From Rhodospirillales bacterium (GTDB lineage: Bacteria; Pseudomonadota; Alphaproteobacteria; Acetobacterales; Acetobacteraceae), in contig JANYFG010000096.1 in NCBI GenBank assembly GCA_025362815.1, forward strand, positions 1 to 64,000: 64,000 bases of DNA, in the 5' to 3' direction. The notes beneath the pieces were generated by a model. It did not search any database, was not told the origin of the DNA, and was given only the letters and a program-made list of their open reading frames with translations. This document shows positions 1 to 64,000 of this stretch, in pieces. The position numbers were made by a program, and so were the translations under genes. Every line of letters begins with the position of its first letter. Position 1 is the first letter of the stretch.

Positions 1-1
1 A

Positions 2-205
2 GTGCAGGTTCTGGTTCGCGACAACAATGTCGATCAGGCGCTCAAGGCGCTGAAGAAGAAAATGCAGCGCGAGGGCATCTTTCGCGAGATGAAGCTGCGC
101 CGCCATTTCGAGAAGCCGTCCGAGCGACGCGCCCGTGAGGCTGCCGAGGCCGTTCGGCGCGCCCGGAAGATGGAGCGCAAGCGCCTGGAGCGCGAGGGCT
201 TCTGA
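2..205 (+). CDS. rpsU: 30S ribosomal protein S21
   Basis: Complete 67-residue protein starting at a GTG on the second base of the window. It opens with [20 protein letters not shown], the conserved N-terminus of bacterial S21, followed by a basic helix rich in Arg and Lys ([16 protein letters not shown] at the end). S21 binds the 30S platform near the anti-Shine-Dalgarno end of 16S rRNA and helps initiation. The length is normal for alphaproteobacteria. Whatever lies upstream is outside the window, so the promoter and ribosome-binding site cannot be judged. A GC-rich inverted repeat follows seven bases after the stop. Confidence 0.95.
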
Positions 206-211
206 TTTCTG

Positions 212-235
212 ACCGGCGCGCGCCTGCCCGCCGGT
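212..235 (+). terminator. Hairpin downstream of rpsU
   Basis: Perfect 7-bp inverted repeat (ACCGGCG / CGCCGGT) with a 10-nt loop, starting seven bases after the rpsU stop codon. No T-run follows, so it would be a weak intrinsic terminator or a transcript-stabilising 3-prime stem. Confidence 0.4.
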
Positions 236-396
236 TGACATGACATCACAGCGACGCGAACGTCATCATTGAAAGCACACGCTTTCGGTGGTGGCGATTT
301 TGCATGTACAGCACACCGGCTTCTTTTGGCCAAATGGCGCGTCTGGTGCGATATCGCTCTCATTCATTGTTCATCGATCATGCGAAAGCAGGCGCC

Positions 397-1893
397 GTGA
401 CCGTCAATCCATGCGACCTCGATGCCGTCACCGCACGGCGGCTCATCGGCAGCAAGAAACTCTCCGCGAGCGAACTGCTGGAAAGCTGCATCGCGCGCAC
501 GCTCGCGGTTGACCCGGCGGTGAACGCCATGGTGGCGCGCGATTTCGAGCGCGCGCGGGAGACGGCCACGCAGGCCGATCGGCAGACCATGCGCGGCGAG
601 GCCTTGGGCGCGCTGCACGGGCTGCCTGTGGGGATCAAGGATCTCGAGGACGTGGCGGGTCTTCGCACCACCTATGGCAGCCCGTTATTTGCCCATCACG
701 TGCCATTGCACGACCAGCTGATCGTCTCTCTCGTGCGCGAAGCCGGCGGCATCATCGCGGGCAAGACGAACACGCCCGAATGGGGCGCCGGCGCCAACAC
801 GCGCAACGCCGTGTATGGCGCCACCGGCAATCCGCATAACCCGCTGATGTCGGCGGCCGGATCGTCCGGTGGGTCGGCGGTGGCGCTGGCGACCGGGATG
901 GTGCCGCTGGCCACGGGGTCGGACACCGGGGGAAGCCTGCGCAACCCCGCGGCGTTCTGCGGCATCGTGGGCTTCCGGCCGACCCCCGGCCTGGTGCCGA
1001 GCGACAAGCGTGGCTTTGGCTGGTCCAACCTGCCGGTGCTGGGGCCGATGGCGCGCACGGTGCCGGATCTTTGCCTTCTGCTGTCGGCGATCGTCTCCGA
1101 CTCGGCGGCCGATCCGCTGGCGACCACGGTGGAGGGCGCGCACATCCGCAAGGCGGCCGATTTCGCCGAGCCGGCCGAGATCGACCTTTCCGGATTGCGG
1201 GTGGCCTTCAGCGCCGATTTTGGATTCGCGCCAACGGAGAAGCACATTCGCGCGGTGTTCGCGGAAAAGATCGCGCTGTTCTCCGATGCGTTCGCGGTGG
1301 CGGAAACCGCGTCTCCCGATTGCTCCGGCATGGACGAGACGTTCGAGGTTCTGCGCGCCATGGCCTTCCTGGGCGCGCATCACGACAGGGTGCGCGACAC
1401 GCCCGACCAGGTGGGGCCGAATGTGCGGGCCAATGTCGAGGAAGGCCTCGGCTACGACGCGATGGACATCGTCCGCGCCATGCAGCAGCAGACGCTGCTG
1501 TATCACCGTTTCCAGACCTTCTTCGAGCGTTACGACGTGATGATCACGCCGTCGGTGACCATATCGCCGCGCCCGTGGTTGGAGCTGTACCCCGCGGAGA
1601 TCGACGGCGTGCCGACGCGCACGTATTTTCATTGGCTGGCGTTGGCCTACGCACCAACAACGGTGGGCCACCCCGCTTTGTCCCTGCCGGTCGGCCGGGA
1701 TCACCACGGCATGCCGTTCGGCCTGCAAATCGTGGGACGGCGCGGCGGCGACGCGAAGGTGCTGGCGGTGGCCGCGGCGTTGGAGCGGCTGCTGGCGGGT
1801 GACGACAGAACAGCGCGCCCGGTGCCCGATATCGCAGCTCTCACGATCGCACCGAAGATCAGCGACCAGCCCGGGTTTTTAGGCTTCGGCTGA
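397..1893 (+). CDS. Amidase, amidase signature family
   Basis: About 498 residues from the GTG at 397; an in-frame ATG at 304 would add 31 residues that do not look like family sequence. The family hydrolyses carboxamides with a Lys-cis-Ser-Ser triad. The catalytic Lys is in LPVGIKDLED, and the Gly/Ser-rich signature is AGSSGGSAVALATG followed by GSDTGGSLRNPA, which holds the second Ser. The C-terminal GHPALSLPVG and MPFGLQIVGR blocks are also typical. The substrate cannot be predicted, and GatA is less likely because no gatB or gatC is adjacent. It is monocistronic, with a strong shared terminator after it. This is one of three amidase-signature genes in the window. Confidence 0.85.
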   Translation: MTVNPCDLDAVTARRLIGSKKLSASELLESCIARTLAVDPAVNAMVARDFERARETATQADRQTMRGEALGALHGLPVGIKDLEDVAGLRTTYGSPLFAHHVPLHDQLIVSLVREAGGIIAGKTNTPEWGAGANTRNAVYGATGNPHNPLMSAAGSSGGSAVALATGMVPLATGSDTGGSLRNPAAFCGIVGFRPTPGLVPSDKRGFGWSNLPVLGPMARTVPDLCLLLSAIVSDSAADPLATTVEGAHIRKAADFAEPAEIDLSGLRVAFSADFGFAPTEKHIRAVFAEKIALFSDAFAVAETASPDCSGMDETFEVLRAMAFLGAHHDRVRDTPDQVGPNVRANVEEGLGYDAMDIVRAMQQQTLLYHRFQTFFERYDVMITPSVTISPRPWLELYPAEIDGVPTRTYFHWLALAYAPTTVGHPALSLPVGRDHHGMPFGLQIVGRRGGDAKVLAVAAALERLLAGDDRTARPVPDIAALTIAPKISDQPGFLGFG

Positions 1894-1900
1894 CGGAATT

Positions 1901-1930
1901 CAGGCCCGGCGGTGCGCACCGCCGGGCCTG
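1901..1930. terminator. Bidirectional terminator between amidase and DUF892 gene
   Basis: Perfect 14-bp GC-rich stem (CAGGCCCGGCGGTG with its complement) around a 2-nt centre, in the 49-bp gap between two convergent genes. It starts seven bases past the amidase stop and ends 12 bases before the DUF892 stop. Only short T-rich stretches flank it. Confidence 0.65.
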
Positions 1931-1942
1931 TATCTCGTTAGT

Positions 1943-2437
1943 TTAGGCGGCGAGCTTGGCAGCCGATTTGTTCAACTGCTTCACGGACATTCCGCTCAAT
2001 AGCTGCTCGGCCTTCTTCTCCTCGTCCAACGTCTCTTGCAGCAGGGCGATCACGTCGGCATGCCCGCCGGCCTTGGCCCAGGCGATGATGGCGGTGTAGC
2101 GAGCCATCTCGTAATGCTCGACCGCCTGGCCACAGGCTGCCAGCCCGGCGTCGCGAACGGGGCCGGCCTCGGTCTGCTCGACGACCTCGTCACCTTCCTC
2201 GAGAAGCCCTTTGATGGCCTCGCACGGAATGGCCTTGGGTCGCTGACCCATTTTTTCGAAAACCTGCTCCAGACGCTCGATCTGGTGCACCGTCTCTTCC
2301 CGATGCGACAGGAAGGCCTCCTTGAGCGCAGGCTCCTGCGCGGCTTTGGCCATCTTGGGCAGTGCCTTCAGCAACTGGCGCTCGGCGTAGTAGATGTCCT
2401 GAAGAAAATGAAGCGTGAGATCGTCCAATGTTTTCAT
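1943..2437 (-). CDS. DUF892/YciE-YciF family ferritin-like stress protein
   Basis: 164 residues, the usual size of the family. The opening MKTLDDLTLHFLQDIYYAERQL and helices with spaced Glu and His (LSHREETVHQIERLEQVF, GQAVEHYEMARYTAII, ETLDEEKKAEQLL) match the four-helix ferritin-like YciE/YciF fold, whose Glu/His residues can bind a di-metal centre. The biochemical role of the family is not settled; members are induced by osmotic and general stress in many bacteria. Here the gene stands alone, and an EcfG-type promoter lies about 95 nt upstream, which supports a stress role. The Ala/Lys-rich tail after residue 145 is probably disordered. Confidence 0.85.
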   Translation of the reverse strand: MKTLDDLTLHFLQDIYYAERQLLKALPKMAKAAQEPALKEAFLSHREETVHQIERLEQVFEKMGQRPKAIPCEAIKGLLEEGDEVVEQTEAGPVRDAGLAACGQAVEHYEMARYTAIIAWAKAGGHADVIALLQETLDEEKKAEQLLSGMSVKQLNKSAAKLAA

Positions 2438-2530
2438 TGTGCGTCACCTGTATTGCCCGCTCATATCAACAACGATACTTTCTTCGCCTTCCTGCTCCAT
2501 GCAGTCTTGCGCGGCGGTTTGCGGAGGGTG

Positions 2531-2556
2531 AACGAACTTTCTGCGGGCTTGGTTCC
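2531..2556 (-). promoter_or_regulatory. EcfG (general stress sigma) type promoter for the DUF892 gene
   Basis: On the minus strand, GGAAC (2556-2552), 17 nt, then CGTT (2534-2531). This exactly matches the alphaproteobacterial EcfG/SigT promoter consensus GGAAC-N16/17-CGTT. It points at the DUF892 start codon (2437), leaving a leader of roughly 85 nt. Confidence 0.6.
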
Positions 2557-2609
2557 GGGCTTGGCTGCCAATTAACTGCGTTCCGTGCAGGCACTGAAAT
2601 CAAACAGAT

Positions 2610-2684
2610 TGGCTGGGGCGGGAGGATTCGAACCTCCGCATGGCGGAATCAAAATCCGCTGCCTTACCGCTTGGCGACGCCCCA
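2610..2684 (-). tRNA. tRNA-Gln (anticodon TTG)
   Basis: Read on the minus strand, the 75-nt cloverleaf has acceptor TGGGGCG paired with CGCCCCA, the anticodon loop TTTTGAT with anticodon TTG, a GGTTCGAATCC T-loop and an encoded CCA. The 5-prime U is usual for bacterial tRNA-Gln. It lies 18 nt downstream of ispE on the same strand and may be processed from that transcript. Confidence 0.96.
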
Positions 2685-2702
2685 TCCGGCCACCGATGTT
2701 GA

Positions 2703-3599
2703 TTAGGGCGCGAACACCCGGTCTGGCAAGTCCGGCTGATCCGCAATCGATGCGCGCATGGCACCGCCCCACACCCACCAGCCCGCCCGGGCCAGGCTGA
2801 CGGCGGCGGCGCGTGCCGCGGCGGGGGTGGCGAAGAGGCCAAAGCAGGTGGCGCCGGACCCGCTCATGCGCGCCAGACGGCATCCCGCGACGGTTCGCAA
2901 CGCCGCGAGAACGTCCCCGATCGGGGGGCAGAGTGCGATGGCGGGCTGTTCGAGATCGTTATGTGTCGCGCGGAGCCAGGCCACCATGGCGTCGGTGTCA
3001 TGCCATGCCTCGGGCAACGCGGCCTGCGGGCGAAACCCGCCGGTGCGGGCCCGGAATACCGCAGGCGTGGCCACCGCGATGCCGGGATTGACGAGAACGA
3101 TGCCGGCATCGGGCATGGCCGGCGCGTGGGACAGGATGTCGCCCACGCCCTGCATGCGGGACGCGCGCTGGTCGAGACAGACCGGGACGTCGGCGCCCAG
3201 GCTTGCGGCGATGACGTGCAGCGTGCCGGGTTCGGGCGTGATGCGCCACAGGCGGCACAACACCCGCAGCGCCGCGGCGGCATCGGCGGAGCCACCGCCG
3301 ATGCCCGAGGCGATGGGCAGGTTCTTTTCCAGAACCAGGGCGGCGCCAATGTTCACACGGCCAGACGCCTGCAACGCCCGCGCCGCACGCAGCACGAGGT
3401 TGTCGGGCTCGGCCACCAACGCCGTGCCGAACGGCCCCGCGAGGCGCAGCGTCAGCGTGGCCAACGGTTCGGCGGAGACGACGTCGGCGATATCGGGAAA
3501 TACCGCCAGGCTGTCGAGCAGGTGATACCCATCGTCCCGCCTGCCCACGACATGCAGATACAGGTTCACCTTGGCCCGCGCGGGCGACAGCACGGTCAT
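2703..3599 (-). CDS. ispE: 4-diphosphocytidyl-2-C-methyl-D-erythritol kinase
   Basis: 298 residues from the ATG at 3599. The open frame extends further upstream, but that part overlaps the preceding gene and is not family-like. The start matches GHMP kinases (SPARAKVNLYLHVVGRRDDGYH), and the ATP-binding glycine loop is PIASGIGGGSADAAAALR. The enzyme phosphorylates the 2-hydroxyl of CDP-methylerythritol in the MEP route to isopentenyl diphosphate. It starts 11 nt after the upstream TPR lipoprotein gene ends, so the two are probably cotranscribed; TPR protein next to ispE is a common alphaproteobacterial arrangement. tRNA-Gln follows. Confidence 0.95.
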   Translation of the reverse strand: MTVLSPARAKVNLYLHVVGRRDDGYHLLDSLAVFPDIADVVSAEPLATLTLRLAGPFGTALVAEPDNLVLRAARALQASGRVNIGAALVLEKNLPIASGIGGGSADAAAALRVLCRLWRITPEPGTLHVIAASLGADVPVCLDQRASRMQGVGDILSHAPAMPDAGIVLVNPGIAVATPAVFRARTGGFRPQAALPEAWHDTDAMVAWLRATHNDLEQPAIALCPPIGDVLAALRTVAGCRLARMSGSGATCFGLFATPAAARAAAVSLARAGWWVWGGAMRASIADQPDLPDRVFAP

Positions 3600-3610
3600 G
3601 GCGCGAAACG

Positions 3611-5323
3611 CTACGGCAGCGGCTTCGGCGGCTGATTGCCGAGTGCGACTTCGCTTTCGTGCAGTTTGGCTTCCAGGCGCGGCACATCGTCCGGCTCCGG
3701 ATTGAGGGTGAGCGCCCGGCGCCACTGGAATTGCGCCTCGAGCTTGCGGCCGGCCGCCCAATACGCGTCGCCGAGGTGATAGTTCACGGTTGCGTCGGCG
3801 GGCTGCAATTCGGTGGCGCGTTGCAGCAGGCGCACCGCTTCGGGCACGTTGCCCTGGCGCAGCACCACCCAGCCGAGACTGTCGATCACCGCGCCGTCGT
3901 TGGGCCGCTGCTCCACCGCGCGCTCGATCATCTCGCGGGCGCGGGGCAGGTTCTTGTTCTGCTCGGTCCAGGAATAGCCGAGATAGTTCAGCACGTAGGC
4001 CTCGTCCGGCGACAGCTCCAGGGCACGTTGAAAATCGGCCTCGGCGCGCGGCCAGTTCTGCGAGCGTTCGAGCGCGATGCCGCGTTCGTAGAAAAGCGGC
4101 CAGTTCGATTGGGTGGGATGCGCCACCTTGGCGATCGCCTGGTCATAGGCCGAGACGGCGTCGGCGAACTTCCGATTGCCGCGCAGAATGTCGCCGCGCA
4201 TGGCCCAGGGCTCGGGCCGGGTGGGGTTGTCGCGCGCCACGTCGTCCAGCAGGCGAAGGGCGGCCTCGGATTTGCCGGTCCGCTCCGACAGCGCGGCCTG
4301 GCGCAGGCGCACGACGGATGCGAGCGGGTCGGAGGCGGGGATCGGCTTCAGCATCTCCAGCGCCTGTTCCGGATGCTTGCCGGCATCCAGGATATCGGCC
4401 CCGAGAAGGCGGGCGACGCTGAGATCTGGCTGCATATCGAGCGCCAGGCGCAGCATGAGCAACGCGAGATCGTTGTTCTCCTGGCCTCGGAGCGCGCCGG
4501 CCAGGGCGAGATAGGTCTCGGCCATGCCGTCTGTGGCGGTGCGCACCGGGCGTGCGGCGGCGGCCAGATACATCGCCGGCACCGCGATGGCGATGTCGCC
4601 GCTGTTGTCCTGCAAATTCGTGAAGATCTGCTGCGCCACGGCGGTGCGGTTCTGACGCACCTCCCAGCTTGCGAGGATGCGGGCGAGCTGCAGGTTGAGC
4701 CCGCCGGAATCGGTCTGCGCCACCTTGTAGAGCCGCGCGGCCTCGCCGTCCCGCCCGGCGATATCGGCGATCATGGCGGCGTGCAGCGCGAAGCCGCCGC
4801 GAAAACGCTGGCCTTCGACGAAGGGTTTCAGCGTGGCCAGCGCCGCATCGGTGCGCCCGCCGCCCTGCTGCGTCCAAGCAACAAGCAAGGGCTGCAGCAA
4901 CTGCTGCGGACCCTGGCGCGACAGCGCGGCGAACCGGCCCTCGGCGGCCCCCCAACGGCCTTCCTTCGCATCCGTGTTGCCCAGCACCAAGTTGGCGATC
5001 ATGTTGTTCTGCTGCGTGCGGGCGAGCGTGTTCGCCTCCGGTCGCCCGGCCATGACAGCGGCGAGGAACGCCTGCAACTGCATGTCGGGGTTGCCGGGAT
5101 CACGCTCCAGGCCCTGCAGAAACAGATCCGTCGCCCGGCCGGGGTCGCCTTCGGCCGCCGCGAAACGCCCCCCGAGGAACGCGCCCGGAGCACCCGTGAC
5201 CTTCACGCGGGGGGCGTTGGGCGTCATCGGCGTGCCCGGGCTCGTCACGTCGGCCGCAGCACAGGCCGACAGCAGGGAGAGCGTGAGAAGGATGCTGCGG
5301 CGTAGCTTCAGGACAAAATGCAT
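3611..5323 (-). CDS. Tetratricopeptide-repeat lipoprotein
   Basis: 570 residues from the ATG at 5323. That start gives a clean lipoprotein signal (MHFVLKLRRSILLTLSLLSAC) with lipobox LSAC at about residue 19, so the mature protein should be anchored by an acylated Cys. The rest is helical repeats. The clearest TPR units are in the C-terminal third (ALELSPDEAYVLNYLGY, ERAVEQRPNDGAVIDSLG, ATELQPADATVNYHLGDAYW). TPR arrays act as protein-binding scaffolds; the partner is unknown. It lies directly upstream of ispE with an 11-nt gap. An alternative start at 5386 would bury the signal peptide. Confidence 0.85.
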   Translation of the reverse strand: MHFVLKLRRSILLTLSLLSACAAADVTSPGTPMTPNAPRVKVTGAPGAFLGGRFAAAEGDPGRATDLFLQGLERDPGNPDMQLQAFLAAVMAGRPEANTLARTQQNNMIANLVLGNTDAKEGRWGAAEGRFAALSRQGPQQLLQPLLVAWTQQGGGRTDAALATLKPFVEGQRFRGGFALHAAMIADIAGRDGEAARLYKVAQTDSGGLNLQLARILASWEVRQNRTAVAQQIFTNLQDNSGDIAIAVPAMYLAAAARPVRTATDGMAETYLALAGALRGQENNDLALLMLRLALDMQPDLSVARLLGADILDAGKHPEQALEMLKPIPASDPLASVVRLRQAALSERTGKSEAALRLLDDVARDNPTRPEPWAMRGDILRGNRKFADAVSAYDQAIAKVAHPTQSNWPLFYERGIALERSQNWPRAEADFQRALELSPDEAYVLNYLGYSWTEQNKNLPRAREMIERAVEQRPNDGAVIDSLGWVVLRQGNVPEAVRLLQRATELQPADATVNYHLGDAYWAAGRKLEAQFQWRRALTLNPEPDDVPRLEAKLHESEVALGNQPPKPLP

Positions 5324-5464
5324 ACGGGACCCTAACAGTCGAAACGCGTGTTCGCCACGAACTTGCTTAGCGGCATTACATCGCAATCATGCCGGTGGAC
5401 GCCACGGCTTATGAATGAGGCGACGGGCAGCGCACGGCATGCTGCCGCACGCCACAGGGCCCCG

Positions 5465-7093
5465 CTACATCCCACCGGGATAGACCGGCCCGCCACCGCC
5501 CTCGGGCGTGACCCAGTCGATATTCTGGGTGGGGTCCTTGATGTCGCAGGTTTTGCAGTGAACGCAGTTCTGCGCGTTGATCTGCAAGGCAGGCGCGCCG
5601 GTGTCGGCGCCCACGATCTCATACACGCCCGCCGGGCAATACCGCGTCTCCGGGCTGCGATACTGCGCCCAGTTGATGTCGATCGCCCGGCTGGGGTCGC
5701 GCAGCCGCAGATGCGCCGGCTGGTCCTCGGCGTGGTTGGTGTTGCTGATGAAGACCGAGGACAGCTTGTCGAAGGTCAGTTTGCCGTCTGGCTTCGGATA
5801 GGCGATCTGCGCCGCATCTGCCGCCTTGGTGAGGCTTTCATTGTCCGGGTGCGTGTGGCGCAGCGTCCAGGGCGCCTTGCCGCGAAACAGATAAGTGTCG
5901 ACGGCGGCATTGAGCAGGCCGCCCCACATGCCCCATTTCGCGAAACCGGGGCGGATGTTGCGGACGGACTGCAACTCGGCCCACAGCCAGCTGGCCTGGA
6001 GCTTTTCGGTGTATCCGGCGGGCTCCGGCGCACGGCCCGCTTCCAGCGCTTCTGCCACCGCCTCGGCGGCGAGCATGCCGGATTTCATCGCGGTATGGGT
6101 GCCCTTGATCTTGGCCACGTTGAGGAAGCCCGCGGTGTCGCCCACCAGGCAGCCGCCGGGGAAGGTGAGTTTCGGCACCGATTGCAGGCCGCCCTCACTC
6201 AACGCGCGGGCGCCGTACGAAATACGACGCCCCCCTTCGAAATGCGGTCGCATGGCGGGATGGGCCTTCAGGCGCTGCATCTCGTCGAACGGCGAGAGCC
6301 AGGGATTCTTGTAGTCCAGACCGACCACGTAGCCATACGACACCAGGTTGTCGCCCCAGTGATACAGCCACGAGCCGCCATAGGTTGTGCTGTCGACCGG
6401 CCAGCCGATGGTGTGCACGATCAGCCCGGGGGTGTGTTGGGCGGCCGGGATCTCCCACAATTCCTTGATGCCGATGGCGTAGGTCTGCGGGTCGCAGGTC
6501 TGTCGCAGGTCGAACCGCTCGAACAGCCTTTTGGTCAGGCTGCCGCGACAGCCCTCGGCGAAGATGGTGTAGGTGGCGCGCAGTTCCATGCCGGGCTGGT
6601 GATGCGCGGTGGGGGCGCCATCGCGGCCGATCCCCATGTCGCCGGTGGCGATGCCGACCACGCGACCGTCTTCCTCCAGGATCTCGGCCGCGGCGAAACC
6701 GGGATAGATCTCCACCCCCAGCGCTTCGGCGCGTTCGGCGAGCCAGCGGCAGAGATTGCCGAGCGACCCGATATAGTTGCCGTGATTGTGCATCTGCGGC
6801 GGCGTGGGCAAGGTGATCGCCCGCGTTTCGGTGAGCAGTAAAAAGCGGTCCTCGCCGGCCTGCGTCGTCAGAGGCGGGCTGTCCTGGCGCCAGTCCGGCA
6901 GCAGCTCGTCGAGCGCACGCGGCTCTATCACCGCGCCGGACAGGATATGGGCACCGACCTCGGCGCCCTTTTCCACCACGCACACGCCGATGTCGGGTGC
7001 CAGCTGTTTGAGGCGGATGGCGGCCGCAAGCCCCGATGGCCCTGCCCCCACGATCACGACATCGAATTCCATTTGTTCGCGATCGGTCGACAT
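5465..7093 (-). CDS. Electron transfer flavoprotein-ubiquinone oxidoreductase
   Basis: 542 residues from the ATG at 7093, chosen because AGAGGGGC sits just upstream and the FAD Rossmann motif VVIVGAGPSGLAAAIRLK begins about 11 residues in. The long upstream extension of the frame is antisense to the glycosylase gene. The C-terminal ferredoxin-like domain has the 4Fe-4S ligands (CPAGVYEI, then NCVHCKTCDIKDPTQNIDW). The enzyme passes electrons from ETF, which is loaded by acyl-CoA and other flavin dehydrogenases, to ubiquinone at the inner membrane. The ETF subunits are not in the window. Divergent from the glycosylase gene. Confidence 0.95.
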   Translation of the reverse strand: MSTDREQMEFDVVIVGAGPSGLAAAIRLKQLAPDIGVCVVEKGAEVGAHILSGAVIEPRALDELLPDWRQDSPPLTTQAGEDRFLLLTETRAITLPTPPQMHNHGNYIGSLGNLCRWLAERAEALGVEIYPGFAAAEILEEDGRVVGIATGDMGIGRDGAPTAHHQPGMELRATYTIFAEGCRGSLTKRLFERFDLRQTCDPQTYAIGIKELWEIPAAQHTPGLIVHTIGWPVDSTTYGGSWLYHWGDNLVSYGYVVGLDYKNPWLSPFDEMQRLKAHPAMRPHFEGGRRISYGARALSEGGLQSVPKLTFPGGCLVGDTAGFLNVAKIKGTHTAMKSGMLAAEAVAEALEAGRAPEPAGYTEKLQASWLWAELQSVRNIRPGFAKWGMWGGLLNAAVDTYLFRGKAPWTLRHTHPDNESLTKAADAAQIAYPKPDGKLTFDKLSSVFISNTNHAEDQPAHLRLRDPSRAIDINWAQYRSPETRYCPAGVYEIVGADTGAPALQINAQNCVHCKTCDIKDPTQNIDWVTPEGGGGPVYPGGM

Positions 7094-7201
7094 GGATGCC
7101 CCTCTGTTGCACCCCATGTGGGGTGGCCGGCGTGAATTAAGAGGCCAAAATAAGAGGTCTGTCGCGGTTGCGCAAAATCGGGGTGCGCGAGACGATAGGG
7201 C

Positions 7202-8056
7202 ATGGACAGTTTGGCGGCCCTGCGGCTGCAGATCGAATGGGGCGCGGACGAGGCGCTGGACGAAAGCCCGGTGGGACGGCTGGCGGTGCGCGCGCAAGCC
7301 GCCGCAGCGGAAACGGGCACGCCGGCACCGCCCGAGACATTCGTGCTCACACCGGCCCGCGCGCCGCTTCCGGTGCCTCCACGCCTTGGGATGCCCTTGG
7401 CCATGCCCTTGGCCATGCACATGCCCATGCCCATGCCCATGGCCATGCCGGCGCAACAGGCCCAGGCGGTGGCCGCCGCGGCGCAGACACGTGCCGAACT
7501 GCGCGCGGCGCTGGAGGCGTTCACCGGGTGCGGATTGTCCGCCACCGCCACCAACCTCGTGTTCGATGACGGCCAGGCCGATTCCGGACTGATGCTGGTG
7601 GGCGAAGGCCCTGGCGCCGAAGAGGACCGCACCGGACGCCCGTTCGTGGGCGCGTCGGGCCAGTTGTTGGACAGGATGCTGGCCAGCGTGGGGTTGGACC
7701 GCACGAAGCTGTTGATAACGAACCTCATTCCGTGGCGCCCACCAGGCAATCGCAATCCCACCGATGCCGAGATCTCGATCTGCCTGCCGTTCCTCCTGCG
7801 GCATATCGCGTTGGTGCAGCCGCGCTATCTCGTGCTGCTGGGGGCGATCTCCACCCAGGCCGTGCTGGCCACGAAAGGTGGCATTTCGAGGCAGCGCGGG
7901 CGATGGATTCAAGCGGAGATCGCCGGGCTGGACGCCCCTGTGGCCACGCTTCCGATGCTGCATCCGGCGTATCTGCTCCGCAATCCCACCGCCAAGGCCC
8001 AGGCCTGGACGGACATGGTCAGCCTGCGACGGCGCCTCGACTCGGACGCAAAATAA
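7202..8056 (+). CDS. Family-4-like uracil-DNA glycosylase
   Basis: 284 residues. The C-terminal two thirds form the glycosylase domain: GEGPGAEEDRTGRPFVG (from about 134), TNLIPWRPPGNRNP (about 173) and HPAYLLRN (about 254). It removes uracil from DNA in base excision repair. Of the four cysteines that hold the 4Fe-4S cluster in classical family-4 enzymes, only Cys110 (TGCGL) and Cys194 (ISICLPF) are present; the first partner is Phe107 and the third is Trp178 (PWRPP). From memory, related alphaproteobacterial proteins share this pattern. The N-terminal 100 residues are low complexity and contain a Met-Pro/Met-Ala repeat from residue 64. Confidence 0.88.
   Translation: MDSLAALRLQIEWGADEALDESPVGRLAVRAQAAAAETGTPAPPETFVLTPARAPLPVPPRLGMPLAMPLAMHMPMPMPMAMPAQQAQAVAAAAQTRAELRAALEAFTGCGLSATATNLVFDDGQADSGLMLVGEGPGAEEDRTGRPFVGASGQLLDRMLASVGLDRTKLLITNLIPWRPPGNRNPTDAEISICLPFLLRHIALVQPRYLVLLGAISTQAVLATKGGISRQRGRWIQAEIAGLDAPVATLPMLHPAYLLRNPTAKAQAWTDMVSLRRRLDSDAK
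7391..7450 (+). repeat. 12-nt tandem repeat inside the glycosylase gene
   Basis: Five consecutive 12-nt units. The first two are identical (ATGCCCTTGGCC), the rest related (ATGCACATGCCC, ATGCCCATGCCC, ATGGCCATGCCG). They encode a Met-Pro/Met-Ala run at residues 64-83, in the non-conserved linker before the catalytic domain. The 12-nt unit preserves the reading frame. Confidence 0.85.
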
Positions 8057-8178
8057 ACTTTTTGTGATGTTTCGCTAAACTCTTGCCATTATGGACGAAT
8101 TTTTGGCCAGCCATATTTCTGAGACGAGTCTCACCACTTAGGGTTGCGGCCAGCAGCCTGGGCGTGTAGTGGCGCGGC

Positions 8179-10059
8179 ATGCTAGGGATTGGAACAGCGT
8201 TCTCCAGCCTTCCAGCGGCGCGGGCATTTCTTGCCGGGGCCGCGATTTTGGCCGGTGCCACCATCACGAAGGCGGACGCTCAGACACAGGCGATCGACGA
8301 TACGGCTTTGGCGGCACCCCGGTTGGATCCTCGCGGATCCTCCGGGATCGCTTTGCCGCAGCCGCTTTCGCCCAGCGAGGCGGCGCGCATCAAACGTATC
8401 TTCGCGCTCCAGGGCCGCGGGGACCTCAAGGCCGCCACGGCTGCCACCGCCGATGTGGATATCGGAACCCAGGCCGGGCGCGACATGCTCGGGCATATAC
8501 TCGCCGATCGGTATCTTGGCCCTTCCATGCGCCCCACCGCCCCCGCGCTGCAGGAATGGCTGGGGTTATGGTCCAGCCTGCCGGATGCCCGGTCCCTGCA
8601 CACCCTTTTGCTGGCGCGGCTTCCGAAAGGCGCCACCCCACCCCCTGCCCCGGACCGGCCGCGCCTGACCCTCGTGACAGCGCCCGACGGCCAGACGCCG
8701 GTGCCGGAGGAAAGCGAGCCCGAGACGTTCACGCTGGCCCGCAACAACGCGCTGGACCGGTCGGTGCATGAGGCCGCCCGCGCCCGCGGCGCCGCGGCCG
8801 TCGGGCGATTGCTGGCGAGCACCGCGCGCCTGACGCCGGTTTATGAATCGCAGTTGCGCGGCGAGGCGGCGCAGATCCTGTTCACGCTCAATCGGGACGC
8901 GGAGGCCTACAGCGTCGTCAAAGACGGCATGCGTCCGTGCGGTGCCTTTACCTGCGACCAGGCCGCGTTGGCGGGCCAGATGGCCGGGCTCGCGGCGTGG
9001 CGCATGGGGCGGCCGGAACTGGCACGGCCGATGTTCGAAGCCGCGTGGAAGGCCACGCTGAGCACGGCCGCATTGCGCAGCGCCTCGGCGTTCTGGGCGG
9101 CGCGGGCCCAGCTTCGCACCGGCCATGCCGCCGGATACCGGCCCTGGATGACGCGTGCCAGCGAGGAGCCGCGCACCTTCTACGGCCTTCTCGCGCGGCG
9201 TACACTCGGATTGGGCTTCGGCTTCGCACCCAACGGTCGCGATGCGCGGGAGCTGCTGACAGAGGCCGATATCGAGGCGGTGGCGGCCACGCCCGAGGGT
9301 TTGCGCGCGTTTGCACTGCTGCAGGTGGGCCAGTTCAACCGTGCCGAGCAGGAACTGCGCCAGCTTTGGCCCAGCTCCGATCAGCGGCCCGAGCTCGGCC
9401 GGGCCATCCTGCTGGTGGCGCAAAAGGCAGGGCTGGTGCAGCTGTCTGCCCAACTGGCCGATATCGTGCAGGCGCGTGACGGTCGCCCGCGCGATGCCAC
9501 GCGTTTTGCCATTCCGCGCCTTTCGCCGGATGGGGGGTTTCGGATCGATCCAGCGATGGTCTACGGGATCACCAAAACCGAATCGAATTTTAATTCCGGT
9601 CTGGTCTCATCGGCCGGCGCCACCGGTCTCATGCAGATCATGCCGGACACGGCGCTGTTTCTGGCGGGCAAAGGGTCCGACGCGGCGCGCGAAAGCGTGG
9701 GCGGCAGCCTGCGCGATCCCGGCGCCAATCTGGCCTTGGGCCAGCGCTACATCGCCTATCTCGCACAGCACGAGGCCGTGGGCGGCAATCTGTTGCGGCT
9801 GCTGGCCAGCTACAACAGCGGCCCCGGCAGCTTCGGGCGCTGGGGGCCCAGCATGGTCGATCAGGGCGACCCGCTTTTGTTCATCGAGGCGATCCCGGTG
9901 GACGAGACGCGCGCCTTCGTGCCGCGGGTGCTGACCTATACGTGGATCTATGCGGCGCGCATGCATCTGCCAACGCCGAGCCTCGATGAACTCGCCGCCG
10001 GCGTGTCGCCGCTGTATCATGCGATGACAAATCAGGACCCGCCGCCCCGCCTGCACTGA
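8179..10059 (+). CDS. Soluble lytic murein transglycosylase
   Basis: 626 residues. A signal-like Ala-rich N-terminus (about 1-35, ending near ADAQ) is followed by a long helical region with superhelical repeats (about 160-440) and a C-terminal SLT domain: ETKTESNFNSGLVSSAGATGLMQI-type block from about 455, with the catalytic Glu in KTESNFN, and YNSGPGSFGRW near 550. It cleaves the MurNAc-GlcNAc bond with anhydro-sugar formation in the periplasm. The length and layout match Slt70-like proteins. moaB follows 40 nt later on the same strand, with no functional link evident. Confidence 0.9.
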   Translation: MLGIGTAFSSLPAARAFLAGAAILAGATITKADAQTQAIDDTALAAPRLDPRGSSGIALPQPLSPSEAARIKRIFALQGRGDLKAATAATADVDIGTQAGRDMLGHILADRYLGPSMRPTAPALQEWLGLWSSLPDARSLHTLLLARLPKGATPPPAPDRPRLTLVTAPDGQTPVPEESEPETFTLARNNALDRSVHEAARARGAAAVGRLLASTARLTPVYESQLRGEAAQILFTLNRDAEAYSVVKDGMRPCGAFTCDQAALAGQMAGLAAWRMGRPELARPMFEAAWKATLSTAALRSASAFWAARAQLRTGHAAGYRPWMTRASEEPRTFYGLLARRTLGLGFGFAPNGRDARELLTEADIEAVAATPEGLRAFALLQVGQFNRAEQELRQLWPSSDQRPELGRAILLVAQKAGLVQLSAQLADIVQARDGRPRDATRFAIPRLSPDGGFRIDPAMVYGITKTESNFNSGLVSSAGATGLMQIMPDTALFLAGKGSDAARESVGGSLRDPGANLALGQRYIAYLAQHEAVGGNLLRLLASYNSGPGSFGRWGPSMVDQGDPLLFIEAIPVDETRAFVPRVLTYTWIYAARMHLPTPSLDELAAGVSPLYHAMTNQDPPPRLH

Positions 10060-10099
10060 CGCAGGGGCACGCGGCCGGCCTTCTTCGGGAAACAGCAGC

Positions 10100-10645
<546 letters not shown>

Positions 10646-10676
10646 GTGCCACCGAGGTGTTTGCAAAGCTCTCGAT

Positions 10677-11519
10677 TCAATCAGGGCGTTTGCGAAGATA
10701 GTGATCCAGGAACGCATGTGTGCGTTCGAAGCTGTCACGTGATGCCGTCCAGTCGTATTGCATGGGGTGCCCCAGCAGAACGCGGCGGGGGTTCACATCG
10801 GGATTGTCGAAGCCGTGCACGACATCCTTGTAGGTGTGCACGTCCATCTTCGCGCCCGCTGGAAGGGCCGCCTTGAACGCCGCGCAGGTGGCGGCCGGGT
10901 CGCCCCAGTTATCCGCGTCGCCGTTCAACGCCAGCAAGGGCGTGGTGCCGAAATATTCCGGCTGGCGGCAAGGGCCGTAATAATTCACGACCGCTTTCAG
11001 CAGGCCCGGCTTGAAGGCCTCGAAGGCGCGGCGTGTGACGGTGGTGGCGGTGCCGCCGCCATGGGAGAACCCCACCACCCCGATGCGGCCGCCGTCGATG
11101 CCGGGCTGGTGCTGCAACGCGCTCGCCGCGTTCAGCACGTCGCCGGCACGGTCGAGCGCCGTCACCTTCGGCTGGTCCGCCGGCGCGCAGACGGTGGTAA
11201 CCTCGCGGGCGCGAAAGCTGTTGAGCACCAGGGCGGCGTAGCCCCAGTCGTTCAGCCGGCCGACCCATCGCCGCATGTTCTCGCCATTGCCGATGCCGCC
11301 GCAGCCATGCAGCAGGATCACCACGGGATACGGCCCCGCGCCGTCGGGCAGGCTGAGGCGCCCCGAGAGCGGGCCGGGTGCCGGGCGGGCGCCCGAGGCC
11401 GTGGGAATGGGGTTGGACGGGATCACCAGGTCCTCGGCCGCCCATACTGACGGCGCCCACACGGCCGGCGTCACGACGAGGGTGGCCGCGATCAGCGATG
11501 CGCGCGCGAAGGACACCAT
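10677..11519 (-). CDS. Secreted dienelactone hydrolase family alpha/beta hydrolase
   Basis: 280 residues from the ATG at 11519. That start yields a signal peptide (MVSFARASLIAATLVVTPAVW, cleavage probably near VWAAED), and upstream in-frame codons are antisense to the radical SAM gene. The fold is an alpha/beta hydrolase: oxyanion region LLHGCGGIGNGE, nucleophile Ser in GFSHGGG, acid Asp in LNGDADNWGD, His in DVVHGFDNPD. The overall layout follows dienelactone hydrolase, but the substrate is unknown and the export signal suggests a periplasmic ester. It is divergent from the radical SAM gene across 76 bp. Confidence 0.85.
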   Translation of the reverse strand: MVSFARASLIAATLVVTPAVWAPSVWAAEDLVIPSNPIPTASGARPAPGPLSGRLSLPDGAGPYPVVILLHGCGGIGNGENMRRWVGRLNDWGYAALVLNSFRAREVTTVCAPADQPKVTALDRAGDVLNAASALQHQPGIDGGRIGVVGFSHGGGTATTVTRRAFEAFKPGLLKAVVNYYGPCRQPEYFGTTPLLALNGDADNWGDPAATCAAFKAALPAGAKMDVHTYKDVVHGFDNPDVNPRRVLLGHPMQYDWTASRDSFERTHAFLDHYLRKRPD

Positions 11520-11595
11520 TTGAGTTCTCTTTTCGTTCTTGACGCGCGTTAACCGGTTCGGCATGGTGACACAGGAACAAAGAGGGATCAACGTC

Positions 11596-12849
11596 ATGCG
11601 CGCGCAAGAGCACAGCCGCACATACCGCGACTTCGATCTGGCGCGGGAAATCGATCCGGACGAGATCGATGCGTTGGAGCGCGCCGGCCAGCCCGAGCAG
11701 GGGTATGGAGCGAAATCGCGCAAAGCCGCCGGCCTCGGCATTCCGCCGGTGCCGCCGCATGCCCTCAAGATGCCGGCCCAGCGCGGCCGCGGGGCCACGA
11801 TCAATCCCGGCTCGCGGTTCGATCGCAACGAGGCCAGCGTGTTCGACGATGGCTGGGACACGCTGACGGCTGATTTCGCCGAGCTGCCGCCGCTGCGCAC
11901 CACGCTCACGCGCGATGCCAGCCGCAGCGTCATCAGCTGGAACCAAAGCCCGGATCTGGGTTTCGACCGCGCGGTGAACCCGTATCGCGGGTGCGAGCAT
12001 GGCTGCGTGTATTGCTACGCCCGCCCGTCTCACGCCTATCTCGGCTATTCGCCGGGGCTCGATTTCGAAACCAAACTGCTGTTCAAGCCGGACGTGGCGG
12101 CTCTGTTGGAAAAGGAACTGCGCAAGCCCGGCTATGTGGCGCGGCCGCTGGCGCTCGGCTCCAACACCGATCCGTATCAGCCGATCGAACGCACCCTCAA
12201 ACTCACCCGCGAGGTGCTGGAGGTGATGGACCGGTTCAGCCATCCCGTCACCATCGTCACGAAATCCGCTGGCGTGCTCAGGGACATCGACATTCTGCAG
12301 GAGCTCGCCACCCGCAATCTGGTGCGCGTCTATCTGTCCGTTACCACGCTGGATGCCACGCTGGCGCGGCGGATGGAGCCGCGCGCCGCCACGCCGATGC
12401 GCCGGCTGCAGGCGATCGCGGAACTGTCGCGCGCCGGGATTCCCACCGGCGTTCTGGCGGCACCGATGATCCCTGCGCTGAACGATGCGGAAATGGAGCG
12501 CATCCTGGAAGCCGCGGCGCGTGCCGGGGCCAGGCAGGCCGGCTACGTGCTGCTGCGCCTGCCGCACGAGTTGAAGCAGATCTTCGAGGACTGGCTGCAC
12601 GCGAACTATCCCGACCGCGCACGCCACGTGCTGGAACTGGTGCGCGAGACCCGCGCCGGCGGGCTGAACGACAGCCGGTTCGGCAAACGCTTCACCGGCA
12701 CCGGGGTGTATGCCGATCTGCTCGCCCGCCGTTTCAGCCTCGCCGCCCGGCAGCACGGATTGGAGGAACGCCAGGACCTTGATTGCAGCCAGTTTCGCGC
12801 GCCCGTGGGGATCCCCGGGCTGGCCGAGAGCCAGATGTCGTTGTTCTGA
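11596..12849 (+). CDS. PA0069 family radical SAM protein
   Basis: 417 residues from the ATG at 11596, which has AGAGGG upstream; in-frame ATGs at 11539 and 11563 are possible but lie in the divergent promoter region. The 4Fe-4S/SAM motif is CEHGCVYCYAR (CxxxCxxC), preceded by NPYRGCEHGC and followed by HAYLGYSPGLDFETKL, characteristic of the PA0069/SplB-like group. KSAGVLRDIDIL and TTLDATLARRMEPRA are other family blocks. The reaction of this group is unknown; it resembles spore photoproduct lyase in layout only. It was probably once annotated as a DNA repair photolyase. Confidence 0.88.
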   Translation: MRAQEHSRTYRDFDLAREIDPDEIDALERAGQPEQGYGAKSRKAAGLGIPPVPPHALKMPAQRGRGATINPGSRFDRNEASVFDDGWDTLTADFAELPPLRTTLTRDASRSVISWNQSPDLGFDRAVNPYRGCEHGCVYCYARPSHAYLGYSPGLDFETKLLFKPDVAALLEKELRKPGYVARPLALGSNTDPYQPIERTLKLTREVLEVMDRFSHPVTIVTKSAGVLRDIDILQELATRNLVRVYLSVTTLDATLARRMEPRAATPMRRLQAIAELSRAGIPTGVLAAPMIPALNDAEMERILEAAARAGARQAGYVLLRLPHELKQIFEDWLHANYPDRARHVLELVRETRAGGLNDSRFGKRFTGTGVYADLLARRFSLAARQHGLEERQDLDCSQFRAPVGIPGLAESQMSLF

Positions 12850-12961
12850 CGCCGCCCCCTTGCCCCCCAGACGTCGCGGGGGGAATGTCATGCAAACTTC
12901 GCTTGCCTCCGCCGGGCGGGCGAGGCGTCTGTCTGGCATCACCAACAAGGTAACTCCCCGC

Positions 12962-13657
12962 ATGAACGCGCTGCGCCGCCTGCTTCTCAGTACTGCCCTC
13001 GTCGCGACCCTGGCGGTGCCCGCTTTCGCCGCCGAGCCCTACGTCACCGGCAAGATGCTGGACCTCACGGTTCTGGTGCCGCCGCCGCCGGCAAAAGGAT
13101 CTGACGCCGAGAAGGCCGATATGGCCGCGGTGCTCACCGCGCAGGCGAACGCGACCGACGCCCGCAAGGCGCAGGCGCTCGCCGATTCGGACGAGACGGT
13201 GTTCGTGATGTTCACGCAGGTGCTGGGCGAAAAGTTCGTGGCCGCCAGCCTGCCCAAGGCCACGCTTCTGTTCGAGCGGATCGGCGACAGCGAGGACGAC
13301 ACGCTCGATGCCGCCAAGCCATTCTTCGGCCGCGTGCGCCCCTGGCTCGCCAACCCCGAGGTGAAGGCGATCGCCAAGCCGACCAAAAGCGGCTCCTATC
13401 CCTCCGGCCACACCACGCGGGTGACGATCAATGCCATCATGGTGGCGGCGATGGTGCCGGAGAAGAAAGAGGCGATCTGGGCGCGCGCCAATGATTACGC
13501 CGAAAGCCGCGTGATCGGCGGCATGCACTACCCGACTGACGTTCTGGCGGGTTGGCGCACCGGCACGGCGATGGCCACGATGATGTTGCATGACCCGGCG
13601 TTCAAGGCAGACTTCGAAGCGGCAAAGACCGAGGTTCGCGCGGCGATGGGGATGTAG
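12962..13657 (+). CDS. phoC: Class A nonspecific acid phosphatase (PAP2 superfamily)
   Basis: 231 residues from the ATG at 12962, which gives a good signal peptide (MNALRRLLLSTALVATLAVPAFAAE). It carries the full phosphatase signature: KPFFGRVRP (K-x6-RP), SGSYPSGHT (PSGH) and SRVIGGMHYPTD (SR-x5-H-x3-D), so the active site appears intact. It should hydrolyse phosphomonoesters in the periplasm, freeing phosphate. A strong T-tailed terminator follows immediately. The nearby phosphodiesterase and Ugp-like importer on the other strand suggest a shared organophosphate theme, which is inference. Confidence 0.9.
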   Translation: MNALRRLLLSTALVATLAVPAFAAEPYVTGKMLDLTVLVPPPPAKGSDAEKADMAAVLTAQANATDARKAQALADSDETVFVMFTQVLGEKFVAASLPKATLLFERIGDSEDDTLDAAKPFFGRVRPWLANPEVKAIAKPTKSGSYPSGHTTRVTINAIMVAAMVPEKKEAIWARANDYAESRVIGGMHYPTDVLAGWRTGTAMATMMLHDPAFKADFEAAKTEVRAAMGM

Positions 13658-13686
13658 TCTTCACTCTGGATACGAATACTTTGCGC

Positions 13687-13717
13687 AAGGCCACGGAGAA
13701 TACTCCGTGGCCTTTTT
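13687..13717 (+). terminator. Rho-independent terminator of the acid phosphatase gene
   Basis: 12-bp stem (AAGGCCACGGAG / CTCCGTGGCCTT) with an AATA loop and a trailing T-run, 30 nt after the phosphatase stop and just before the convergent phosphodiesterase stop. Confidence 0.9.
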
Positions 13718-13725
13718 CGTTTGCA

Positions 13726-14550
13726 TCAGGAGCGGCCGGGATAGTCGGGATCGGCGAGAAACGGGAACGGCCCCGGGAAATTCTCGACATAGACGGTGTG
13801 GGCGACAATGCCGGCCTGCGGCAGCGTGGTCAGCACCTGGAACGCCGCCGGCTCCAGGTTCCACATGCCCGGCTCGTCACCCAGCACGAACTCCACCTGA
13901 TGCGCCACCGAGGGGCCGATCGAGGCGATGGTGTGCGCCACGGCGGCGTTGATGGGGCGGTGATGATGGCCGCACAGGATCCGCTTCACCTGGGCATGCT
14001 TTGCAATAACGCCGGTGAAATCATCGATGTTGCGAAGGGCGATGCGGTCCATGTGCCGGATGCCGCAGACGAAGGGGGGATGATGCATCACCACGATGGT
14101 GGATTTTTCCGTCTCCTGTCCCAAAGTCTCATCGAGCCAGGCCAGACGTGCGGCGCAGAGCTCGCCGGCGCTGCTTCCGGGAATGACGGTGTCGAGCATC
14201 ACCAGCCGAATGTCGTGCGCGTCGATTGCGTATTGCACGAAATCCCGATGCGCGCTGACGCCGGGCAGGTGGCCGAGGGAAGATTTCAGCACCTCGCGGC
14301 GGTCGTGATTGCCGGGGATGACATAAACGGGCGTGGCGATCAGCCGGCCCAGCATCTCGCTGAGAACCGCATACTCTGACTCCAGACCGTTGTCGGTGAG
14401 ATCACCGGACATGACGATGGCATCCGGTTTGAAGCTGAGCTTCTGCACGCAACGCAGCGCGCGCTCGGTGAGCATGTTGGTCTCGGCGGTGCGATAGGCG
14501 GGCAGCCCCAGGGGGCGTAGATGCAGGTCTGTCAGATGGACGAGGATCAT
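13726..14550 (-). CDS. Class III metallophosphodiesterase (CpdA/GpdQ type)
   Basis: 274 residues with the complete binuclear-metal motif set: TDLHLRP (D-x-H, residues 7-9), SGDLTDNG, PGNHDRR, MHHPP and CGHHHRPIN. Family members hydrolyse cyclic nucleotides (CpdA) or glycerophosphodiesters (GpdQ). Position after a Ugp-like importer on the same strand favours a glycerophosphodiesterase, but that is context only. A GC-rich hairpin and a 12-nt tandem array lie in the 118-bp gap between it and the importer genes, so it may have its own promoter or lowered expression. Confidence 0.88.
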   Translation of the reverse strand: MILVHLTDLHLRPLGLPAYRTAETNMLTERALRCVQKLSFKPDAIVMSGDLTDNGLESEYAVLSEMLGRLIATPVYVIPGNHDRREVLKSSLGHLPGVSAHRDFVQYAIDAHDIRLVMLDTVIPGSSAGELCAARLAWLDETLGQETEKSTIVVMHHPPFVCGIRHMDRIALRNIDDFTGVIAKHAQVKRILCGHHHRPINAAVAHTIASIGPSVAHQVEFVLGDEPGMWNLEPAAFQVLTTLPQAGIVAHTVYVENFPGPFPFLADPDYPGRS

Positions 14551-14570
14551 AGCTTGTTCCGATGCGGGTC

Positions 14571-14595
14571 TCCCTCCCCCACGGCGAGGGAGGGA
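14571..14595 (-). terminator. GC-rich hairpin between binding-protein and phosphodiesterase genes
   Basis: 8-bp inverted repeat (TCCCTCCC / GGGAGGGA) with a 9-nt loop between two genes read on the minus strand. No T-run is present. It may be a 3-prime stabilising stem or partial terminator of the transporter transcript. Confidence 0.35.
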
Positions 14596-14640
14596 TATGG
14601 TCCGTGTTACGCCTATGTATCACGCCAGCGTATTACTTCG

Positions 14641-14676
14641 GACGTTACTTTCGACGTTGCACTGGACGTTATTCTG
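14641..14676. repeat. 12-nt tandem array across the binding-protein stop codon
   Basis: Three 12-nt units sharing GACGTT (GACGTTACTTTC, GACGTTGCACTG, GACGTTATTCTG). The stop codon of the solute-binding protein (14669-14671, minus strand) lies within the last unit, so the array covers the gene end. Confidence 0.6.
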
Positions 14677-15976
14677 GCAGCTTCAGGGCGGTCTGTTCCA
14701 CATAGGGGCGCAGCAACGCATCGGCGGCCTTCTGTGCGTTGGCCATCGCGTCCGCCGGCTTGATCTTGCCGGAGAGCACCGCTTGCACCTGGTCCTCCAA
14801 CGCCTTGCGCACGCCCACGGTGTTGAACGTGGAGAACCACGGCTGGGCGTAGGCGAGCTGGTCGACGGCCACCTTCGCATCCGGATTCTTGCTGAGGTAG
14901 TCTTTCATCTCTGCCGTGTCATAGGCCGCCATGCGGGGCGCGAAGTAGCCGGTGAAACGGCTCCAGCCGCCGTTGATCTCGGGGCTGCTGAGGAAGGTGA
15001 TCAGCTTCCACGCCGCCTGCTCGCGCTCGGGCGTGTTGCCGGTGGGGATCAGCAGCGAGGCCCCGCCGATCGGCACTGCGTTGCGCAAGGCGCGTGGCAC
15101 GAAAGCCACCTTCATCGGCAGCTTCATGTTGTCGCGCACGAAGCCGAGTGCGCCGGTTGAATGGATCATCATGGCGGTGCGGCCGGCGAAGAAGGCGTTG
15201 GATGCGGCGTTGGCGTCGTTGACGCCTTCCGGCATCACCTTGTGCTTGTGCACGAGATCGTCGAGGAACTGCACGGCGCCGATGGTGCTGGGCGTGTTGT
15301 AATAAACCTCGCCGCCCCAGTTGCGATTGTAGTAGTCGCCGCCGTTGGACATCGAAAGCCCGCTGACCAGCCAGCCCAGCGTGTCGTAGTTCGACAGCAC
15401 GGTGATCCCGCTGCGCGTCATGGTGGCGCCGTCGCGCTTCGTCAGTTTTTTCGCGACGTCGACAAGCTCTTGCCAGGTCGCCGGCGGCTTGTCAGGGTCG
15501 AGGCCGACCTCTTTGAACGCGTCGGTGTTATAGTAGAGAATGGGCGTCGAATTCTGGAACGGCACGCCGTAGACGTGGCCGGCTTCGGTGGCGTTGATGC
15601 GCACGGCCGGAAAGAACTTGTTGATGAAGGCGTCTGGCGTTTCCTTGTCGGCGGCGATCAGCCGGCCGAGATCGATCGCCTGATTGTTGATGACGTATTC
15701 GCGGATGAAGTTGGCGCTCATCAGCACCACCGCCGGGGGACGGCCGGCTTGAATGGCGGCGCGGGTCTTCAAATTCGTGTCGTCATAGGCGCCGGTATAG
15801 ACCGCGGTGACATGCACGTCGTTCTGCTGGGCGTTGAACACGTCCACGAGACGCGTCATCTCGAGGGCCAGCTTGCCCTGGACGGGGACCGGGAAGAAAA
15901 AATCGATGTCGGTGGCCGCCTGGGCGGCACCGGAGACGAGCGATAGCGCGAGTGTCAAGGTGGGAAAGAGGCGCAT
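14669..15976 (-). CDS. UgpB-like extracellular solute-binding protein
   Basis: 435 residues from the ATG at 15976, preceded by AAAGGAT; it starts with a signal peptide ending near GAAQAA. The body is a family 1 binding protein (DIDFFFPVPVQGKLALEMTRLVDVFNAQ, GVPFQNSTPILYYNTDAFKEVGLDP, then a PADA-rich C-terminus). The overall similarity is to glycerol-3-phosphate/glycerophosphodiester receptors of the Ugp type, but sugar receptors look alike. It is the third gene of a transporter operon, 11 nt after the second permease gene. Confidence 0.85.
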   Translation of the reverse strand: MRLFPTLTLALSLVSGAAQAATDIDFFFPVPVQGKLALEMTRLVDVFNAQQNDVHVTAVYTGAYDDTNLKTRAAIQAGRPPAVVLMSANFIREYVINNQAIDLGRLIAADKETPDAFINKFFPAVRINATEAGHVYGVPFQNSTPILYYNTDAFKEVGLDPDKPPATWQELVDVAKKLTKRDGATMTRSGITVLSNYDTLGWLVSGLSMSNGGDYYNRNWGGEVYYNTPSTIGAVQFLDDLVHKHKVMPEGVNDANAASNAFFAGRTAMMIHSTGALGFVRDNMKLPMKVAFVPRALRNAVPIGGASLLIPTGNTPEREQAAWKLITFLSSPEINGGWSRFTGYFAPRMAAYDTAEMKDYLSKNPDAKVAVDQLAYAQPWFSTFNTVGVRKALEDQVQAVLSGKIKPADAMANAQKAADALLRPYVEQTALKLPE

Positions 15977-15987
15977 CGTGAGATCCT

Positions 15988-16806
15988 TTACTTGAGGCCT
16001 GAAAAAACGAGGCTGGAGACGAAGCGGCGTTGGAAGAAAAGAAAGCCGACAAGCAGCGGGGCCGCGACCAGTGCCGTGCCGGCGGCGATGGTACCCCACT
16101 CGCCACCGCTTTCGGCGCCGCGGGTGAAGCTGGCCAAACCCACTGTCAGCACCTGCGACGTTGGCTGAGACACCGCCATGAGCGGCCACAGGAATTCGTT
16201 CCAGTGCGAGGTGATCGAGACGACCGCGAAGGCGGCCAGACCCGGGCGCGCCAGCGGAATGAGGATGTGCCAGATCACCTGAAGGCGCGTGGCGCCGTCG
16301 ACGGCGGCAGCGTCCTCGAAGTCACGCGGGATGGCGCGGAAGGTCTGGCGCATCAGGAAGACGCCGAACGCGGAGGCGCAATAGGGCGCGGCGATGCCGG
16401 CGAGGCTGTCGAACAGGCCAAGATTTGTGATCATCAGCAGGTTCGGCACCACCAGCACGGCGGGCGGCAGCAGGAGTTGCAGCAGGAAAAGGGTGAAGAC
16501 GGTGCCGCGACCCCGGAATTTCAATCGCGCGAAGGCGTAGCCGGCGAGGCTCACGGTCACGGCCTGGACCGCAAGAATGCCGCCGCAGAGCAGGATGGTG
16601 TTCACATACCAAAGCGGAAAGCGGCCGCTTTTCCAGGCGTTGACGTAGTTCGACCAGCCGAACGGGCCGTGCGGGAACAGCGAGGCGAGATCGAGCACGC
16701 CTGACACGTCCGGGCGCATCGAGGCCACGGCCATCCAGGCGAAGGGGACCAGCCAAAGCAATGTGGCGAGGGCCGCGAGGAGAAGGCCGAGGTTCTTAAC
16801 TTTCAT
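15988..16806 (-). CDS. ABC importer permease, UgpE type
   Basis: 272 residues with six predicted membrane helices (first at about 7-29). The cytoplasmic EAA loop that docks the ATPase is FEDAAAVDGATRLQVIWHILIPLARPG at about residues 184-210. It is the second permease of a carbohydrate/glycerol-phosphate importer and its start overlaps the upstream permease gene by 11 nt, a sign of translational coupling. Confidence 0.88.
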   Translation of the reverse strand: MKVKNLGLLLAALATLLWLVPFAWMAVASMRPDVSGVLDLASLFPHGPFGWSNYVNAWKSGRFPLWYVNTILLCGGILAVQAVTVSLAGYAFARLKFRGRGTVFTLFLLQLLLPPAVLVVPNLLMITNLGLFDSLAGIAAPYCASAFGVFLMRQTFRAIPRDFEDAAAVDGATRLQVIWHILIPLARPGLAAFAVVSITSHWNEFLWPLMAVSQPTSQVLTVGLASFTRGAESGGEWGTIAAGTALVAAPLLVGFLFFQRRFVSSLVFSGLK

Positions 16807-17722
16807 AATGGATGCCTCGTTCCAGGGCGCGCAGACCCACGACGGCGATGGCGAGAAGGCCGCCCACGCACACCACCGTGGCGGCGGAGGCCAATCCCAG
16901 ATCCATGTTCTGTTCGGCCTGCTGGTAGATGTAATAGAGAATCATGTTGGTGCTGTCGGACGGGCCGCCGCCGGTCATGACGATGACGTGGTCGATCTGG
17001 ACCAGCGTGTTGACGAGGGCGATGACCGAGACGAAGCCGATGGTGGGGCCGAGCAGGGGCAGCGTGATGCGGCGCAGGCGGGTGGCGGGCCCGGCGCCGT
17101 CGATTTTGGCGGCCTCGTGATATTCCTCGGGGATCCCGGCGAGGCCGGCGAGGAAGAACAGCATGTAGTAGCCGGTGTTCTTCCAGATGGTGATGGCGAT
17201 GATGGCGCCCAATGCGATGTCGGGGTTGCCGAGCCAGTTGGTGGAGTGGACGCCGATCTTGGCCAGGTAGTAGTCGAGCAGACCGCCGCCGGGCAGGAAG
17301 ATGAACACGAACAGCGCCGCGGCGGCGACCAGCGGGATCAGCAGCGGCATCACCAGGATGGTGCGCAACGCGGCGGTGAATTTGCCGTTTTCACGCAATG
17401 CGAGGGCGAAGAACAGCGCGAGCGCCAGGCTCGGCAGGATGGTGCCGGCGGCGAAGGCCACGGTGTTCCAGGCGGTGTTGGCGAAATGCGGATCCGCGAA
17501 AAGCCGGGCGAAATTGTCCATGCCCCAGCTTGCCCGCTGGCCGAAGCGCTGCTGCGTGAGAGCACGCAAGGTGACGCCGATGATCGGCCAGTAGGTGAAC
17601 GCCCCCAGAAACACCAGCGACGGCGCCAACAACGCGAAGGCCAGCGCGAGGGATCGCGGTGCGCGGCGCCTGCGCGGGATCGGCGCGCCGAGGGTGAGTG
17701 ATTGGGGCAAAGGCAGCTCCAT
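16796..17722 (-). CDS. ABC importer permease, UgpA type
   Basis: 308 residues. A cytoplasmic basic N-terminus (PRRRRAPRS) is followed by the first helix (about 24-46) and five more. The EAA loop is YHEAAKIDGAGPATRLRRITLPLLGP. It is the first gene of the operon, divergent from the TetR gene across a 141-bp region with direct repeats and a palindrome. No ATP-binding subunit gene is adjacent, so the importer must borrow a multitasking ATPase encoded elsewhere. Confidence 0.88.
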   Translation of the reverse strand: MELPLPQSLTLGAPIPRRRRAPRSLALAFALLAPSLVFLGAFTYWPIIGVTLRALTQQRFGQRASWGMDNFARLFADPHFANTAWNTVAFAAGTILPSLALALFFALALRENGKFTAALRTILVMPLLIPLVAAAALFVFIFLPGGGLLDYYLAKIGVHSTNWLGNPDIALGAIIAITIWKNTGYYMLFFLAGLAGIPEEYHEAAKIDGAGPATRLRRITLPLLGPTIGFVSVIALVNTLVQIDHVIVMTGGGPSDSTNMILYYIYQQAEQNMDLGLASAATVVCVGGLLAIAVVGLRALERGIHYES

Positions 17723-17730
17723 GACGGCGA

Positions 17731-17767
17731 TGCGTTACACCGCCAACTCCGGTGCGTTACGCCGGCA
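17731..17767 (-). promoter_or_regulatory. Direct repeats in the TetR/permease intergenic region
   Basis: Two 15-nt direct repeats, TGCGTTACACCGCCA (17731-17745) and TGCGTTACGCCGGCA (17753-17767), 13 of 15 identical, with starts 22 nt apart (about two helical turns). A weaker third copy (TGCGTGAC) begins at 17779. They lie just upstream of the first permease gene and could bind a regulator. Confidence 0.35.
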
Positions 17768-17799
17768 ACGGCGACCTTTGCGTGACGGTGCGGCGACAG

Positions 17800-17814
17800 T
17801 TCGATGACATCGAA
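17800..17814 (+). promoter_or_regulatory. Palindromic operator candidate upstream of the TetR gene
   Basis: TTCGATGACATCGAA, 6-bp arms with a 3-nt centre, 50 nt upstream of the chosen TetR start. The size and symmetry suit a TetR-family dimer; autoregulation is inference. Confidence 0.35.
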
Positions 17815-17863
17815 ACGACGATCGGGCTGTTTTGACGCGGCGGGCTGCTGTATCAGGCGCGAC

Positions 17864-18514
17864 ATGCGCTTTTCCACCGAAGATCCGCCCGGCCGCCGGG
17901 ACAGCTATCATCACGGCAATCTGCGTGAGGCGTTGGTGGCGGCGGGCTTGCGGCTGATCGCCGAACGGGGGCCCGCGGGGTTCAGCTTCGCCGAGGTTGC
18001 GCGTGCGGCGGGGGTGAGCCCGGCGGCGCCGTATCGGCATTTTCGCGATCGCAACGCTTTGGTGGCCGAGATCGCGCGGCAAGGATACGAGCGGTTTGCC
18101 GATCGGCTGGAGGCGGGCTGGGCAGCGGGGCGGCCCGATCCCGTGACGGCGATTGAGAATTGCGGCAAGGCGTATCTGGGTTTCGCCCGCAGCGATCCTG
18201 CGTCGTATGCCGCCATGTTCGACACCGGCTTCCCGCTCGAGGCGGATGCGGCGCTGTTGCGTGAGTCGGAACGGGCGTTCGGTGTTCTGCGCCGGGCGGC
18301 GGAGGCGGCGTGCAGCACGCTCGGCGCCGCCCCGTCCCGGCCGCCGGCCCTGATGGTGGCGCTTCATCTTTGGGCGATGGCGCATGGCATTGCGGTTCTG
18401 TTCATCGGGCGTGACGACAGCACGCGGCGGAAGCTGCCGATGTCGGCCGAGGACCTGCTGGAGTCCGGCTTACTCATCTACTTGCAGTCATTGGGACTGG
18501 CCCCGCCAAAATAG
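17864..18514 (+). CDS. TetR/AcrR family transcriptional regulator
   Basis: 216 residues from the ATG at 17864; an in-frame ATG at 17804 lies inside the palindrome region and is less likely. The helix-turn-helix is SFAEVARAAGVSPAAPYRHFRDRNALVAEIA (about residues 40-70), preceded by YHHGNLREALVAAGLRLIAERG. The C-terminal half (LWAMAHGIAVLFIG) resembles the WHG ligand domain of TetR proteins. It is divergent from the Ugp-like operon, so it is the obvious candidate regulator of it, though TetR genes of this subgroup often control efflux or lipid genes. Confidence 0.85.
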   Translation: MRFSTEDPPGRRDSYHHGNLREALVAAGLRLIAERGPAGFSFAEVARAAGVSPAAPYRHFRDRNALVAEIARQGYERFADRLEAGWAAGRPDPVTAIENCGKAYLGFARSDPASYAAMFDTGFPLEADAALLRESERAFGVLRRAAEAACSTLGAAPSRPPALMVALHLWAMAHGIAVLFIGRDDSTRRKLPMSAEDLLESGLLIYLQSLGLAPPK

Positions 18515-18559
18515 TGAAGGCCGGCCTTGACGCACACCCCAGAGAAGCCCAGTTATGTA

Positions 18560-18580
18560 AATGTGATAAACATTCACATT
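18560..18580 (+). promoter_or_regulatory. CRP/FNR-like palindrome upstream of the DUF2852 gene
   Basis: AATGTG-N9-CACATT; the core reads TGTGA, 7 nt, TCACA. The half-sites match the CRP consensus but the spacer is one base longer than the usual six. It ends 21 nt before the chosen start codon, a place where a repressor would act. AT-rich compared with its surroundings. Confidence 0.3.
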
Positions 18581-18601
18581 GTCTTTCCAGTGGAGGCTCC
18601 C

Positions 18602-19075
18602 GTGCCGATATCCGCGTATCTTCATGAAATCCCGCGTCCGTTCTGGATGGTGGGCATGGTGTTGGGATTTGTCTGGTTCTGGCCGGTCGGCCTCCTCGCA
18701 TTGGCGTATCTGATCGCCAGCGGCCGGATGCGCCGCCGTTACGGCGCGGGACGGTGGTATATGGCCGAGAACGGCGCGGGCCAGGGTGCGCCAGGCGCTG
18801 CACAGCAGGACAATGCGTCACAGGGCGGTTTCGGCTGGGGCCCCGGTGGCAATTTCTGCGGCTGGGGCGGCAATCGCGCCACGCGCCCGACCAGCAACCG
18901 CGCGTTCGACGACTACCGGGCAGAGACATTGCGCCGGCTCGAGGACGAGCAGAAGGAATTCATGGATTACCTGGATCGTCTGCGCCAGGCCCGGGACAAG
19001 CAGGAATTCGACCAGTTCATGGCCGATCGCGGTCGTCGCCCGGCGTCGGGCGAGCAGGTTCCTACGGCGGGATAA
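18602..19075 (+). CDS. DUF2852 family membrane protein
   Basis: 157 residues from the GTG at 18602, chosen because GGAGG sits five bases upstream; a longer frame begins at a TTG at 18527. One hydrophobic segment (PFWMVGMVLGFVWFWPVGLLAL, about residues 13-35) is followed by a basic stretch, a Gly/Trp-rich linker (FGWGPGGNFCGWGG) and a charged helix (FDDYRAETLRRLEDEQKEFMDYLDRLRQARDKQEFDQFM) that looks coiled-coil. This matches DUF2852, an alphaproteobacterial inner-membrane family of unknown role. A good terminator follows. Confidence 0.8.
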   Translation: MPISAYLHEIPRPFWMVGMVLGFVWFWPVGLLALAYLIASGRMRRRYGAGRWYMAENGAGQGAPGAAQQDNASQGGFGWGPGGNFCGWGGNRATRPTSNRAFDDYRAETLRRLEDEQKEFMDYLDRLRQARDKQEFDQFMADRGRRPASGEQVPTAG

Positions 19076-19095
19076 CGAGCCGCCGATTGACGACG

Positions 19096-19132
19096 AACCC
19101 CCGCAGGTCGCCCCAGGGCCTGCGGGGGTTTT
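19096..19132 (+). terminator. Rho-independent terminator of the DUF2852 gene
   Basis: 12-bp stem (AACCCCCGCAGG / CCTGCGGGGGTT), 11-nt loop, then TTCTTG. Situated between two convergent genes. Confidence 0.88.
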
Positions 19133-19161
19133 CTTGTTACGCTTCGCGGATCAGGGCGCCG

Positions 19162-20535
19162 TCAATTCATGAACATCTTGCCGGGGTTCATGATGCCGTT
19201 CGGGTCGATCGCGGCCTTGAGGCTGCGCATCACCGCAAGCGATTCCAGACCATGCTCCTGCTCGAGAAATTCGCGTTTGCCGAGGCCGATGCCGTGCTCA
19301 CCGCTGCACGAGCCGCCCAAGGCCAACGCACGCGCCACGATTTTACGGTCCAGCGCCCAGGCGCGGGCAACGCCGTCCGGCTCGTCCGGCACCAGGATGA
19401 CGGTGTGGAAATTGCCGTCGCCGACATGGCCGACCATGGGTGCGGTGAGGCCCGATTCCGCGATGTCCTGCTTGCAGCCGAGGATGGCCTCGGCGAGTTT
19501 GGAAATCGGCACCACGGCGTCCGTCGCCATGCCCTTGTGCCCGGGCTTGAGTGCGAGCGCGGCCCAATAGGCATCGTGGCGCGCCTTCCACAACGCGGCG
19601 CGGGCGGCCGGTTCCGTGGCCCAGCGAAAGCCGCTTGCGCCGTTTTCGATCGCCAAAGCCTCGGCGAGTTCGGCCTGTTCGGCCACGCCGGCCTGGGTGC
19701 CGTGGAATTCGAAGAACAGCGTGGGTGCCACCGCCATGCCTTCGAGCTTTGAAAACCTGATGCTGGCGCCAATCTGCACGTCGTCCAGCAATTCCATGCG
19801 CGCCACCGGAATGCCGCATTGCAAAACGCCGATCACGGTTTCAACCGCGCCCGCCAGCGTCTCGAACTGGCACACGGCGGCCGACGTCGCTTCGGGGATG
19901 CCGTGCAGGCGAAGCTGAATTTCCGTGATGATCCCCAACGTGCCTTCGCTGCCGATGAACAGATGGGTGAGATCGTAGCCGGTGGCAGATTTGCGCACGC
20001 GGCCGCCGGTTTGGATCACGCGGCCATCCGGCAGGGCCACCGTCAGCCCCAGCACGTTCTCGCGTATGGTGCCGTATCGCACGGCGGCGGTGCCGGAGGC
20101 GCGGGTGGCGCACATGCCGCCGATGGTGCAGACGCTGCCGGGGTCGACCGGGAAGAACAGGCCCTGATCGCGGAGGAATTCGTTGAGCTGCTGGCGGGTG
20201 ACCCCGGCCTGGATCCGGCAATCCATGTCTGCGGTGTTGACCTGCAGGATGGCGGTCATGCGGCTAAGATCGATGCTGATGCCGCCGCGCACCGGTGTGA
20301 CATGTCCCTCGAGCGACGTGCCGGCGCCGAACGGCACCACCGGAACGTTGTGCGCGTGGCACAAGGCGAGCAGGCGCGCCGCTTCCTCGGTGGTTTCGAT
20401 GAAGGCCACAGCATCGGGCTGGCGAGGCGGATGGGCGTCCTCGCCATGGCTGTGCTGATCGCGCAACGCGGCGTTGGTGGTGATGCGCTCGCCCAGGAAT
20501 TCCTTGGCAAGGGCGATGACGGCGTCATGCGACAT
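19162..20535 (-). CDS. FAD-binding oxidoreductase, D-lactate dehydrogenase (cytochrome) type
   Basis: 457 residues. The N-terminal PCMH-type FAD domain shows VPVVPFGAGTSLEGHVTP (about 65-82), DPGSVCTIGGMCATRASGTAAVRYG (about 131-155) and SATGYDLTHLFIGSEGTLGIITE (about 188-210). The C-terminal domain ends with HVGDGNFHTVILVP and CSGEHGIGLGKREFLEQEHG, the metal/substrate block of D-lactate/glycolate oxidases. HGEDAHPPRQPDAV near the start is typical of the D-lactate dehydrogenase subgroup. It oxidises a D-2-hydroxyacid and passes electrons to the respiratory chain. It is 27 nt downstream of an RskA-like gene on the same strand. Confidence 0.88.
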   Translation of the reverse strand: MSHDAVIALAKEFLGERITTNAALRDQHSHGEDAHPPRQPDAVAFIETTEEAARLLALCHAHNVPVVPFGAGTSLEGHVTPVRGGISIDLSRMTAILQVNTADMDCRIQAGVTRQQLNEFLRDQGLFFPVDPGSVCTIGGMCATRASGTAAVRYGTIRENVLGLTVALPDGRVIQTGGRVRKSATGYDLTHLFIGSEGTLGIITEIQLRLHGIPEATSAAVCQFETLAGAVETVIGVLQCGIPVARMELLDDVQIGASIRFSKLEGMAVAPTLFFEFHGTQAGVAEQAELAEALAIENGASGFRWATEPAARAALWKARHDAYWAALALKPGHKGMATDAVVPISKLAEAILGCKQDIAESGLTAPMVGHVGDGNFHTVILVPDEPDGVARAWALDRKIVARALALGGSCSGEHGIGLGKREFLEQEHGLESLAVMRSLKAAIDPNGIMNPGKMFMN

Positions 20536-20562
20536 AGGCGTTTCCCCGAAAATGCGGCTGTT

Positions 20563-21531
20563 TCAGCGGTTCGCCAGCGTGCCGCCGTAAAGCACCTGGC
20601 CGGTGATGCGCCCGGCGCTGGTGCCGCCGCGCGGTTCGAGCGAGATGACGAAACGGGTGCCCTCCGGCGGGACCGATGGCAACGTGATGGTGGCACCGCG
20701 GGACGGTAAGACGCCGAGCGACACCGCTGGCTGGTCGCCGGGTGGAATGATCCAAAGCTGCAGGTCACGCCCGTTCGGGACCGCGATGGTGGCAAGCGCG
20801 GTCAGGCGCAGCGTGGCGGCACCATCGATTTCCGCCAGATACAGCGGGGCGGGAGCGTTGACGACGCCGATGGCGGCGATGGCGGTGGTGGGCGCGATGC
20901 TCCTCGGCACGAAGGCGAAAACGCCGGCCGCCACGGCGAGTGCCAGGCATACGGCGGTGGCGACCTTCCACCGGATCAACCCATTGGAAGCCGGCCTGGG
21001 CCGCGACGGACGGTCCAGCCGCTCCGACGCATCGAACGCCACCGGAGCCAGGGTGGGGAGCGCCTCGCCGATGGCAGGCGCGACGGGATCCAGCATCCGG
21101 AGATAGGGCGGCGGCAAGCTGGTTGCCGGGGCGTGGTAGAGCGGTTCGATCTTTTCTGTCGGCGCGGCCAGCGGTTGCTGTTGCGGGGGTGATTCCGGGG
21201 GTGATTCCGGGGGCGGCTCCGGGTGCGGCTCTGGGTGCGGCTCTGGGGCTGATTCAAGCGTCGGCACCACCGGTTCCGGCTCGCGCGCGAAAGCCGATTC
21301 CGGCATCAGGGCAAGCGGTGCGGCTGCGATGAGCGGGGTGTCGACGATCGCATGGGGTTCTGGCGGCGCCCCTTCAACTTCCACCTCGGCCGCGTACGGC
21401 GTGGGCATAGGCCACCGCCGCGCGGGCGGTGGCTCGTCGCTTTGGGGGAACATGGTGAAGGCCGACATCATCGCCGCCAGCGTGGGCGGCCGGGGCCCGG
21501 AATGGTCGTGGGCGGCGTCTTGGTCTGCCAT
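20563..21531 (-). CDS. Membrane protein with RskA-like (anti-sigma K) C-terminal domain
   Basis: 322 residues from the ATG at 21531. The first 200 residues are Pro/Glu/Ala-rich and low complexity, including a Glu-Pro-His/Ser repeat at about 92-115. One membrane helix follows (VATAVCLALAVAAGVFAFV, about 190-208), then a periplasmic domain with LYLAEIDGAATLRLTALATIAVPNGRDLQLWIIPPG and SLGVLPSRGATITLP, typical of RskA C-terminal domains. The N-terminal zinc-finger that binds sigma factors in classical RskA is absent, and no sigma gene is adjacent, so an anti-sigma role is doubtful. It lies just upstream of the D-lactate-dehydrogenase-type gene. Confidence 0.75.
   Translation of the reverse strand: MADQDAAHDHSGPRPPTLAAMMSAFTMFPQSDEPPPARRWPMPTPYAAEVEVEGAPPEPHAIVDTPLIAAAPLALMPESAFAREPEPVVPTLESAPEPHPEPHPEPPPESPPESPPQQQPLAAPTEKIEPLYHAPATSLPPPYLRMLDPVAPAIGEALPTLAPVAFDASERLDRPSRPRPASNGLIRWKVATAVCLALAVAAGVFAFVPRSIAPTTAIAAIGVVNAPAPLYLAEIDGAATLRLTALATIAVPNGRDLQLWIIPPGDQPAVSLGVLPSRGATITLPSVPPEGTRFVISLEPRGGTSAGRITGQVLYGGTLANR
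21185..21256 (-). repeat. 12-nt tandem repeat inside the RskA-like gene
   Basis: Six consecutive 12-nt units; plus-strand units are GGGGGTGATTCC twice, GGGGGCGGCTCC, GGGTGCGGCTCT twice and GGGGCTGATTCA. They encode the Pro-Glu-Pro-His / Pro-Glu-Ser-Pro run of the cytoplasmic linker and keep the frame. Confidence 0.85.
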
Positions 21532-21719
21532 GTCAGTGACGTGCCGTGAACAAAATCTGGCGCCTTCCGGACGGGTCGATGCATCATGATAGCTGTGCCG
21601 CCTGGCGGAACAAAGGGATAGGGATAAGGCGGCTCGTTCGAACGACCGGCGGCGCTCAGACGTCACACGCGCCGGACCGCCGTTTCTGATAGATACGTGG
21701 TATTGATCGGGGAAACGTC

Positions 21720-23153
21720 ATGGTTGCGCTCATCGTCGTTGCGCTCTTGGTGGCTCTTGCAGTTGGCGCGGTGTATGCGCACGACGTCAGACAGACTCAG
21801 CACACTATTTTACGCAACTACCCCGTATTGGGCCATTTCCGTTATTTCGCTGAGACCTGGGGCGAATATATGCGGCAATACCAGTATCTGCCGGACTGGG
21901 CGGAGCGGCCGTTCAACCGGCTGGAGCGATCCTGGGTCTATCGCTCGGCGAAGGGGGTTTCGAACCTGATCAGCTTCGGCAGCGAGGCGGCGCCGTCTTT
22001 CGCCTTTCGCAACGCCCCCTTTCCCATTCTGGACGAAGAAAAACGCTCGTATATGGGCAAGACGATCGGGATCTCCGAGGGGCCGGGTGCCAGCGCACGG
22101 CCGTATCATGCGGCGAACTTTTTCAATATCTCCGGCATGAGCTATGGCGCGCTGAGCCATGCCGCCGTGCTGGCGCTGTCGCGCGGGGCGAAGCAGGCAG
22201 GGATATGGATGGCGACCGGCGAAGGCGGGCTGTCGAAATATCATCTCGACGGCGGTGCAGACATCGTCATGCAGATCGGCACGGCGAAATACGGCGTGCG
22301 CGACGCGGATGGTAATTTATCCGACGACAAGTTGCGCGAGATTGCGGCGCACGATCAGGTGCGGATGTTCGAGGTGAAGCTCGCGCAGGGTGCCAAGCCC
22401 GGTAAGGGTGGCATTCTGCCGGGGGCGAAAGTGAGCGCCGAAATCGCCGCCATTCGCGGCATCCCGGTGGGCCAGGACAGCATCAGCCCGAACCGTCACC
22501 GCGATATCGGCAATGTGGCCGAACTCGGTGCCTTCGTGAACCGCGTTCGCACCGTGACAGGCCGGCCGGTGGGGGTGAAGATTGTGGCCGGCAACCCGGA
22601 TTTTCTCGACGAGTGGTTCTTGGACTGTATCGCCAATCCCACGCATTGCCCGGATTATATCGCCGTTGATGGCGGCGAGGGCGGGACCGGCGCGGCGCCG
22701 GCGGCGCTGGCAGACTACGTAGGCATGCCGATCACGCAGGCGTTGCCGCTGGTGGCCGACGCCCGCGCGCGCCACGGGTTGCAGGACCGCATCCGGCTTC
22801 TTGCCGCCGGCAAACTTGTGACGCCCGACAAAGTGGCGTGGGCACTGTGCATGGGGGCGGATTTCGTTATGAGCGCCCGCGGCTTCATGTTTGCGCTCGG
22901 CTGCATCCAGGCCATGAAATGCGGCTCCGGCCATTGCCCCACCGGGGTGACGGCGGTGGACCCGAAGATGATCCGCGGGCTCGACCCCACCGATAAGGGC
23001 GTACGCGTCAGCCGATACGCCGAGCGAGTGCTCGATGAAGTCTCCATTATCGCGCATTCCTGCGGCCTGACGGATCCCGGCGGTTTCAACAGAAGCCACG
23101 TCACGCAGATCGAGCGCGGCGTCGGCGGTTTCCGGAACTCCGGCGCTGGGTAG
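21720..23153 (+). CDS. FMN-binding glutamate synthase family protein
   Basis: 477 residues. An N-terminal membrane helix (MVALIVVALLVALAVGAVYA) precedes a TIM barrel of the glutamate synthase FMN/Fe-S type: NISGMSYGALSHAAVLALSRGAKQAG (about 138-163), MATGEGGLSKYH, KPGKGGILPGAKVSAEIA, DGGEGGTGAAPAALADYVGMP (about 319-339), and MKCGSGHCPTGVTA near 399, which carries the cysteines. Such stand-alone proteins lack the glutaminase domain and their reaction is not established. From memory, relatives often run longer at the C-terminus; this one stops 37 nt before an intergenic repeat. Divergent from the RskA-like gene. Confidence 0.85.
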   Translation: MVALIVVALLVALAVGAVYAHDVRQTQHTILRNYPVLGHFRYFAETWGEYMRQYQYLPDWAERPFNRLERSWVYRSAKGVSNLISFGSEAAPSFAFRNAPFPILDEEKRSYMGKTIGISEGPGASARPYHAANFFNISGMSYGALSHAAVLALSRGAKQAGIWMATGEGGLSKYHLDGGADIVMQIGTAKYGVRDADGNLSDDKLREIAAHDQVRMFEVKLAQGAKPGKGGILPGAKVSAEIAAIRGIPVGQDSISPNRHRDIGNVAELGAFVNRVRTVTGRPVGVKIVAGNPDFLDEWFLDCIANPTHCPDYIAVDGGEGGTGAAPAALADYVGMPITQALPLVADARARHGLQDRIRLLAAGKLVTPDKVAWALCMGADFVMSARGFMFALGCIQAMKCGSGHCPTGVTAVDPKMIRGLDPTDKGVRVSRYAERVLDEVSIIAHSCGLTDPGGFNRSHVTQIERGVGGFRNSGAG

Positions 23154-23190
23154 GCGGGAAGGAAAATTTAAGACAAATTTTAGCATATTC

Positions 23191-23311
23191 GTCTTTTTCT
23201 GAAGAAAAAAAAGCAAAAAGACTTTTGTAATGGGATTACATGGTGTGGTAATATCCAGACCATGCAATCCCAATGAATGAAGTTTTTTGGTTCTTTTGTT
23301 CACAAAAGAAC
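23191..23311. repeat. Compound AT-rich intergenic repeat, copy 1 (full)
   Basis: Between convergent genes. Left palindrome TTTTTCT-GA-AGAAAAA (23194-23209); then CAAAAAGACTTTT; a central hairpin at 23231-23272 (13 bp plus one A-C mismatch, starting TGGGATT); then GAATGAAGTTTTTTG; then the right palindrome with arms GTTCTTTTGT and ACAAAAGAAC (23290-23311). The palindrome centres are 99 nt apart. The symmetrical AT-rich stems next to T- and A-runs would suit a terminator on either strand. Confidence 0.85.
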
Positions 23312-23357
23312 TATTTTTCCTTGTTGCTGACTTTTTGTTCTGCGCTTCACAACACCC

Positions 23358-23744
23358 CTAGAAATTAGGCCATCGCCGCGTTCTAAAGGCCTCCTGCTCC
23401 GCGGTGGGGGTTTTGCTGTCGGCAAGACTGCGGGCGGGGCTCGTCAGTGCTTCGGGATTGGCCCAGCAATCCACCGTACCCAAGCTCCGCGTGCAGACCT
23501 GTGCCACCTCGAGCGGCGGATCCGTGGCGCGACAATACGGCCTTCCCTGCTCCAGCCGTACCACGGAACAGTCCCTTCCCGTCACCCCGGAATAAAGAAT
23601 GTCCGGCAACGAACGGCCGAAAATCGGCACTGTGGCGATGCTGGCGACGGCCAACGCCTCCACTGGCTCGAAAAACGGAATTCCGCAGCCGGCCAGGGCG
23701 GTGCAGGTGGCCAGAACCAACAATGTGCGAACAAGCCTGATCAT
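23358..23744 (-). CDS. Small lipoprotein of unknown function
   Basis: 128 residues from the ATG at 23744 (an in-frame ATG lies four codons earlier). The signal peptide MIRLVRTLLVLATCTALAGC ends in lipobox LAGC, so the mature protein starts at the Cys. A second hydrophobic stretch (FEPVEALAVASIATVPIFG) and four further cysteines (RDCSVV, PYCRAT, QVCTRS, VDCWAN) follow, possibly two disulfides. I do not recognise a named family. Convergent with the FMN protein gene across the first intergenic repeat. Confidence 0.7.
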   Translation of the reverse strand: MIRLVRTLLVLATCTALAGCGIPFFEPVEALAVASIATVPIFGRSLPDILYSGVTGRDCSVVRLEQGRPYCRATDPPLEVAQVCTRSLGTVDCWANPEALTSPARSLADSKTPTAEQEAFRTRRWPNF

Positions 23745-23856
23745 GGCGCCCAGCATCGAACAAAATGCTTAATACAACGTAACCGCCAGCCGGTTTGCGC
23801 CCATTCCGGCCCACGCGTATGGTCCGGCCGTTCAAGACCTTTGGCGAGACCGCAGA

Positions 23857-24519
23857 ATGGCCGTGCCCGATATTTTCGATGAAGTTGCCGAGGATCTGCG
23901 CGCCGAGCGCAACCGCAGCCTGCTCAAGCGCTACGGTGGCCTGCTGATCGTGGCCGCCGTGCTCGTGATCGCGGGCGTGGGCGGCTATGAGGCGTGGCGG
24001 CAATACGCCACCGGGCGGTCGGACAAACAGGCCGGTGTCTTCCTCGACGCCCAGCGCCTGGCCGATGGCCCCGCCGCCGGCCGCCTTGCCGCGCTTTCCG
24101 GCTTTACGCAGTTGTCGCAGGATGGTTCGGCCGGCTACCGGACGCTCTCCCGCCTGCGCGCCGCCGCCATCAAGGTCGACTCCGCCGATCTGCCGGGTGC
24201 GCTCCTCCTTTGGAACGACGTGGCGGCCGACAGCGGCGCAGACCCCATCATGCGTGATTTTGCCAACCTGCAATGGGCGCTGCACGAGATCGACGCCGGC
24301 GAGCCCGCCCTGGTTTCGGCACGTCTCCTGCCACTCACCGGCGAGGGCAGCGCCTGGAAATCGCTCGCGGAAGAAGGGCAGGCCATGCTCGCGATCAGAG
24401 AAGGTCAGATCGACACAGCGCGCAACATGCTGAAGCGCCTGGCCGCCGATATCACCGCACCTGATGGCGTTCGCGGGCGTGCGGGCGGATTGCTGCAGCA
24501 ACTCGGAGGCGGCGCATGA
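23857..24519 (+). CDS. YfgM-like tetratricopeptide membrane protein
   Basis: 220 residues. A short cytoplasmic N-terminus (MAVPDIFDEVAEDLRAERNRSLLKRYG) is followed by one membrane helix (GLLIVAAVLVIAGVGGYEAW, about 28-47) and a periplasmic helical region of the TPR-21/YfgM type (EEGQAMLAIREGQIDTARNMLKRLAADITAP). YfgM is an ancillary SecYEG-associated factor in enterobacteria. As in many proteobacteria it sits immediately upstream of bamB, here with an ATGA overlap, and der follows. The three are almost certainly one operon. Confidence 0.85.
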   Translation: MAVPDIFDEVAEDLRAERNRSLLKRYGGLLIVAAVLVIAGVGGYEAWRQYATGRSDKQAGVFLDAQRLADGPAAGRLAALSGFTQLSQDGSAGYRTLSRLRAAAIKVDSADLPGALLLWNDVAADSGADPIMRDFANLQWALHEIDAGEPALVSARLLPLTGEGSAWKSLAEEGQAMLAIREGQIDTARNMLKRLAADITAPDGVRGRAGGLLQQLGGGA

Positions 24520-25862
24520 CCGACACCGCTCGCCCACGCCGTGTCCTCGCACGCCGCGCCGCCTTGCTGCTGCCGCTGGCGGCCACCGGCTGCAGCATCT
24601 TCGATTTCAACTTCTTCGGTGTCGAGAAAGACCCGATCCCCGGCAAACGCCTCGCCGTCATGCGCGTCAACCGCGGGCTGGTGATCGACAATCCCCGCAA
24701 CGAGCGCATCATCTTGCCGCCGCCGGCCGACCGCGTGTCGTGGCCCCAGGCCGGCGGCGAGCCCAGCCACGAGATGGGCCACGCCGCGGTGGCAGACCGT
24801 GTCACCGAGGCCTGGCGCGCGGACATCGGCAAAGGCGGCGGCTACCGGCGCAAAATCACATCCCAACCGGTGGTGGCCGACGGCCGGGTGTTCGCCATGG
24901 ACAGCAACGCCACCGTCTCGGCTTTCGACACTGCCCGCGGCAACCGCGCGTGGCGCTTCGAAACCACACCCGACGACGATCGCGGCACCAATGTCGGCGG
25001 TGGCATCGCCTTCGCCGAGGGGCGCATCTACGCCTCCACCGGGCGCGGCGAAATCCTCTGCCTCGATGCCGCCACCGGCGAGCTGAAATGGCGCCAGAAG
25101 CTGGAAAATGCCGCCCGCGCCGCACCCACCGTGGCCGAAGGTCGCCTGTTCGTGCCGCTGTTGGGGGACAAACTCGCCGCCCACGCCACCGATGACGGCC
25201 GAAAACTCTGGTCTTACCAGGCCACCGAGGCCCAAACAGCCGTGCTTGGCCTGCCCTCCCCCGCCTACGCCGACGGGCTGGTGGTGGCAGGATTCGGCTC
25301 CGGCGATCTCGTGGCCCTGCGCGGCGCCACCGGTGCGGTGGTTTGGGCCGACAGCCTTGCCTCCGCGCGTGGCCGCAATTCCGGCTCCGACCTCTCCGCC
25401 ATCGCGGGCATGCCCGTCATCCAGGACGGCCGCGTTTACGCCGTGGGGCTTGGCGGCCTGATGCTCGCACTCGACCTCCGGTCCGGGCGCAGGCTTTGGG
25501 AGCGCGACGTGACATCCGACTCCACCCCTTGCATCGCCGGCGGCTGGATTTTCGTTTTGAGCTCAGACGGCGAGCTTGGCGCCATCAGCCGGGTCGACGG
25601 ATCGGTCGCCTGGGTCACGCAGCTGCAAAAGTTCGAAAATATGGAAAAGCGCCGCAACGCCATTCGCTGGCTGGGGCCCACCTTGGTGGGCGACCGGCTG
25701 ATCGTGGCCTCCAACACGGCGGTGGTGCAGGCCGTCAGCCCCTATACCGGCGACGTGCTTGGCCAGCAGGACCTGTCCGGCGCGGCCTCGGTCGCCGCCA
25801 TCGTGGCCCAGGGCACCGTTTTCCTGATCACCGATGACGCACGATTGGTGGCACTCCGCTGA
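24516..25862 (+). CDS. bamB: Outer-membrane assembly factor BamB (PQQ-like beta-propeller lipoprotein)
   Basis: 448 residues. The signal RRAALLLPLAATGCSIF has lipobox AATGC, so the Cys near residue 26 would be lipidated. The body is an eight-bladed propeller of PQQ-like repeats (VVADGRVFAMDSNATVSAFDTARGNRAW, FAEGRIYASTGRGEILCLDAATGELKW, VQDGRVYAVGLGGLMLALDLRSGRRLW). BamB works with BamA in inserting beta-barrel proteins into the outer membrane. The gene overlaps its upstream neighbour as ATGA and der downstream as CTGA, indicating tight coupling. Confidence 0.92.
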   Translation: MTDTARPRRVLARRAALLLPLAATGCSIFDFNFFGVEKDPIPGKRLAVMRVNRGLVIDNPRNERIILPPPADRVSWPQAGGEPSHEMGHAAVADRVTEAWRADIGKGGGYRRKITSQPVVADGRVFAMDSNATVSAFDTARGNRAWRFETTPDDDRGTNVGGGIAFAEGRIYASTGRGEILCLDAATGELKWRQKLENAARAAPTVAEGRLFVPLLGDKLAAHATDDGRKLWSYQATEAQTAVLGLPSPAYADGLVVAGFGSGDLVALRGATGAVVWADSLASARGRNSGSDLSAIAGMPVIQDGRVYAVGLGGLMLALDLRSGRRLWERDVTSDSTPCIAGGWIFVLSSDGELGAISRVDGSVAWVTQLQKFENMEKRRNAIRWLGPTLVGDRLIVASNTAVVQAVSPYTGDVLGQQDLSGAASVAAIVAQGTVFLITDDARLVALR

Positions 25863-27211
25863 CCCAGTCCCACCTCCCCGTCGTTGTGATCGCCGGCCGT
25901 CCCAACGTCGGCAAATCGACGCTTTTCAACAAGTTGGTTGGTCGCCGCCAGGCTATCGTGTCCGACACCCCCGGCGTGACGCGGGACCGCAAGGAGGGCG
26001 AGGCCCTTCTTCGCGGCCGCACCGTGCGCCTGCTCGACACCGCCGGGCTCGAGGAAAGCGACCCGGAATCGCTCTACGGGCGTATGCGCGCGTCGTCGGA
26101 GGCGGCGGTCAAGATGGCCGATCTCGTCCTGTTCGTCATCGACGCACGCGCCGGTGTCACGCCGGCAGACGAGCATTTCGCCGCCTGGTTGCGCCGCCAG
26201 GGCGCGCCCATCCTGCTCGTGGTCAACAAGGCCGAGGGGCGAAACGGCTCCAACGCGGCGCTCGAAGCCTATTCCCTCGGCCTGGGCGACCCCGTCGGCG
26301 TTTCTGCCGAACACGGCGACGGACTGGCCGACCTCATGCGCGAGATTGCCGACCGCCTGCCGCCCGAGGAGGAGTTCGACGCCAATGCCGCCCGCCCCCT
26401 CAAGCTCGCGATCGTGGGCCGCCCCAACGCCGGCAAATCCACGCTCCTGAACCGGTTGCTCGGCGAGGAACGCATGATCACCGGGCCAGAGCCGGGCCTG
26501 ACGCGTGACTCCATCGCCGTGCGCATCTTCGACACCGACGGCACGGAGATCGAAATCGTCGACACCGCGGGCCTGCGCAAGAAGGCCCGCATCGAAGCCG
26601 ACCTGGAAAAGATGTCGGTCTCCGCGTCCATCGAGGCCCTTAAAATGGCCGAGGTCGTGGTGCTCGCCATCGATGCCGTCGAGGGTATTCACGAACAAGA
26701 CCTTCAGATTGCCCGCCTGGTTGAACGCGAAGGCCGCGCGTGCATCATCGCGCTCAACAAGTGGGATGCGGTGCCGGACCGAAACGCCGCTCGAAAAGCG
26801 GTGTCGGACCGGCTGGAAACCTCGATGTCGCAGATGAAGGGCATCCCCGTCATCACCATCTCGGCGCTCACCGGGCTCGGCACCGAAAAACTGCTTCCGG
26901 TGGTCCGCGCAGCCTACGAGGTGTGGAACATGCGGGTCGCGACCAGTGCGCTCAACCGCTGGTTCGAAACCGCGCTGGAACGCCATCAAGCCCCACTCGT
27001 CGAAGGCCGCCGGCTGAAATTGCGCTACATCACCCAGGCCGAAGCGCGTCCGCCAACCTTCGTGGTGTTCGGCACACGGGCGGAACAAACGCCGGAGGAC
27101 TACCAGCGCTATCTCTCGAATTCAATGCGCGACGAGTTCAACCTGCCCGGCACCCCCATCCGGCTCCAGTTCCGCGGCACCAAGAACCCCTACGCCGAAG
27201 ACCGCGACTGA
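25859..27211 (+). CDS. der: GTPase Der (EngA), probable CTG start
   Basis: 450 residues if translation starts at CTG 25859. Two tandem G domains: GRPNVGKST (about 13-21) with DTAGLEE and NKAEGR, and GRPNAGKST (about 187-195) with DTAGLRKK and NKWD, then the KH-like C-terminal domain ending LQFRGTKNPYAEDRD. Der is essential for 50S ribosome assembly. The first standard start in frame is GTG 25886, which would give MIAGRPNVGKST and remove most of the first beta strand (PVVV). CTG 25859 overlaps the bamB stop as CTGA, repeating the ATGA junction one gene earlier, so I prefer it. No in-frame ATG, GTG or TTG lies between an upstream stop at 25835 and 25886. Confidence 0.93.
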   Translation: MTQSHLPVVVIAGRPNVGKSTLFNKLVGRRQAIVSDTPGVTRDRKEGEALLRGRTVRLLDTAGLEESDPESLYGRMRASSEAAVKMADLVLFVIDARAGVTPADEHFAAWLRRQGAPILLVVNKAEGRNGSNAALEAYSLGLGDPVGVSAEHGDGLADLMREIADRLPPEEEFDANAARPLKLAIVGRPNAGKSTLLNRLLGEERMITGPEPGLTRDSIAVRIFDTDGTEIEIVDTAGLRKKARIEADLEKMSVSASIEALKMAEVVVLAIDAVEGIHEQDLQIARLVEREGRACIIALNKWDAVPDRNAARKAVSDRLETSMSQMKGIPVITISALTGLGTEKLLPVVRAAYEVWNMRVATSALNRWFETALERHQAPLVEGRRLKLRYITQAEARPPTFVVFGTRAEQTPEDYQRYLSNSMRDEFNLPGTPIRLQFRGTKNPYAEDRD

Positions 27212-27246
27212 TCCGATCGCCGCTGGCCCTCTCCGCTGGCGAAGGG

Positions 27247-28551
27247 TCAAGCCATCTTGCGACCTCCCAGACCCGCATCCGCCCGTGATGCCGCCAACCC
27301 CCAGCCGGTGATCAGCACCGCCCAGCCGGCGGTGTCGAACGTGAACAGGCTGCTGGTCGAGGCAATCGGCCAAAACACCACCACGAACGCCACGAACAGC
27401 ATCGCCTGCTCCGGATCGATGGTGGGCCGCAATGCCCGCAACAGGCCGCGCAACCAGAGAAGGATCGTGGCCGAAAACGCTAGCAATCCGGTCAGCCCCC
27501 CCATCACGGCCGCCTCGAAATAATAATTATGCGGGTGAATGTTGCAGGCCGCGGCACCGATCTCGGCGTTCACCAACCCCAGCGCCGGCAGCGCGTGGAA
27601 ATAAGCAGGGTCCGGGCAAAAGGTGCGAAACCCGTCGAACCCAAGGCCCAGCCAAGGATGCAGCCCCACCATCACGGCGGCCCGCACATAGAGCTGGCCA
27701 TAAGGACTATCTGGAAAATGCGCCATCTGGTCGGCGAACCGAACAACCAGCTTCGCGTAGGCCGGCGGTGACAGCACCGGCAACGCCAACATCGCCGCAC
27801 ATCCCACAGCCCCCGTTACCAGCAGCGGCCGGCGCAATCGTGGAACAAGAATGGCTGTCAGAACCATGGATAGGATCATGAGCAAGGTCGGCATACGCTG
27901 CCCGACCAACAACATCGTTGCCAATGCCATAACCAGCCCACTGGCTGCAATCGCAAACGCCTGCCATGTCGCGCGTTGCAACACGCGAATGAGCATTGGA
28001 AATACTGCGGGGATCATCAGAAATACAAAGATCGCGCCCGCGCGCGGTTTTTCGAACGGGCCGGTCAATGCTCCGTCAGACCACCGCGGATACCCTAGGA
28101 AGTTGGTGCCAAGCGCATATTGCTGCCAGCACTCCAGCGCCACCCAGGCCGCCAGCACCGCGCACACCACCGAAAGCCCGCGCCGGCTCCCGTCATCCGT
28201 CAGAACCCATTCCTCCAGCGCCGCGACAAACAAAAACAGCCGCACCACCGCCAGAGCCTGCAACACCGAATGCACCGGCCCGGTGACGAGCGAGGCCACA
28301 AGCTGCAAAACCCAAAACGTCATGGCGCACCATAGCCAGGGCCTGCGTAGCCAGAACCAGCTGCCCGTCCGCGCCGAATGCAGCAAAAACAGCAATCCCA
28401 CGCCGGTCACCATCATATCGGCCAACGCGCGCCCATACAAAAGAAACACCGGCAACAGAAACGTCGCCACAAGCGCGATGCGTCGCAGCAAACTGCCCTG
28501 CAGCCACGCCTCCCGCCCAAACGCCCCCGCAATCGATCCTGCCACGGACAT
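27247..28551 (-). CDS. O-antigen ligase/polymerase family membrane protein
   Basis: 434 residues with ten or more predicted membrane helices. The large periplasmic loop lies between about residues 270 and 350 and contains the Wzy_C-type HPHNYYFEAAVMGG motif and an earlier GLHPWLGLGFDGFRTFCP block. This family includes WaaL ligases, which join O-antigen to lipid A-core, and Wzy polymerases; sequence alone does not separate them. The gene begins six nt after lptF on the same strand, an operon that supports a lipopolysaccharide role. Confidence 0.85.
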   Translation of the reverse strand: MSVAGSIAGAFGREAWLQGSLLRRIALVATFLLPVFLLYGRALADMMVTGVGLLFLLHSARTGSWFWLRRPWLWCAMTFWVLQLVASLVTGPVHSVLQALAVVRLFLFVAALEEWVLTDDGSRRGLSVVCAVLAAWVALECWQQYALGTNFLGYPRWSDGALTGPFEKPRAGAIFVFLMIPAVFPMLIRVLQRATWQAFAIAASGLVMALATMLLVGQRMPTLLMILSMVLTAILVPRLRRPLLVTGAVGCAAMLALPVLSPPAYAKLVVRFADQMAHFPDSPYGQLYVRAAVMVGLHPWLGLGFDGFRTFCPDPAYFHALPALGLVNAEIGAAACNIHPHNYYFEAAVMGGLTGLLAFSATILLWLRGLLRALRPTIDPEQAMLFVAFVVVFWPIASTSSLFTFDTAGWAVLITGWGLAASRADAGLGGRKMA

Positions 28552-28557
28552 CTTCGC

Positions 28558-29691
28558 TTAAGCCGGACGACGGGCCATGCGCTGCAACACTCCCCATTCG
28601 GGCGCGAACAGATAAAGCGCACACAAAATGCCCGGCAGCGTCGCGTGGATCCAGATCAACGGAATCAGCACCGGCGCGCGCGCGGCCACATTCAGCAGCG
28701 CCAGCCCCAACGCCAGCAAACCTACCACCACCACAATGGCCATCGCCGGGCGCTGAATATTGCCATGCCTGCTGAACGCGCCGCTCAACGATGAAACCAG
28801 TGCGATCATCGCAAACGACACCACGGTGAACGGCGCGGACAAACGCCGATGCGCCTCCACCACAAACTTCCCGGCGCTGCGCAACTGCTGCTCCGTGGCC
28901 GTCGGCGGGTCCAGCAGCTCCGCCAGCGACAGCTCGCCGGCATCACGAAACCGCTGTTCCTCCGCCTTGTTCGATTGCGACAGATCCACGGTGTTCTCGG
29001 TGAATGTCAGAACATTCAACCGCCCCGTCTGGCGGTCGATCTCTTCCCGACTGCCATTCAACAGCAACACACGCGGCGCGGCGGCCCCTTCCAGCAGCCG
29101 CCCCGCTTCCGCCAAAATCGTGGCGTGGCTGGAAGGATTGCGTGCATCGTCTATCAGAATCCCGCGCAACGTGCCGTCCGGCTCCCGTGTTCGAACATAA
29201 ACCGTCAGGCTGTCAGACACCTGGTTGAACACCCCCTCCTGCAACAGGAACGCCGCCAGCCGGTTGCGGATTTCAAACTGGTCCTGGCGGAACTGGCTGA
29301 AGCTGGAGGGCACGATCCACACATTGAGAAAAAAGCACGACACCATCACCAGCCCCGACACCGCCAGCGCCGGGCGGGCCAACGCAGACTGCGACAGTCC
29401 GGCCGCGCGCATTACCGTCAGCTCCCGATCGGTTGAAAGCCGCTGATAGATGAACTGAATCACAACAAAGGTGGTGATAGGCAGGATGATCGCCACGAAA
29501 TTTGGAATCAGCAGTCCGGTCAGACGCAGAAACACCCCTACCGAGAGCCCGCGATTGACCACCGTCTCCACAAAACGAAGCGACTGGGTCAGCCAGATCA
29601 ACGCCACCAGCCCGCCGGTCACGGCAACCAGCGCGAAGCTGAGCTGTCGAGCGAGATAACGATCGATCCGTGTGATGGCGAAAGCATTCAT
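28558..29691 (-). CDS. lptF: LPS export ABC transporter permease LptF
   Basis: 377 residues from the ATG at 29691; an in-frame upstream ATG adds 22 residues unlike the family. It has the LptF/LptG plan: two or three N-terminal helices with RIDRYLARQLSFALVAVTGGLVALIWLTQSLRF, the coupling region YQRLSTDRELTVMRAAGLS, a periplasmic beta-jellyroll (about 130-260) and three C-terminal helices. With LptG and the ATPase LptB it extracts LPS from the inner membrane. lptG, usually adjacent, is not here; the O-antigen ligase gene takes its place. Confidence 0.88.
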   Translation of the reverse strand: MNAFAITRIDRYLARQLSFALVAVTGGLVALIWLTQSLRFVETVVNRGLSVGVFLRLTGLLIPNFVAIILPITTFVVIQFIYQRLSTDRELTVMRAAGLSQSALARPALAVSGLVMVSCFFLNVWIVPSSFSQFRQDQFEIRNRLAAFLLQEGVFNQVSDSLTVYVRTREPDGTLRGILIDDARNPSSHATILAEAGRLLEGAAAPRVLLLNGSREEIDRQTGRLNVLTFTENTVDLSQSNKAEEQRFRDAGELSLAELLDPPTATEQQLRSAGKFVVEAHRRLSAPFTVVSFAMIALVSSLSGAFSRHGNIQRPAMAIVVVVGLLALGLALLNVAARAPVLIPLIWIHATLPGILCALYLFAPEWGVLQRMARRPA

Positions 29692-29834
29692 GGCGGCGAA
29701 CCTAAAAACAAAATGCGCAGCGGTCCAAACCCAAGATGACGGCCCCATCGGAGGCACCCCGCCATCATGCGGTCAGGCCCTTAACAAACCCATAATGCCG
29801 AACGCCAAAAGTATCAAAATCACCTGCCCACTTA

Positions 29835-29899
29835 CCTGGCCCTCTCTCCTGGCCCTCTCTCCTGGCCCGCTCACCCGGCCCGCTTGCCCAGCCCGATCG
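29835..29899. repeat. 13-nt tandem array over the end of the glycosyltransferase gene
   Basis: Five 13-nt units: CCTGGCCCTCTCT twice, CCTGGCCCGCTCA, CCCGGCCCGCTTG, CCCAGCCCGATCG. The glycosyltransferase stop codon (29871-29873) sits at the end of the third unit, so the array spans the coding/non-coding border. The units lose identity towards the coding side. Confidence 0.75.
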
Positions 29900-30914
29900 C
29901 GCCGCCATAAGCGGCAACGAGCCGGTCAATCACGATATCACGGGTGAAATCCGCCTCAAACCGCCCGTAACCGGCCCGCGACAGCCGATCAGCCAAAGCC
30001 GGTTCGGCCATCACACGCCGCAGGCACGCCGCCAGCGCCGCTGCGTCGTCAATCGGGCACAGCAACCCGTCCGAACCATCGCGCACATATTGCCGCGCCC
30101 CATCGGCGGCGGTCGCGATCAACGGCCGCCCGGCCGCCCACGCCTCCACGATCACCGTGCCAAACGGCTCGTAACGGCTTGGCAACACACAGATATCGCA
30201 CGCCTCAAGCAACGCCTTCCTGTCCGAACGCCAGCCCAGAAACCGCACCCGATCCTGCAAGCCGAGCCGCTCCGCCAACGCCTCATAAGCCCCGCGCCCG
30301 GGCCCGTCACCGGCAATCCACACATAAAGGTCCGGCACACCGGCCGCCGCCTGAAGCATCGTGTCGATCCCCTTCACCTCGTGCAGGCGCGACAGCACCA
30401 GCGCCACCGTCGCATCCTCGGGCGTTGAAAGGCTGGCCCGCCCCACCGCAGGGGCCTCCGGCATCGTGCCGAACGTGTTGGTGGTGAACACCCGCTCGGC
30501 CGGCATCCCGCGCGCCACAATGGAGGCCGCGATATCCGGCGTTACAGCGAAAAAACTGTCACAGGTCCGGAAATATTTAAGATTGTAGTAATCACCGAAC
30601 CAGCCCACCGCGGGGCACGCCAGCCGCCTGGGTATCACCGAGCCGGCACGCGCCATCCACGCATGCACCACATCCGGTTGAAACCGCCGCGCCACATCGC
30701 CCACCACGCCCCGACGAAACAGCCGATCGAACGCCGAAAACCCGAACTCCAACGTTGAAACACCGCAAGCGGCATAACGCCGGCCCTGGGCGGCGTAGGG
30801 CCGGCAGATCACATGCTGCGCCACCCCCCGCTCGGCGAGCGCCACGATGGCATCCACCGCAAAGGTTTCAGCCCCCCCGATTTCGGCGCCGGCAATGACG
30901 TGAAGAACCCGCAT
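29871..30914 (-). CDS. GT4-family glycosyltransferase
   Basis: 347 residues from the ATG at 30914; the upstream part of the open frame is basic nonsense. Start MRVLHVIAGAEIGGAETFAVD is a classic GT-B N-terminus, with VDVVHAWMARAG-like acceptor-side sequence. The C-terminal nucleotide-sugar domain has VLSRLHEVKGIDTMLQA, FLGWRSDRKALLEACDICVLPSRYEPFGTVIVEAWAAGRPLIAT, including the E-x7-E retaining motif. It probably adds a sugar to a lipopolysaccharide or exopolysaccharide precursor, consistent with the O-antigen ligase and lptF genes next to it. Donor and acceptor are unknown. Confidence 0.88.
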   Translation of the reverse strand: MRVLHVIAGAEIGGAETFAVDAIVALAERGVAQHVICRPYAAQGRRYAACGVSTLEFGFSAFDRLFRRGVVGDVARRFQPDVVHAWMARAGSVIPRRLACPAVGWFGDYYNLKYFRTCDSFFAVTPDIAASIVARGMPAERVFTTNTFGTMPEAPAVGRASLSTPEDATVALVLSRLHEVKGIDTMLQAAAGVPDLYVWIAGDGPGRGAYEALAERLGLQDRVRFLGWRSDRKALLEACDICVLPSRYEPFGTVIVEAWAAGRPLIATAADGARQYVRDGSDGLLCPIDDAAALAACLRRVMAEPALADRLSRAGYGRFEADFTRDIVIDRLVAAYGGAIGLGKRAG

Positions 30915-31005
30915 GAGGCCGTTTTGAGCAGCTTTGCGTCCCCGATGAAAGCCGCCAGACCGCAAACCCATTAACAAACCGGAACGAAATAGCGAAGCAA
31001 CCACC

Positions 31006-31635
31006 TCATCCCGACGGGACTTTTCCAAATCCCTGCCGCCGCGCCGCCGCCAAAACCCCGCGCGGCAGCGGAATCCGCCCCCAGTCAACCGCCACCTTCG
31101 CCCGCGCCTTGCGAACACGAACCGCTTCCTCCGCCGCTGGAGCCGACACACTCACCTGCGCCCCGATCACCTGCTCCCCAGGCATCCGAACCCCGAGCAT
31201 CCGGCAAACCGGCCCCAGAATCCGCCGCGCCTGCGCCGTCCCCGCCACCAACCCCGCCATCTCCGGCTCGTCCAGCACCGTTCGTAGCTGCCCCGCAAAG
31301 CACGCGGCCTCATACGGCATCACGCCCATCAACCAGCCAAACCGAAGCGGTAACCGCGCCCGGGCCGCCGCATCGCCCGCCCGAAGCACACGTCCCGGCG
31401 CCTCACCAAGGTCAGCGCCCTCACCCTTGCCCGCGCGCGCCGACCCGGCCCGATACCGGCCAGACCGCACCCGCTCCACCAACGCCAGAAACCGCCACTC
31501 CGCCCCACGCACCCGCGTCCATACGAGCACGATCATCGGCGCCGTCATCAATCCCCGCCCAAGACACGCCGCCACCGCACGGCACAAGGCCGCGGTGGTC
31601 AGCGAGAAACGATCGAAAGGGGACTGGATATTCAT
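31006..31635 (-). CDS. Conserved hypothetical protein, probably Acetobacteraceae-restricted
   Basis: 209 residues from the ATG at 31635. The N-terminal 70 residues hold one hydrophobic segment (about 22-36) and a basic WRFLALVERVRSGRYRAG stretch. The most ordered part is LPLRFGWLMGVMPYEAACFAGQLRTVLDEPEMAGLV followed by RRILGPVCRMLGVRMPGEQV (about 110-175). I recall similar FGWL...GQL...L.DPEM blocks in unnamed acetobacterial proteins, but no function is known. The basic C-terminal tail is probably disordered. The gene is 91 nt upstream of the glycosyltransferase on the same strand. Confidence 0.6.
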   Translation of the reverse strand: MNIQSPFDRFSLTTAALCRAVAACLGRGLMTAPMIVLVWTRVRGAEWRFLALVERVRSGRYRAGSARAGKGEGADLGEAPGRVLRAGDAAARARLPLRFGWLMGVMPYEAACFAGQLRTVLDEPEMAGLVAGTAQARRILGPVCRMLGVRMPGEQVIGAQVSVSAPAAEEAVRVRKARAKVAVDWGRIPLPRGVLAAARRQGFGKVPSG

Positions 31636-31763
31636 GAACAGAACAAGAACAAAAAATCCAGCCAAATGCAAGGAAATTTGCAGAACACCCACACGCATCG
31701 CACAGTCCGCAAAGCCCCGCCCAAGCCCCGGCCCCGTCACACACCCCCAGCGAGAGCCCTCGA

Positions 31764-32648
31764 ATGCGCCACCTCAGCCTGCCCTGCGGCACCGAAATTC
31801 CCGTGATCGGCCAGGGCACCTGGCACATGGGCGAGCCGGGCGGCAACCACTAGGCCGAAATCCAGGCCCTCCGCCTCGGCCTCGATCTCGGCATGACGCT
31901 GATCGACACCGCCGAGATGTATGCCGACGGCGGCAGCGAGAAAGTCGTGGCCCAGGCCATCGCCGGCCGCCGCCACGAGGTCTTTCTGGTCTCCAAACTC
32001 TATCCCCAGAACGCGTCCCGCACCGCCACGCAGGCCGCATGCGAACGCAGCCTCCGCCGCCTCGGCACCGACGGGCTGGACCTGTATCTGTTGCACTGGC
32101 GCGGCTCCGTCCCGCTCGCCGAGACCGTCGCCGCTTTCGAGGCCCTGCGCCAGGCCGGCAAGATCGTGCGCTGGGGCGTCTCCAACCTCGACCTCGCCGA
32201 CATGGCGGAATTGCTGGCAACCCCGGGCGGCACCGCCTGCGCCACCAACCAGGTCCTCTACAACCCCACATATCGCGGCATCGAGTTCGATCTGCTGCCC
32301 TGGTGCCACGCCCACCGCATCCCCGTGATGGCCTACTCTCCCGTGGGCCAGGGCGACGCCCTGCTGCGCCACCCCGGCGACGCCCTGCTGCGCCACCCCG
32401 GCGGAAGCCTGCTGCGCCACCCCACGCTGCAGTCCATCGCCGCCGCCCACCACGCAACCCCCGCCCAGATCGCGCTCGCCTGGGCGCTGCGTCATCCCCA
32501 TGTCGCGGCCATTCCCAAGGCCACCCAGCCCCAGCACGTCCGCGAAAACGCCGAGGCCGCCGACATCACCCTCACCACGGCCGACCTCGCGGCGCTGGAC
32601 GCAGCCTTCCCACCCCCCAAACGCCCCCGCCCGCTCGACATGCTCTGA
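31764..32648 (+). pseudogene. Aldo/keto reductase broken by an in-frame TAG
   Basis: The frame from ATG 31764 begins MRHLSLPCGTEIPVIGQGTWHMG, a normal aldo/keto reductase start, then meets TAG at 31851-31853 (codon 30) and continues in the same frame to 32648 with [47 protein letters not shown] and [17 protein letters not shown]. The stop replaces what is probably CAG (Gln), a one-base change. The catalytic Tyr (EMYADG) and Lys (SKLYP) lie after the stop, so an internal start would lose the first beta strand but keep the active-site residues. It also carries a three-copy 24-nt repeat. Amber read-through or a sequencing error cannot be excluded. Confidence 0.8.
32352..32423 (+). repeat. 24-nt tandem repeat inside the aldo/keto reductase remnant
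   Basis: Three consecutive 24-nt units: two identical copies encoding GDALLRHP and one variant encoding GGSLLRHP. Related reductases normally have a single copy of this segment before the helix that follows, so two units look inserted. Confidence 0.88.
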
Positions 32649-32722
32649 GCCTGTGCTCCTCCGGGTCTGGCGCCTCGCACATGACTGGCCTTAACTCGCG
32701 AGGCTCGTCCCGGAGACTACCC

Positions 32723-33949
32723 ATGCCAGACACGAACCTGAATTCAGCCGACACCGCCCTGCGCGCCCGCGCCAGGCGCGTCATCCCCGGCGGCCAATGG
32801 GGCCATCTCGATGCCAGCCGCCTGCCGGATGGCTACCCGCAATATTTCGCCAGCGCCGAAGGCTGCCACCTCGTCGACGTCGATGGCCGCCGCTTCGTCG
32901 ATCTCATGTGCTCCTGGGGCCCCATCGTCCTCGGCCACCGCCACCCCTTGGTCGAAGAGGCCGCCGCCGCCCAGGCCCGGCTGGGAGACTGCATGAACGG
33001 CCCCGCGCCGGTGCTGGTCGAACTCGCCGAGCTCATGGTCGACCTCATCCCCCATGCCGACTGGTGCATCTTCGGCAAGAACGGCACGGATGCCACAACC
33101 GCCTGCGTCACCATCGCCCGCGCCGCCACCGGCCGGCGCAAGGTGTTGGTCGCCCGCGGCGCCTATCACGGCGCGGTGCCCTGGTGCTCCCCCAGCGTCG
33201 CAGGCGTCACCGCCGAGGACCGCGCGCATCTGTTGCTGTTCGACTATAACGACATCGAAAGTCTGCAAGCCGCCGTGGAACAGGCGGGCCCCGATCTCGC
33301 CGCCATCATCGTCTCCGCCTACCGCCACGACATGGGGCAGAAACAGGTCCTCCCCACCGCCGCCTTCGCCCAACGCGTCCGCGCGCTCTGCGACGAAACC
33401 CACGCCGCGTTGATCCTGGACGACGTGCGCGCCGGTTTTCGCCTTCATCTCGGCGGCTCCTGGGAACCCCTAGGCGTCCGGCCCGACATGGCGGCCTGGA
33501 GCAAGGCCATCGCCAACGGCCACCCGCTTTCGGCCGTCACCGGCACTGATCGTTTCCGCGAGGCTGCAACACAGGTTTTCACCACCGGCTCATTCTGGTG
33601 CGGCTCCGTGCCGATGGCCGCCGCCGTCGCCACCCTGACCGAACTGCGCCGCATCGATGGCCCGGCCCGGATGCACGCCCTGGGCGAACGCCTGCGCGCG
33701 GGCCTGACCGCACGCGCCGCCCATCACGGCCTCGCCATCGACCAAAGCGGCCCGGTGCAGATGCCAACCATGCTGTTCGAAAACGATCCCGAGTGGAAAA
33801 AGGGTTTCGCGTTCTGCGCCGAAGCCCTGCGCCACGGTGCCTACCTTCACCCCAAGCACAACATGTTCCTCTCCTGCGCCCATACCGAGGCGGATATCGA
33901 CGCCGTTCTGCACGCCGCCGATGCCGGGTTCCGTCATGTCGCACGCTGA
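32723..33949 (+). CDS. Class III aminotransferase (GSA aminomutase-like)
   Basis: 408 residues from the ATG at 32723, with CGGAG about 10 nt upstream. Fold-type I PLP enzyme of class III: VIPGGQWGHLDASRLPDGYPQYF start, GKNGTDATTACVTIARAATGRRK phosphate-binding region (about 116-138), LILDDVRAGFRLH with the PLP-ring Asp (about 233-245) and the Schiff-base Lys in WSKAIANGHPLSAV (about 256-269). Similarity is to glutamate-1-semialdehyde aminomutases, but the neighbours are catabolic, so it more probably transaminates an amine in a degradation route. Its end overlaps the next gene by 14 nt. Confidence 0.85.
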   Translation: MPDTNLNSADTALRARARRVIPGGQWGHLDASRLPDGYPQYFASAEGCHLVDVDGRRFVDLMCSWGPIVLGHRHPLVEEAAAAQARLGDCMNGPAPVLVELAELMVDLIPHADWCIFGKNGTDATTACVTIARAATGRRKVLVARGAYHGAVPWCSPSVAGVTAEDRAHLLLFDYNDIESLQAAVEQAGPDLAAIIVSAYRHDMGQKQVLPTAAFAQRVRALCDETHAALILDDVRAGFRLHLGGSWEPLGVRPDMAAWSKAIANGHPLSAVTGTDRFREAATQVFTTGSFWCGSVPMAAAVATLTELRRIDGPARMHALGERLRAGLTARAAHHGLAIDQSGPVQMPTMLFENDPEWKKGFAFCAEALRHGAYLHPKHNMFLSCAHTEADIDAVLHAADAGFRHVAR

Positions 33950-35726
33950 TCCCGCAAACGAACTTCAAAAATGGGTCGATGACTTCGCAGCCGCCCTGAC
34001 AACGCCAGACCCAGCGGCCGCTTCGGCCCTGTTCGCCGAGGACGGCTATTGGCGAGACCTCATCGCCTTCACCTGGACCCTGCGCACGTTCCAAGGCCGC
34101 CAGGCCATCCAAGGCATGGTGCACGCCCGCGCCACCACCATCGGCGCCCACGGCTGGACAACCGACGGCGCCACCGAAAAGAACGGCATCGTCGAAGGCT
34201 GGATCAGCTTTCAAACCCGCGTCGCCACCTGCCGCGGCTATGTCCGCCTCAAGTCCGGCCTATGCTGGACATTGCTGACGGCAGGCCGCGATTTGATCGG
34301 GCACGAGGAAGCGCAAGGCGCCACCCGCGAACGCGGCGCGCCCTTGCCGGGCGCCACCGATCGCCGCAGCTGGCTCGAACGCCGCACCGAGGAACACAGC
34401 CGCCTCGGCCACGAAAACCAGCCCTACGTGCTCATCGTCGGCGGCGGCCAGGGTGGCCTCGCACTCGGCGCCCGCCTCAAACGCCTCGGCGTCCCGGCCT
34501 TGGTGATCGACACCCACGAACGCCCCGGCGACAACTGGCGCAGCCGCTACCGCTCGCTCTGCCTGCACGACCCCGTGTGGTACGACCACATGCCCTATCT
34601 CCCCTTCCCCGCGCACTGGCCGGTCTTCACCCCCAAGGACAAGTTGGGCGACTGGCTCGAGATGTATGCCAAGGTGATGGAGCTGGACTGCTGGAATTCC
34701 ACCAGCTGCACCGCCGCCACCCACGACGCCGAACAAGGCGTCTGGACCGTCAAGCTCAACCGCTGCGGCACGGAAGTTACCCTTCGCCCCACCCATCTCG
34801 TGCTCGCCACCGGAATGGCCGGCATGCCGCAGTTGCCGGATTTCCCCGGTATGTCGTCCTTCCGCGGCACACAGCATCATTCCAGCCAGCATCGCGGCGG
34901 CGCGGCCTATGCGGGCCAGAAGGTCGTCGTCATCGGCTCGAACAACTCCGCCCACGATATCTGCGCCGATTTTTGGGAGCACGGGGCAGACGTCACCATG
35001 GTCCAACGCTCCTCAACCCTCGTGGTGCGCACTGAAACAATGCTGCGTCGCGGCTGGGGCGCGCTGTATTCGGAAGAAGCCGTGCAGGCTGGAATCGACA
35101 CCGACAAGGCCGACCTCCTCGCCGCCTCGCTGCCCTACGGTGTCCTGCCAGACCTGCACCGCCCACTGTGGGAAGCCATCGCCGCCGAGGACGCCGAATT
35201 CTACGATCGCCTGCGCGCCGCCGGATTCCTGCTGGATTTCGGCGAGGACGGCACGGGCCTTTCGCTGAAATATCTCCGTCGCGGCTCCGGCTACTACATC
35301 GATGTCGGCGCCTCCGAGCTCATCGCCTCCGGCGCCATCAAGCTGCGCAGCGATTCCGCCGTTTCCGAAATCGTCCCCGAAGGCGTCAAACTTGCAGACG
35401 GCAGCGTGCTCGAAGCCGAATTGATCATCTACGCCACCGGCTTCGGCTCCATGAACAACTGGGCCGAAAAACTCATCTCCAAAGAGGTGGCAGACGCCGT
35501 GGGCCCCTGCTGGGGTCTCGGCTCCAACACCGCCCGCGACCCAGGCCCGTGGGAAGGCGAGCTACGCAACATGTGGAAGCCCACCGCCCAGCCCGCCCTA
35601 TGGTTCCACGGCGGCAACCTCGCCCAGTCCCGCCACTATTCCCGCTACCTCGCCTTGCAGTTGAAAGCCCGGTTCGAGGGCATCCCCACGCCGGTCTATT
35701 CGGAGAATCCCCATGTCCACGAATGA
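33936..35726 (+). CDS. Flavin-containing monooxygenase-like oxidoreductase with N-terminal NTF2-like domain
   Basis: 596 residues from the ATG at 33936. Residues about 5-130 look like an NTF2/SnoaL fold (WVDDFAAALTTPDPAAASALFAEDGYWRDL, GIVEGWISFQ). Then a two-dinucleotide-domain flavoprotein: FAD motif VLIVGGGQGGLALGARLK (about 165), a RSRYRSLCLHDP linker, NADPH motif VVVIGSNNSAHDIC (about 330), and LIIYATGFGSMNNW near 502. This arrangement is seen in YUCCA/Baeyer-Villiger-like monooxygenases. Substrate unknown. It overlaps the aminotransferase gene before it and the amidase gene after it, each by 14 nt, so the three are one operon. Confidence 0.85.
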   Translation: MSHADPANELQKWVDDFAAALTTPDPAAASALFAEDGYWRDLIAFTWTLRTFQGRQAIQGMVHARATTIGAHGWTTDGATEKNGIVEGWISFQTRVATCRGYVRLKSGLCWTLLTAGRDLIGHEEAQGATRERGAPLPGATDRRSWLERRTEEHSRLGHENQPYVLIVGGGQGGLALGARLKRLGVPALVIDTHERPGDNWRSRYRSLCLHDPVWYDHMPYLPFPAHWPVFTPKDKLGDWLEMYAKVMELDCWNSTSCTAATHDAEQGVWTVKLNRCGTEVTLRPTHLVLATGMAGMPQLPDFPGMSSFRGTQHHSSQHRGGAAYAGQKVVVIGSNNSAHDICADFWEHGADVTMVQRSSTLVVRTETMLRRGWGALYSEEAVQAGIDTDKADLLAASLPYGVLPDLHRPLWEAIAAEDAEFYDRLRAAGFLLDFGEDGTGLSLKYLRRGSGYYIDVGASELIASGAIKLRSDSAVSEIVPEGVKLADGSVLEAELIIYATGFGSMNNWAEKLISKEVADAVGPCWGLGSNTARDPGPWEGELRNMWKPTAQPALWFHGGNLAQSRHYSRYLALQLKARFEGIPTPVYSENPHVHE

Positions 35727-37161
35727 TCTTCTCTTTCTGTCCGCCACATCGGCCGCCTCACTCATCCGCCGAAAAAAACTCTCCCCGGTCGAATATATCG
35801 ACGCCGTTCTGGCAGCCATCGAAATCCAGCAGCCCCGCCTGAACGCCTTCGTCACCATCACCGCCGACCGCGCCCGAGACGCCGCGCGCCGCGCCGAACA
35901 GGCCGTGATGAACAATGACACATTGGGCCCGCTGCACGGCGTGCCCGTCACCATCAAAGACCTGTTCGCCACCGCGGGCGTACGCACCTCCTACGGCTCG
36001 GCCGTCCACGCCGACAACGTGCCAGACCACGACGACATCCTGGTCCAGCGCCTCACCCGGGCCGGCGCCATCACGCTCGGCAAAACCACCACGCCGGAAT
36101 TCGGCCATAAGGGCCTGACAGACGGGCCCAGCTTCGGCACCACCCGCAATCCGTGGAATCTCGAGCGTACAACAGGTGGTTCCACAGGCGGGTCTGCCGC
36201 CGCCGTCGCCGCGGGCCTGGGCCCGCTCGGCCTCGGCACCGATGGCGCCGGCTCCGTGCGCATCCCCGCCGCCGCATGCGGCCTGGTCGGCCTCAAGCCC
36301 ACCAACGGCGTCGTCCCCTACGAACAGGCGGTCGACAGTTTCGCATCCTACGCTGCCGCCGGCCCCCTCACCCGCACCGTCGCCGACGCGGCCCTGATGA
36401 TGTCGGTGCTGTCAGGCCCCGATCCCATCGACCCCTGGAGCCTCGGCGCCCCCGCCTTCGCCGCCCCCGCCTTTGCCGCCACCGACACGCGGTTGATCGG
36501 CCGAGACCTCGCAGGCCTGCGCGCCGGCTACATCCGGCTGATGGCGAACGAGCGCATCAGCGAAGACGTCGCGCGCAACACCAACGCCGCCATCGCAGCC
36601 CTCGAGGCGCGCGGCCTGATCGTCGAGGAAGTGACCGACCCCATCGACTGGATCGAAGACCAGGCGCGCCAGGTCTATATGGGCAACATCTTCGTAGGCT
36701 TCGGCCCCCACGTCGCCAAATTCGGCAACCAGATGGACCCCGTGCTGCTCGACTTCATCAAACAGGGCAGCAAAGTCTCGCTCTCGGATTTCCGGCGCGG
36801 ACAATACGCCCGCACCGGCCTCTACCGCGCCATCCAGAAACTATTCACCAAATACGACATCCTGCTCTCGCCCACCCTCACCCGCACCGCCATCCCAGCC
36901 GACTTCAGCAACATCCGAGACCAGATCGACATCGACGGCATCCCAAGCGGCACCACCCGCCAAGGATGGACGTCCTATGTCTATCCCTTCAACCTCACCG
37001 GCCACCCCGCCCTCACCGTGCCGTCCGGCTGGGGCGAAGGCGGCCTGCCCACCGGGCTACAGATCATCGGCAAATGGCACACCGACGCAGACCTCCTGCG
37101 CATTGGCGCCATCCTTGAAGAGACCAGCCCATGGGCGCATCTCACGCCACCGCTCCTTTAG
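35713..37161 (+). CDS. Amidase, amidase signature family
   Basis: 482 residues. The catalytic Lys is in HGVPVTIKDLFATAG (about 83), and the signature is TTGGSTGGSAAAVAAGLGPLGLGTDGAGSVRIPA with the cis-Ser and nucleophile Ser (about 155-185). It overlaps the monooxygenase gene by 14 nt, as the last gene of a class III aminotransferase, monooxygenase, amidase operon. A plausible role is hydrolysis of an amide made or released by the preceding enzymes, which is inference. Residues 246-255 repeat AFAAP twice. An AT-rich intergenic repeat begins 19 nt after its stop. Confidence 0.87.
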   Translation: MSTNDLLFLSATSAASLIRRKKLSPVEYIDAVLAAIEIQQPRLNAFVTITADRARDAARRAEQAVMNNDTLGPLHGVPVTIKDLFATAGVRTSYGSAVHADNVPDHDDILVQRLTRAGAITLGKTTTPEFGHKGLTDGPSFGTTRNPWNLERTTGGSTGGSAAAVAAGLGPLGLGTDGAGSVRIPAAACGLVGLKPTNGVVPYEQAVDSFASYAAAGPLTRTVADAALMMSVLSGPDPIDPWSLGAPAFAAPAFAATDTRLIGRDLAGLRAGYIRLMANERISEDVARNTNAAIAALEARGLIVEEVTDPIDWIEDQARQVYMGNIFVGFGPHVAKFGNQMDPVLLDFIKQGSKVSLSDFRRGQYARTGLYRAIQKLFTKYDILLSPTLTRTAIPADFSNIRDQIDIDGIPSGTTRQGWTSYVYPFNLTGHPALTVPSGWGEGGLPTGLQIIGKWHTDADLLRIGAILEETSPWAHLTPPLL

Positions 37162-37179
37162 CGGCAGATGAGTAGAGAT

Positions 37180-37219
37180 GTTCTTTTGTGAACAAAAGAA
37201 CCAAAAAACTTTATTCAAT
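37180..37219. repeat. Compound AT-rich intergenic repeat, copy 2 (half element)
   Basis: Only the right-hand half is present, inverted relative to copy 1: palindrome arms GTTCTTTTGT and ACAAAAGAAC at 37180-37201, then CAAAAAACTTTATTCAAT. It lies between convergent genes. Its outer border supplies the stop codon (37215-37217) and the last codon of the solute-binding protein gene on the minus strand. Confidence 0.8.
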
Positions 37220-38798
37220 TTTTCTTGACGTTGTAGAATACTGGGAAACTTCTTCTTATGCCGCTTAGGCTTTTCCGATATGCGATCGGTTGCGTGTAGG
37301 CGCCCAGCGGCACATACGGCACATCTTCGAACGCCTGCAACTGAAGCTCGCGCGTGATGCGCTTCTGCTCCTCCGGCGTCTCCGCATCCAGAAACGAACT
37401 GCGCAGCGCCTCAAGCTTCGCCGATTCCGGCCACCCATACGTGCCCGCCCGCCCAATCCCACGAATGTAGGATTGCGTGGCAGGCGTCACCGCAATGATC
37501 CCCGGAATGTTGTTGCACCACACACTCCAACCGCCCTTGTCCAACCCCTCCTTGTTGGCCAAACGCGGCGCCACCGACCCCCAGTCCGACGCCTGGTAAT
37601 CAAGATTGATGCCCACCCTGCGAAACATGTCCGCCGCGATCTCGCTCATCGCGTTCAACGACGGAATGTCGGAAGGCACCACGAAAACCACCCGCTCGCC
37701 CTTGTAGCCGGCAGCCTTGAGGTTCGCTTTCACCTTCTCGAAATCAGGCGCCCCCGCCATCGTCTCCAACCCCGCATCGGTGGAAAGCGGGCCACCCGGC
37801 AGGAAGAATCCGCACCGGTCGTTCCAAAGGCTGCGATCCTCGCCCATCACGGCCGTCATGTAATCGGTCTGCTTGATGCCCGGAAAAAACGCGCGGCGAA
37901 TGGCGGGGTTGTCGAAAGGCGGCTGCAGATGATTGAAGCGGATCATGCTCATCGATCCGCCAATCTCCTTGGCCTCCACAGCAATCTCGCCGCTCTTGCG
38001 CAAAAGCGGCAGCAGATCCGGCGTCGGCTGCTCCCACCAATCCACCTCGCCCCGCTGCAACGCCGCCGCCGCCGTGGCGCCATCGGGAATGGTGTGCCAC
38101 TCCACCCTGTCCACATAAACAATCTTTGGTCCCGAAGCGAAACTCGGCGTCCCCGAAGGCCGCGGCACATACCCGTCGAACTTCTGATAAACCGCACGAG
38201 ACCCCGCCAGCCGCTCGTTGGCCACGAAGCGGAACGGCCCGCTGCCCACCATCTCCGTCACCTGCACGTTAGATGCCGTCTTGGCCAGTCGCTCCGGCAT
38301 CACAGGGCAATAAGACGAAGGCTTCGCCAACGCCACCGGCAGTAACGGGAACGGCTTCTTCAATCGAAACTGAAACACCCGGTCCGACAGCGCCGACAAC
38401 TCGTCCGTCACCGCCATCACGTTCTGCCCGAACGGATCGTTCTTCGCCCACCGCACGATGGAAGCCACCGCATCGCGCGCCAGCACGGGCGTGCCGTCGT
38501 GAAACATCAACCCCGCGCGCAGCGTCATCTTCCACGTCCGCCCGCCATCCTCGATGACGTGGCCTTCAACCATCTGGGGCTGCGGCTGCAACCCCTCGTC
38601 CAACCCGTAAAGCTGGTCGAACACCAAAAACCCATGATTGCGCGTCACCAGCGCCGTGTTGAACACCGGGTCGAGCAGCGCCAAATCCGATTGCGGCACG
38701 AAATGGATCGTCTTGAGGCCTTGCCCCCGACCGATCGTCGGCAGCGACAGCGTGGCAGCGGCCCCCATGGACGCATTCAGCAATTGGCGACGTTTCAT
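37215..38798 (-). CDS. ABC transporter substrate-binding protein, family 5 (peptide/nickel type)
   Basis: 527 residues with a Tat-like or Sec signal (MKRRQLLNASMGAAATLSLPTIG). Body blocks of the SBP_bac_5 family: GLKTIHFVPQSDLALLDPVFNTA, GRTWKMTLRAGLMFHDGTPVLARD, GSGPFRF and FNHLQPPFDNPAIRRAF. These receptors bind peptides, opines, nickel or small amides in the periplasm. No permease or ATPase gene is nearby, so it is an orphan receptor. A family 5 amidase-neighbour on the same strand, 21 nt upstream, suggests an amide or peptide substrate. The C-terminus runs into the intergenic repeat, which encodes its stop. Confidence 0.87.
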   Translation of the reverse strand: MKRRQLLNASMGAAATLSLPTIGRGQGLKTIHFVPQSDLALLDPVFNTALVTRNHGFLVFDQLYGLDEGLQPQPQMVEGHVIEDGGRTWKMTLRAGLMFHDGTPVLARDAVASIVRWAKNDPFGQNVMAVTDELSALSDRVFQFRLKKPFPLLPVALAKPSSYCPVMPERLAKTASNVQVTEMVGSGPFRFVANERLAGSRAVYQKFDGYVPRPSGTPSFASGPKIVYVDRVEWHTIPDGATAAAALQRGEVDWWEQPTPDLLPLLRKSGEIAVEAKEIGGSMSMIRFNHLQPPFDNPAIRRAFFPGIKQTDYMTAVMGEDRSLWNDRCGFFLPGGPLSTDAGLETMAGAPDFEKVKANLKAAGYKGERVVFVVPSDIPSLNAMSEIAADMFRRVGINLDYQASDWGSVAPRLANKEGLDKGGWSVWCNNIPGIIAVTPATQSYIRGIGRAGTYGWPESAKLEALRSSFLDAETPEEQKRITRELQLQAFEDVPYVPLGAYTQPIAYRKSLSGIRRSFPVFYNVKKN

Positions 38799-38819
38799 CG
38801 ACAGTCTCCGATCATGAGG

Positions 38820-40226
38820 TCAAACAACGGGCGGTCGTATGGCGGCCCACGGGCGCGCCTGTTCGAAAGCATAGGATGCCTGCAGCACACCCAGATCGTC
38901 GAAACGCCTGCCCGCGATCTGCAACCCCACGGGAAGTCCGGCCTGCGTGAAACCGCACGGCACGCTGGATGCCGGATTGCCGGCCCAGTTGAACGGATAC
39001 GAAAACTGCGCCCAGGACAGCCCGTCCCACGGATGCTGCGGCCAATGCGCGGGCTGCAACAAATCGGCCGGGAACGCCGGCGTGCTGGCGGAAGGCGTCA
39101 GCAGAAAATCCCAATCCTCGAAAAACGTATGTATGGACTGGCAATAAGCAAACCGCTGCTCACGCATCGCCATGAAGGTCGAGACCTTGATATCCACTGT
39201 CGTCTTGATCATGGCCACGAACGCCGGGTCCAGCCGATCCTCCCATTCCGGTAAAAACCGCAGCCGGCCGGAAAACACCACGGGCCAGAAGAAGTCGAAC
39301 AACCCGGGCCCCACAGGCCCCCATGGCGGCGTCACCTGCTCCACGATCGCGCCCATCTCCCTGAACGCGTCTAAAGATTTCGCCACGAGCGCCGCCACCT
39401 CGGGGTCCACCCGCGCATGGCCGAGATCCGGGCTGTAGGCGATCCGCTTGCCCTTCATGTCGCAGGCGAGCACCGAGGCGTAATCCATCGCCGGCGCCTC
39501 GAGCGACGTGTAATCCCACGGATGCGGCCCGGCCATCGCCTCCAGCATCAACGCCCCATCCGTCACCGTGCGCGTGATCGGCCCGATATGCGTGGCCAGG
39601 TCGTTGTTCGACATCGGCCAGTTCGGCACCCGTCCATGCGTGGCCTTCATGCCGAACACACCGCACATATGCGCCGGAATACGCACGGATCCCGCGCCAT
39701 CGCCGCCTTGGTGCAACGGCCCATACCCCGCCGCGGCCCCCGCCCCCGCGCCCGAGGAAGACCCGCCCGCACTCAGCCCATGCCCCCACGGATTATGCGT
39801 GATCCCGGTGAGCGGGCTCTGGCTCACGCCCTTCCAGCCGAATTCCGGCGCCGTGGTCTTGCCCAGCATGATGCACCCGGCCTCACGCAGCCGCGTCACG
39901 CACGGCGCGTCCACCTCGGGCACATGCCCCTCGAACATGCGGCTGCCCATCTCGGTCAGGATGCCCTTGGTCTGCTGAAGATCCTTGATGGTAACGGGAA
40001 CACCTTCCAGCCGGCGCGCCGTGCCGCTGCGAAACGCCGCCTCCGCCGCCACCGCGCCCGCGCGCGCCACATCCCCGGTCATGCGCGCCATCGCATTCAA
40101 CCCCGGCTCCTGGCGCGCGATATGCCGCAACACTGCGTCGATCACCTCAACCGGCGACAGCGATCCATCGCGATACCGCAACGCGAGTTCGAAGGCGGAT
40201 AGAAAACCGATATCGGCATCTGTCAT
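38820..40226 (-). CDS. Amidase, amidase signature family
   Basis: 468 residues from the ATG at 40226, with AAAGGTG upstream. Catalytic Lys in EGVPVTIKDLQQTKG (about 79), signature LSAGGSSSGAGAGAAAGYGPLHQGGDGAGSVRIPAH (about 152-187), C-terminal NPASSVPCGFTQAGLPVGLQIAGRRFDD. It precedes the orphan family 5 receptor gene by 21 nt on the same strand, so the pair is likely cotranscribed. It resembles but is clearly diverged from the amidase at 35.7 kb on the other strand. Both may act on the compound taken up via the receptor; the substrate is not inferable. Confidence 0.87.
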   Translation of the reverse strand: MTDADIGFLSAFELALRYRDGSLSPVEVIDAVLRHIARQEPGLNAMARMTGDVARAGAVAAEAAFRSGTARRLEGVPVTIKDLQQTKGILTEMGSRMFEGHVPEVDAPCVTRLREAGCIMLGKTTAPEFGWKGVSQSPLTGITHNPWGHGLSAGGSSSGAGAGAAAGYGPLHQGGDGAGSVRIPAHMCGVFGMKATHGRVPNWPMSNNDLATHIGPITRTVTDGALMLEAMAGPHPWDYTSLEAPAMDYASVLACDMKGKRIAYSPDLGHARVDPEVAALVAKSLDAFREMGAIVEQVTPPWGPVGPGLFDFFWPVVFSGRLRFLPEWEDRLDPAFVAMIKTTVDIKVSTFMAMREQRFAYCQSIHTFFEDWDFLLTPSASTPAFPADLLQPAHWPQHPWDGLSWAQFSYPFNWAGNPASSVPCGFTQAGLPVGLQIAGRRFDDLGVLQASYAFEQARPWAAIRPPVV

Positions 40227-40395
40227 CACAGCACCTTTGCCGGAACGTCGCCCAATGAGTGCAGCACATGCGGCAACCAAGGGAAAGGCCAACCACGCCC
40301 CGCCAAGCCCCGGTGGCATCGCTGACCTTTCACCGCGCCCACGCTACAGCCGCGCATCAGTCGCGTTTGCCACTAGCGCACGATGGGTTTGGGCG

Positions 40396-43300
40396 TCAGC
40401 CAGATCGGGCGAGGCGCTGCACGCAGACGCCATCTTGCGCCCGCGCCAGCGCCGCGATGTGGTCGTGATGCGTGAACAGAATAACCTGCGTGGTGCGACC
40501 GAGCTGCAACAACAGATGGATCGCCGTCGCCGCGCGGGCATCGTCGAAATGCACCAGCAGATCGTCGGCAACGAACGGCAGCCGCTCGCCCGAAGCGGCC
40601 TGCGCTTCCACCACCGCCACCCGCAACGCCAGGAACAGCTGGTCGCGCGTGCCTTCGCTCAGGCCCTGCACCGGGCACTCCGTGGCGTCGTCGCGGATGG
40701 CACGCAGCGCCGCATGCCCCTTGTCGTCTTCATCGACGCCGAGCCCCACGTACCGCCCGCCGGTGAGCATGGCGAAATTCCGACCCGCCGCGCGCAGCAG
40801 CGGTCCCTGATTGTCTCGCCGAAAACGTTCGATTCCGGCACGCAACAGAACGCGCGCCACATGCACCCGCCCGTAACGCTCCGCCGCCGCGCGCGCCTCG
40901 GCCAGCGCATCCTCGGCCTCCTGCGCTTTGGAGGCGGCATCGTTGCCATCCCGCATCCGGGCCAGGCCGCTCTCCGCCTGGCTGCTGAGCGCGCTGTGCT
41001 CCTCGCGCTGTCCGCCATACGCTGTCAGCAACTCTTCGATCTCATCCAGCCGCGCCTTGGCGGCATCCACGTCCACACCATCGGTCTCCGCCCGCAGCGC
41101 CGCCTCGTCCCGCCCATCGCCTTGCGCTCGCAGATCCTCGGCCAGCGCCGCCAGGGTCGCCACCAGATCATCGCGATCACGGGCCCGCGCGATCACGCTC
41201 GCAAGCCCCGCATCGTCGGCCACGCCGGCCATGCCGCACAGCAATGCCAACTCCCCCGCAGCCGCGCCCGCTGCCTGCCGCGAAACCGCCAGCGCCGCCT
41301 CGTGATCTCGGATCTGCCGGTCGAGCGAGACCCACGCCGCCTCCGCCTCACGCGCCGCCACCAGCCGCCGCGCCAGCCGCGCGATGGCGATCACGGCGGC
41401 CTCCTCCCCCGCCGCGTGCCCCAACCGACCCAGCACCGCGTCCAGCCGCGCGGTGTCACCATCGATGCGCGCCTGCATATCCGCGATACGCCGCTCATCC
41501 TCCCGCCACGCCGTGGCCTGTGCGGCAATCTCGCCCCACGCCGACAGCGCCGCCTCGGCCGTGCCAGTCGAGGCATCCGCCGCAAGCCCCAGCTCCACCG
41601 CGGCATCTGCCCACGCGACGCGCCACCGGTCGATAGCCGCACCGGCCTGCGCCACCGCATCCTCCAGGCCCGGCAGGATCTCCGCGGAGTCAGAAACGGC
41701 GCGACCCAGCCGGTCATAGGCCGCAACGCTGGCCTCGGCGGTGGCGCACACATCCTCGGCCCGTAACAGCCGATCGGCCACCGTCTCGCCGGCGGCGGCT
41801 GGCCCCACAACGGGATCCAAACCCGACACGGCTTGTACCACGCGCTCGCGCAGATCCGCGTGAACGCCGCGCGCCACCTGCGCCCGCGCGGCCAGCGCCA
41901 CCACGGCGTCGCGCTTGCGCCGCCACTCCGCCGATGCGTCGGGCGCGGCCGGCACCACGCCACACGGCGCCCACAGCGCGGCCCAGTCCGCATCCAGCCG
42001 CGCCACCTCCGCTGTCGCGGCCTCATGCGTGGCGCGCGCCGCCGCCACCGCCTGCCCGACCGCTCCCAAACGCGCCATGCCCCCCAGATACCCCGCCACC
42101 CGCCCGGCATCGTCGGCCGCACGGTCCGCCAGGCCATCCGCCGCATCGCGCAGCGCCTCGAACACATCGGGCAACGCCCCCTCCGGCAGGCCCGCACGGT
42201 CGTGCGCCGCCGGGTCACCGTCCATCCCACGACGAACGAGATTCCACGCCCGATCGCGCACCGCCCGGGCGTCCCTGATCGCCGCCGGGGTGGGCACCAC
42301 CGCGCCCCCCGCCCACGCCTCGATCTCCGCCGAAACGCGCGCCGTCTCCTCGTCAAGCCGCGCCAGCTCGTCTCGCCCACGCCCGCGCTCGCCCGCCGCC
42401 GCCGTCATCCGCGCGGCAAGCGCGTCGGTCTCCGCCACCAGCGGCACCGGGCAGGCCAGAAGGGCTTCCAACGTCCCGTTCCACAACGGCAAAGACGCCA
42501 GCGCGCGCGATGTCGCGGCCTCCGCGTCCGCCAGGTCGCGCGCGGCACGGCTGCACGCGGCATCGATCGGCCCCTCCGCCCGCACCGCCTCCACCGTGCG
42601 CCGCAACAGACTGGCCGAAGCCGGCGCCGGCGTCGCCGCCCATCGCAACCGCGCCAGATCCCGCCGGCGCACCGCCTCCGCCAACGCCGCCTCGGCCGCC
42701 TCCAGCCGACTGTCGAGCGTGAAACGCTGGCCGATCAGCTCGCGCACCAGGCTCTGCGTCGCGGCCAGTGGTATGGCATCGCGCGCCGCTTCCGGCGTGA
42801 AGGCGGCACCGATGTCGCGCAGCGCCCGGCCCGTGGCTGACACGAAACCCGCCACCCTGGCACGCACCCCCGGCAGATCCGCCAGCGCCTGCGCCATCAC
42901 GCCGCTCTCGGCCGACAGCGCATCGATGCCGTCCTGCTCGGCCAGCACAGCGGCATCGCGCGCCAGCCTGTCCCGGTCCGCCACCAGATCCGCCACATGC
43001 CGCATCTCGCGCGCCACGTCCCGCGTGGCGTCGGCGGCGATAGACAGCGCGGACAGACGACGCGCCTGCGCATCCGCCGGAAGCGGCCTGATCTCGCCCA
43101 GCCCCGCCAGACGGGCCTGCGCCTCCGCCAGATCGCGCAACAGCGGCAAAACCCGGCGCGCCCGCTGCAGCCGGCTCTGCTCGGTCGCCAGCGCACGCGA
43201 CTGGTCCCGGATCAGGGCGAGACGCTCGCGCGCATTGGCCCGCGTGGTCTCCAGATCCCGCCACGCCGCCGGCTGCACCGCGCGCTGCGCCGCCTCGCCC

Positions 43301-43869
43301 TGCGCCGCGCGCCACACCTTGATCGCCTCCTGCAGGCGTGGCTTGCCGCGCACGTTGACCAGCGCCCGGGCCTCCTCATCCAATCCCTGCAAGGCCATGC
43401 GCAGATTGCCGATGCCGCTTCCCGCCATCAGCGCGCCGCCCACGTCGCCGTCGCTTTGCAGTAACGCCAGGCCGCCCGCACGCAGCCGCGCACCGTCCAG
43501 CCCGAAGCCCTGCTCGAACAGATCACGCGTGGCACCGCCGAGAAACCGGCGCAGAGACTCCTCGGGAACCGGCGCCTCGGCCGCGTCGAGCAGCGTGTCC
43601 TTGCGCCCCTTGCGCCGCACGAAATGCCCCACGCCGCCATCCCTGGCCTGCAACGCCATCGCAAGGCGCAGCTGCGGCCCGGGATAGCGAAACGCATAGG
43701 CGGTCCGGTCCTCGATGCCGAACAGCGCATCCGCGATCGCCGCCAGCGCCGTGGATTTGCCGGCCTCGTTGGGGCCATGCACCACAGACAACGCAGCGCC
43801 ATCGCTGAAATCCAGCGTCGTGTCGGCCAGGTGGCCGTAACGCCGTAATTCCAGCCGTAGCAGCCTCAT
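40396..43869 (-). CDS. SMC-like AAA ATPase, YhaN type
   Basis: 1157 residues from the ATG at 43869; the frame extends 25 codons upstream into a Gly/Asp-rich repeat antisense to the previous gene. Walker A GPNEAGKST at about residue 35, preceded by MRLLRLELRRYGHLADTTLDFSD. A very long Ala/Arg-rich coiled-coil middle follows. The ABC-type C-terminal half has GLSEGTRDQLFLALR and LPFVADDLLVHFDD (Walker B). This is the SbcC/Rad50-like architecture of YhaN, which works with a YhaO-type nuclease. It is coupled to that nuclease gene by an ATGA overlap. Expected to act on DNA ends or hairpins in repair. Confidence 0.88.
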   Translation of the reverse strand: MRLLRLELRRYGHLADTTLDFSDGAALSVVHGPNEAGKSTALAAIADALFGIEDRTAYAFRYPGPQLRLAMALQARDGGVGHFVRRKGRKDTLLDAAEAPVPEESLRRFLGGATRDLFEQGFGLDGARLRAGGLALLQSDGDVGGALMAGSGIGNLRMALQGLDEEARALVNVRGKPRLQEAIKVWRAAQGEAAQRAVQPAAWRDLETTRANARERLALIRDQSRALATEQSRLQRARRVLPLLRDLAEAQARLAGLGEIRPLPADAQARRLSALSIAADATRDVAREMRHVADLVADRDRLARDAAVLAEQDGIDALSAESGVMAQALADLPGVRARVAGFVSATGRALRDIGAAFTPEAARDAIPLAATQSLVRELIGQRFTLDSRLEAAEAALAEAVRRRDLARLRWAATPAPASASLLRRTVEAVRAEGPIDAACSRAARDLADAEAATSRALASLPLWNGTLEALLACPVPLVAETDALAARMTAAAGERGRGRDELARLDEETARVSAEIEAWAGGAVVPTPAAIRDARAVRDRAWNLVRRGMDGDPAAHDRAGLPEGALPDVFEALRDAADGLADRAADDAGRVAGYLGGMARLGAVGQAVAAARATHEAATAEVARLDADWAALWAPCGVVPAAPDASAEWRRKRDAVVALAARAQVARGVHADLRERVVQAVSGLDPVVGPAAAGETVADRLLRAEDVCATAEASVAAYDRLGRAVSDSAEILPGLEDAVAQAGAAIDRWRVAWADAAVELGLAADASTGTAEAALSAWGEIAAQATAWREDERRIADMQARIDGDTARLDAVLGRLGHAAGEEAAVIAIARLARRLVAAREAEAAWVSLDRQIRDHEAALAVSRQAAGAAAGELALLCGMAGVADDAGLASVIARARDRDDLVATLAALAEDLRAQGDGRDEAALRAETDGVDVDAAKARLDEIEELLTAYGGQREEHSALSSQAESGLARMRDGNDAASKAQEAEDALAEARAAAERYGRVHVARVLLRAGIERFRRDNQGPLLRAAGRNFAMLTGGRYVGLGVDEDDKGHAALRAIRDDATECPVQGLSEGTRDQLFLALRVAVVEAQAASGERLPFVADDLLVHFDDARAATAIHLLLQLGRTTQVILFTHHDHIAALARAQDGVCVQRLARSG

Positions 43870-45122
43870 GCAGACTCCTTCGCCATCCCCTGGGTCATCC
43901 CCTGGGCCATCCCCTGGGCCAAAGCCTGGGCCACCAGCTCCCACGCATCGTCCGCCAGCCGCGCAAGCCCCGCCGCATCCTCCGGAAGATCCAGCGCCCC
44001 CCGCGCCCGCGCCGGCAACGCCTCGCGCAGCACGGCGAAATCGGCGAGCAACGACTCCACAATCCCGGCATCACCCAGCCCCGCCGCAAACGCCGCCTGC
44101 ACCGGCGCCAGCAGATCCGTGTCCACCAACGCCGGCTTCGTGGTGCGAACGCGCAGCTGCTCCACCCACAGCGTGGCATCCAAAGCAATGGCTGCACTGC
44201 GACATTCCGCGGCCAGCCGTTCGACATCGGCGATCATCGCGCTATGCTCGTCCGTGGCCCCCATAAGCGTGATGCGCGCCAAAATCGGCCGCCCGTCCGC
44301 CGAGGCCACCGCCTCCTGCACCGCGCGCCCGATGCGTCGCACCACCCCCGGCGCATCCGCACCCCCCACATCCACGTCCAGCGCCACCCAGCGCAGAACA
44401 TCCACCACGCGATGTTCCACGCGGGTCACCCGGCTGTCGTCATACGTCACGAGCGTGCAGCCCTTGGCCCCCGTCTCCTTGGGGTGACGGCCCTGGATGT
44501 TGCCGGGAAACACGATCCACGGCCGCTCCGACAGCACGCGGCGCGCATGGATATGGCCCAATGCCCAGTAATCGTAGCCCTTGCCGGCCAGCCCATCCAC
44601 CGTGCACGGCGCATACGTCGCGTGATCGCCGGGGTCGTCGGCGGAGGTGTGCAGCACCCCGATATTCAGCAGCCCCGGCACCGGGGCACCATAGCCGGCC
44701 GACAGATCCTCCGGCACCGCACGCGCCGGGAAAGACCGTCCATGCAGCGCCACCCCCAGATCCGGCCGCACAAACGCATCGCACGTGCGCGACGAGAATT
44801 CCGTCACGTTGTCCGGCAAAACCAGGGTCCTGGTGATGACGGACTGCGCATCGTGATTGCCGCGGACCAGAAAGCACGGCCGCGCAAGGCGTCGCATCTC
44901 CTCGATGAAGAAAAGTCCGGTCGAGAAATCGCGCCATTCGCCGTCGTACAGATCGCCCGCGATCACCACGAACGCCACCTCCTCGGCGATGGCGAGGTCG
45001 ATCAGCGCCGAAAACGCCCGACGGGTGAAATGCGCGATGATCCCCGCCGGAAGATCAGACCGGCTGCGCAAGCCCGCCAACGGGCTGTCGAGATGAATGT
45101 CGGCCGTGTGCAAGAACTTCAT
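43866..45122 (-). CDS. Metallophosphoesterase DNA exonuclease, YhaO/SbcD type
   Basis: 418 residues. Motifs of the Mre11/SbcD nucleases: TADIHLDSPL (about 7-16), AGDLYDGEW, RGNHDAQS, LHTS and LGHIHARR with metal-binding Asp, Asn and His. The partner ATPase gene overlaps its stop (ATGA), which fixes the pair as a nuclease-ATPase complex analogous to SbcCD/Mre11-Rad50. The C-terminus carries an Ala-Gln-Gly-Met repeat that is encoded by a 12-nt tandem array close to the stop. Confidence 0.88.
   Translation of the reverse strand: MKFLHTADIHLDSPLAGLRSRSDLPAGIIAHFTRRAFSALIDLAIAEEVAFVVIAGDLYDGEWRDFSTGLFFIEEMRRLARPCFLVRGNHDAQSVITRTLVLPDNVTEFSSRTCDAFVRPDLGVALHGRSFPARAVPEDLSAGYGAPVPGLLNIGVLHTSADDPGDHATYAPCTVDGLAGKGYDYWALGHIHARRVLSERPWIVFPGNIQGRHPKETGAKGCTLVTYDDSRVTRVEHRVVDVLRWVALDVDVGGADAPGVVRRIGRAVQEAVASADGRPILARITLMGATDEHSAMIADVERLAAECRSAAIALDATLWVEQLRVRTTKPALVDTDLLAPVQAAFAAGLGDAGIVESLLADFAVLREALPARARGALDLPEDAAGLARLADDAWELVAQALAQGMAQGMTQGMAKESA
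43884..43931 (-). repeat. 12-nt tandem repeat at the 3-prime end of the exonuclease gene
   Basis: Four 12-nt units (plus strand CATCCCCTGGGT, CATCCCCTGGGC twice, CAAAGCCTGGGC) encoding Ala-Gln-Gly-Met/Ala-Gln-Ala-Leu repeats, 15 nt before the stop codon. Confidence 0.85.
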
Positions 45123-45161
45123 GGCGCGAGGCTATAGAAGGCGAACAGCACAGGGCAAGAT

Positions 45162-45283
45162 GTTCTTTTGTGAACAAAAGAACCAAAAAACTTCATTCAA
45201 TGGGCGCGTTGTGCGGATGTTTCCGGAATACGCACGCCCTATGGATAAAAGCCTTTTTGCTTCTTTTTCTTCAGAAAAAGAAG
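45162..45283. repeat. Compound AT-rich intergenic repeat, copy 3 (full, inverted)
   Basis: Reverse orientation to copies 1 and 4. Palindrome GTTCTTTTGT-GA-ACAAAAGAAC at 45162-45183, CAAAAAACTTCATTCAAT, central hairpin anchored by GGGCG/CGCCC (45202-45239), AAAAGCCTTTTTG, then palindrome arms TTCTTTTTCT and AGAAAAAGAA (45261-45282). Centres are again 99 nt apart. It lies downstream of tRNA-Met and upstream of the exonuclease gene, all read on the minus strand, unlike the convergent sites of the other copies. Confidence 0.85.
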
Positions 45284-45296
45284 AAGAAGAAAGGGA

Positions 45297-45371
45297 TGGT
45301 AGCGGTGGCCGGATTTGAACCAGCGACCAAGAGATTATGATTCTCCTGCTCTACCGCTGAGCTACACCGCC
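45297..45371 (-). tRNA. tRNA-Met (anticodon CAT), probably elongator
   Basis: 75-nt cloverleaf on the minus strand: acceptor GGCGGTG paired with CACCGCT-side, D-arm GCTCAGCGGTAGAGC, anticodon loop ATCATAA, T-arm GCTGGTTCAAATCC and encoded CCA. The GGCGG/CCGCTACCA acceptor is like alphaproteobacterial elongator tRNA-Met. The variable-arm and T-arm segment resembles tRNA-Ile2, whose CAT anticodon is modified to lysidine, so that identity is possible. Confidence 0.93.
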
Positions 45372-45424
45372 ATCCCATCGACCCGACGCCACACGCCCCG
45401 AGCGAGGCGGGGGAGATAGCCTTG

Positions 45425-46498
45425 TCACGCGCCCCCGTCAATAACCCGCGCCCGGATGAACCCGCCGCCCAGCACCCGCGTGCCGTCGTAGAACACGCAG
45501 GCCTGCCCCGGTGCCGCCCGCGCCGGCGTGTCGAGATCCACGAAAACCTCCGCCCCCTCAACCCGCACAGAGGCCGCATGCGCCACCTCGCCGGAACGGA
45601 GCTTCACCAGGCACCGCATCGCACCGCGCGGCCCCAGCCAGTTCACGTCCCGCAACGCCAGCGTGGTGGCGCCCGGCGGTGCGGTGTCCACCACCACACG
45701 CATGGTGGCAGCCTCCAGCCCCACCACAACGCGCCGCCCGCCGGCCACCTGCGCAGTACCCAGCCGCTTGGCCTGGCCGATGGTGTAGTTCGCAATGCCC
45801 GCGTGCCGGCCCACAACCTCGCCCGAAGCCGTCACGATATCGCCCGCAAGCATCGCGTCCGGCCGCAGATTGCCCACCACGCGGGCGTAGCTGCCCTGCG
45901 GCACGAAGCATATGTCCTGGCTGTCCGGCTTGGCCGCCACCTCAAGGCCGAACCGCGCGGCCTCGGCCCGCACATCGGCCTTGGTGGGATAATCGCCCAG
46001 CGGAAACAGGCAGCGGTCGAGCTGCGCCTGGGTCGTGGCGAACAGAAACCAACTCTGATCGCGCGCGACATCCACCGCACGGTGCAACTCGGCGCCGCCT
46101 CCGGTATCTGTACGGCGCACGTAATGGCCCGTGGCCAGCCGCTCGGCGCCGAGATCGGCCGAAAGCTTCACCAGATCGGTGAATTTGACGGACTGGTTGC
46201 ACGAGATGCACGGCACCGGCGTCTCGCCCGCGGCGTAGCTGTCCGCGAACGGCTGGATCACCGCATCGCGAAAACGCTGCTCGGCGTCGATCACGTAATG
46301 CGCAAAACCCAGCCGGTCCGCCACGTCGCGCGCGTCGTGGATATCCTGCCCGGCGCAGCACGCGCCCTTTTTCCGGATCGCCGCGCCATGATCGTAAAGC
46401 TGCAACGTCACGCCGATGACCTCGTGCCCCTGCTCGTGCAGCAGGCCGGCCACCACCGAACTGTCCACCCCGCCCGACATCGCCACCACGATGCGCAT
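45425..46498 (-). CDS. mnmA: tRNA 2-thiouridylase MnmA
   Basis: 357 residues from the ATG at 46498; the upstream extension overlaps the ferredoxin gene antisense-like frame and is not family sequence. PP-loop SGGVDSSVVAGLL near residue 9, the catalytic Cys region PVPCISCNQSVKF (about 100), and the second Cys in DSQDICFVPQGSY (about 200). It makes 2-thiouridine at position 34 of Lys, Glu and Gln tRNAs using sulfur from a cysteine desulfurase. It is the last gene of an operon with two desulfurases, so the sulfur route is encoded locally. Confidence 0.95.
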   Translation of the reverse strand: MRIVVAMSGGVDSSVVAGLLHEQGHEVIGVTLQLYDHGAAIRKKGACCAGQDIHDARDVADRLGFAHYVIDAEQRFRDAVIQPFADSYAAGETPVPCISCNQSVKFTDLVKLSADLGAERLATGHYVRRTDTGGGAELHRAVDVARDQSWFLFATTQAQLDRCLFPLGDYPTKADVRAEAARFGLEVAAKPDSQDICFVPQGSYARVVGNLRPDAMLAGDIVTASGEVVGRHAGIANYTIGQAKRLGTAQVAGGRRVVVGLEAATMRVVVDTAPPGATTLALRDVNWLGPRGAMRCLVKLRSGEVAHAASVRVEGAEVFVDLDTPARAAPGQACVFYDGTRVLGGGFIRARVIDGGA

Positions 46499-46506
46499 GG
46501 GCGAGC

Positions 46507-46839
46507 CTATCCCTGCAGCGCGTTGCGGCTGGAGGCGGGCAGCTTCACCACCAGCCCGTCCAAAGCCTGGGTGATCACGATCTGGCAGCCGAGGCGCGAC
46601 GTCTTTTCCAGGCCGAACGCGAGGTCGAGCATGTCCTCCTCGTCCTCGCTGGCCTTCTTCAGCTTGTCCGCCCAGGCGACGTCCACGATCACATGGCAGG
46701 TGGAACATGCAAGAGACCCCTCGCACGCGCCCTCGATGTCCACGCCATGCTTGTGCGCCACCTCCAGCACGGACAGCCCGAGCGGCGCCTCGACTTCGCG
46801 GTGGGTGCCGTCACGCTCGATAAAGGTCATCTGGGGCAT
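46507..46839 (-). CDS. fdx: 2Fe-2S ferredoxin, ISC adrenodoxin type
   Basis: 110 residues. Cluster ligands in [16 protein letters not shown] (C-x5-C-x2-C) and the fourth Cys in LGCQIV, the adrenodoxin/ISC-Fdx pattern. Such ferredoxins supply electrons to Fe-S cluster assembly on the scaffold and to cysteine desulfurase. The gene begins nine nt after iscS and ends eight nt before mnmA, so the operon order is clear. Confidence 0.93.
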
Positions 46840-46848
46840 GGTGCTGGG

Positions 46849-47997
46849 TCAGGCCTGCTGGAGGGCATGGGCGGCCACGAGCGCATGCGCCGCGGCCTCT
46901 ATTTCGGTGGCGCTGGTAAAGCGTCCGATGCCGATACGCAAGCTGCGTGACGCTTCGGCATCGCTCAGCCCCATGGCGCGCAACACATAGGAAGGCTCCA
47001 CCACCGCCGAGGAACAGGCAGACCCCGTGGACACACACAGCGAAGGGCACGCCGCCATCAGCGCCTGCGCGCCGCGCTCGGGAAAGCGCAACGCCAGATT
47101 TCCGGCAATGCGCCCCGCCGTTGCGCCATTCACCGCAAGCCCCGCGATGCCCCGGTCGAGCAGGCCGAACAACCGGTCCCGCAACGCCCCGATGCGCGCC
47201 GCATCGGCCGCGCGCTCAGCCACGGCGATCGCGCAGGCCACCCCGAACCCCACCACCAAAGGCGTCGCCAGCGTGCCGGAGCGCAGGCCACGTTCCTGGT
47301 TGCCGCCCGAAAACAGCGCCGCCACCCGCGCCCGCGGCCGCCTGCGAACGTAAAGTGCCCCGACCCCCTTGGGACCATAGATCTTGTGCGCCGTGACCGA
47401 CATCAGATCGATGCCCACGCCCACATCCACCGGTATCTTGCCCAGAGCCTGCGCCGCATCGGTGTGAAACAGCGCGCCGTGCCGCTTCACCAGGGCGGCG
47501 ATGCCCGCGATATCCTGGATCACCCCGGTCTCGTTGTTCACCGCCATCACGCTGACCAGCAAGGTCGGGCTCTCCAGCGCCTCTTCCAGGCGCTCCGGGT
47601 CCAGCGTGCCGTCGCGGCGCACCGGCAGCACCACCGGGTCGAACCCGTCCTCGGCGAGGTCGGCCACCGATTCCAGAACGCATTTATGCTCGGTGGCCAC
47701 CGTGATCACGCGCCGGCGCGGATCGCCCACACGCCGCGCGTGCCGGGCCGCGCCCTTGATGGCGATGTTGTTGCTCTCGGTGGCGCCGGACGTGAACACG
47801 ATCTCCCGGGGATCGGCGCCTATGGCAGCCGCCACCTCGCCCCGCGCGTGCTCCACCGCCGCCTCCGCCACCCGCCCCATCGCGTGTTCGGACGAATGCG
47901 GATTGCCGAAATCCTCGGTGAACCACGCCATCATGGCGGCGAGCACACGCGGATCGCACGGGGTGGTGGACTGGTTGTCGAGGAAGATCATCGCCAT
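46849..47997 (-). CDS. iscS: Cysteine desulfurase, IscS/NifS type
   Basis: 382 residues of a class V PLP enzyme: FLDNQSTTPCDPRVL start, SGATESNN (about 70), TEHKCVLES, VNNETGVIQD, HTDAAQALGK (about 180), the PLP Lys in TAHKIYGPKG (about 204) and the mobile active-site Cys loop STGSACSSAVVEPS (about 325). It releases sulfur from cysteine as enzyme persulfide for Fe-S clusters and tRNA thiolation. It is 15 nt downstream of a second desulfurase gene and nine nt upstream of fdx. Confidence 0.92.
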   Translation of the reverse strand: MAMIFLDNQSTTPCDPRVLAAMMAWFTEDFGNPHSSEHAMGRVAEAAVEHARGEVAAAIGADPREIVFTSGATESNNIAIKGAARHARRVGDPRRRVITVATEHKCVLESVADLAEDGFDPVVLPVRRDGTLDPERLEEALESPTLLVSVMAVNNETGVIQDIAGIAALVKRHGALFHTDAAQALGKIPVDVGVGIDLMSVTAHKIYGPKGVGALYVRRRPRARVAALFSGGNQERGLRSGTLATPLVVGFGVACAIAVAERAADAARIGALRDRLFGLLDRGIAGLAVNGATAGRIAGNLALRFPERGAQALMAACPSLCVSTGSACSSAVVEPSYVLRAMGLSDAEASRSLRIGIGRFTSATEIEAAAHALVAAHALQQA

Positions 47998-48012
47998 CGC
48001 TTCTATATGGTG

Positions 48013-49092
48013 TCAGACGGCGGCCCGTGAAAGCCGCTGCGCCATCGCCTGATAGGCCGCGACGAAACCATCGATATCGGCGGCGCCCACGTTCCATGGC
48101 AACGAAACCCGGATCGCCTCCCCGGCCAGCGTCCCCAGCCCCATCGCGTCCAGCACATGCGAGCGCGCCACCTTGCCGGAGCTGCACGCAGCCCCCGCCG
48201 ACACCGCGATCCCCGCCAGATCCAGCGCCATCACCTGCACCTGCGCCGCCACGCCGGGCAAAGCGAGGCAGCTGGTGTTGCCCAGCCGCTTCGCGTCCCG
48301 CGCGATGACCACCGCCGCCACGCCCCGCTCCAGCCGGTCGCGAAGCGGCGACATATCGGCCACCGGCACGTCGCACGCCGCCCCCAACCCCGCGATGGCG
48401 GGCAAGGCCTGCGTGCCGCCGCGCCAGCCGCGCTCCTGCCCACCGCCCCGGATCATTGGGGTCACGGCCCCGCGCGGCGCCAGCAGCAGCGCGCCGGTCC
48501 CGGGCGGGCCGCCCATCTTGTGGCCCGAAATCGCCAGGCTGTCGGCGCCGAGTTCGGCCAGATCCATCTCCATTCGCCCGGCGGACTGCGCGGCATCCAC
48601 ATGCAACAACGCCCCGGCCGCCCGGCACAGCCTGGCCGCCTCGGCAATCGGCTGGATCGTGCCGGTCTCGTTGTTGGCGTGCATCAGGCACACCAAAGCG
48701 GGCGCCCCCGCCAGAAGCCGCTCCAAACATGCGAGATCGGCCACGCCGTCGCGACCCACCGGCAGGATCTCGGCCCCCGGCGCCCCCGCGCGAATGGCGT
48801 CATGCTCGGTGGCCCCCACGATCAGCCGACGCCTCTCGCCTGACATCTGGATCGCCAGCGCGTGGATCGCCAACGCATCCGCCTCGGTGCCGCCGGACGT
48901 GAAGATCACAGCCTCCGCCAGCACGCCAAAACGGCGCGCCACCTGATGTCGCGCCTGTTCCAACAACCGTCGCGCCGCACGCCCCCCGGCATGGATGGAC
49001 GACGGATTGCCGCCCACATCCATCGCGGCACACATCGCCGCCCGCGCCTCCGGCCGCAACGGCTCGGAGGCATTGGCGTCCAGATAGATCAT
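48013..49092 (-). CDS. Second cysteine desulfurase, NifS-like
   Basis: 359 residues, a diverged paralogue of the downstream iscS. IYLDANASEPLRPEARAAM start, TSGGTEADALAIHA, HANNETGTIQPIAE, HVDAAQSAG, PLP Lys in SGHKMGGPPGTGAL (about 190) and Cys loop SAGAACSSGKVARS (about 297). Both catalytic residues are kept, so it should be active. Shorter than iscS by 23 residues, mostly at the N-terminal and loop regions. It sits between cysE and iscS, with gaps of 20 and 15 nt, suggesting a division of sulfur-donor tasks. Confidence 0.9.
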   Translation of the reverse strand: MIYLDANASEPLRPEARAAMCAAMDVGGNPSSIHAGGRAARRLLEQARHQVARRFGVLAEAVIFTSGGTEADALAIHALAIQMSGERRRLIVGATEHDAIRAGAPGAEILPVGRDGVADLACLERLLAGAPALVCLMHANNETGTIQPIAEAARLCRAAGALLHVDAAQSAGRMEMDLAELGADSLAISGHKMGGPPGTGALLLAPRGAVTPMIRGGGQERGWRGGTQALPAIAGLGAACDVPVADMSPLRDRLERGVAAVVIARDAKRLGNTSCLALPGVAAQVQVMALDLAGIAVSAGAACSSGKVARSHVLDAMGLGTLAGEAIRVSLPWNVGAADIDGFVAAYQAMAQRLSRAAV

Positions 49093-49112
49093 CGCGGTGT
49101 CAATCAGCCAGG

Positions 49113-49781
49113 CTATTCAACCGCCTGGACGCGCGCGGTGCGCATCATGCGCGCCTCCAGCTCGGCCAGGGCGCCGCGCATATGCTCCAGCTCGTGCAGC
49201 AGCGGGTCCAGATCGCAATCGGTCGGCGTGCCGTACGCGTCGAAAACCGGCTTGCGGCCGGGCGACTTCTCCACCCGCCGCGCCACCGGCCGCGCCGGTA
49301 TGCCCACCACCGTGGTGTTGGCGGCAACCGCGCTCACCACCACCGCGTTGGCGCCCACGCGCGCATTCTCGCCCACCAGGATGCCGCCGAGGATCTTCGC
49401 CCCGGCGCCCACGATCACGTTGTTGCCGATCGTCGGGTGCCGCTTGCCGCGCGCCGTGCTGGTGCCGCCCAGCGTCACCTGATGATATAGATACACGTCG
49501 TCGCCGATCTCGGCGGTCTCGCCGATCACCACGCCCATGCCGTGATCGATGATCAGCCGGCGCCCGATCGTGGCGGCCGGATGGATCTCGATACCCGTCA
49601 AAAACCGCCCGAGATGCGCCGTCATGCGGGCGGGCAGGATGGCGCCGCGGGTCCACAACCCATGCGCCAGGCGGTGCCAGATCACGGCGTGCAGGCCGGG
49701 ATAGCACAGCAGCACCTCGAGCGCGGACCGCGCCGCCGGGTCGCGCTCACGATAGGCCTGGATCATCTCACGCAAAAACAT
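49113..49781 (-). CDS. cysE: Serine O-acetyltransferase
   Basis: 222 residues from the ATG at 49781. The N-terminal helical part is short ([19 protein letters not shown]), as in the compact EpsC-type enzymes. The left-handed beta-helix shows hexapeptide repeats: [44 protein letters not shown], with catalytic His in DHGMG, and [28 protein letters not shown]. It makes O-acetylserine, the precursor of cysteine. First gene of the operon with two cysteine desulfurases, ferredoxin and mnmA, so cysteine supply and use are coordinated. Confidence 0.92.
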
Positions 49782-50192
49782 GATGGCCCCAAAACATTTT
49801 CGTTCTCCCAACCAACCGTTTCGACCTATGATTGAAAAATCGCGCGACGACAGTGAACATGGGGAAGCACTTCCGCCGGGCAAACCTCGTGTGCCGATAA
49901 ATGACGCGCCCGCACACAAAACAACGGCACAAGAGCACGGCACAGGTTTCGCCCCCAGGTTGTAAATTGCTGCGATGCGGTCATGCAGAGAACGCAGGGC
50001 AGAAAGTTTCCGCTTGCAACCGCCCCTTCGTTCGCTGCACCACTAAGGTCTTAAGACAGCATATCTTTCTAAGCCACAGGTTGCGTTGCGTATCGTGGGC
50101 GATATTAAACGGAGCGGCGCAGTCCTAGCTTCCCGAGGGTCTCAAGCCGGATCGAAACGGTCGGGCGAACAGGAAACGGATTTTCGTACACA
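49782..50192. other. 411-bp divergent intergenic region
   Basis: Separates the sulfur operon (minus) from the alpha/beta hydrolase gene (plus). It is less GC-rich than the flanks and no credible gene fits. It holds a perfect 10-bp palindrome GTCTTAAGAC (50048-50057) and a candidate hydrolase promoter at 50081. I see no Rrf2/IscR-type regulator gene, which often starts such operons. Confidence 0.6.
50081..50108 (+). promoter_or_regulatory. Candidate sigma-70-type promoter for the alpha/beta hydrolase gene
   Basis: TTGCGT, 16 nt, TATTAA, about 85 nt before the hydrolase start. Reasonable match at both hexamers for a GC-rich genome, but unsupported by anything else. Confidence 0.3.
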
Positions 50193-50858
50193 ATGCCAGA
50201 GGTCATGTTCGCCGGTCCTGACGGCCGGTTGGAGGGTCGTTATCACCACTCCAAGGAAACAGGCGCGCCGCTCGCGCTCATTCTGCATCCCCACCCGATG
50301 CATGGGGGCACAATGAACAACCGAATATCCTACACCATGTTCGAATCGTTCAAGAAGCTCGGCTTCTCCGTCATGCGGTTCAATTTTCGCGGCGTGGGCC
50401 GCAGCCAGGGCCGCTACGACGGCGGCATCGGCGAAATCGGCGACGCCGCGGCGGCGCTCGACTGGATGCAGGCGGTCAACCCGAATTCCGGCGGCCTGTG
50501 GATCGCCGGCTACTCGTTCGGCGCCTTCGTCGGCATGCAGCTACTGATGCGCCGGCCGGAGATCTCGGGCTGGGTCAGCGTCGCACCGCCCTCCAACCAC
50601 TATGATTTCGGCTTCCTCGCCCCCTGCCCCTGCGGCGGCCTGCTGGTCCATGGCGACAGCGACGAGCTGGTGCCGGAGCCCGCCGTGCGCAAGCTGGTGG
50701 ACAAGCTGAACACGCAGAAAAACGTCCAGGTCGACTATCGCATCATGGCCGGCGCCGATCACGTGATGGCCAACCACGCCGAGACGGTGGCCGCCCATCT
50801 CGAAGACCACGTCACCAAAACGATGGCCCGCCGCACGATGGCGCTCGCCGCCGATTGA
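50193..50858 (+). CDS. Alpha/beta hydrolase of unknown substrate
   Basis: 221 residues. LILHPHPMHGGTMNNR (about 28-43), oxyanion region RFNFRGVGRSQGRYDGG, nucleophile elbow GYSFGAF (Ser about 108), acid Asp in HGDSDELVP (about 152) and His in GADHVM (about 187). This compact layout, with the HPHPxxGG motif, recurs in alphaproteobacterial alpha/beta hydrolases of no assigned role. A 14-nt tandem array begins 12 nt after its stop. Confidence 0.82.
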   Translation: MPEVMFAGPDGRLEGRYHHSKETGAPLALILHPHPMHGGTMNNRISYTMFESFKKLGFSVMRFNFRGVGRSQGRYDGGIGEIGDAAAALDWMQAVNPNSGGLWIAGYSFGAFVGMQLLMRRPEISGWVSVAPPSNHYDFGFLAPCPCGGLLVHGDSDELVPEPAVRKLVDKLNTQKNVQVDYRIMAGADHVMANHAETVAAHLEDHVTKTMARRTMALAAD

Positions 50859-50870
50859 AGGCGGCCGATT

Positions 50871-50922
50871 GAACGTAGCCGGCCGAACGTAGCCGGCCGA
50901 ACGCAGCCGGCCGAACGCGGCT
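50871..50922. repeat. 14-nt tandem array just after the hydrolase gene
   Basis: Units of 14 nt: GAACGTAGCCGGCC twice, GAACGCAGCCGGCC, and a partial GAACGCGGCT. Before it, 50857-50870 (GAAGGCGGCCGATT) looks like a decayed unit overlapping the end of the gene. It lies between the hydrolase stop and a terminator-like hairpin. Confidence 0.85.
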
Positions 50923-50934
50923 CATCTGACGTTT

Positions 50935-50972
50935 GAAAACGGCGTCGTCCCCCTGGGGTCGGCGCCGTTTTC
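50935..50972 (+). terminator. Terminator-like hairpin between hydrolase and tyrS
   Basis: 10-bp stem GAAAACGGCG / CGCCGTTTTC with an 18-nt loop that can itself pair (CCCC/GGGG); the right arm ends in TTTTC. It probably terminates the hydrolase transcript. Confidence 0.6.
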
Positions 50973-51038
50973 GGTCCGGCTTCTGGACTTCGTCCCCCCG
51001 GCGGTGTTTTCTCCCGCTCCGTTGTCCAGGACAGTCCG

Positions 51039-52283
51039 ATGCCCAAAAGCGATTTCCTTCACGAGGCCACCGAGCGCGGCTTCGTCTTCCAGACCACCGA
51101 CAGCGAGGCGCTGGACGCCGCGTTCGCGCGCGGCCAGGTCACGGGATATATCGGCTTTGACTGCACCGCCGACAGCCTGCATGTCGGCTCGCTCGTCCAG
51201 ATCATGCTGCTGCGCCTGATGCAGCGCACCGGCCACCGCCCCATCACCCTGATGGGCGGCGGCACCACCCGCATCGGCGACCCAAGCCTGCGCGAAGAAG
51301 CCCGCCAACTTCTCACAGACGCCCAGATCGCCGCCAACATGGCCGGCATCCAGCGCTGTTTCGCCCCCTACATCACGTTCGGCGAGGGTCCGAACGATGC
51401 GCTGATGCCGAACAACGCCGAGTGGCTCGACAAGCTTGGCTATATCGAGCTGCTGCGCGAGGTCGGCATCCATTTCAGCGTCAACCGCATGCTCGGCTTC
51501 GACAGCGTCAAGACCAGGCTGGACCGCGAGCAGGGCCTGACCTTCCTCGAGTTCAACTATTCCATCCTGCAAAGCTACGATTTCCGCGAGCTCAACCGTC
51601 GCCACGGCGTCACGTTGCAAATGGGCGGCTCGGACCAGTGGGGCAACATCGTCTCCGGCGTCGACCTCGTGCGCCGTACAGACGCCAAGCAGGTTTTCGG
51701 GCTCACCACCCCGCTGATCGCCACCGCATCCGGCGCCAAGATGGGCAAATCCGCGAAGGGGGCGGTATGGCTCACGTCCGACCGTCTGAGCGCCTACGAT
51801 TTCTGGCAGTTCTGGCGCAACACCGAAGACGCCGATGTCGGCCGCTTCCTGCGTCTGTTCACCGACATGCCCCTGGCCGAGATCGCCCGCCTGGAAGCGC
51901 TCGGCGGGGCGGAGATCAACGAAGCCAAAAAGATCCTGGCCACCGCCGCCACCGCGCTCGCCCACGGCCAGGCTGACGCCCACGCAGCCGCCGAGACCGC
52001 GCGCCAGGCCTTCGAGGAAGGCACCGCCGCCGAAACCCTGCCCGCCATCACGGTCACACACGCCGAACTCGCAGCCGGGATCAGCGCCATCAAGCTGTTC
52101 GTCGACAGCGGCCTTGCCACCAGCAACGGCGAGGCCCGCCGCCTCATTCGCGGCGGCGGCGCCCGCCTGAACGACGTCGCCATCGCCGACGAAGCGCAGA
52201 TCATCACCACGGCCGACCTGATCGCCGGCGCTGCGAAACTTTCCGCCGGACGAAAGAACCATCGGCTGGTTCGTGTAGGTTAA
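51039..52283 (+). CDS. tyrS: Tyrosyl-tRNA synthetase
   Basis: 414 residues, class Ic synthetase of the TyrRS-I type. The HIGH-equivalent is HVGS (48-51), Tyr-binding region [24 protein letters not shown] (about 197-205), KMSKS-equivalent KMGKS (234-238), and a C-terminal S4-like RNA-binding domain ([27 protein letters not shown]). Charges tRNA-Tyr. A compound AT-rich repeat begins 10 nt past its stop, where it converges on a protease gene. Confidence 0.96.
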
Positions 52284-52292
52284 AGATAAGGA

Positions 52293-52414
52293 TTTCTTTT
52301 TCTGAAGAAAAAGAAACAAAAAGACTTTTACTCATTTAAATACACGTTGCGAGTATATCGGCAACGCGCACCTGAATGAATGAAGTTTTTTGGTTCTTTT
52401 GTTCACAAAAGAAC
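52293..52414. repeat. Compound AT-rich intergenic repeat, copy 4 (full)
   Basis: Best-preserved copy. Left palindrome with arms TTTCTTTTTCT and AGAAAAAGAAA (52293-52316), CAAAAAGACTTTT, a central hairpin with CGTTGC/GCAACG arms (52345-52366), GAATGAATGAAGTTTTTTG, and the right palindrome GTTCTTTTGT-TC-ACAAAAGAAC (52393-52414). The palindrome centres are 99 nt apart, as in copies 1 and 3. It lies between the convergent tyrS and retropepsin-like genes. Confidence 0.88.
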
Positions 52415-52423
52415 ACCTTGGAT

Positions 52424-53302
52424 TTAGAAAGTTAAATTACTCTTCCCATAATCCACCACAAAAGCCTGCCGCCCCAGCACATCCATTCCCAAAACCATAT
52501 CGAACGCCGCCTCAGGCACATCGTTCACCGCAAGCGCCGGCGCGTCGATCCGCAGGCCACCCAGCTGGAGGCTGCGGAACGTGTGGCGTTTGACGTCGAA
52601 CGTGCCGCCCAGCCCGAGTGCCTCATGCGTGGGGTCGCGCACGATGTCGGCTTGCGTGAGACCCATCCGATACAGCCCGCGCGCGTTCAGCAGCGACGAC
52701 CCGGCGCCGGTGTCCACCAACGCCTGCAACGGCCGGCCGTCGAGCCGCACCGTCACGAGCATCAAAAACCGCCGCCAGGGCGTGAAGCCCACGGCATGGC
52801 CGGCGCGTGGGCAGGCCTGCGAATCCTGCACCAGAAGCCGCCCGGCGGGCACGTCGATCTCCAGCGTGTAGCGATGCAGCAGATCGGCGCCGAGCAGCCC
52901 CGCCGCCGGGCCGAGATCGAGCGCCATGACGGGCATGCTGAGCGGCACGCGCGGGGTGCGCTGAAACAGCGAAAGCCCCCCCAGAGTCAGCCCCGGCACG
53001 ATGGCGTTGCGATGCTCGTCGAGCCGCCCTCCGGCCCCGCGCATCGCCGTGCCCACCCACTCGTCCAACGACAATCCCAGCCGCGTCACGGTGGCGCGCG
53101 TCAGCACGCTGCGTTCGGCCCCTGTGTCCAGCACCATGCGCAGAGTCTGCCCGCCGAGCGACACCGGCACGACGCAATAGCCGTCGGTCTGCAAGGCGAC
53201 TTCAGCCAGATTCCCACGCGGCGCGCAAGCGTCCGACGCGCGTCCAGGGTGGCCTGCACCGAGAGCCAAACCCAGCCCGGCGAGCAAAGCCCGGCGCTTC
53301 AT
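52424..53302 (-). CDS. Retropepsin-like aspartic protease with two DTG motifs
   Basis: 292 residues from the ATG at 53302, which overlaps the purD stop as ATGA. A Sec or Tat-like signal (MKRRALLAGLGLALGAGHPG) leads into two retropepsin-like halves: VLDTGAERSVLTRA (about 56-69) and LVDTGAGSSLLNARG (about 183-197). Each is followed by a hydrophobic GADLL/GMDVLG pattern (LLGADLLHRY, VLGMDVLGRQ). Two halves in one chain could pair internally like pepsin. Periplasmic, substrate unknown. It follows purD in the operon; the repeat starts 10 nt after its end. Confidence 0.8.
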   Translation of the reverse strand: MKRRALLAGLGLALGAGHPGRASDACAPRGNLAEVALQTDGYCVVPVSLGGQTLRMVLDTGAERSVLTRATVTRLGLSLDEWVGTAMRGAGGRLDEHRNAIVPGLTLGGLSLFQRTPRVPLSMPVMALDLGPAAGLLGADLLHRYTLEIDVPAGRLLVQDSQACPRAGHAVGFTPWRRFLMLVTVRLDGRPLQALVDTGAGSSLLNARGLYRMGLTQADIVRDPTHEALGLGGTFDVKRHTFRSLQLGGLRIDAPALAVNDVPEAAFDMVLGMDVLGRQAFVVDYGKSNLTF

Positions 53303-54576
53303 CCGGCCGATGCGAGCGCGCGCCAGGCGATATCGCGCCGGCAGAACCCGTCCGCCCACGCCAGCGCATCCACCCCGGCATAGGCGCTGGCCCGCGCGGA
53401 GGCGATGCTGGCCCCGGTGGCGCACACGCTCAGCACGCGCCCGCCGTTGCTGACCAGCACGCCATCTAAAAGCGCTGTCCCGGCATAGAACACTTTCACA
53501 TCCGCCACCGCCTCGGCCCCGGCGAGCGAGCCGATCGGCGTGTGCGGCCGGGGTGCCTCGGGATAGCCGGCGGCCGCCATCACCACGGCCACCGCGGCGC
53601 GCTCATGCCAGCGCAGATCGTAATTCCCCAGCTCCCCATCGCAAGCCGCCACCAGCGCGCCGAGCAGATCGGATTTCAGGCGCAGCATCAGGCACTGGCA
53701 TTCGGGGTCGCCGAAGCGGACATTGTATTCGATCAGCTTCGGCCCGTCCGCGGTCAGCATCAGCCCCGCGAACAGAATGCCGCGAAACGGCGTGCCGCGA
53801 CGATGCATCTCCGCCAGCGTGGGCCGGATGAACCGCGTCATGATCTCGGCCTCCAGCGCGGGCGGCAGGCAGGGCGGCGGCGAATACGCGCCCATGCCCC
53901 CGGTGTTCGGCCCCCGATCCCCGTCGAACACCCGCTTATGGTCCTGCGCGGCGCCCAGCGAAATCGCCGTCAGCCCGTCGCAGAGCGCGAACACGCTCAC
54001 CTCCTCGCCTTGCAGGAACTCCTCGATCACCACCGCAGCCCCGGCCGCGCCCAGCGTGCCCGCCTCCATGAAATCGGCAATCGCGCTTTGCGCCTCCGCC
54101 TCGGTCATGGCCACCACCACGCCCTTGCCGGCCGCCAGGCCATCCGCCTTGACCACCAGCGGCGCACCCCGCCGGCTGACGAAATCGCGGGCCGCGGCGG
54201 CATCGTCGAACCGCTCCCACAAGGCGGTGGGAATACCGGCGGCGTCGGCCACCTCTTTGGTGAAGGTCTTGCTGCCCTCCAACGCCGCCGCCGCCGCCGA
54301 GGGCCCGCAACACGCGATGTCGGCGCGCGCCATGGCGTCGGCGATCCCCGCCACCAAAGGCGCCTCGGGACCGGGGATCACCAGATCGATGTTGTTTTCG
54401 GCGGCGAAGATCACGAGCTCGGAGATGTCCATCACCCCGATCGGCACGCACTCCGCCACGGCCGCGATCCCGGGATTGCCGGGGGCGCAATAAAGCTTGC
54501 TCAGCATCGGAGATCCCGCGATCGCCCAGCACAAAGCGTGCTCGCGCCCGCCATTGCCGATTACCAGAACGCGCAT
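53299..54576 (-). CDS. purD: Phosphoribosylamine-glycine ligase
   Basis: 425 residues of an ATP-grasp enzyme: MRVLVIGNGGREHALCWA, PGPEAPLVAGIADAM, LVVKADGLAAGKGVVVA (about 140-156), DHKRVFDGDRGPNTGGMGAYSP (about 210-231) and EYNVRFGDPECQ (about 280). It makes glycinamide ribonucleotide in purine synthesis. It is coupled to the protease gene by an ATGA overlap and is divergent from xseA across 82 bp. Confidence 0.96.
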   Translation of the reverse strand: MRVLVIGNGGREHALCWAIAGSPMLSKLYCAPGNPGIAAVAECVPIGVMDISELVIFAAENNIDLVIPGPEAPLVAGIADAMARADIACCGPSAAAAALEGSKTFTKEVADAAGIPTALWERFDDAAAARDFVSRRGAPLVVKADGLAAGKGVVVAMTEAEAQSAIADFMEAGTLGAAGAAVVIEEFLQGEEVSVFALCDGLTAISLGAAQDHKRVFDGDRGPNTGGMGAYSPPPCLPPALEAEIMTRFIRPTLAEMHRRGTPFRGILFAGLMLTADGPKLIEYNVRFGDPECQCLMLRLKSDLLGALVAACDGELGNYDLRWHERAAVAVVMAAAGYPEAPRPHTPIGSLAGAEAVADVKVFYAGTALLDGVLVSNGGRVLSVCATGASIASARASAYAGVDALAWADGFCRRDIAWRALASAG

Positions 54577-54658
54577 CGCATCACTCCCGTTTCTCGCTTC
54601 GTTCGTCGTGCGGCCGGCCGTACTTTCCGACCCGGGAAAGCTGCCTTAGAATAATAAG

Positions 54659-56164
54659 ATGGACGATGCGCGCACCAATATCCCCGAATACACCGTAAGC
54701 GAAATCTCGGGCGCGGTGAAACGCACCCTGGAAGGCGCCTTCGGCCGCGTGCGGGTGCGGGGCGAGCTGACGGAGGTGAAGCGCTACCCTTCCGGCCACA
54801 TCTATTTTTCGCTGAAGGACGAAGGCGGCAAGATCTCCGGCGTGGTCTGGAAATCCGCCGTCTCCAAGCTCGGCATGCAGCCCGAAAACGGCGTGGAGGT
54901 GATCGCCCAGGGCAAGGTGTCCTCCTACGGCGACCGCTCCAGCTACCAGCTCATCGTCGACCGCATGGACTATGCCGGCGCCGGCGCGCTGCTCGCCAAG
55001 ATCGAGGCCTTGCGACTGCGCCTGGCCGAGGAAGGCGTTTTCGACGCTGCCCGAAAACGCGCGCTGCCGATGCTGCCGGTGGTGATCGGCATCGTCACCA
55101 GCCCGCAGGGCGCCGTCATCCAGGACATTCGCACCACCATTCTACGCCGCTTCCCCCGCGCCCTGCTGCTCTGGCCCGTCCCGGTGCAAGGCGAGGGCGC
55201 GGCCGCCAAAATCGCCGCCGCCATCGACGGATTTTCCGCGATCGCCGCGGGCGGGCCCATTCCCCGCCCGGACGTCATCATCGTCGCGCGCGGCGGCGGC
55301 TCGCTCGAAGACCTCATGGCTTTCAACGACGAAGCGGTGGTCCGCGCCGCCGCCGCGTCCAGCATTCCGCTGATCTCGGCGGTGGGTCACGAAACCGACA
55401 CCACGCTGATCGACTATGCGTCGGACAGGCGCGCCCCCACCCCCACCGCCGCCGCCGAAATGGCGATCCCGGCAAGGTCCGAGCTGCTGTCCGACCTGTT
55501 GCAGAAAGCCGCCCGCCTGGAGGGCAGCCTCGGCCGCATCGCCCAGGAAAAGCGATTGCGCCTGCAACGCGCCGAACGCGGCCTGCCCGATCTCCAAGCG
55601 CTCGCCGGCGCCGCCCGCCAGCGTCTCGAAGACCGCAGCACGCGCCTGATTCTGGCACTTCCCAACCTCGTCGCCGCGCGCAGGGCGGCCCTCATCCGGG
55701 CGGAGCGCGGCCTGCCGGACCCCGCGGCCCTGGTGGTGCAGGCAAAGCGCACGCTCGGCGACCGCGCTTTAAGGTTGCGCATCGCTCTGCCCAACGTGGT
55801 CAGCGCACGCCGGCAGCAGGTGGCCCTGGCATCGCTTCATCTGCGCTCGGCGCTGCGTCACGCCACCGCCGGCCGCGCGGCAATGGCCGCCCGCGTGCTG
55901 CCCCGCCTGACCGATGCCCCCGTCCGCGCCCGCCTGCGCGAAGCGCATGCCCGGTTGGAGGGCTTGGGCGCGAGGCTGGAATCAGTCTCCCACAAAGCCG
56001 TCCAGGCGCGCGGCTACGCTCTGGTGTACGACGAATTTGGCCAAGCCATCACCACCGCCGCACAAATTCGCCCCGGCGGTAATTTACGCCTGAGCTTCGC
56101 TGACGGCGAAGTGGCAGCAACCGCAAACGGCGGAAGACCAAGACAAATCAGCCTAAATCTCTAG
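54659..56164 (+). CDS. xseA: Exodeoxyribonuclease VII large subunit
   Basis: 501 residues. An N-terminal OB fold (VRVRGELTEVKRYPSGHIYFSLKD, about 32-55), the catalytic core with GIVTSPQGAVIQDI (about 144), ARGGGSLEDLMAFNDE (about 210-225), SAVGHETDTTLIDYASDRRAPTPTAAAE (about 240), and a helical tail. It degrades single-stranded DNA with XseB, which is not here. The helical tail contains a 43-residue segment repeated twice in tandem without gaps (305-347 and 348-390; each starts AERGLPD and contains ALPN-V-ARR). Confidence 0.95.
   Translation: MDDARTNIPEYTVSEISGAVKRTLEGAFGRVRVRGELTEVKRYPSGHIYFSLKDEGGKISGVVWKSAVSKLGMQPENGVEVIAQGKVSSYGDRSSYQLIVDRMDYAGAGALLAKIEALRLRLAEEGVFDAARKRALPMLPVVIGIVTSPQGAVIQDIRTTILRRFPRALLLWPVPVQGEGAAAKIAAAIDGFSAIAAGGPIPRPDVIIVARGGGSLEDLMAFNDEAVVRAAAASSIPLISAVGHETDTTLIDYASDRRAPTPTAAAEMAIPARSELLSDLLQKAARLEGSLGRIAQEKRLRLQRAERGLPDLQALAGAARQRLEDRSTRLILALPNLVAARRAALIRAERGLPDPAALVVQAKRTLGDRALRLRIALPNVVSARRQQVALASLHLRSALRHATAGRAAMAARVLPRLTDAPVRARLREAHARLEGLGARLESVSHKAVQARGYALVYDEFGQAITTAAQIRPGGNLRLSFADGEVAATANGGRPRQISLNL
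55571..55828 (+). repeat. 129-nt tandem duplication in the xseA helical tail
   Basis: Encodes residues 305-347 and 348-390. The two copies align without gaps at AERGLPD, at ALPNLVAARR against ALPNVVSARR, and at several positions between. Divergence shows the duplication is old. Confidence 0.6.
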
Positions 56165-56167
56165 AGC

Positions 56168-56199
56168 GTGATGATTTTGAGTAGAAGCAAAATCATCAC
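56168..56199. repeat. 12-bp inverted repeat directly after xseA
   Basis: Perfect stem GTGATGATTTTG / CAAAATCATCAC with an 8-nt loop, beginning four nt past the xseA stop. It occupies the place of the left palindrome of the compound repeat but has a different sequence. Confidence 0.75.
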
Positions 56200-56218
56200 A
56201 CTCTATTCTTGTTTGATC

Positions 56219-56265
56219 GATCATGTTTATGCGTTCGGGTTAATCAACCCAAACGCATCATGATC
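56219..56265. repeat. Long imperfect hairpin in the xseA/acyltransferase gap
   Basis: About 20 paired bases: GATCATG/CATGATC, a 3-nt bulge, ATGCGTT/AACGCAT, a C-A mismatch, then GGGTT/AACCC around AATC. It is the longest hairpin of the window. Confidence 0.75.
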
Positions 56266-56270
56266 TAATA

Positions 56271-56307
56271 GAATGAAGTTTTTTGGTTTTTTTGTTCACA
56301 AAAGAAC
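56271..56307. repeat. Compound AT-rich intergenic repeat, copy 5 (right half)
   Basis: GAATGAAGTTTTTTG then the palindrome GTTTTTTTGT-TC-ACAAAAGAAC (56286-56307), with one C-to-T change breaking the left arm. Located between the convergent xseA and acyltransferase genes, next to two unrelated hairpins. Confidence 0.8.
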
Positions 56308-56312
56308 ATCTG

Positions 56313-57203
56313 TTACTTGCTGTCCTTCGGCCACCGCCGATGCAACCAAAGCCACTCCCCCGGCCGTGCCCGGATCCAGCGCTCCAATATCCCATTGATC
56401 TCGCTCGTCACCCGCAACAGGTCCGCCTGCCGGTCGCCGCTGTCGGGCAGCACCAGCGGCGCCTCCACCACCAGCCGCAGCCGCGCGGGACCGAGGCGTT
56501 CCACGTGGGCCGGCACCAGCGGGCAGCGATAACGCAGCGCGAAGGCGGCGGCGGCCGGCGCTGTCATGGCGGTATGGCCGAAGAACGGCGCCGCGATGCC
56601 GTCGTTCATCTTCTGATCCACCAGCATGCCCAGGGTGCCACCGTGCCCGAGATGCGCCAGCGCCGCCCGCGCGCCTTTGCTGCCTTTGGCGAAATTCGGC
56701 ACATCCTGGCCCACCGCCGACATTCGCAGCGCCATGATCATCGCATCCACCGCCGGATTGGCGGCCGCGCGATAGAAGCTGCTCAACCGGATGCCGAACG
56801 CCCCCGCCGCGCGCGGCAGCAATTCCCAGTTGCCGATATGGCCGGACACGAAAATGGCACCCCCGCCGTGTGCCGCCAATGCGTGGGCGATCTCCGCCCC
56901 CACGACCTCCCAGCCCGGCCCCACCACGGTGCGTTCCAGCCGGCCGATATGCGGCAGTTCGGCCGCGGTGCGCCCCAGATTGTCCCACACATCGCGCAGC
57001 ACCACGCGGCGCCGGGCGGCATCCAGCTCCGGCATGGCCAGGCGCAGATTGGCATCCCCGATGCGATGAACCGGCAGCAACGGCCCCACCATGCGCGCCA
57101 GAAACCCACCGAGGTTGGACGCCGCCACCGGCCCAAGACGCCGCAGGATCGCCAGCAGCGCGCGCACCGCCAGCGCCTCCACCCAATATTGAACGGCCTT
57201 CAC
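56313..57203 (-). CDS. LpxL/HtrB-type lipid A acyltransferase
   Basis: 296 residues from the GTG at 57203, which overlaps the lpxK stop as GTGA. The acyltransferase motif SGHIGNWELLPRAAG (about 129-143) has the catalytic His and Glu (H-x4-E). FYRAAANPAVDAMIM, GMLVDQKMNDGIAAPFFG and EWLWLHRRWP are further HtrB-type blocks. An N-terminal membrane-binding helix precedes them. It adds a secondary acyl chain to lipid A on the inner membrane. Last gene of the lipid A operon; a compound repeat follows its stop by five nt. Confidence 0.88.
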   Translation of the reverse strand: MKAVQYWVEALAVRALLAILRRLGPVAASNLGGFLARMVGPLLPVHRIGDANLRLAMPELDAARRRVVLRDVWDNLGRTAAELPHIGRLERTVVGPGWEVVGAEIAHALAAHGGGAIFVSGHIGNWELLPRAAGAFGIRLSSFYRAAANPAVDAMIMALRMSAVGQDVPNFAKGSKGARAALAHLGHGGTLGMLVDQKMNDGIAAPFFGHTAMTAPAAAAFALRYRCPLVPAHVERLGPARLRLVVEAPLVLPDSGDRQADLLRVTSEINGILERWIRARPGEWLWLHRRWPKDSK

Positions 57204-58165
57204 GAACCGAGCGCCCGGTCGAGCAACGCCGAGATCGCCGCCTCGTCGTCCCATGCCACGCGGATGCCCACCGCCAGAATATCGCCGCGCTGGTCCGGCG
57301 CCAGGCGCGCCCAATCCTTCGCCGTGGTCACCAAACTCGCGCCCCGCCGTGCCGCCAGCCGCCGCAGCCCCGCCAGGTCCGCTTCCGTGTAGACGTGATG
57401 ATCGGCGAACGCCGCCGTTTCAACCGCCGCATGACCCGCCGCGCGCAGGGTCTCGAAAAACTTGTCCGGCCGCCCGATTCCAGCGAATGCCACGATGGCG
57501 GCCGGCAGCGCCGCCAGATCCGACGCCTCCGGCACCACGCGGGCGCCCAACACCGCAAGCCCGCTCAGCTGCCCCACGGCGCCGGTCAGATCCGGCCCAA
57601 TCAGCACCGCGGCCTGGCAGCGCGATGCGGCGTCGGCCACCTTTTCGCGCAACGGACCCGCCGGGATCACGTGCCCGTTGCCGAACCCCGCCCCCCCGTC
57701 GACCACGATGAGCGAGAGCGTTTTCACGAGCGAGGGATTCTGCAGCCCGTCATCCATCACCAGAACATCGGCCCCTTCCTCCACCGCCAACCGCGCGGTC
57801 GCGGCCCGATCGGCGCCGATATAGGTGGGCGCCAGCACCGCCAGCAACAGCGCCTCGTCGCCGACATCGCGGGCGTCGTGACGCAGCGGGTCCACCCGGG
57901 CAGGGCCACGCAGCGATCCGCCATGCCCGCGTGTGAGAAACGCCGGATTCCGGCCCCGCGCCAGGAGCCGCGCCGCGAGATCCAGCGCCACCGGCGTCTT
58001 GCCGGAGCCACCGGCGCCGGGATTGCCGCAACAAATCACCGGCACCGGCACCACCCAGCCCGGCCGCGCCACGCGCCGCGCCGTGGCTTGGGCATAAAGC
58101 GCCGCCCATGGCCGCAGCACCCAAAGCGGGGCATGGCCGTGCCGCCAGAAGCCCGGCGCCTTCAT
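57200..58165 (-). CDS. lpxK: Tetraacyldisaccharide 4-prime-kinase
   Basis: 321 residues. Walker A GNPGAGGSGKTPVALDLA (about 47-64), Walker B-like LVMDDGLQNPSL (about 136-147), and a C-terminal TTAKDWARL (about 279). An N-terminal segment (PLWVLRPWAALYAQA) probably sits in the membrane. It phosphorylates the lipid A precursor at the 4-prime position. It overlaps waaA upstream (ATGA) and the acyltransferase gene downstream (GTGA). Confidence 0.94.
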   Translation of the reverse strand: MKAPGFWRHGHAPLWVLRPWAALYAQATARRVARPGWVVPVPVICCGNPGAGGSGKTPVALDLAARLLARGRNPAFLTRGHGGSLRGPARVDPLRHDARDVGDEALLLAVLAPTYIGADRAATARLAVEEGADVLVMDDGLQNPSLVKTLSLIVVDGGAGFGNGHVIPAGPLREKVADAASRCQAAVLIGPDLTGAVGQLSGLAVLGARVVPEASDLAALPAAIVAFAGIGRPDKFFETLRAAGHAAVETAAFADHHVYTEADLAGLRRLAARRGASLVTTAKDWARLAPDQRGDILAVGIRVAWDDEAAISALLDRALGS

Positions 58166-59436
58166 GTGCCGGCCCGCGCCAGGCTCAGCAGCCTGTCCGC
58201 CACGCGCCCGGGCAGATCCGCCACCTGGGTCGCAGCCGTCCTCGCGGCGTCCCCCATGGCGGTGCGCCGGGCGGGGTCGTCCAACAGGCCGCCCACCCAG
58301 TCAGCGAGCACCTCGCCATCCGCCACCGTCTGCAAGGCGCCCACTGCCGCCAACGTGGTGACGGCATCGCGGCAATTCTCGGTCAGCGGACCCATCGCCA
58401 CGGCACATCCCAGCCGCGCCGGCTCGATCGGGTTATGGCCGCCGCCGACCGCAAGGCTGCAGCCCACGAAGGCGATGGGCGACAGCCGGTAAAGCAACCC
58501 CAGCTCCCCCAGCGTATCGGCAATCCAGATGCCCCGATCCGGCGGATCCCCGCCCGATGCCCGGCGGCCGATATCCACGCCCGGACAGGCGTCTGCCATC
58601 TCGGCCTCTATCTGCGCCCCGCGCGCGGGGTGTCGCGGCGCGATGATCGTGAGCAGCCGGGGATAGCGCCCCACCAGCGCCCGGTGCACCTCGGCGGCGA
58701 TACGCTCCTCGCCGGGATGCGTGCTGGCGGCCAGCCAGACCGGACGATCGCCGATCACGCCCAGCAGCCGCGCCAGCTCGGCCGCGTCCACCGGCAAGGG
58801 GGCCGCGGCGAATTTGAGGTTGCCGGGGTGCTCCACATCGCGCGCGCCAAGCCGCACCAGCCGTTCGGCGTCGCCACCGCTTTGCGCCTGCACGGCCTGG
58901 AACTGCCCGAACACACGGCGCGCGGCGGCGGGCACCCGCAACCAGTGCGCGAGGCTGGACGGCGAGATCCGCGCGTTGATCAACATCAGCCGCACACCTT
59001 GCGCGGTGCAGGCAGCGAGCAGGTTGGGCCAGATCTCGCTTTCCACGAAGCCCGCCACATCTGGCCGCCAGTGCGCGACGAACCGCTGCGTCCAGCCCGG
59101 CACATCCAGCGGCACGAACCGGTGCAACAGGCGCGCGGCGTCCCCCATCCGGGCGGCCAGAAGCTCCGCCGAGGTGACGGTGCCCGTGGTGACCAGTACC
59201 CAAACCCCCTCTTGCGCCAACAGCGCCGCGATCACCGGCAGGATCGACACCGTCTCCCCAACGCTTGCGGCATGCAGCCAGACCAGAAGGCCCGGCGGCC
59301 GTGGCGTGGCATCCACCCCGCGCCGTTCGCCCAGCCGCGCCGCGATCTCGCGCCCCCGCCCCACCCGGCGCTGCAGATGCAGCCGCAGCAACGGCGCGGC
59401 CAGCGTGCTCAGCCCCGCATACAGCGCCAGCATCAT
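58162..59436 (-). CDS. waaA: Kdo transferase
   Basis: 424 residues, GT-B fold. An N-terminal membrane anchor (MLALYAGLSTLAAPLLRLHL), LLVWLHAASVGETVSILPVIAAL (about 50-72), FVESEIWPNLL (about 129), NARIS, and the nucleotide-sugar region AASTHPGEERIAAEVHRAL (about 236) with GGGHNPIEPARLGCAVAMGP (about 327). It transfers Kdo from CMP-Kdo to lipid IVA, one or more times. Coupled to lpxK and to the DUF374 gene by ATGA overlaps. Confidence 0.94.
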   Translation of the reverse strand: MMLALYAGLSTLAAPLLRLHLQRRVGRGREIAARLGERRGVDATPRPPGLLVWLHAASVGETVSILPVIAALLAQEGVWVLVTTGTVTSAELLAARMGDAARLLHRFVPLDVPGWTQRFVAHWRPDVAGFVESEIWPNLLAACTAQGVRLMLINARISPSSLAHWLRVPAAARRVFGQFQAVQAQSGGDAERLVRLGARDVEHPGNLKFAAAPLPVDAAELARLLGVIGDRPVWLAASTHPGEERIAAEVHRALVGRYPRLLTIIAPRHPARGAQIEAEMADACPGVDIGRRASGGDPPDRGIWIADTLGELGLLYRLSPIAFVGCSLAVGGGHNPIEPARLGCAVAMGPLTENCRDAVTTLAAVGALQTVADGEVLADWVGGLLDDPARRTAMGDAARTAATQVADLPGRVADRLLSLARAGT

Positions 59437-60125
59437 CGAAACGCGTCCTCTGCTGCTTCGGACGCCGCGATGAGTGCCCGCGAAATCACCGGCAGCATGT
59501 CCGCCCCGCCGTCACGCGCAACCGCGATCGGCGCCGCGCAGACCAGAACGCCCCGCCCCCAGGGCAGCGGCACGATCATCCGGTCCCAGCTGCCGAGCAC
59601 GAGCCGTCGCCGCATCTGCGCGGCACAGGGCAGCACCACGCAGCCGGACAATCCCGCCAGCAACGCCACCCCCGGCGCCGCCACGCGACGCGGCCCCCGT
59701 GGCCCGTCGGGCGTGATCGCCACCTGATCGCCGGCCTCCAGCGCCGCAAGCAACGTCATCGCCCCCGCCGCGCCGCCGCGATTCCGCCCGCCCCTGGCGC
59801 TCGACCCATGCGCCACCTTCAGCCCGAACCGGCCGATGACGTCGCCGATAAAGCGGCCATCGTTGTGCCGGCTGACCAGCACATGCAGCGCCAGCCCCGG
59901 CGTGGCCTTCCGCGCGCGTGCCCACAACGCCGGCATCAGCGGCAGATGCTCGTGCCAGAACGCCGCGATCACCGGAGCCCCCTGCTCGAACGGCGCGAAA
60001 TGCGCCTGCCCGATCACCGTCCAGCGCGTGGTGGACAGCGCGAAATCGAGATACCGCCCCAGCACGGCGGCCAGCATGCGCAGCGCGGCGGGATGACGCA
60101 GCAGGCGCTTCAGCACGGCGGGCAC
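59433..60125 (-). CDS. DUF374 lysophospholipid acyltransferase-like protein
   Basis: About 230 residues from the GTG at 60125 (another GTG at 60116 is possible; no ATG fits). The family motif FWHEHLPLMPALW (about 52-64), VSRHNDGRFIGDVIGRFG, TPDGPRGPRR (about 147-156) and CAAQMRRRLVLGSWDRMIVPLPWGRG match DUF374, which is distantly related to glycerol-3-phosphate and lipid A acyltransferases. In alphaproteobacteria it typically precedes waaA, as here, with an ATGA overlap, so a role in lipid A or core lipid modification is likely but unproven. Confidence 0.85.
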   Translation of the reverse strand: MPAVLKRLLRHPAALRMLAAVLGRYLDFALSTTRWTVIGQAHFAPFEQGAPVIAAFWHEHLPLMPALWARARKATPGLALHVLVSRHNDGRFIGDVIGRFGLKVAHGSSARGGRNRGGAAGAMTLLAALEAGDQVAITPDGPRGPRRVAAPGVALLAGLSGCVVLPCAAQMRRRLVLGSWDRMIVPLPWGRGVLVCAAPIAVARDGGADMLPVISRALIAASEAAEDAFR

Positions 60126-60191
60126 GGGGTGGACATCATGGCAGCGCCGGTAGCATGCATGGGGGGAGGCGGCAAACGAACGGGAGCACCG

Positions 60192-60737
60192 GTGCGGATC
60201 ATTGCAGGCGAATGGCGCGGACGCCTTCTTTCGGCCCCCGCCGGCGCGGCCACGCGGCCCACCGCCGAGCGCATGCGCCAGGCCTTGTTCGACATGCTGA
60301 TGCACGCCCCCTGGGCCGAAGGCGCCCTTTCCGGCGCCCAGGTGCTGGATGCCTTCGCCGGCACCGGCGCGCTGGGGCTGGAAGCCCTGTCACGCGGCGC
60401 GGCGCGGGCGCATTTCATCGAGACCGACCGCCACGCCTTGGCGGCGCTCCGCGCCAATGTCGGCGCCTGCAAGGCCGCTGATCGCGCCGTGGTGATGGCC
60501 GGAGACGCCTTGCGGCCGAAGCCGGGCGTGGCCTGCGGGCTGGTGTTCCTCGACCCGCCCTACGGCCAGAACCTGGTTCCCAAGGCGCTGGCCGCGCTCA
60601 CCCAGGCCGGATGGATCGCCCGGGGCGCCCTCGTGATCGCCGAGACCGGACGCGAGGAGACGCTCGACCTGCCGTTCGACAAACAGGCCGAACGCCCCCA
60701 TGGCGCCGCGGTGGTCACGGCCTGGCGAGCGATCTGA
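60192..60737 (+). CDS. rsmD: 16S rRNA guanine(966)-N2 methyltransferase
   Basis: 181 residues from the GTG at 60192, with GGGAG seven nt upstream; an in-frame ATG at 60159 adds a Gly-rich tail. MRIIAGEWRGRLLSAPAG, RPTAERMRQALFDML, VLDAFAGTGALGLEALSRGA (SAM site, about 52-71) and the catalytic LVFLDPPYGQ (about 117-126). It methylates G966 in the 30S P-site. Divergent from the lipid A operon, with 66 bp between starts. Confidence 0.93.
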   Translation: MRIIAGEWRGRLLSAPAGAATRPTAERMRQALFDMLMHAPWAEGALSGAQVLDAFAGTGALGLEALSRGAARAHFIETDRHALAALRANVGACKAADRAVVMAGDALRPKPGVACGLVFLDPPYGQNLVPKALAALTQAGWIARGALVIAETGREETLDLPFDKQAERPHGAAVVTAWRAI

Positions 60738-60746
60738 CGCGGGACT

Positions 60747-61229
60747 TCAAGGCCTGCGTTTGAAATCTGGATAGGGCGTGCCGTCCAGATGGGTGTATTT
60801 CGCGGGCGACCCGTCCGGCGTGGCCACCAGATCGAGACCGGGATAAAACGCGCCGTCATCTTCCCGCCGCGTGCCGATCTCCAGCACCGTGGCGTCCTGC
60901 GCCGAGCGGTTCTGCAAATGATGGCCGTCCGGATCGCCCGCCCGGAAGCCGGCCGCGTCGCCAGCCCGCAAAACCTCCTCGCCGTCATCACCAACCAGCA
61001 CCACCTCGCCGCTCAGCACATACACGAACTCGTCCGCCGTCGTCTGCCAGTGCCGCTGACTGGACCACGCCCCCGGCGGCAGCCGCAGCAGATTGACGCC
61101 GAACTGCGAAAGCCCGGCCGCATCGCCCAACCGCTTGCGCTCCCGCCCCAGGCAGGGCGTGTGAAAGGGCGGCGGATAGGTGGTGCCGACCACGCTTTGA
61201 AGGTGCGCCACGTCGATCTTCCTGCTCAT
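60747..61229 (-). CDS. Cupin-domain protein
   Basis: 160 residues. The double-stranded beta-helix holds the two cupin motifs: PGAWSSQRHWQTTADEFVYVLSGEVVL (about 52-78) with HW...DE metal-type residues, and GDAAGFRAGDPDGHHLQNRS (about 89-108). Similar small proteins appear next to various genes in alphaproteobacteria and may bind sugar or aromatic ligands; no function is assigned. Convergent with rsmD with nine nt between stops, and 24 nt downstream of mutL on the same strand. Confidence 0.85.
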   Translation of the reverse strand: MSRKIDVAHLQSVVGTTYPPPFHTPCLGRERKRLGDAAGLSQFGVNLLRLPPGAWSSQRHWQTTADEFVYVLSGEVVLVGDDGEEVLRAGDAAGFRAGDPDGHHLQNRSAQDATVLEIGTRREDDGAFYPGLDLVATPDGSPAKYTHLDGTPYPDFKRRP

Positions 61230-61253
61230 GGACCTGCCTTTCGAAATGGGGCG

Positions 61254-63008
61254 CTACCTTCGCCCGAACATCCGTTCAATCTCCGCCCGGCTTAGCCGCA
61301 GAAACGTGGGCCGCCCATGGCTGCACGTGGCGGCACGCGGCGTGGCCTCCATCTGGCGCAGCATCGCGTCCATCTCGGCCCCGCCCAGCCTGCGCCCGGC
61401 GCGGATGCTGCCGTGACAGGCCAGCCGCGCGATCACGGCGTCCAGCCGCGCCTCCAGCGCCGTGCTCTCATCCTGCTCGGCCAGTTCATCGGCGACATCG
61501 CGCAACAGCGGCGCAGGGTCCGGCGCCCCCAGCGCCGCCGGCATGGCGCGCACCAGGATGGCGCCGGCGCCGAACGCCTCGATCTCAAGGCCGAGATCGG
61601 CCAGGCTGTCCGCATGAAATGCCAGCCGCGCGGCATCGCCCGCCGGCATGTCCACCACCGCGGGGATCAGCAACGCCTGGCTGCGCACGCCGCCCGCCAG
61701 CATCTGGTCGCGAATGGCCTCATGCGTCAGCCGCTCATGCGCCGCGTGCTGGTCCACCAGAACCAGGCTGCCATCGCCGGCCACCGCGATGATGTAGGTG
61801 TCCAATACCTGCGCCACGGCGGCGCCCAACGGATGCGATGCCGCGTCCGCCGCAGGCGCGATCACCCGCGCCTGCGGCACGCCCTGCATCGGCAATGCCG
61901 CCTCGCTGAACCCCCCGAACGTGGCGAACGCCGAATCGCGCGGCACCGGCGGGGTCGGGCGCATCGGCGGCATCAGGCGCATCGGCGGACGGCTTTGGAA
62001 CTGCATGATCCCCGAAGGCGCCGCCGGCAGGGCCGCCCCCCCGGCCAAAGCGCGACCCACGGCGCCGATCACCAGCGCGCGCACCGCATCGGCGTCGGCG
62101 TAGCGCAATTCGGCCTTGGCCGGATGCACGTTCACATCCACCGCCTCGGGCGGGATGGTCAGATACAGCGCCACCACCGCGAACCGCCCGGCGGCGATCA
62201 CGTCGCGATAGGCCACGCGCACCGCCACGCGCAGCACCGGGTCCACCACCGGGCGGCCATTCACCACCAAGGCCTGCGCCGAAGCCGACGCGCGCGACAC
62301 GCTGGGCGGCGCCACGAACCCCTCGATGCGCAGATCGCCGCGCACGGCATCGATCGCGATGGTGGTATCCGGGCCCAGCAACGCCGCAACCCGGGCGGCG
62401 CGCGGCTGGCCCGGCAGATCGAACGCCACCCGGCCATCGGTCTCGAAGCGGAACGCCACATCGGGCGCGGCCAAGGCCAGCCGGCGGATCGCGGCCTCCA
62501 CGGCATCCGCCTCGGCGCGCGGCGATTTCAGGAATTTGCGCCGCGCGGGCGTGGCGTAGAACAGGTCGGCCACCTCCACGCGCGTGCCGGGCGGGCCCGC
62601 GGCCGGCTGCACCGCGCCCACCACGCCGCCCACCACCCCGATCGCATACGCGCTGTCCGCGTCGCGGCTGCGCGAGGTGATGTGCAGCCGCGCCGCCGCC
62701 CCGATGCTGGGCAAGGCCTCGCCGCGAAATCCCAGCGTGGAGATCCGCACCAGCTGATCGTCGGTGAGCTTGGACGTGCAATGCCGCTGCACGCACAGGG
62801 CGAGCTCCGCCGCGTTCATGCCGATCCCGTCATCGGTGATTTCCATCCGCGTGATGCCGCCGCCCGCGATGGCCACGCGAATGCGGGTGGCGCCGGCATC
62901 CAGCGCGTTCTCCACCAACTCGCGCGCCGCGGCGGCGGGCCGCTCGATCACCTCGCCGGCCGCGATCCGGTTCACCACCGCATCGGAGAGCAGGCGTATG
63001 CGGCTCAT
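61254..63008 (-). CDS. mutL: DNA mismatch repair protein MutL
   Basis: 584 residues from the ATG at 63008. GHKL ATPase motifs: MSRIRLLSDAVVNRIAAGEVIERP, ELVENALDAGATRI, ITDDGIGM, STLGFRGEALPSI. The middle linker is short and Pro/Met-rich (PPMRLMPPMRPTPP, about 350-370). The C-terminal domain has VDQHAAHERLTHE, which fits the endonuclease motif DQHA-x2-E-x4-E, and CSHGRPTFLRLSRAEIERMFGR near the end. The nicking-endonuclease type of MutL is usual in bacteria that lack MutH. 57 nt downstream of pgi on the same strand. Confidence 0.95.
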   Translation of the reverse strand: MSRIRLLSDAVVNRIAAGEVIERPAAAARELVENALDAGATRIRVAIAGGGITRMEITDDGIGMNAAELALCVQRHCTSKLTDDQLVRISTLGFRGEALPSIGAAARLHITSRSRDADSAYAIGVVGGVVGAVQPAAGPPGTRVEVADLFYATPARRKFLKSPRAEADAVEAAIRRLALAAPDVAFRFETDGRVAFDLPGQPRAARVAALLGPDTTIAIDAVRGDLRIEGFVAPPSVSRASASAQALVVNGRPVVDPVLRVAVRVAYRDVIAAGRFAVVALYLTIPPEAVDVNVHPAKAELRYADADAVRALVIGAVGRALAGGAALPAAPSGIMQFQSRPPMRLMPPMRPTPPVPRDSAFATFGGFSEAALPMQGVPQARVIAPAADAASHPLGAAVAQVLDTYIIAVAGDGSLVLVDQHAAHERLTHEAIRDQMLAGGVRSQALLIPAVVDMPAGDAARLAFHADSLADLGLEIEAFGAGAILVRAMPAALGAPDPAPLLRDVADELAEQDESTALEARLDAVIARLACHGSIRAGRRLGGAEMDAMLRQMEATPRAATCSHGRPTFLRLSRAEIERMFGRR

Positions 63009-63065
63009 CGCCGGATCATGACGTGTGGGCGCGTCAGGCTCTCGTTGACCGACGCGCGCCACACC

Positions 63066-64000
63066 CTAATCCTCGCCGCGAAGCGCCCGGAAACGGGCGA
63101 TCAGCGCGTTGGTGGAATGGTCGTGATCACCCTCGGGCGCGCCTGGCGCCAGGTCCGGCAGCAGCCCCGCCGCCAACGCCTTGCCCAGCTCCACGCCCCA
63201 CTGGTCGAAGCTGTTGATCCCCCAGATGCAGCCCTGCACGGCCACCTTGTGCTCATACAGCGCGATCAGCCGGCCCAGCGCGAACGCGTCCAACCTGCCG
63301 GACAGGATGGTGATGCTCGGCCGGTTGCCGTCGAACACCCGATGCGGCGCCACCGCGGCGATGCTGGCCTCAGACACGCCCTTGGCCCGCATCTCGGCCT
63401 CCACCTCGGCCAGGCCGCGCCCGCGCAACAGCGCCTCGGCCTGCGCGAAGGCGTGCGCCGCGAGGATCCGGTGCGCCTCCGGCCGGTCGTGATCGGGGGT
63501 GGCGGCGAGGATGAAATCAACAGGGACCACGGACGTGCCCTGGTGGATCAGCTGCATGAAGCTGTGCTGCGCGTTGGTGCCGGGCTCGCCGAACACCACC
63601 GGGCAGGTCAGCTGGCGCACCCGGCGCCCATCGAGCCCGGTGGACTTCCCGTTGCTCTCCATCTCCAGCTGCTGGAGATAGGCCGGAAACCGGCGCAGCC
63701 TGTCGTCGTAGGCCAGCACGCACTGGGCGCGATACTGGCATACATCCACATGCCAGATCCCCGCCAGTGCCAGCAGCACCGGCAGGTTGGTGGCGAACGG
63801 CGCCGCGCGGAAATGCGCGTCCATCGCCGCCGCCCCGGCCAGCATCGCCTGGAACGCGTCGAACCCCGCCGCCAGCGCGATCGACAGGCCCACCGGCGAC
63901 CACAGCGAGAACCGTCCGCCCACCCAGTCGCGAAAGCCGAACACGCGGTCCGGCCGGATGCCGAACGACGCCACGGCGGCCAGATTGGTGGACAGCGCCA
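63066..64000 (-). CDS. pgi: Glucose-6-phosphate isomerase, C-terminal part
   Basis: The last 311 codons of a gene that continues beyond the right edge. It has the family signatures DWVGGRFSLWSPVGLSIAL, EMESNGKS, VVFGEPGTNAQHSFMQLIHQG and GINSFDQWGVELGKALA. It interconverts glucose-6-phosphate and fructose-6-phosphate. The frame is open to base 64000, so only the N-terminus is missing. Confidence 0.95.
   Translation of the reverse strand, partial: ALSTNLAAVASFGIRPDRVFGFRDWVGGRFSLWSPVGLSIALAAGFDAFQAMLAGAAAMDAHFRAAPFATNLPVLLALAGIWHVDVCQYRAQCVLAYDDRLRRFPAYLQQLEMESNGKSTGLDGRRVRQLTCPVVFGEPGTNAQHSFMQLIHQGTSVVPVDFILAATPDHDRPEAHRILAAHAFAQAEALLRGRGLAEVEAEMRAKGVSEASIAAVAPHRVFDGNRPSITILSGRLDAFALGRLIALYEHKVAVQGCIWGINSFDQWGVELGKALAAGLLPDLAPGAPEGDHDHSTNALIARFRALRGED

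Follow-up and report, generated by a model that had tools for sequence, protein, structure and literature searches.

A dispersed palindromic element of an Acetobacteraceae genome as a candidate bidirectional terminator between convergent genes

What keeps two short palindromes at a set distance from each other when the sequence between them differs from copy to copy? This question is raised by an element located in the window, that is, the whole stretch of 64,000 nt that was analysed, which comes from the genome of a Rhodospirillales bacterium (the host genome; 3.05 Mb, 126 contigs, 76% complete). The copy under study is composed of a left block (L), a core, and a right block (R), and lies between two converging open reading frames (ORFs) (Table 1). 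The left neighbour ORF is matched in 5 of 7 congeners at 79-83% over most of its length (query 6801-8077), and the right neighbour has a weak partial match in one congener (G003). When scanned at gathering thresholds against Rfam, the whole window yielded two tRNAs only. Judging from the sequence, the dispersed palindromic element of about 120 nt, present in about 110 copies in the assembly, is a candidate bidirectional intrinsic terminator between convergent genes, a reading that, in our judgment, could go either way.

Table 1. Coordinates of the element, its parts, its neighbours, and its other copies in the window
Feature	Position	Strand	Remarks
Window copy under study	52294-52414	+	L block, core, R block
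L block	52294-52329	+	22-nt palindrome 52294-52315, A-tract, ACTTTT; near-invariant across 44 aligned copies
Core, sequence-variable hairpin (~52 nt)	52330-52381	+	Fold, covariation, arm swaps
R block	52382-52414	+	T-tract GAAGTTTTTTGG, 22-nt palindrome 52393-52414; near-invariant across 44 aligned copies
Left neighbour ORF, 414 aa	51039-52283	+	Points at the element; stop 10 nt before it
Right neighbour ORF, 333 aa	52424-53425	-	Stop end 9 nt past the element; convergent pair
Second full copy	23191-23311	+	Hairpin centres 99 nt apart
Third full copy	45162-45282	-	Hairpin centres 99 nt apart; adjoins tRNA-Met (45297-45371, minus)
Right half alone	37180-37212	-	R motif without the left half
Right half alone	56275-56307	+	Abuts an unrelated palindromic repeat at about 56161-56268

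Copy number and length of the element

L read as its reverse complement resembles R, which makes the element as a whole an imperfect inverted repeat; both of its ends contain a small hairpin. In the full copies from the host genome, the outer flanks are purine-rich on the left (about GGAAAGAAT) and pyrimidine-rich on the right (about ATCTTTTCC), and thus the inverted symmetry extends some 10 nt past L and R. Searches of the host genome returned 108 matches to the R motif (with up to 3 mismatches) and 75 matches to the L motif, and none to either reversed control; hence the repeat is not due to chance. Among the 102 R copies in the fetched host-genome loci, 70 have an L within 175 nt. A covariance scan, in which 150 of the 495 candidates were scored and many elements were listed on both strands, added 4 places beyond the motif matches listed, and decayed copies may form a further tail beyond these counts.

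The distance of exactly 99 nt between the hairpin centres, which an earlier note had counted, holds for all three full copies in the window (Table 1). The constancy that the note read into this distance stands only in part: 99 nt falls within the mode of the host genome (11 of the 69 L-R pairs have precisely this spacing, and 42 lie between 95 and 101 nt), but the distances span 54-160 nt. Thus, the many spacer lengths that the note had named as counter-evidence do occur (27 of the 69 pairs are outside 95-101 nt), albeit around a mode. The short forms look like core deletions; they have no GC-rich stem, with L and R intact.

The palindromic repeat that adjoins one of the solitary right halves in the window is about 107 bp long (TCTAGAGCGTGATGATTTTG...) and is found in more than 30 places of the host genome among the matches listed, with 90-98% identity. 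This repeat is much younger than the hairpin element. It also abuts a right half on contig C117 (L054), and a hairpin similar to it follows an L half on contig C95 (L110).

Fixed ends and a diverged core

Compared pair by pair, the 46 full copies differ on average by 0.066 in the L block, 0.010 in the R block, 0.442 in the core, and 0.708 and 0.685 in the outside flanks. The middle of the element had been described as a segment without obvious shared sequence; in the alignment of 44 full copies, a common hairpin consensus emerges instead (TGCGTGTTGCGGAAATATCCGCA..ACGCA). This consensus, together with the core difference of 0.44 as compared to about 0.7 in the flanks, indicates that the core is homologous among the copies and has diverged. 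The two closest cores among the 46 full copies are still 0.18 apart, so that recent copying is not seen.

Two loci (L006 and L127) have their flanks in common, with 94.8% identity over 366 bp, as if the element had been duplicated together with a gene. In this single pair, in which both loci lie at contig ends, the core has 10 differences in 55 positions, as compared to 1 in 35 for L, 0 in 30 for R, and 8 in 231 for the upstream sequence (core versus ends, p = 0.0025; core versus upstream, p = 0.0004), which suggests that the core changed in situ and that the ends were retained. The earlier proposal of a fixed-length unit that is copied with a variable core fits neither the distance between the closest cores nor this in-place change. 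Two properties appear to be maintained, namely, the end sequences and the ability of the core to pair.

Pairing and covariation in the core

The stem of the core was named from one copy (L079), and pairing across the alignment was compared with 500 shuffles. Altogether, 71.6% of the 823 cells pair, as compared to 65.3% in the shuffles, and two-sided change is observed in 16 of the 20 stem pairs versus 13.2 in the shuffles (a value reached in 25 of the 500). The number of double-change cells (76 versus 43.8 +/- 5.6) and the covariation score (0.212 versus 0.140 +/- 0.011) were not reached in any of the 500 shuffles. When the partner was shifted by 1-3 columns, pairing was only 28-42%. An alignment-free test, in which the arms of the hairpin were swapped between copies, gave 14.70 Watson-Crick pairs with the copy's own arm versus 12.73 with the arms of other copies (0 of 20,000 permutations) and versus 13.21 when the swapped arms were GC-matched (0 of 20,000); the respective energies were -17.9 kcal/mol for own and -14.3 kcal/mol for swapped arms (0 of 10,000).

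The same test was applied to two other genomes with 10 copies each. In G002, own arms pair better (32 of 10,000 permutations); in G092, the result was negative (5681 of 10,000), and because the hairpin is off-centre in several of the G092 copies, a mid-point split makes a poor test there. When run on the aligned copies, RNAalifold missed the core stem and reported the end hairpins without covariation.

From the covariation and the arm swaps, we infer that the core must keep its pairing rather than its sequence, and under such a constraint, it would drift with compensating changes. In this respect, the stem of the element is like those of the intrinsic terminators of Bacillus cereus, for which compensatory evolution is reported (PMC5381666). 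Of the selected overall geometry that had been suggested earlier, the pairing of the core survives; the length of the element, with its spread of 54-160 nt, does not.

Terminator shape

The core hairpin is flanked by the L and R blocks, each with its own small hairpin, and on each strand, the core stem is followed by a conserved T-tract. The tail score was computed as a running product, with the weights and the threshold of -2.5 given in PMC12306157 and PMC1852404. On the plus strand, the stem ends no more than 2 nt from the T-tract in 43 of 46 copies, with a median tail score of -5.44; on the minus strand, it does so in 22 of 45 copies, the median gap being 5 nt and the median tail score -4.12. 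All 91 tails score at or below -2.5, which is true of 7.5% of random positions in the window. Weaker T-rich stretches also follow the outer hairpins: of 103 R hairpins, 51% have a tail that passes the threshold, and of 75 L hairpins, 32% do, with 8.7% for random positions. The core hairpins have energies between -39.5 and about -3 kcal/mol, and some copies would therefore not be strong terminators; a terminator scan of positions 44000-57000 did not flag the two full copies there.

Given a paired core and T-tracts just behind converging stops, bidirectional intrinsic termination would be the most economical function for the element: RNA polymerase arriving from either gene would stop at the T-tract behind the core hairpin. 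Similar to the bidirectional intrinsic terminators described in PMC1852404, the element combines an A-tract, a stem, and a T-tract and occupies gaps between convergent genes. Unlike ordinary terminators, which form no repeat family, its tails and outer palindromes are one and the same sequence in about 100 copies. A repeated sequence in inverted pairs is also characteristic of the uptake-sequence terminators of Neisseria and Pasteurellaceae, where, according to PMC1852404, it serves as terminators; in these, the repeat forms the stem, whereas in the element described here, the stem is variable and the repeat makes up the tails and the outer hairpins.

The outer 22-nt palindromes are conserved more exactly than termination would explain or require, which suggests that they have a further, sequence-specific role, for example, binding by a protein or by a mobiliser. 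Alternatively, the element could be a site for a chromosome-binding protein (gyrase, a nucleoid protein, or a new factor) placed where transcription units converge, and its core hairpin could be a by-product. The palindromes are near-invariant and are present even in copies lacking the core or the opposite half, as would be expected of such a site, and convergent gaps are the places where positive supercoils meet. BIMEs of Escherichia coli bind gyrase and IHF. However, the patchy distribution of the element, with no match in 109 of 150 genomes of the family, is at odds with a protein site of this kind, and the T-tract adjacent to the stem and the covariation of the core would be left unexplained; we consider this explanation improbable.

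Gene context

Gene context was assessed with a gene caller based on our own codon score rather than a published caller. With these calls, both sides could be classified for 70 of the 95 host copies, of which 53 are located between convergent, 15 between tandem, and 2 between divergent genes; the stop codons lie at a median distance of 27 nt on the left side and 26 nt on the right side. Compared to the background, in which 9 of 44 gene pairs of the window are convergent, this is an excess (p = 5e-23). In the pair-finder comparison, L ends of the host genome were missed and 4 of the 5 window places were found, so that the host counts of that comparison serve as the gene-pair background only. In the stretches from four other genomes (G157, G092, G110, and G026), the element is present in 24 of 82 convergent gaps versus 36 of 353 others (pooled p = 5e-5); genome by genome, in the same order, the p values are 0.020, 0.083, 0.015, and 0.069, where the G092 stretches were chosen for holding copies. 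Five of the 70 elements of these four genomes are inside called genes. For the copies that consist of R only, the context counts read as showing no bias of orientation toward the upstream gene.

Annotated plasmids provide further instances. In plasmid pL11-B of Pseudoroseomonas cervicalis, the element fills the gap between two genes, 4 and 9 nt from their annotated convergent stops, and in plasmid pL11-A, it is located between tandem genes. The gene pairs on either side of the pL11-B element (L304, 1169-3897) carry identical annotations in mirror order (carboxymuconolactone decarboxylase family and NAD(P)-dependent oxidoreductase), which may reflect an inverted duplication with the element at its centre.

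Location as such is no proof of function because REPs in general favour gene-end places; as described in PMC3733652, they are found mostly between unidirectional and convergent ORFs.

REP-like features, RAYT, and mobility

The element shares several features with the REP/BIME repeats and the REPINs of the GTAG and CGTC super-families, namely, short palindromic units that are often arranged in inverted pairs, occur in many copies, and are situated mostly behind stop codons (PMC3733652). Unlike these repeats, it has AT-rich units without a GTAG or CGTC tag, neither of which is present at the unit ends of the 44-copy consensus, and a long core hairpin that covaries while the ends stay fixed; furthermore, the host RAYT is framed by other REPs.

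The RAYT of the host came to light in two steps: PF01797 had no match in the host genome, and the absence of RAYT that this seemed to imply was overturned by a match to NF047646, at full model length and with no inner stop, on the window's contig, outside the window (C102:104343-104780). An R copy lies 354 nt from this apparently full-length gene, which would be in line with the element being a REPIN that is moved by the host RAYT transposase. In the same vein, RAYT is commoner in the genomes that carry the element (16 of 41) than in those that do not (13 of 109; p = 4e-4, on the assumption that one identical 150-genome sample underlies both scans) and is present in 12 of the 22 carriers with at least 10 copies. 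The motif is found near RAYT in 5 of 18 carrier loci, where 1.4 would be expected (p = 0.014, or 0.06 at 1.5-fold density), and in one locus (L153), an R-like motif lies beside the RAYT gene. However, the REPs that frame the host RAYT are three copies of a GTAG type (GTAGGATGGGTAAGC...GCCACCCATC; L272:1068, 1342, and 1954), which flank the matched stretch at 16 nt on one side and about 130 nt on the other and are unrelated in sequence to the element. Among the 34 RAYT loci scanned, GTAG-type REPs are near 14 and the element is near 5. In addition, no RAYT match was obtained in 10 of the 22 copy-rich carriers (G157 and G148 among them), and the element lacks the tags of the known super-families. 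The link of the element to RAYT is weakened, though not removed, by the GTAG REPs around the host gene; a weak statistical link persists, and mobilisation by the host RAYT seems to us quite unlikely.

The element is also reminiscent of MITEs, being small, non-coding, and dispersed, with imperfect terminal inverted repeats. Unlike for MITEs, no target-site duplication was seen (the best of 1040 offset tests reached z = 3.14 with 23% matching letters), the copies are not recent, and no parental transposon was recognised; no autonomous transposon with the same ends was noticed among the listed L and R places of the host genome.

Distribution in related genomes

A relaxed version of the pattern was detected in 41 of 150 sampled genomes of the family, with 1 to 612 copies each, and the reversed control in none. 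Under the stricter R motif, eight members of the genus contain 109, 36, 8, 2, 0, 0, 0, and 0 copies, respectively. One of the two copies in G004 is on a contig (C125; L118) that is 99.9% identical over 701 bp to contig C36 of the host (L072); this contig is perhaps mis-binned or from a near-identical strain. Cores of other sequence, several of which form strong hairpins and others weak ones, are surrounded by close versions of L and R in the congener G002 and in G008, G026, and G166. The total length of the element in G002 is 112 nt in 5 of the 8 pairs shown. In G008, G166, and P. cervicalis, the L block is identical to the host consensus over 35 nt.

In four cases (L045/L136, L076/L212, L008/L130, and L020/L131), the same neighbouring gene has an element next to it in both genomes. 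At three window sites, no motif is present in the corresponding stretches of six to seven congeners (L182-L199), two of which (L187 and L199) stop at a contig end, with the gap itself outside of them, and the orthologous gaps are too diverged for an insertion point to be placed. The uneven copy number and the motif-free orthologous stretches suggest that the family is gained or lost readily, that is, it would spread, or disappear, with ease.

Such a distribution, from 109 copies to 0 within the genus and from 1 to 612 in 41 of 150 genomes of the family, along with the absence of the motif from the orthologous stretches of the three window sites, would be expected of a selfish REP/BIME- or MITE-like element without a host function that is tolerated behind stop codons since other places are harmful and whose hairpin is kept for mobility machinery acting on a folded strand. 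L and R would then be its inverted-repeat ends, and its location would match that of published REPs, which also reside mostly between unidirectional and convergent ORFs (PMC3733652). We nevertheless find this explanation doubtful. Recent copies, with even the closest cores 0.18 apart, are lacking; the duplicated locus kept its ends and changed its core without transposition; no target-site duplication was found; and mobility does not require T-tracts on both sides of the stem.

The terminator reading and mobility can be combined. The element could be a transposable two-way terminator across Acetobacteraceae, with ends fixed by sequence-specific recognition and a core hairpin of free sequence kept by pairing, which would supply a ready-to-use stop in both directions at any convergent gap that it enters and would then be retained by the host. 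We put this forward tentatively, as a possibility that may well prove wrong. Should this hold, a generic genomic part, namely, the stop between convergent genes, would be provided by a dispersed repeat, and about 100 parallel records of terminator stem evolution beside fixed tails would be available in a single genome. The contrast between the ends and the core within one element raises the question of what reads the outer palindromes.

Several minor observations pertain to the occurrence of the element elsewhere. A replichore polarity in G092, with a strand bias along the chromosome, was considered and dropped because the fuller listing is mixed, with 55 plus and 53 minus among the matches listed. 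The plasmid matches that span most of a query come from Pseudoroseomonas cervicalis, a member of the Acetobacteraceae; one short match of 29 nt is in an Enterococcus plasmid. The R motif is also found near contig ends of a metagenome-assembled genome named Rikenellaceae (L031, L033, and L035), where the neighbouring sequence is different; these occurrences represent either contamination or an unrelated repeat. The motif strings of the element were not found in published text in an exact-string literature search, and the literature searches turned up no paper on this repeat. For another member of the Acetobacteraceae, Lichenicola cladoniae, 1,369 predicted REPs are given in PMC12306157, and these may include the element described here.
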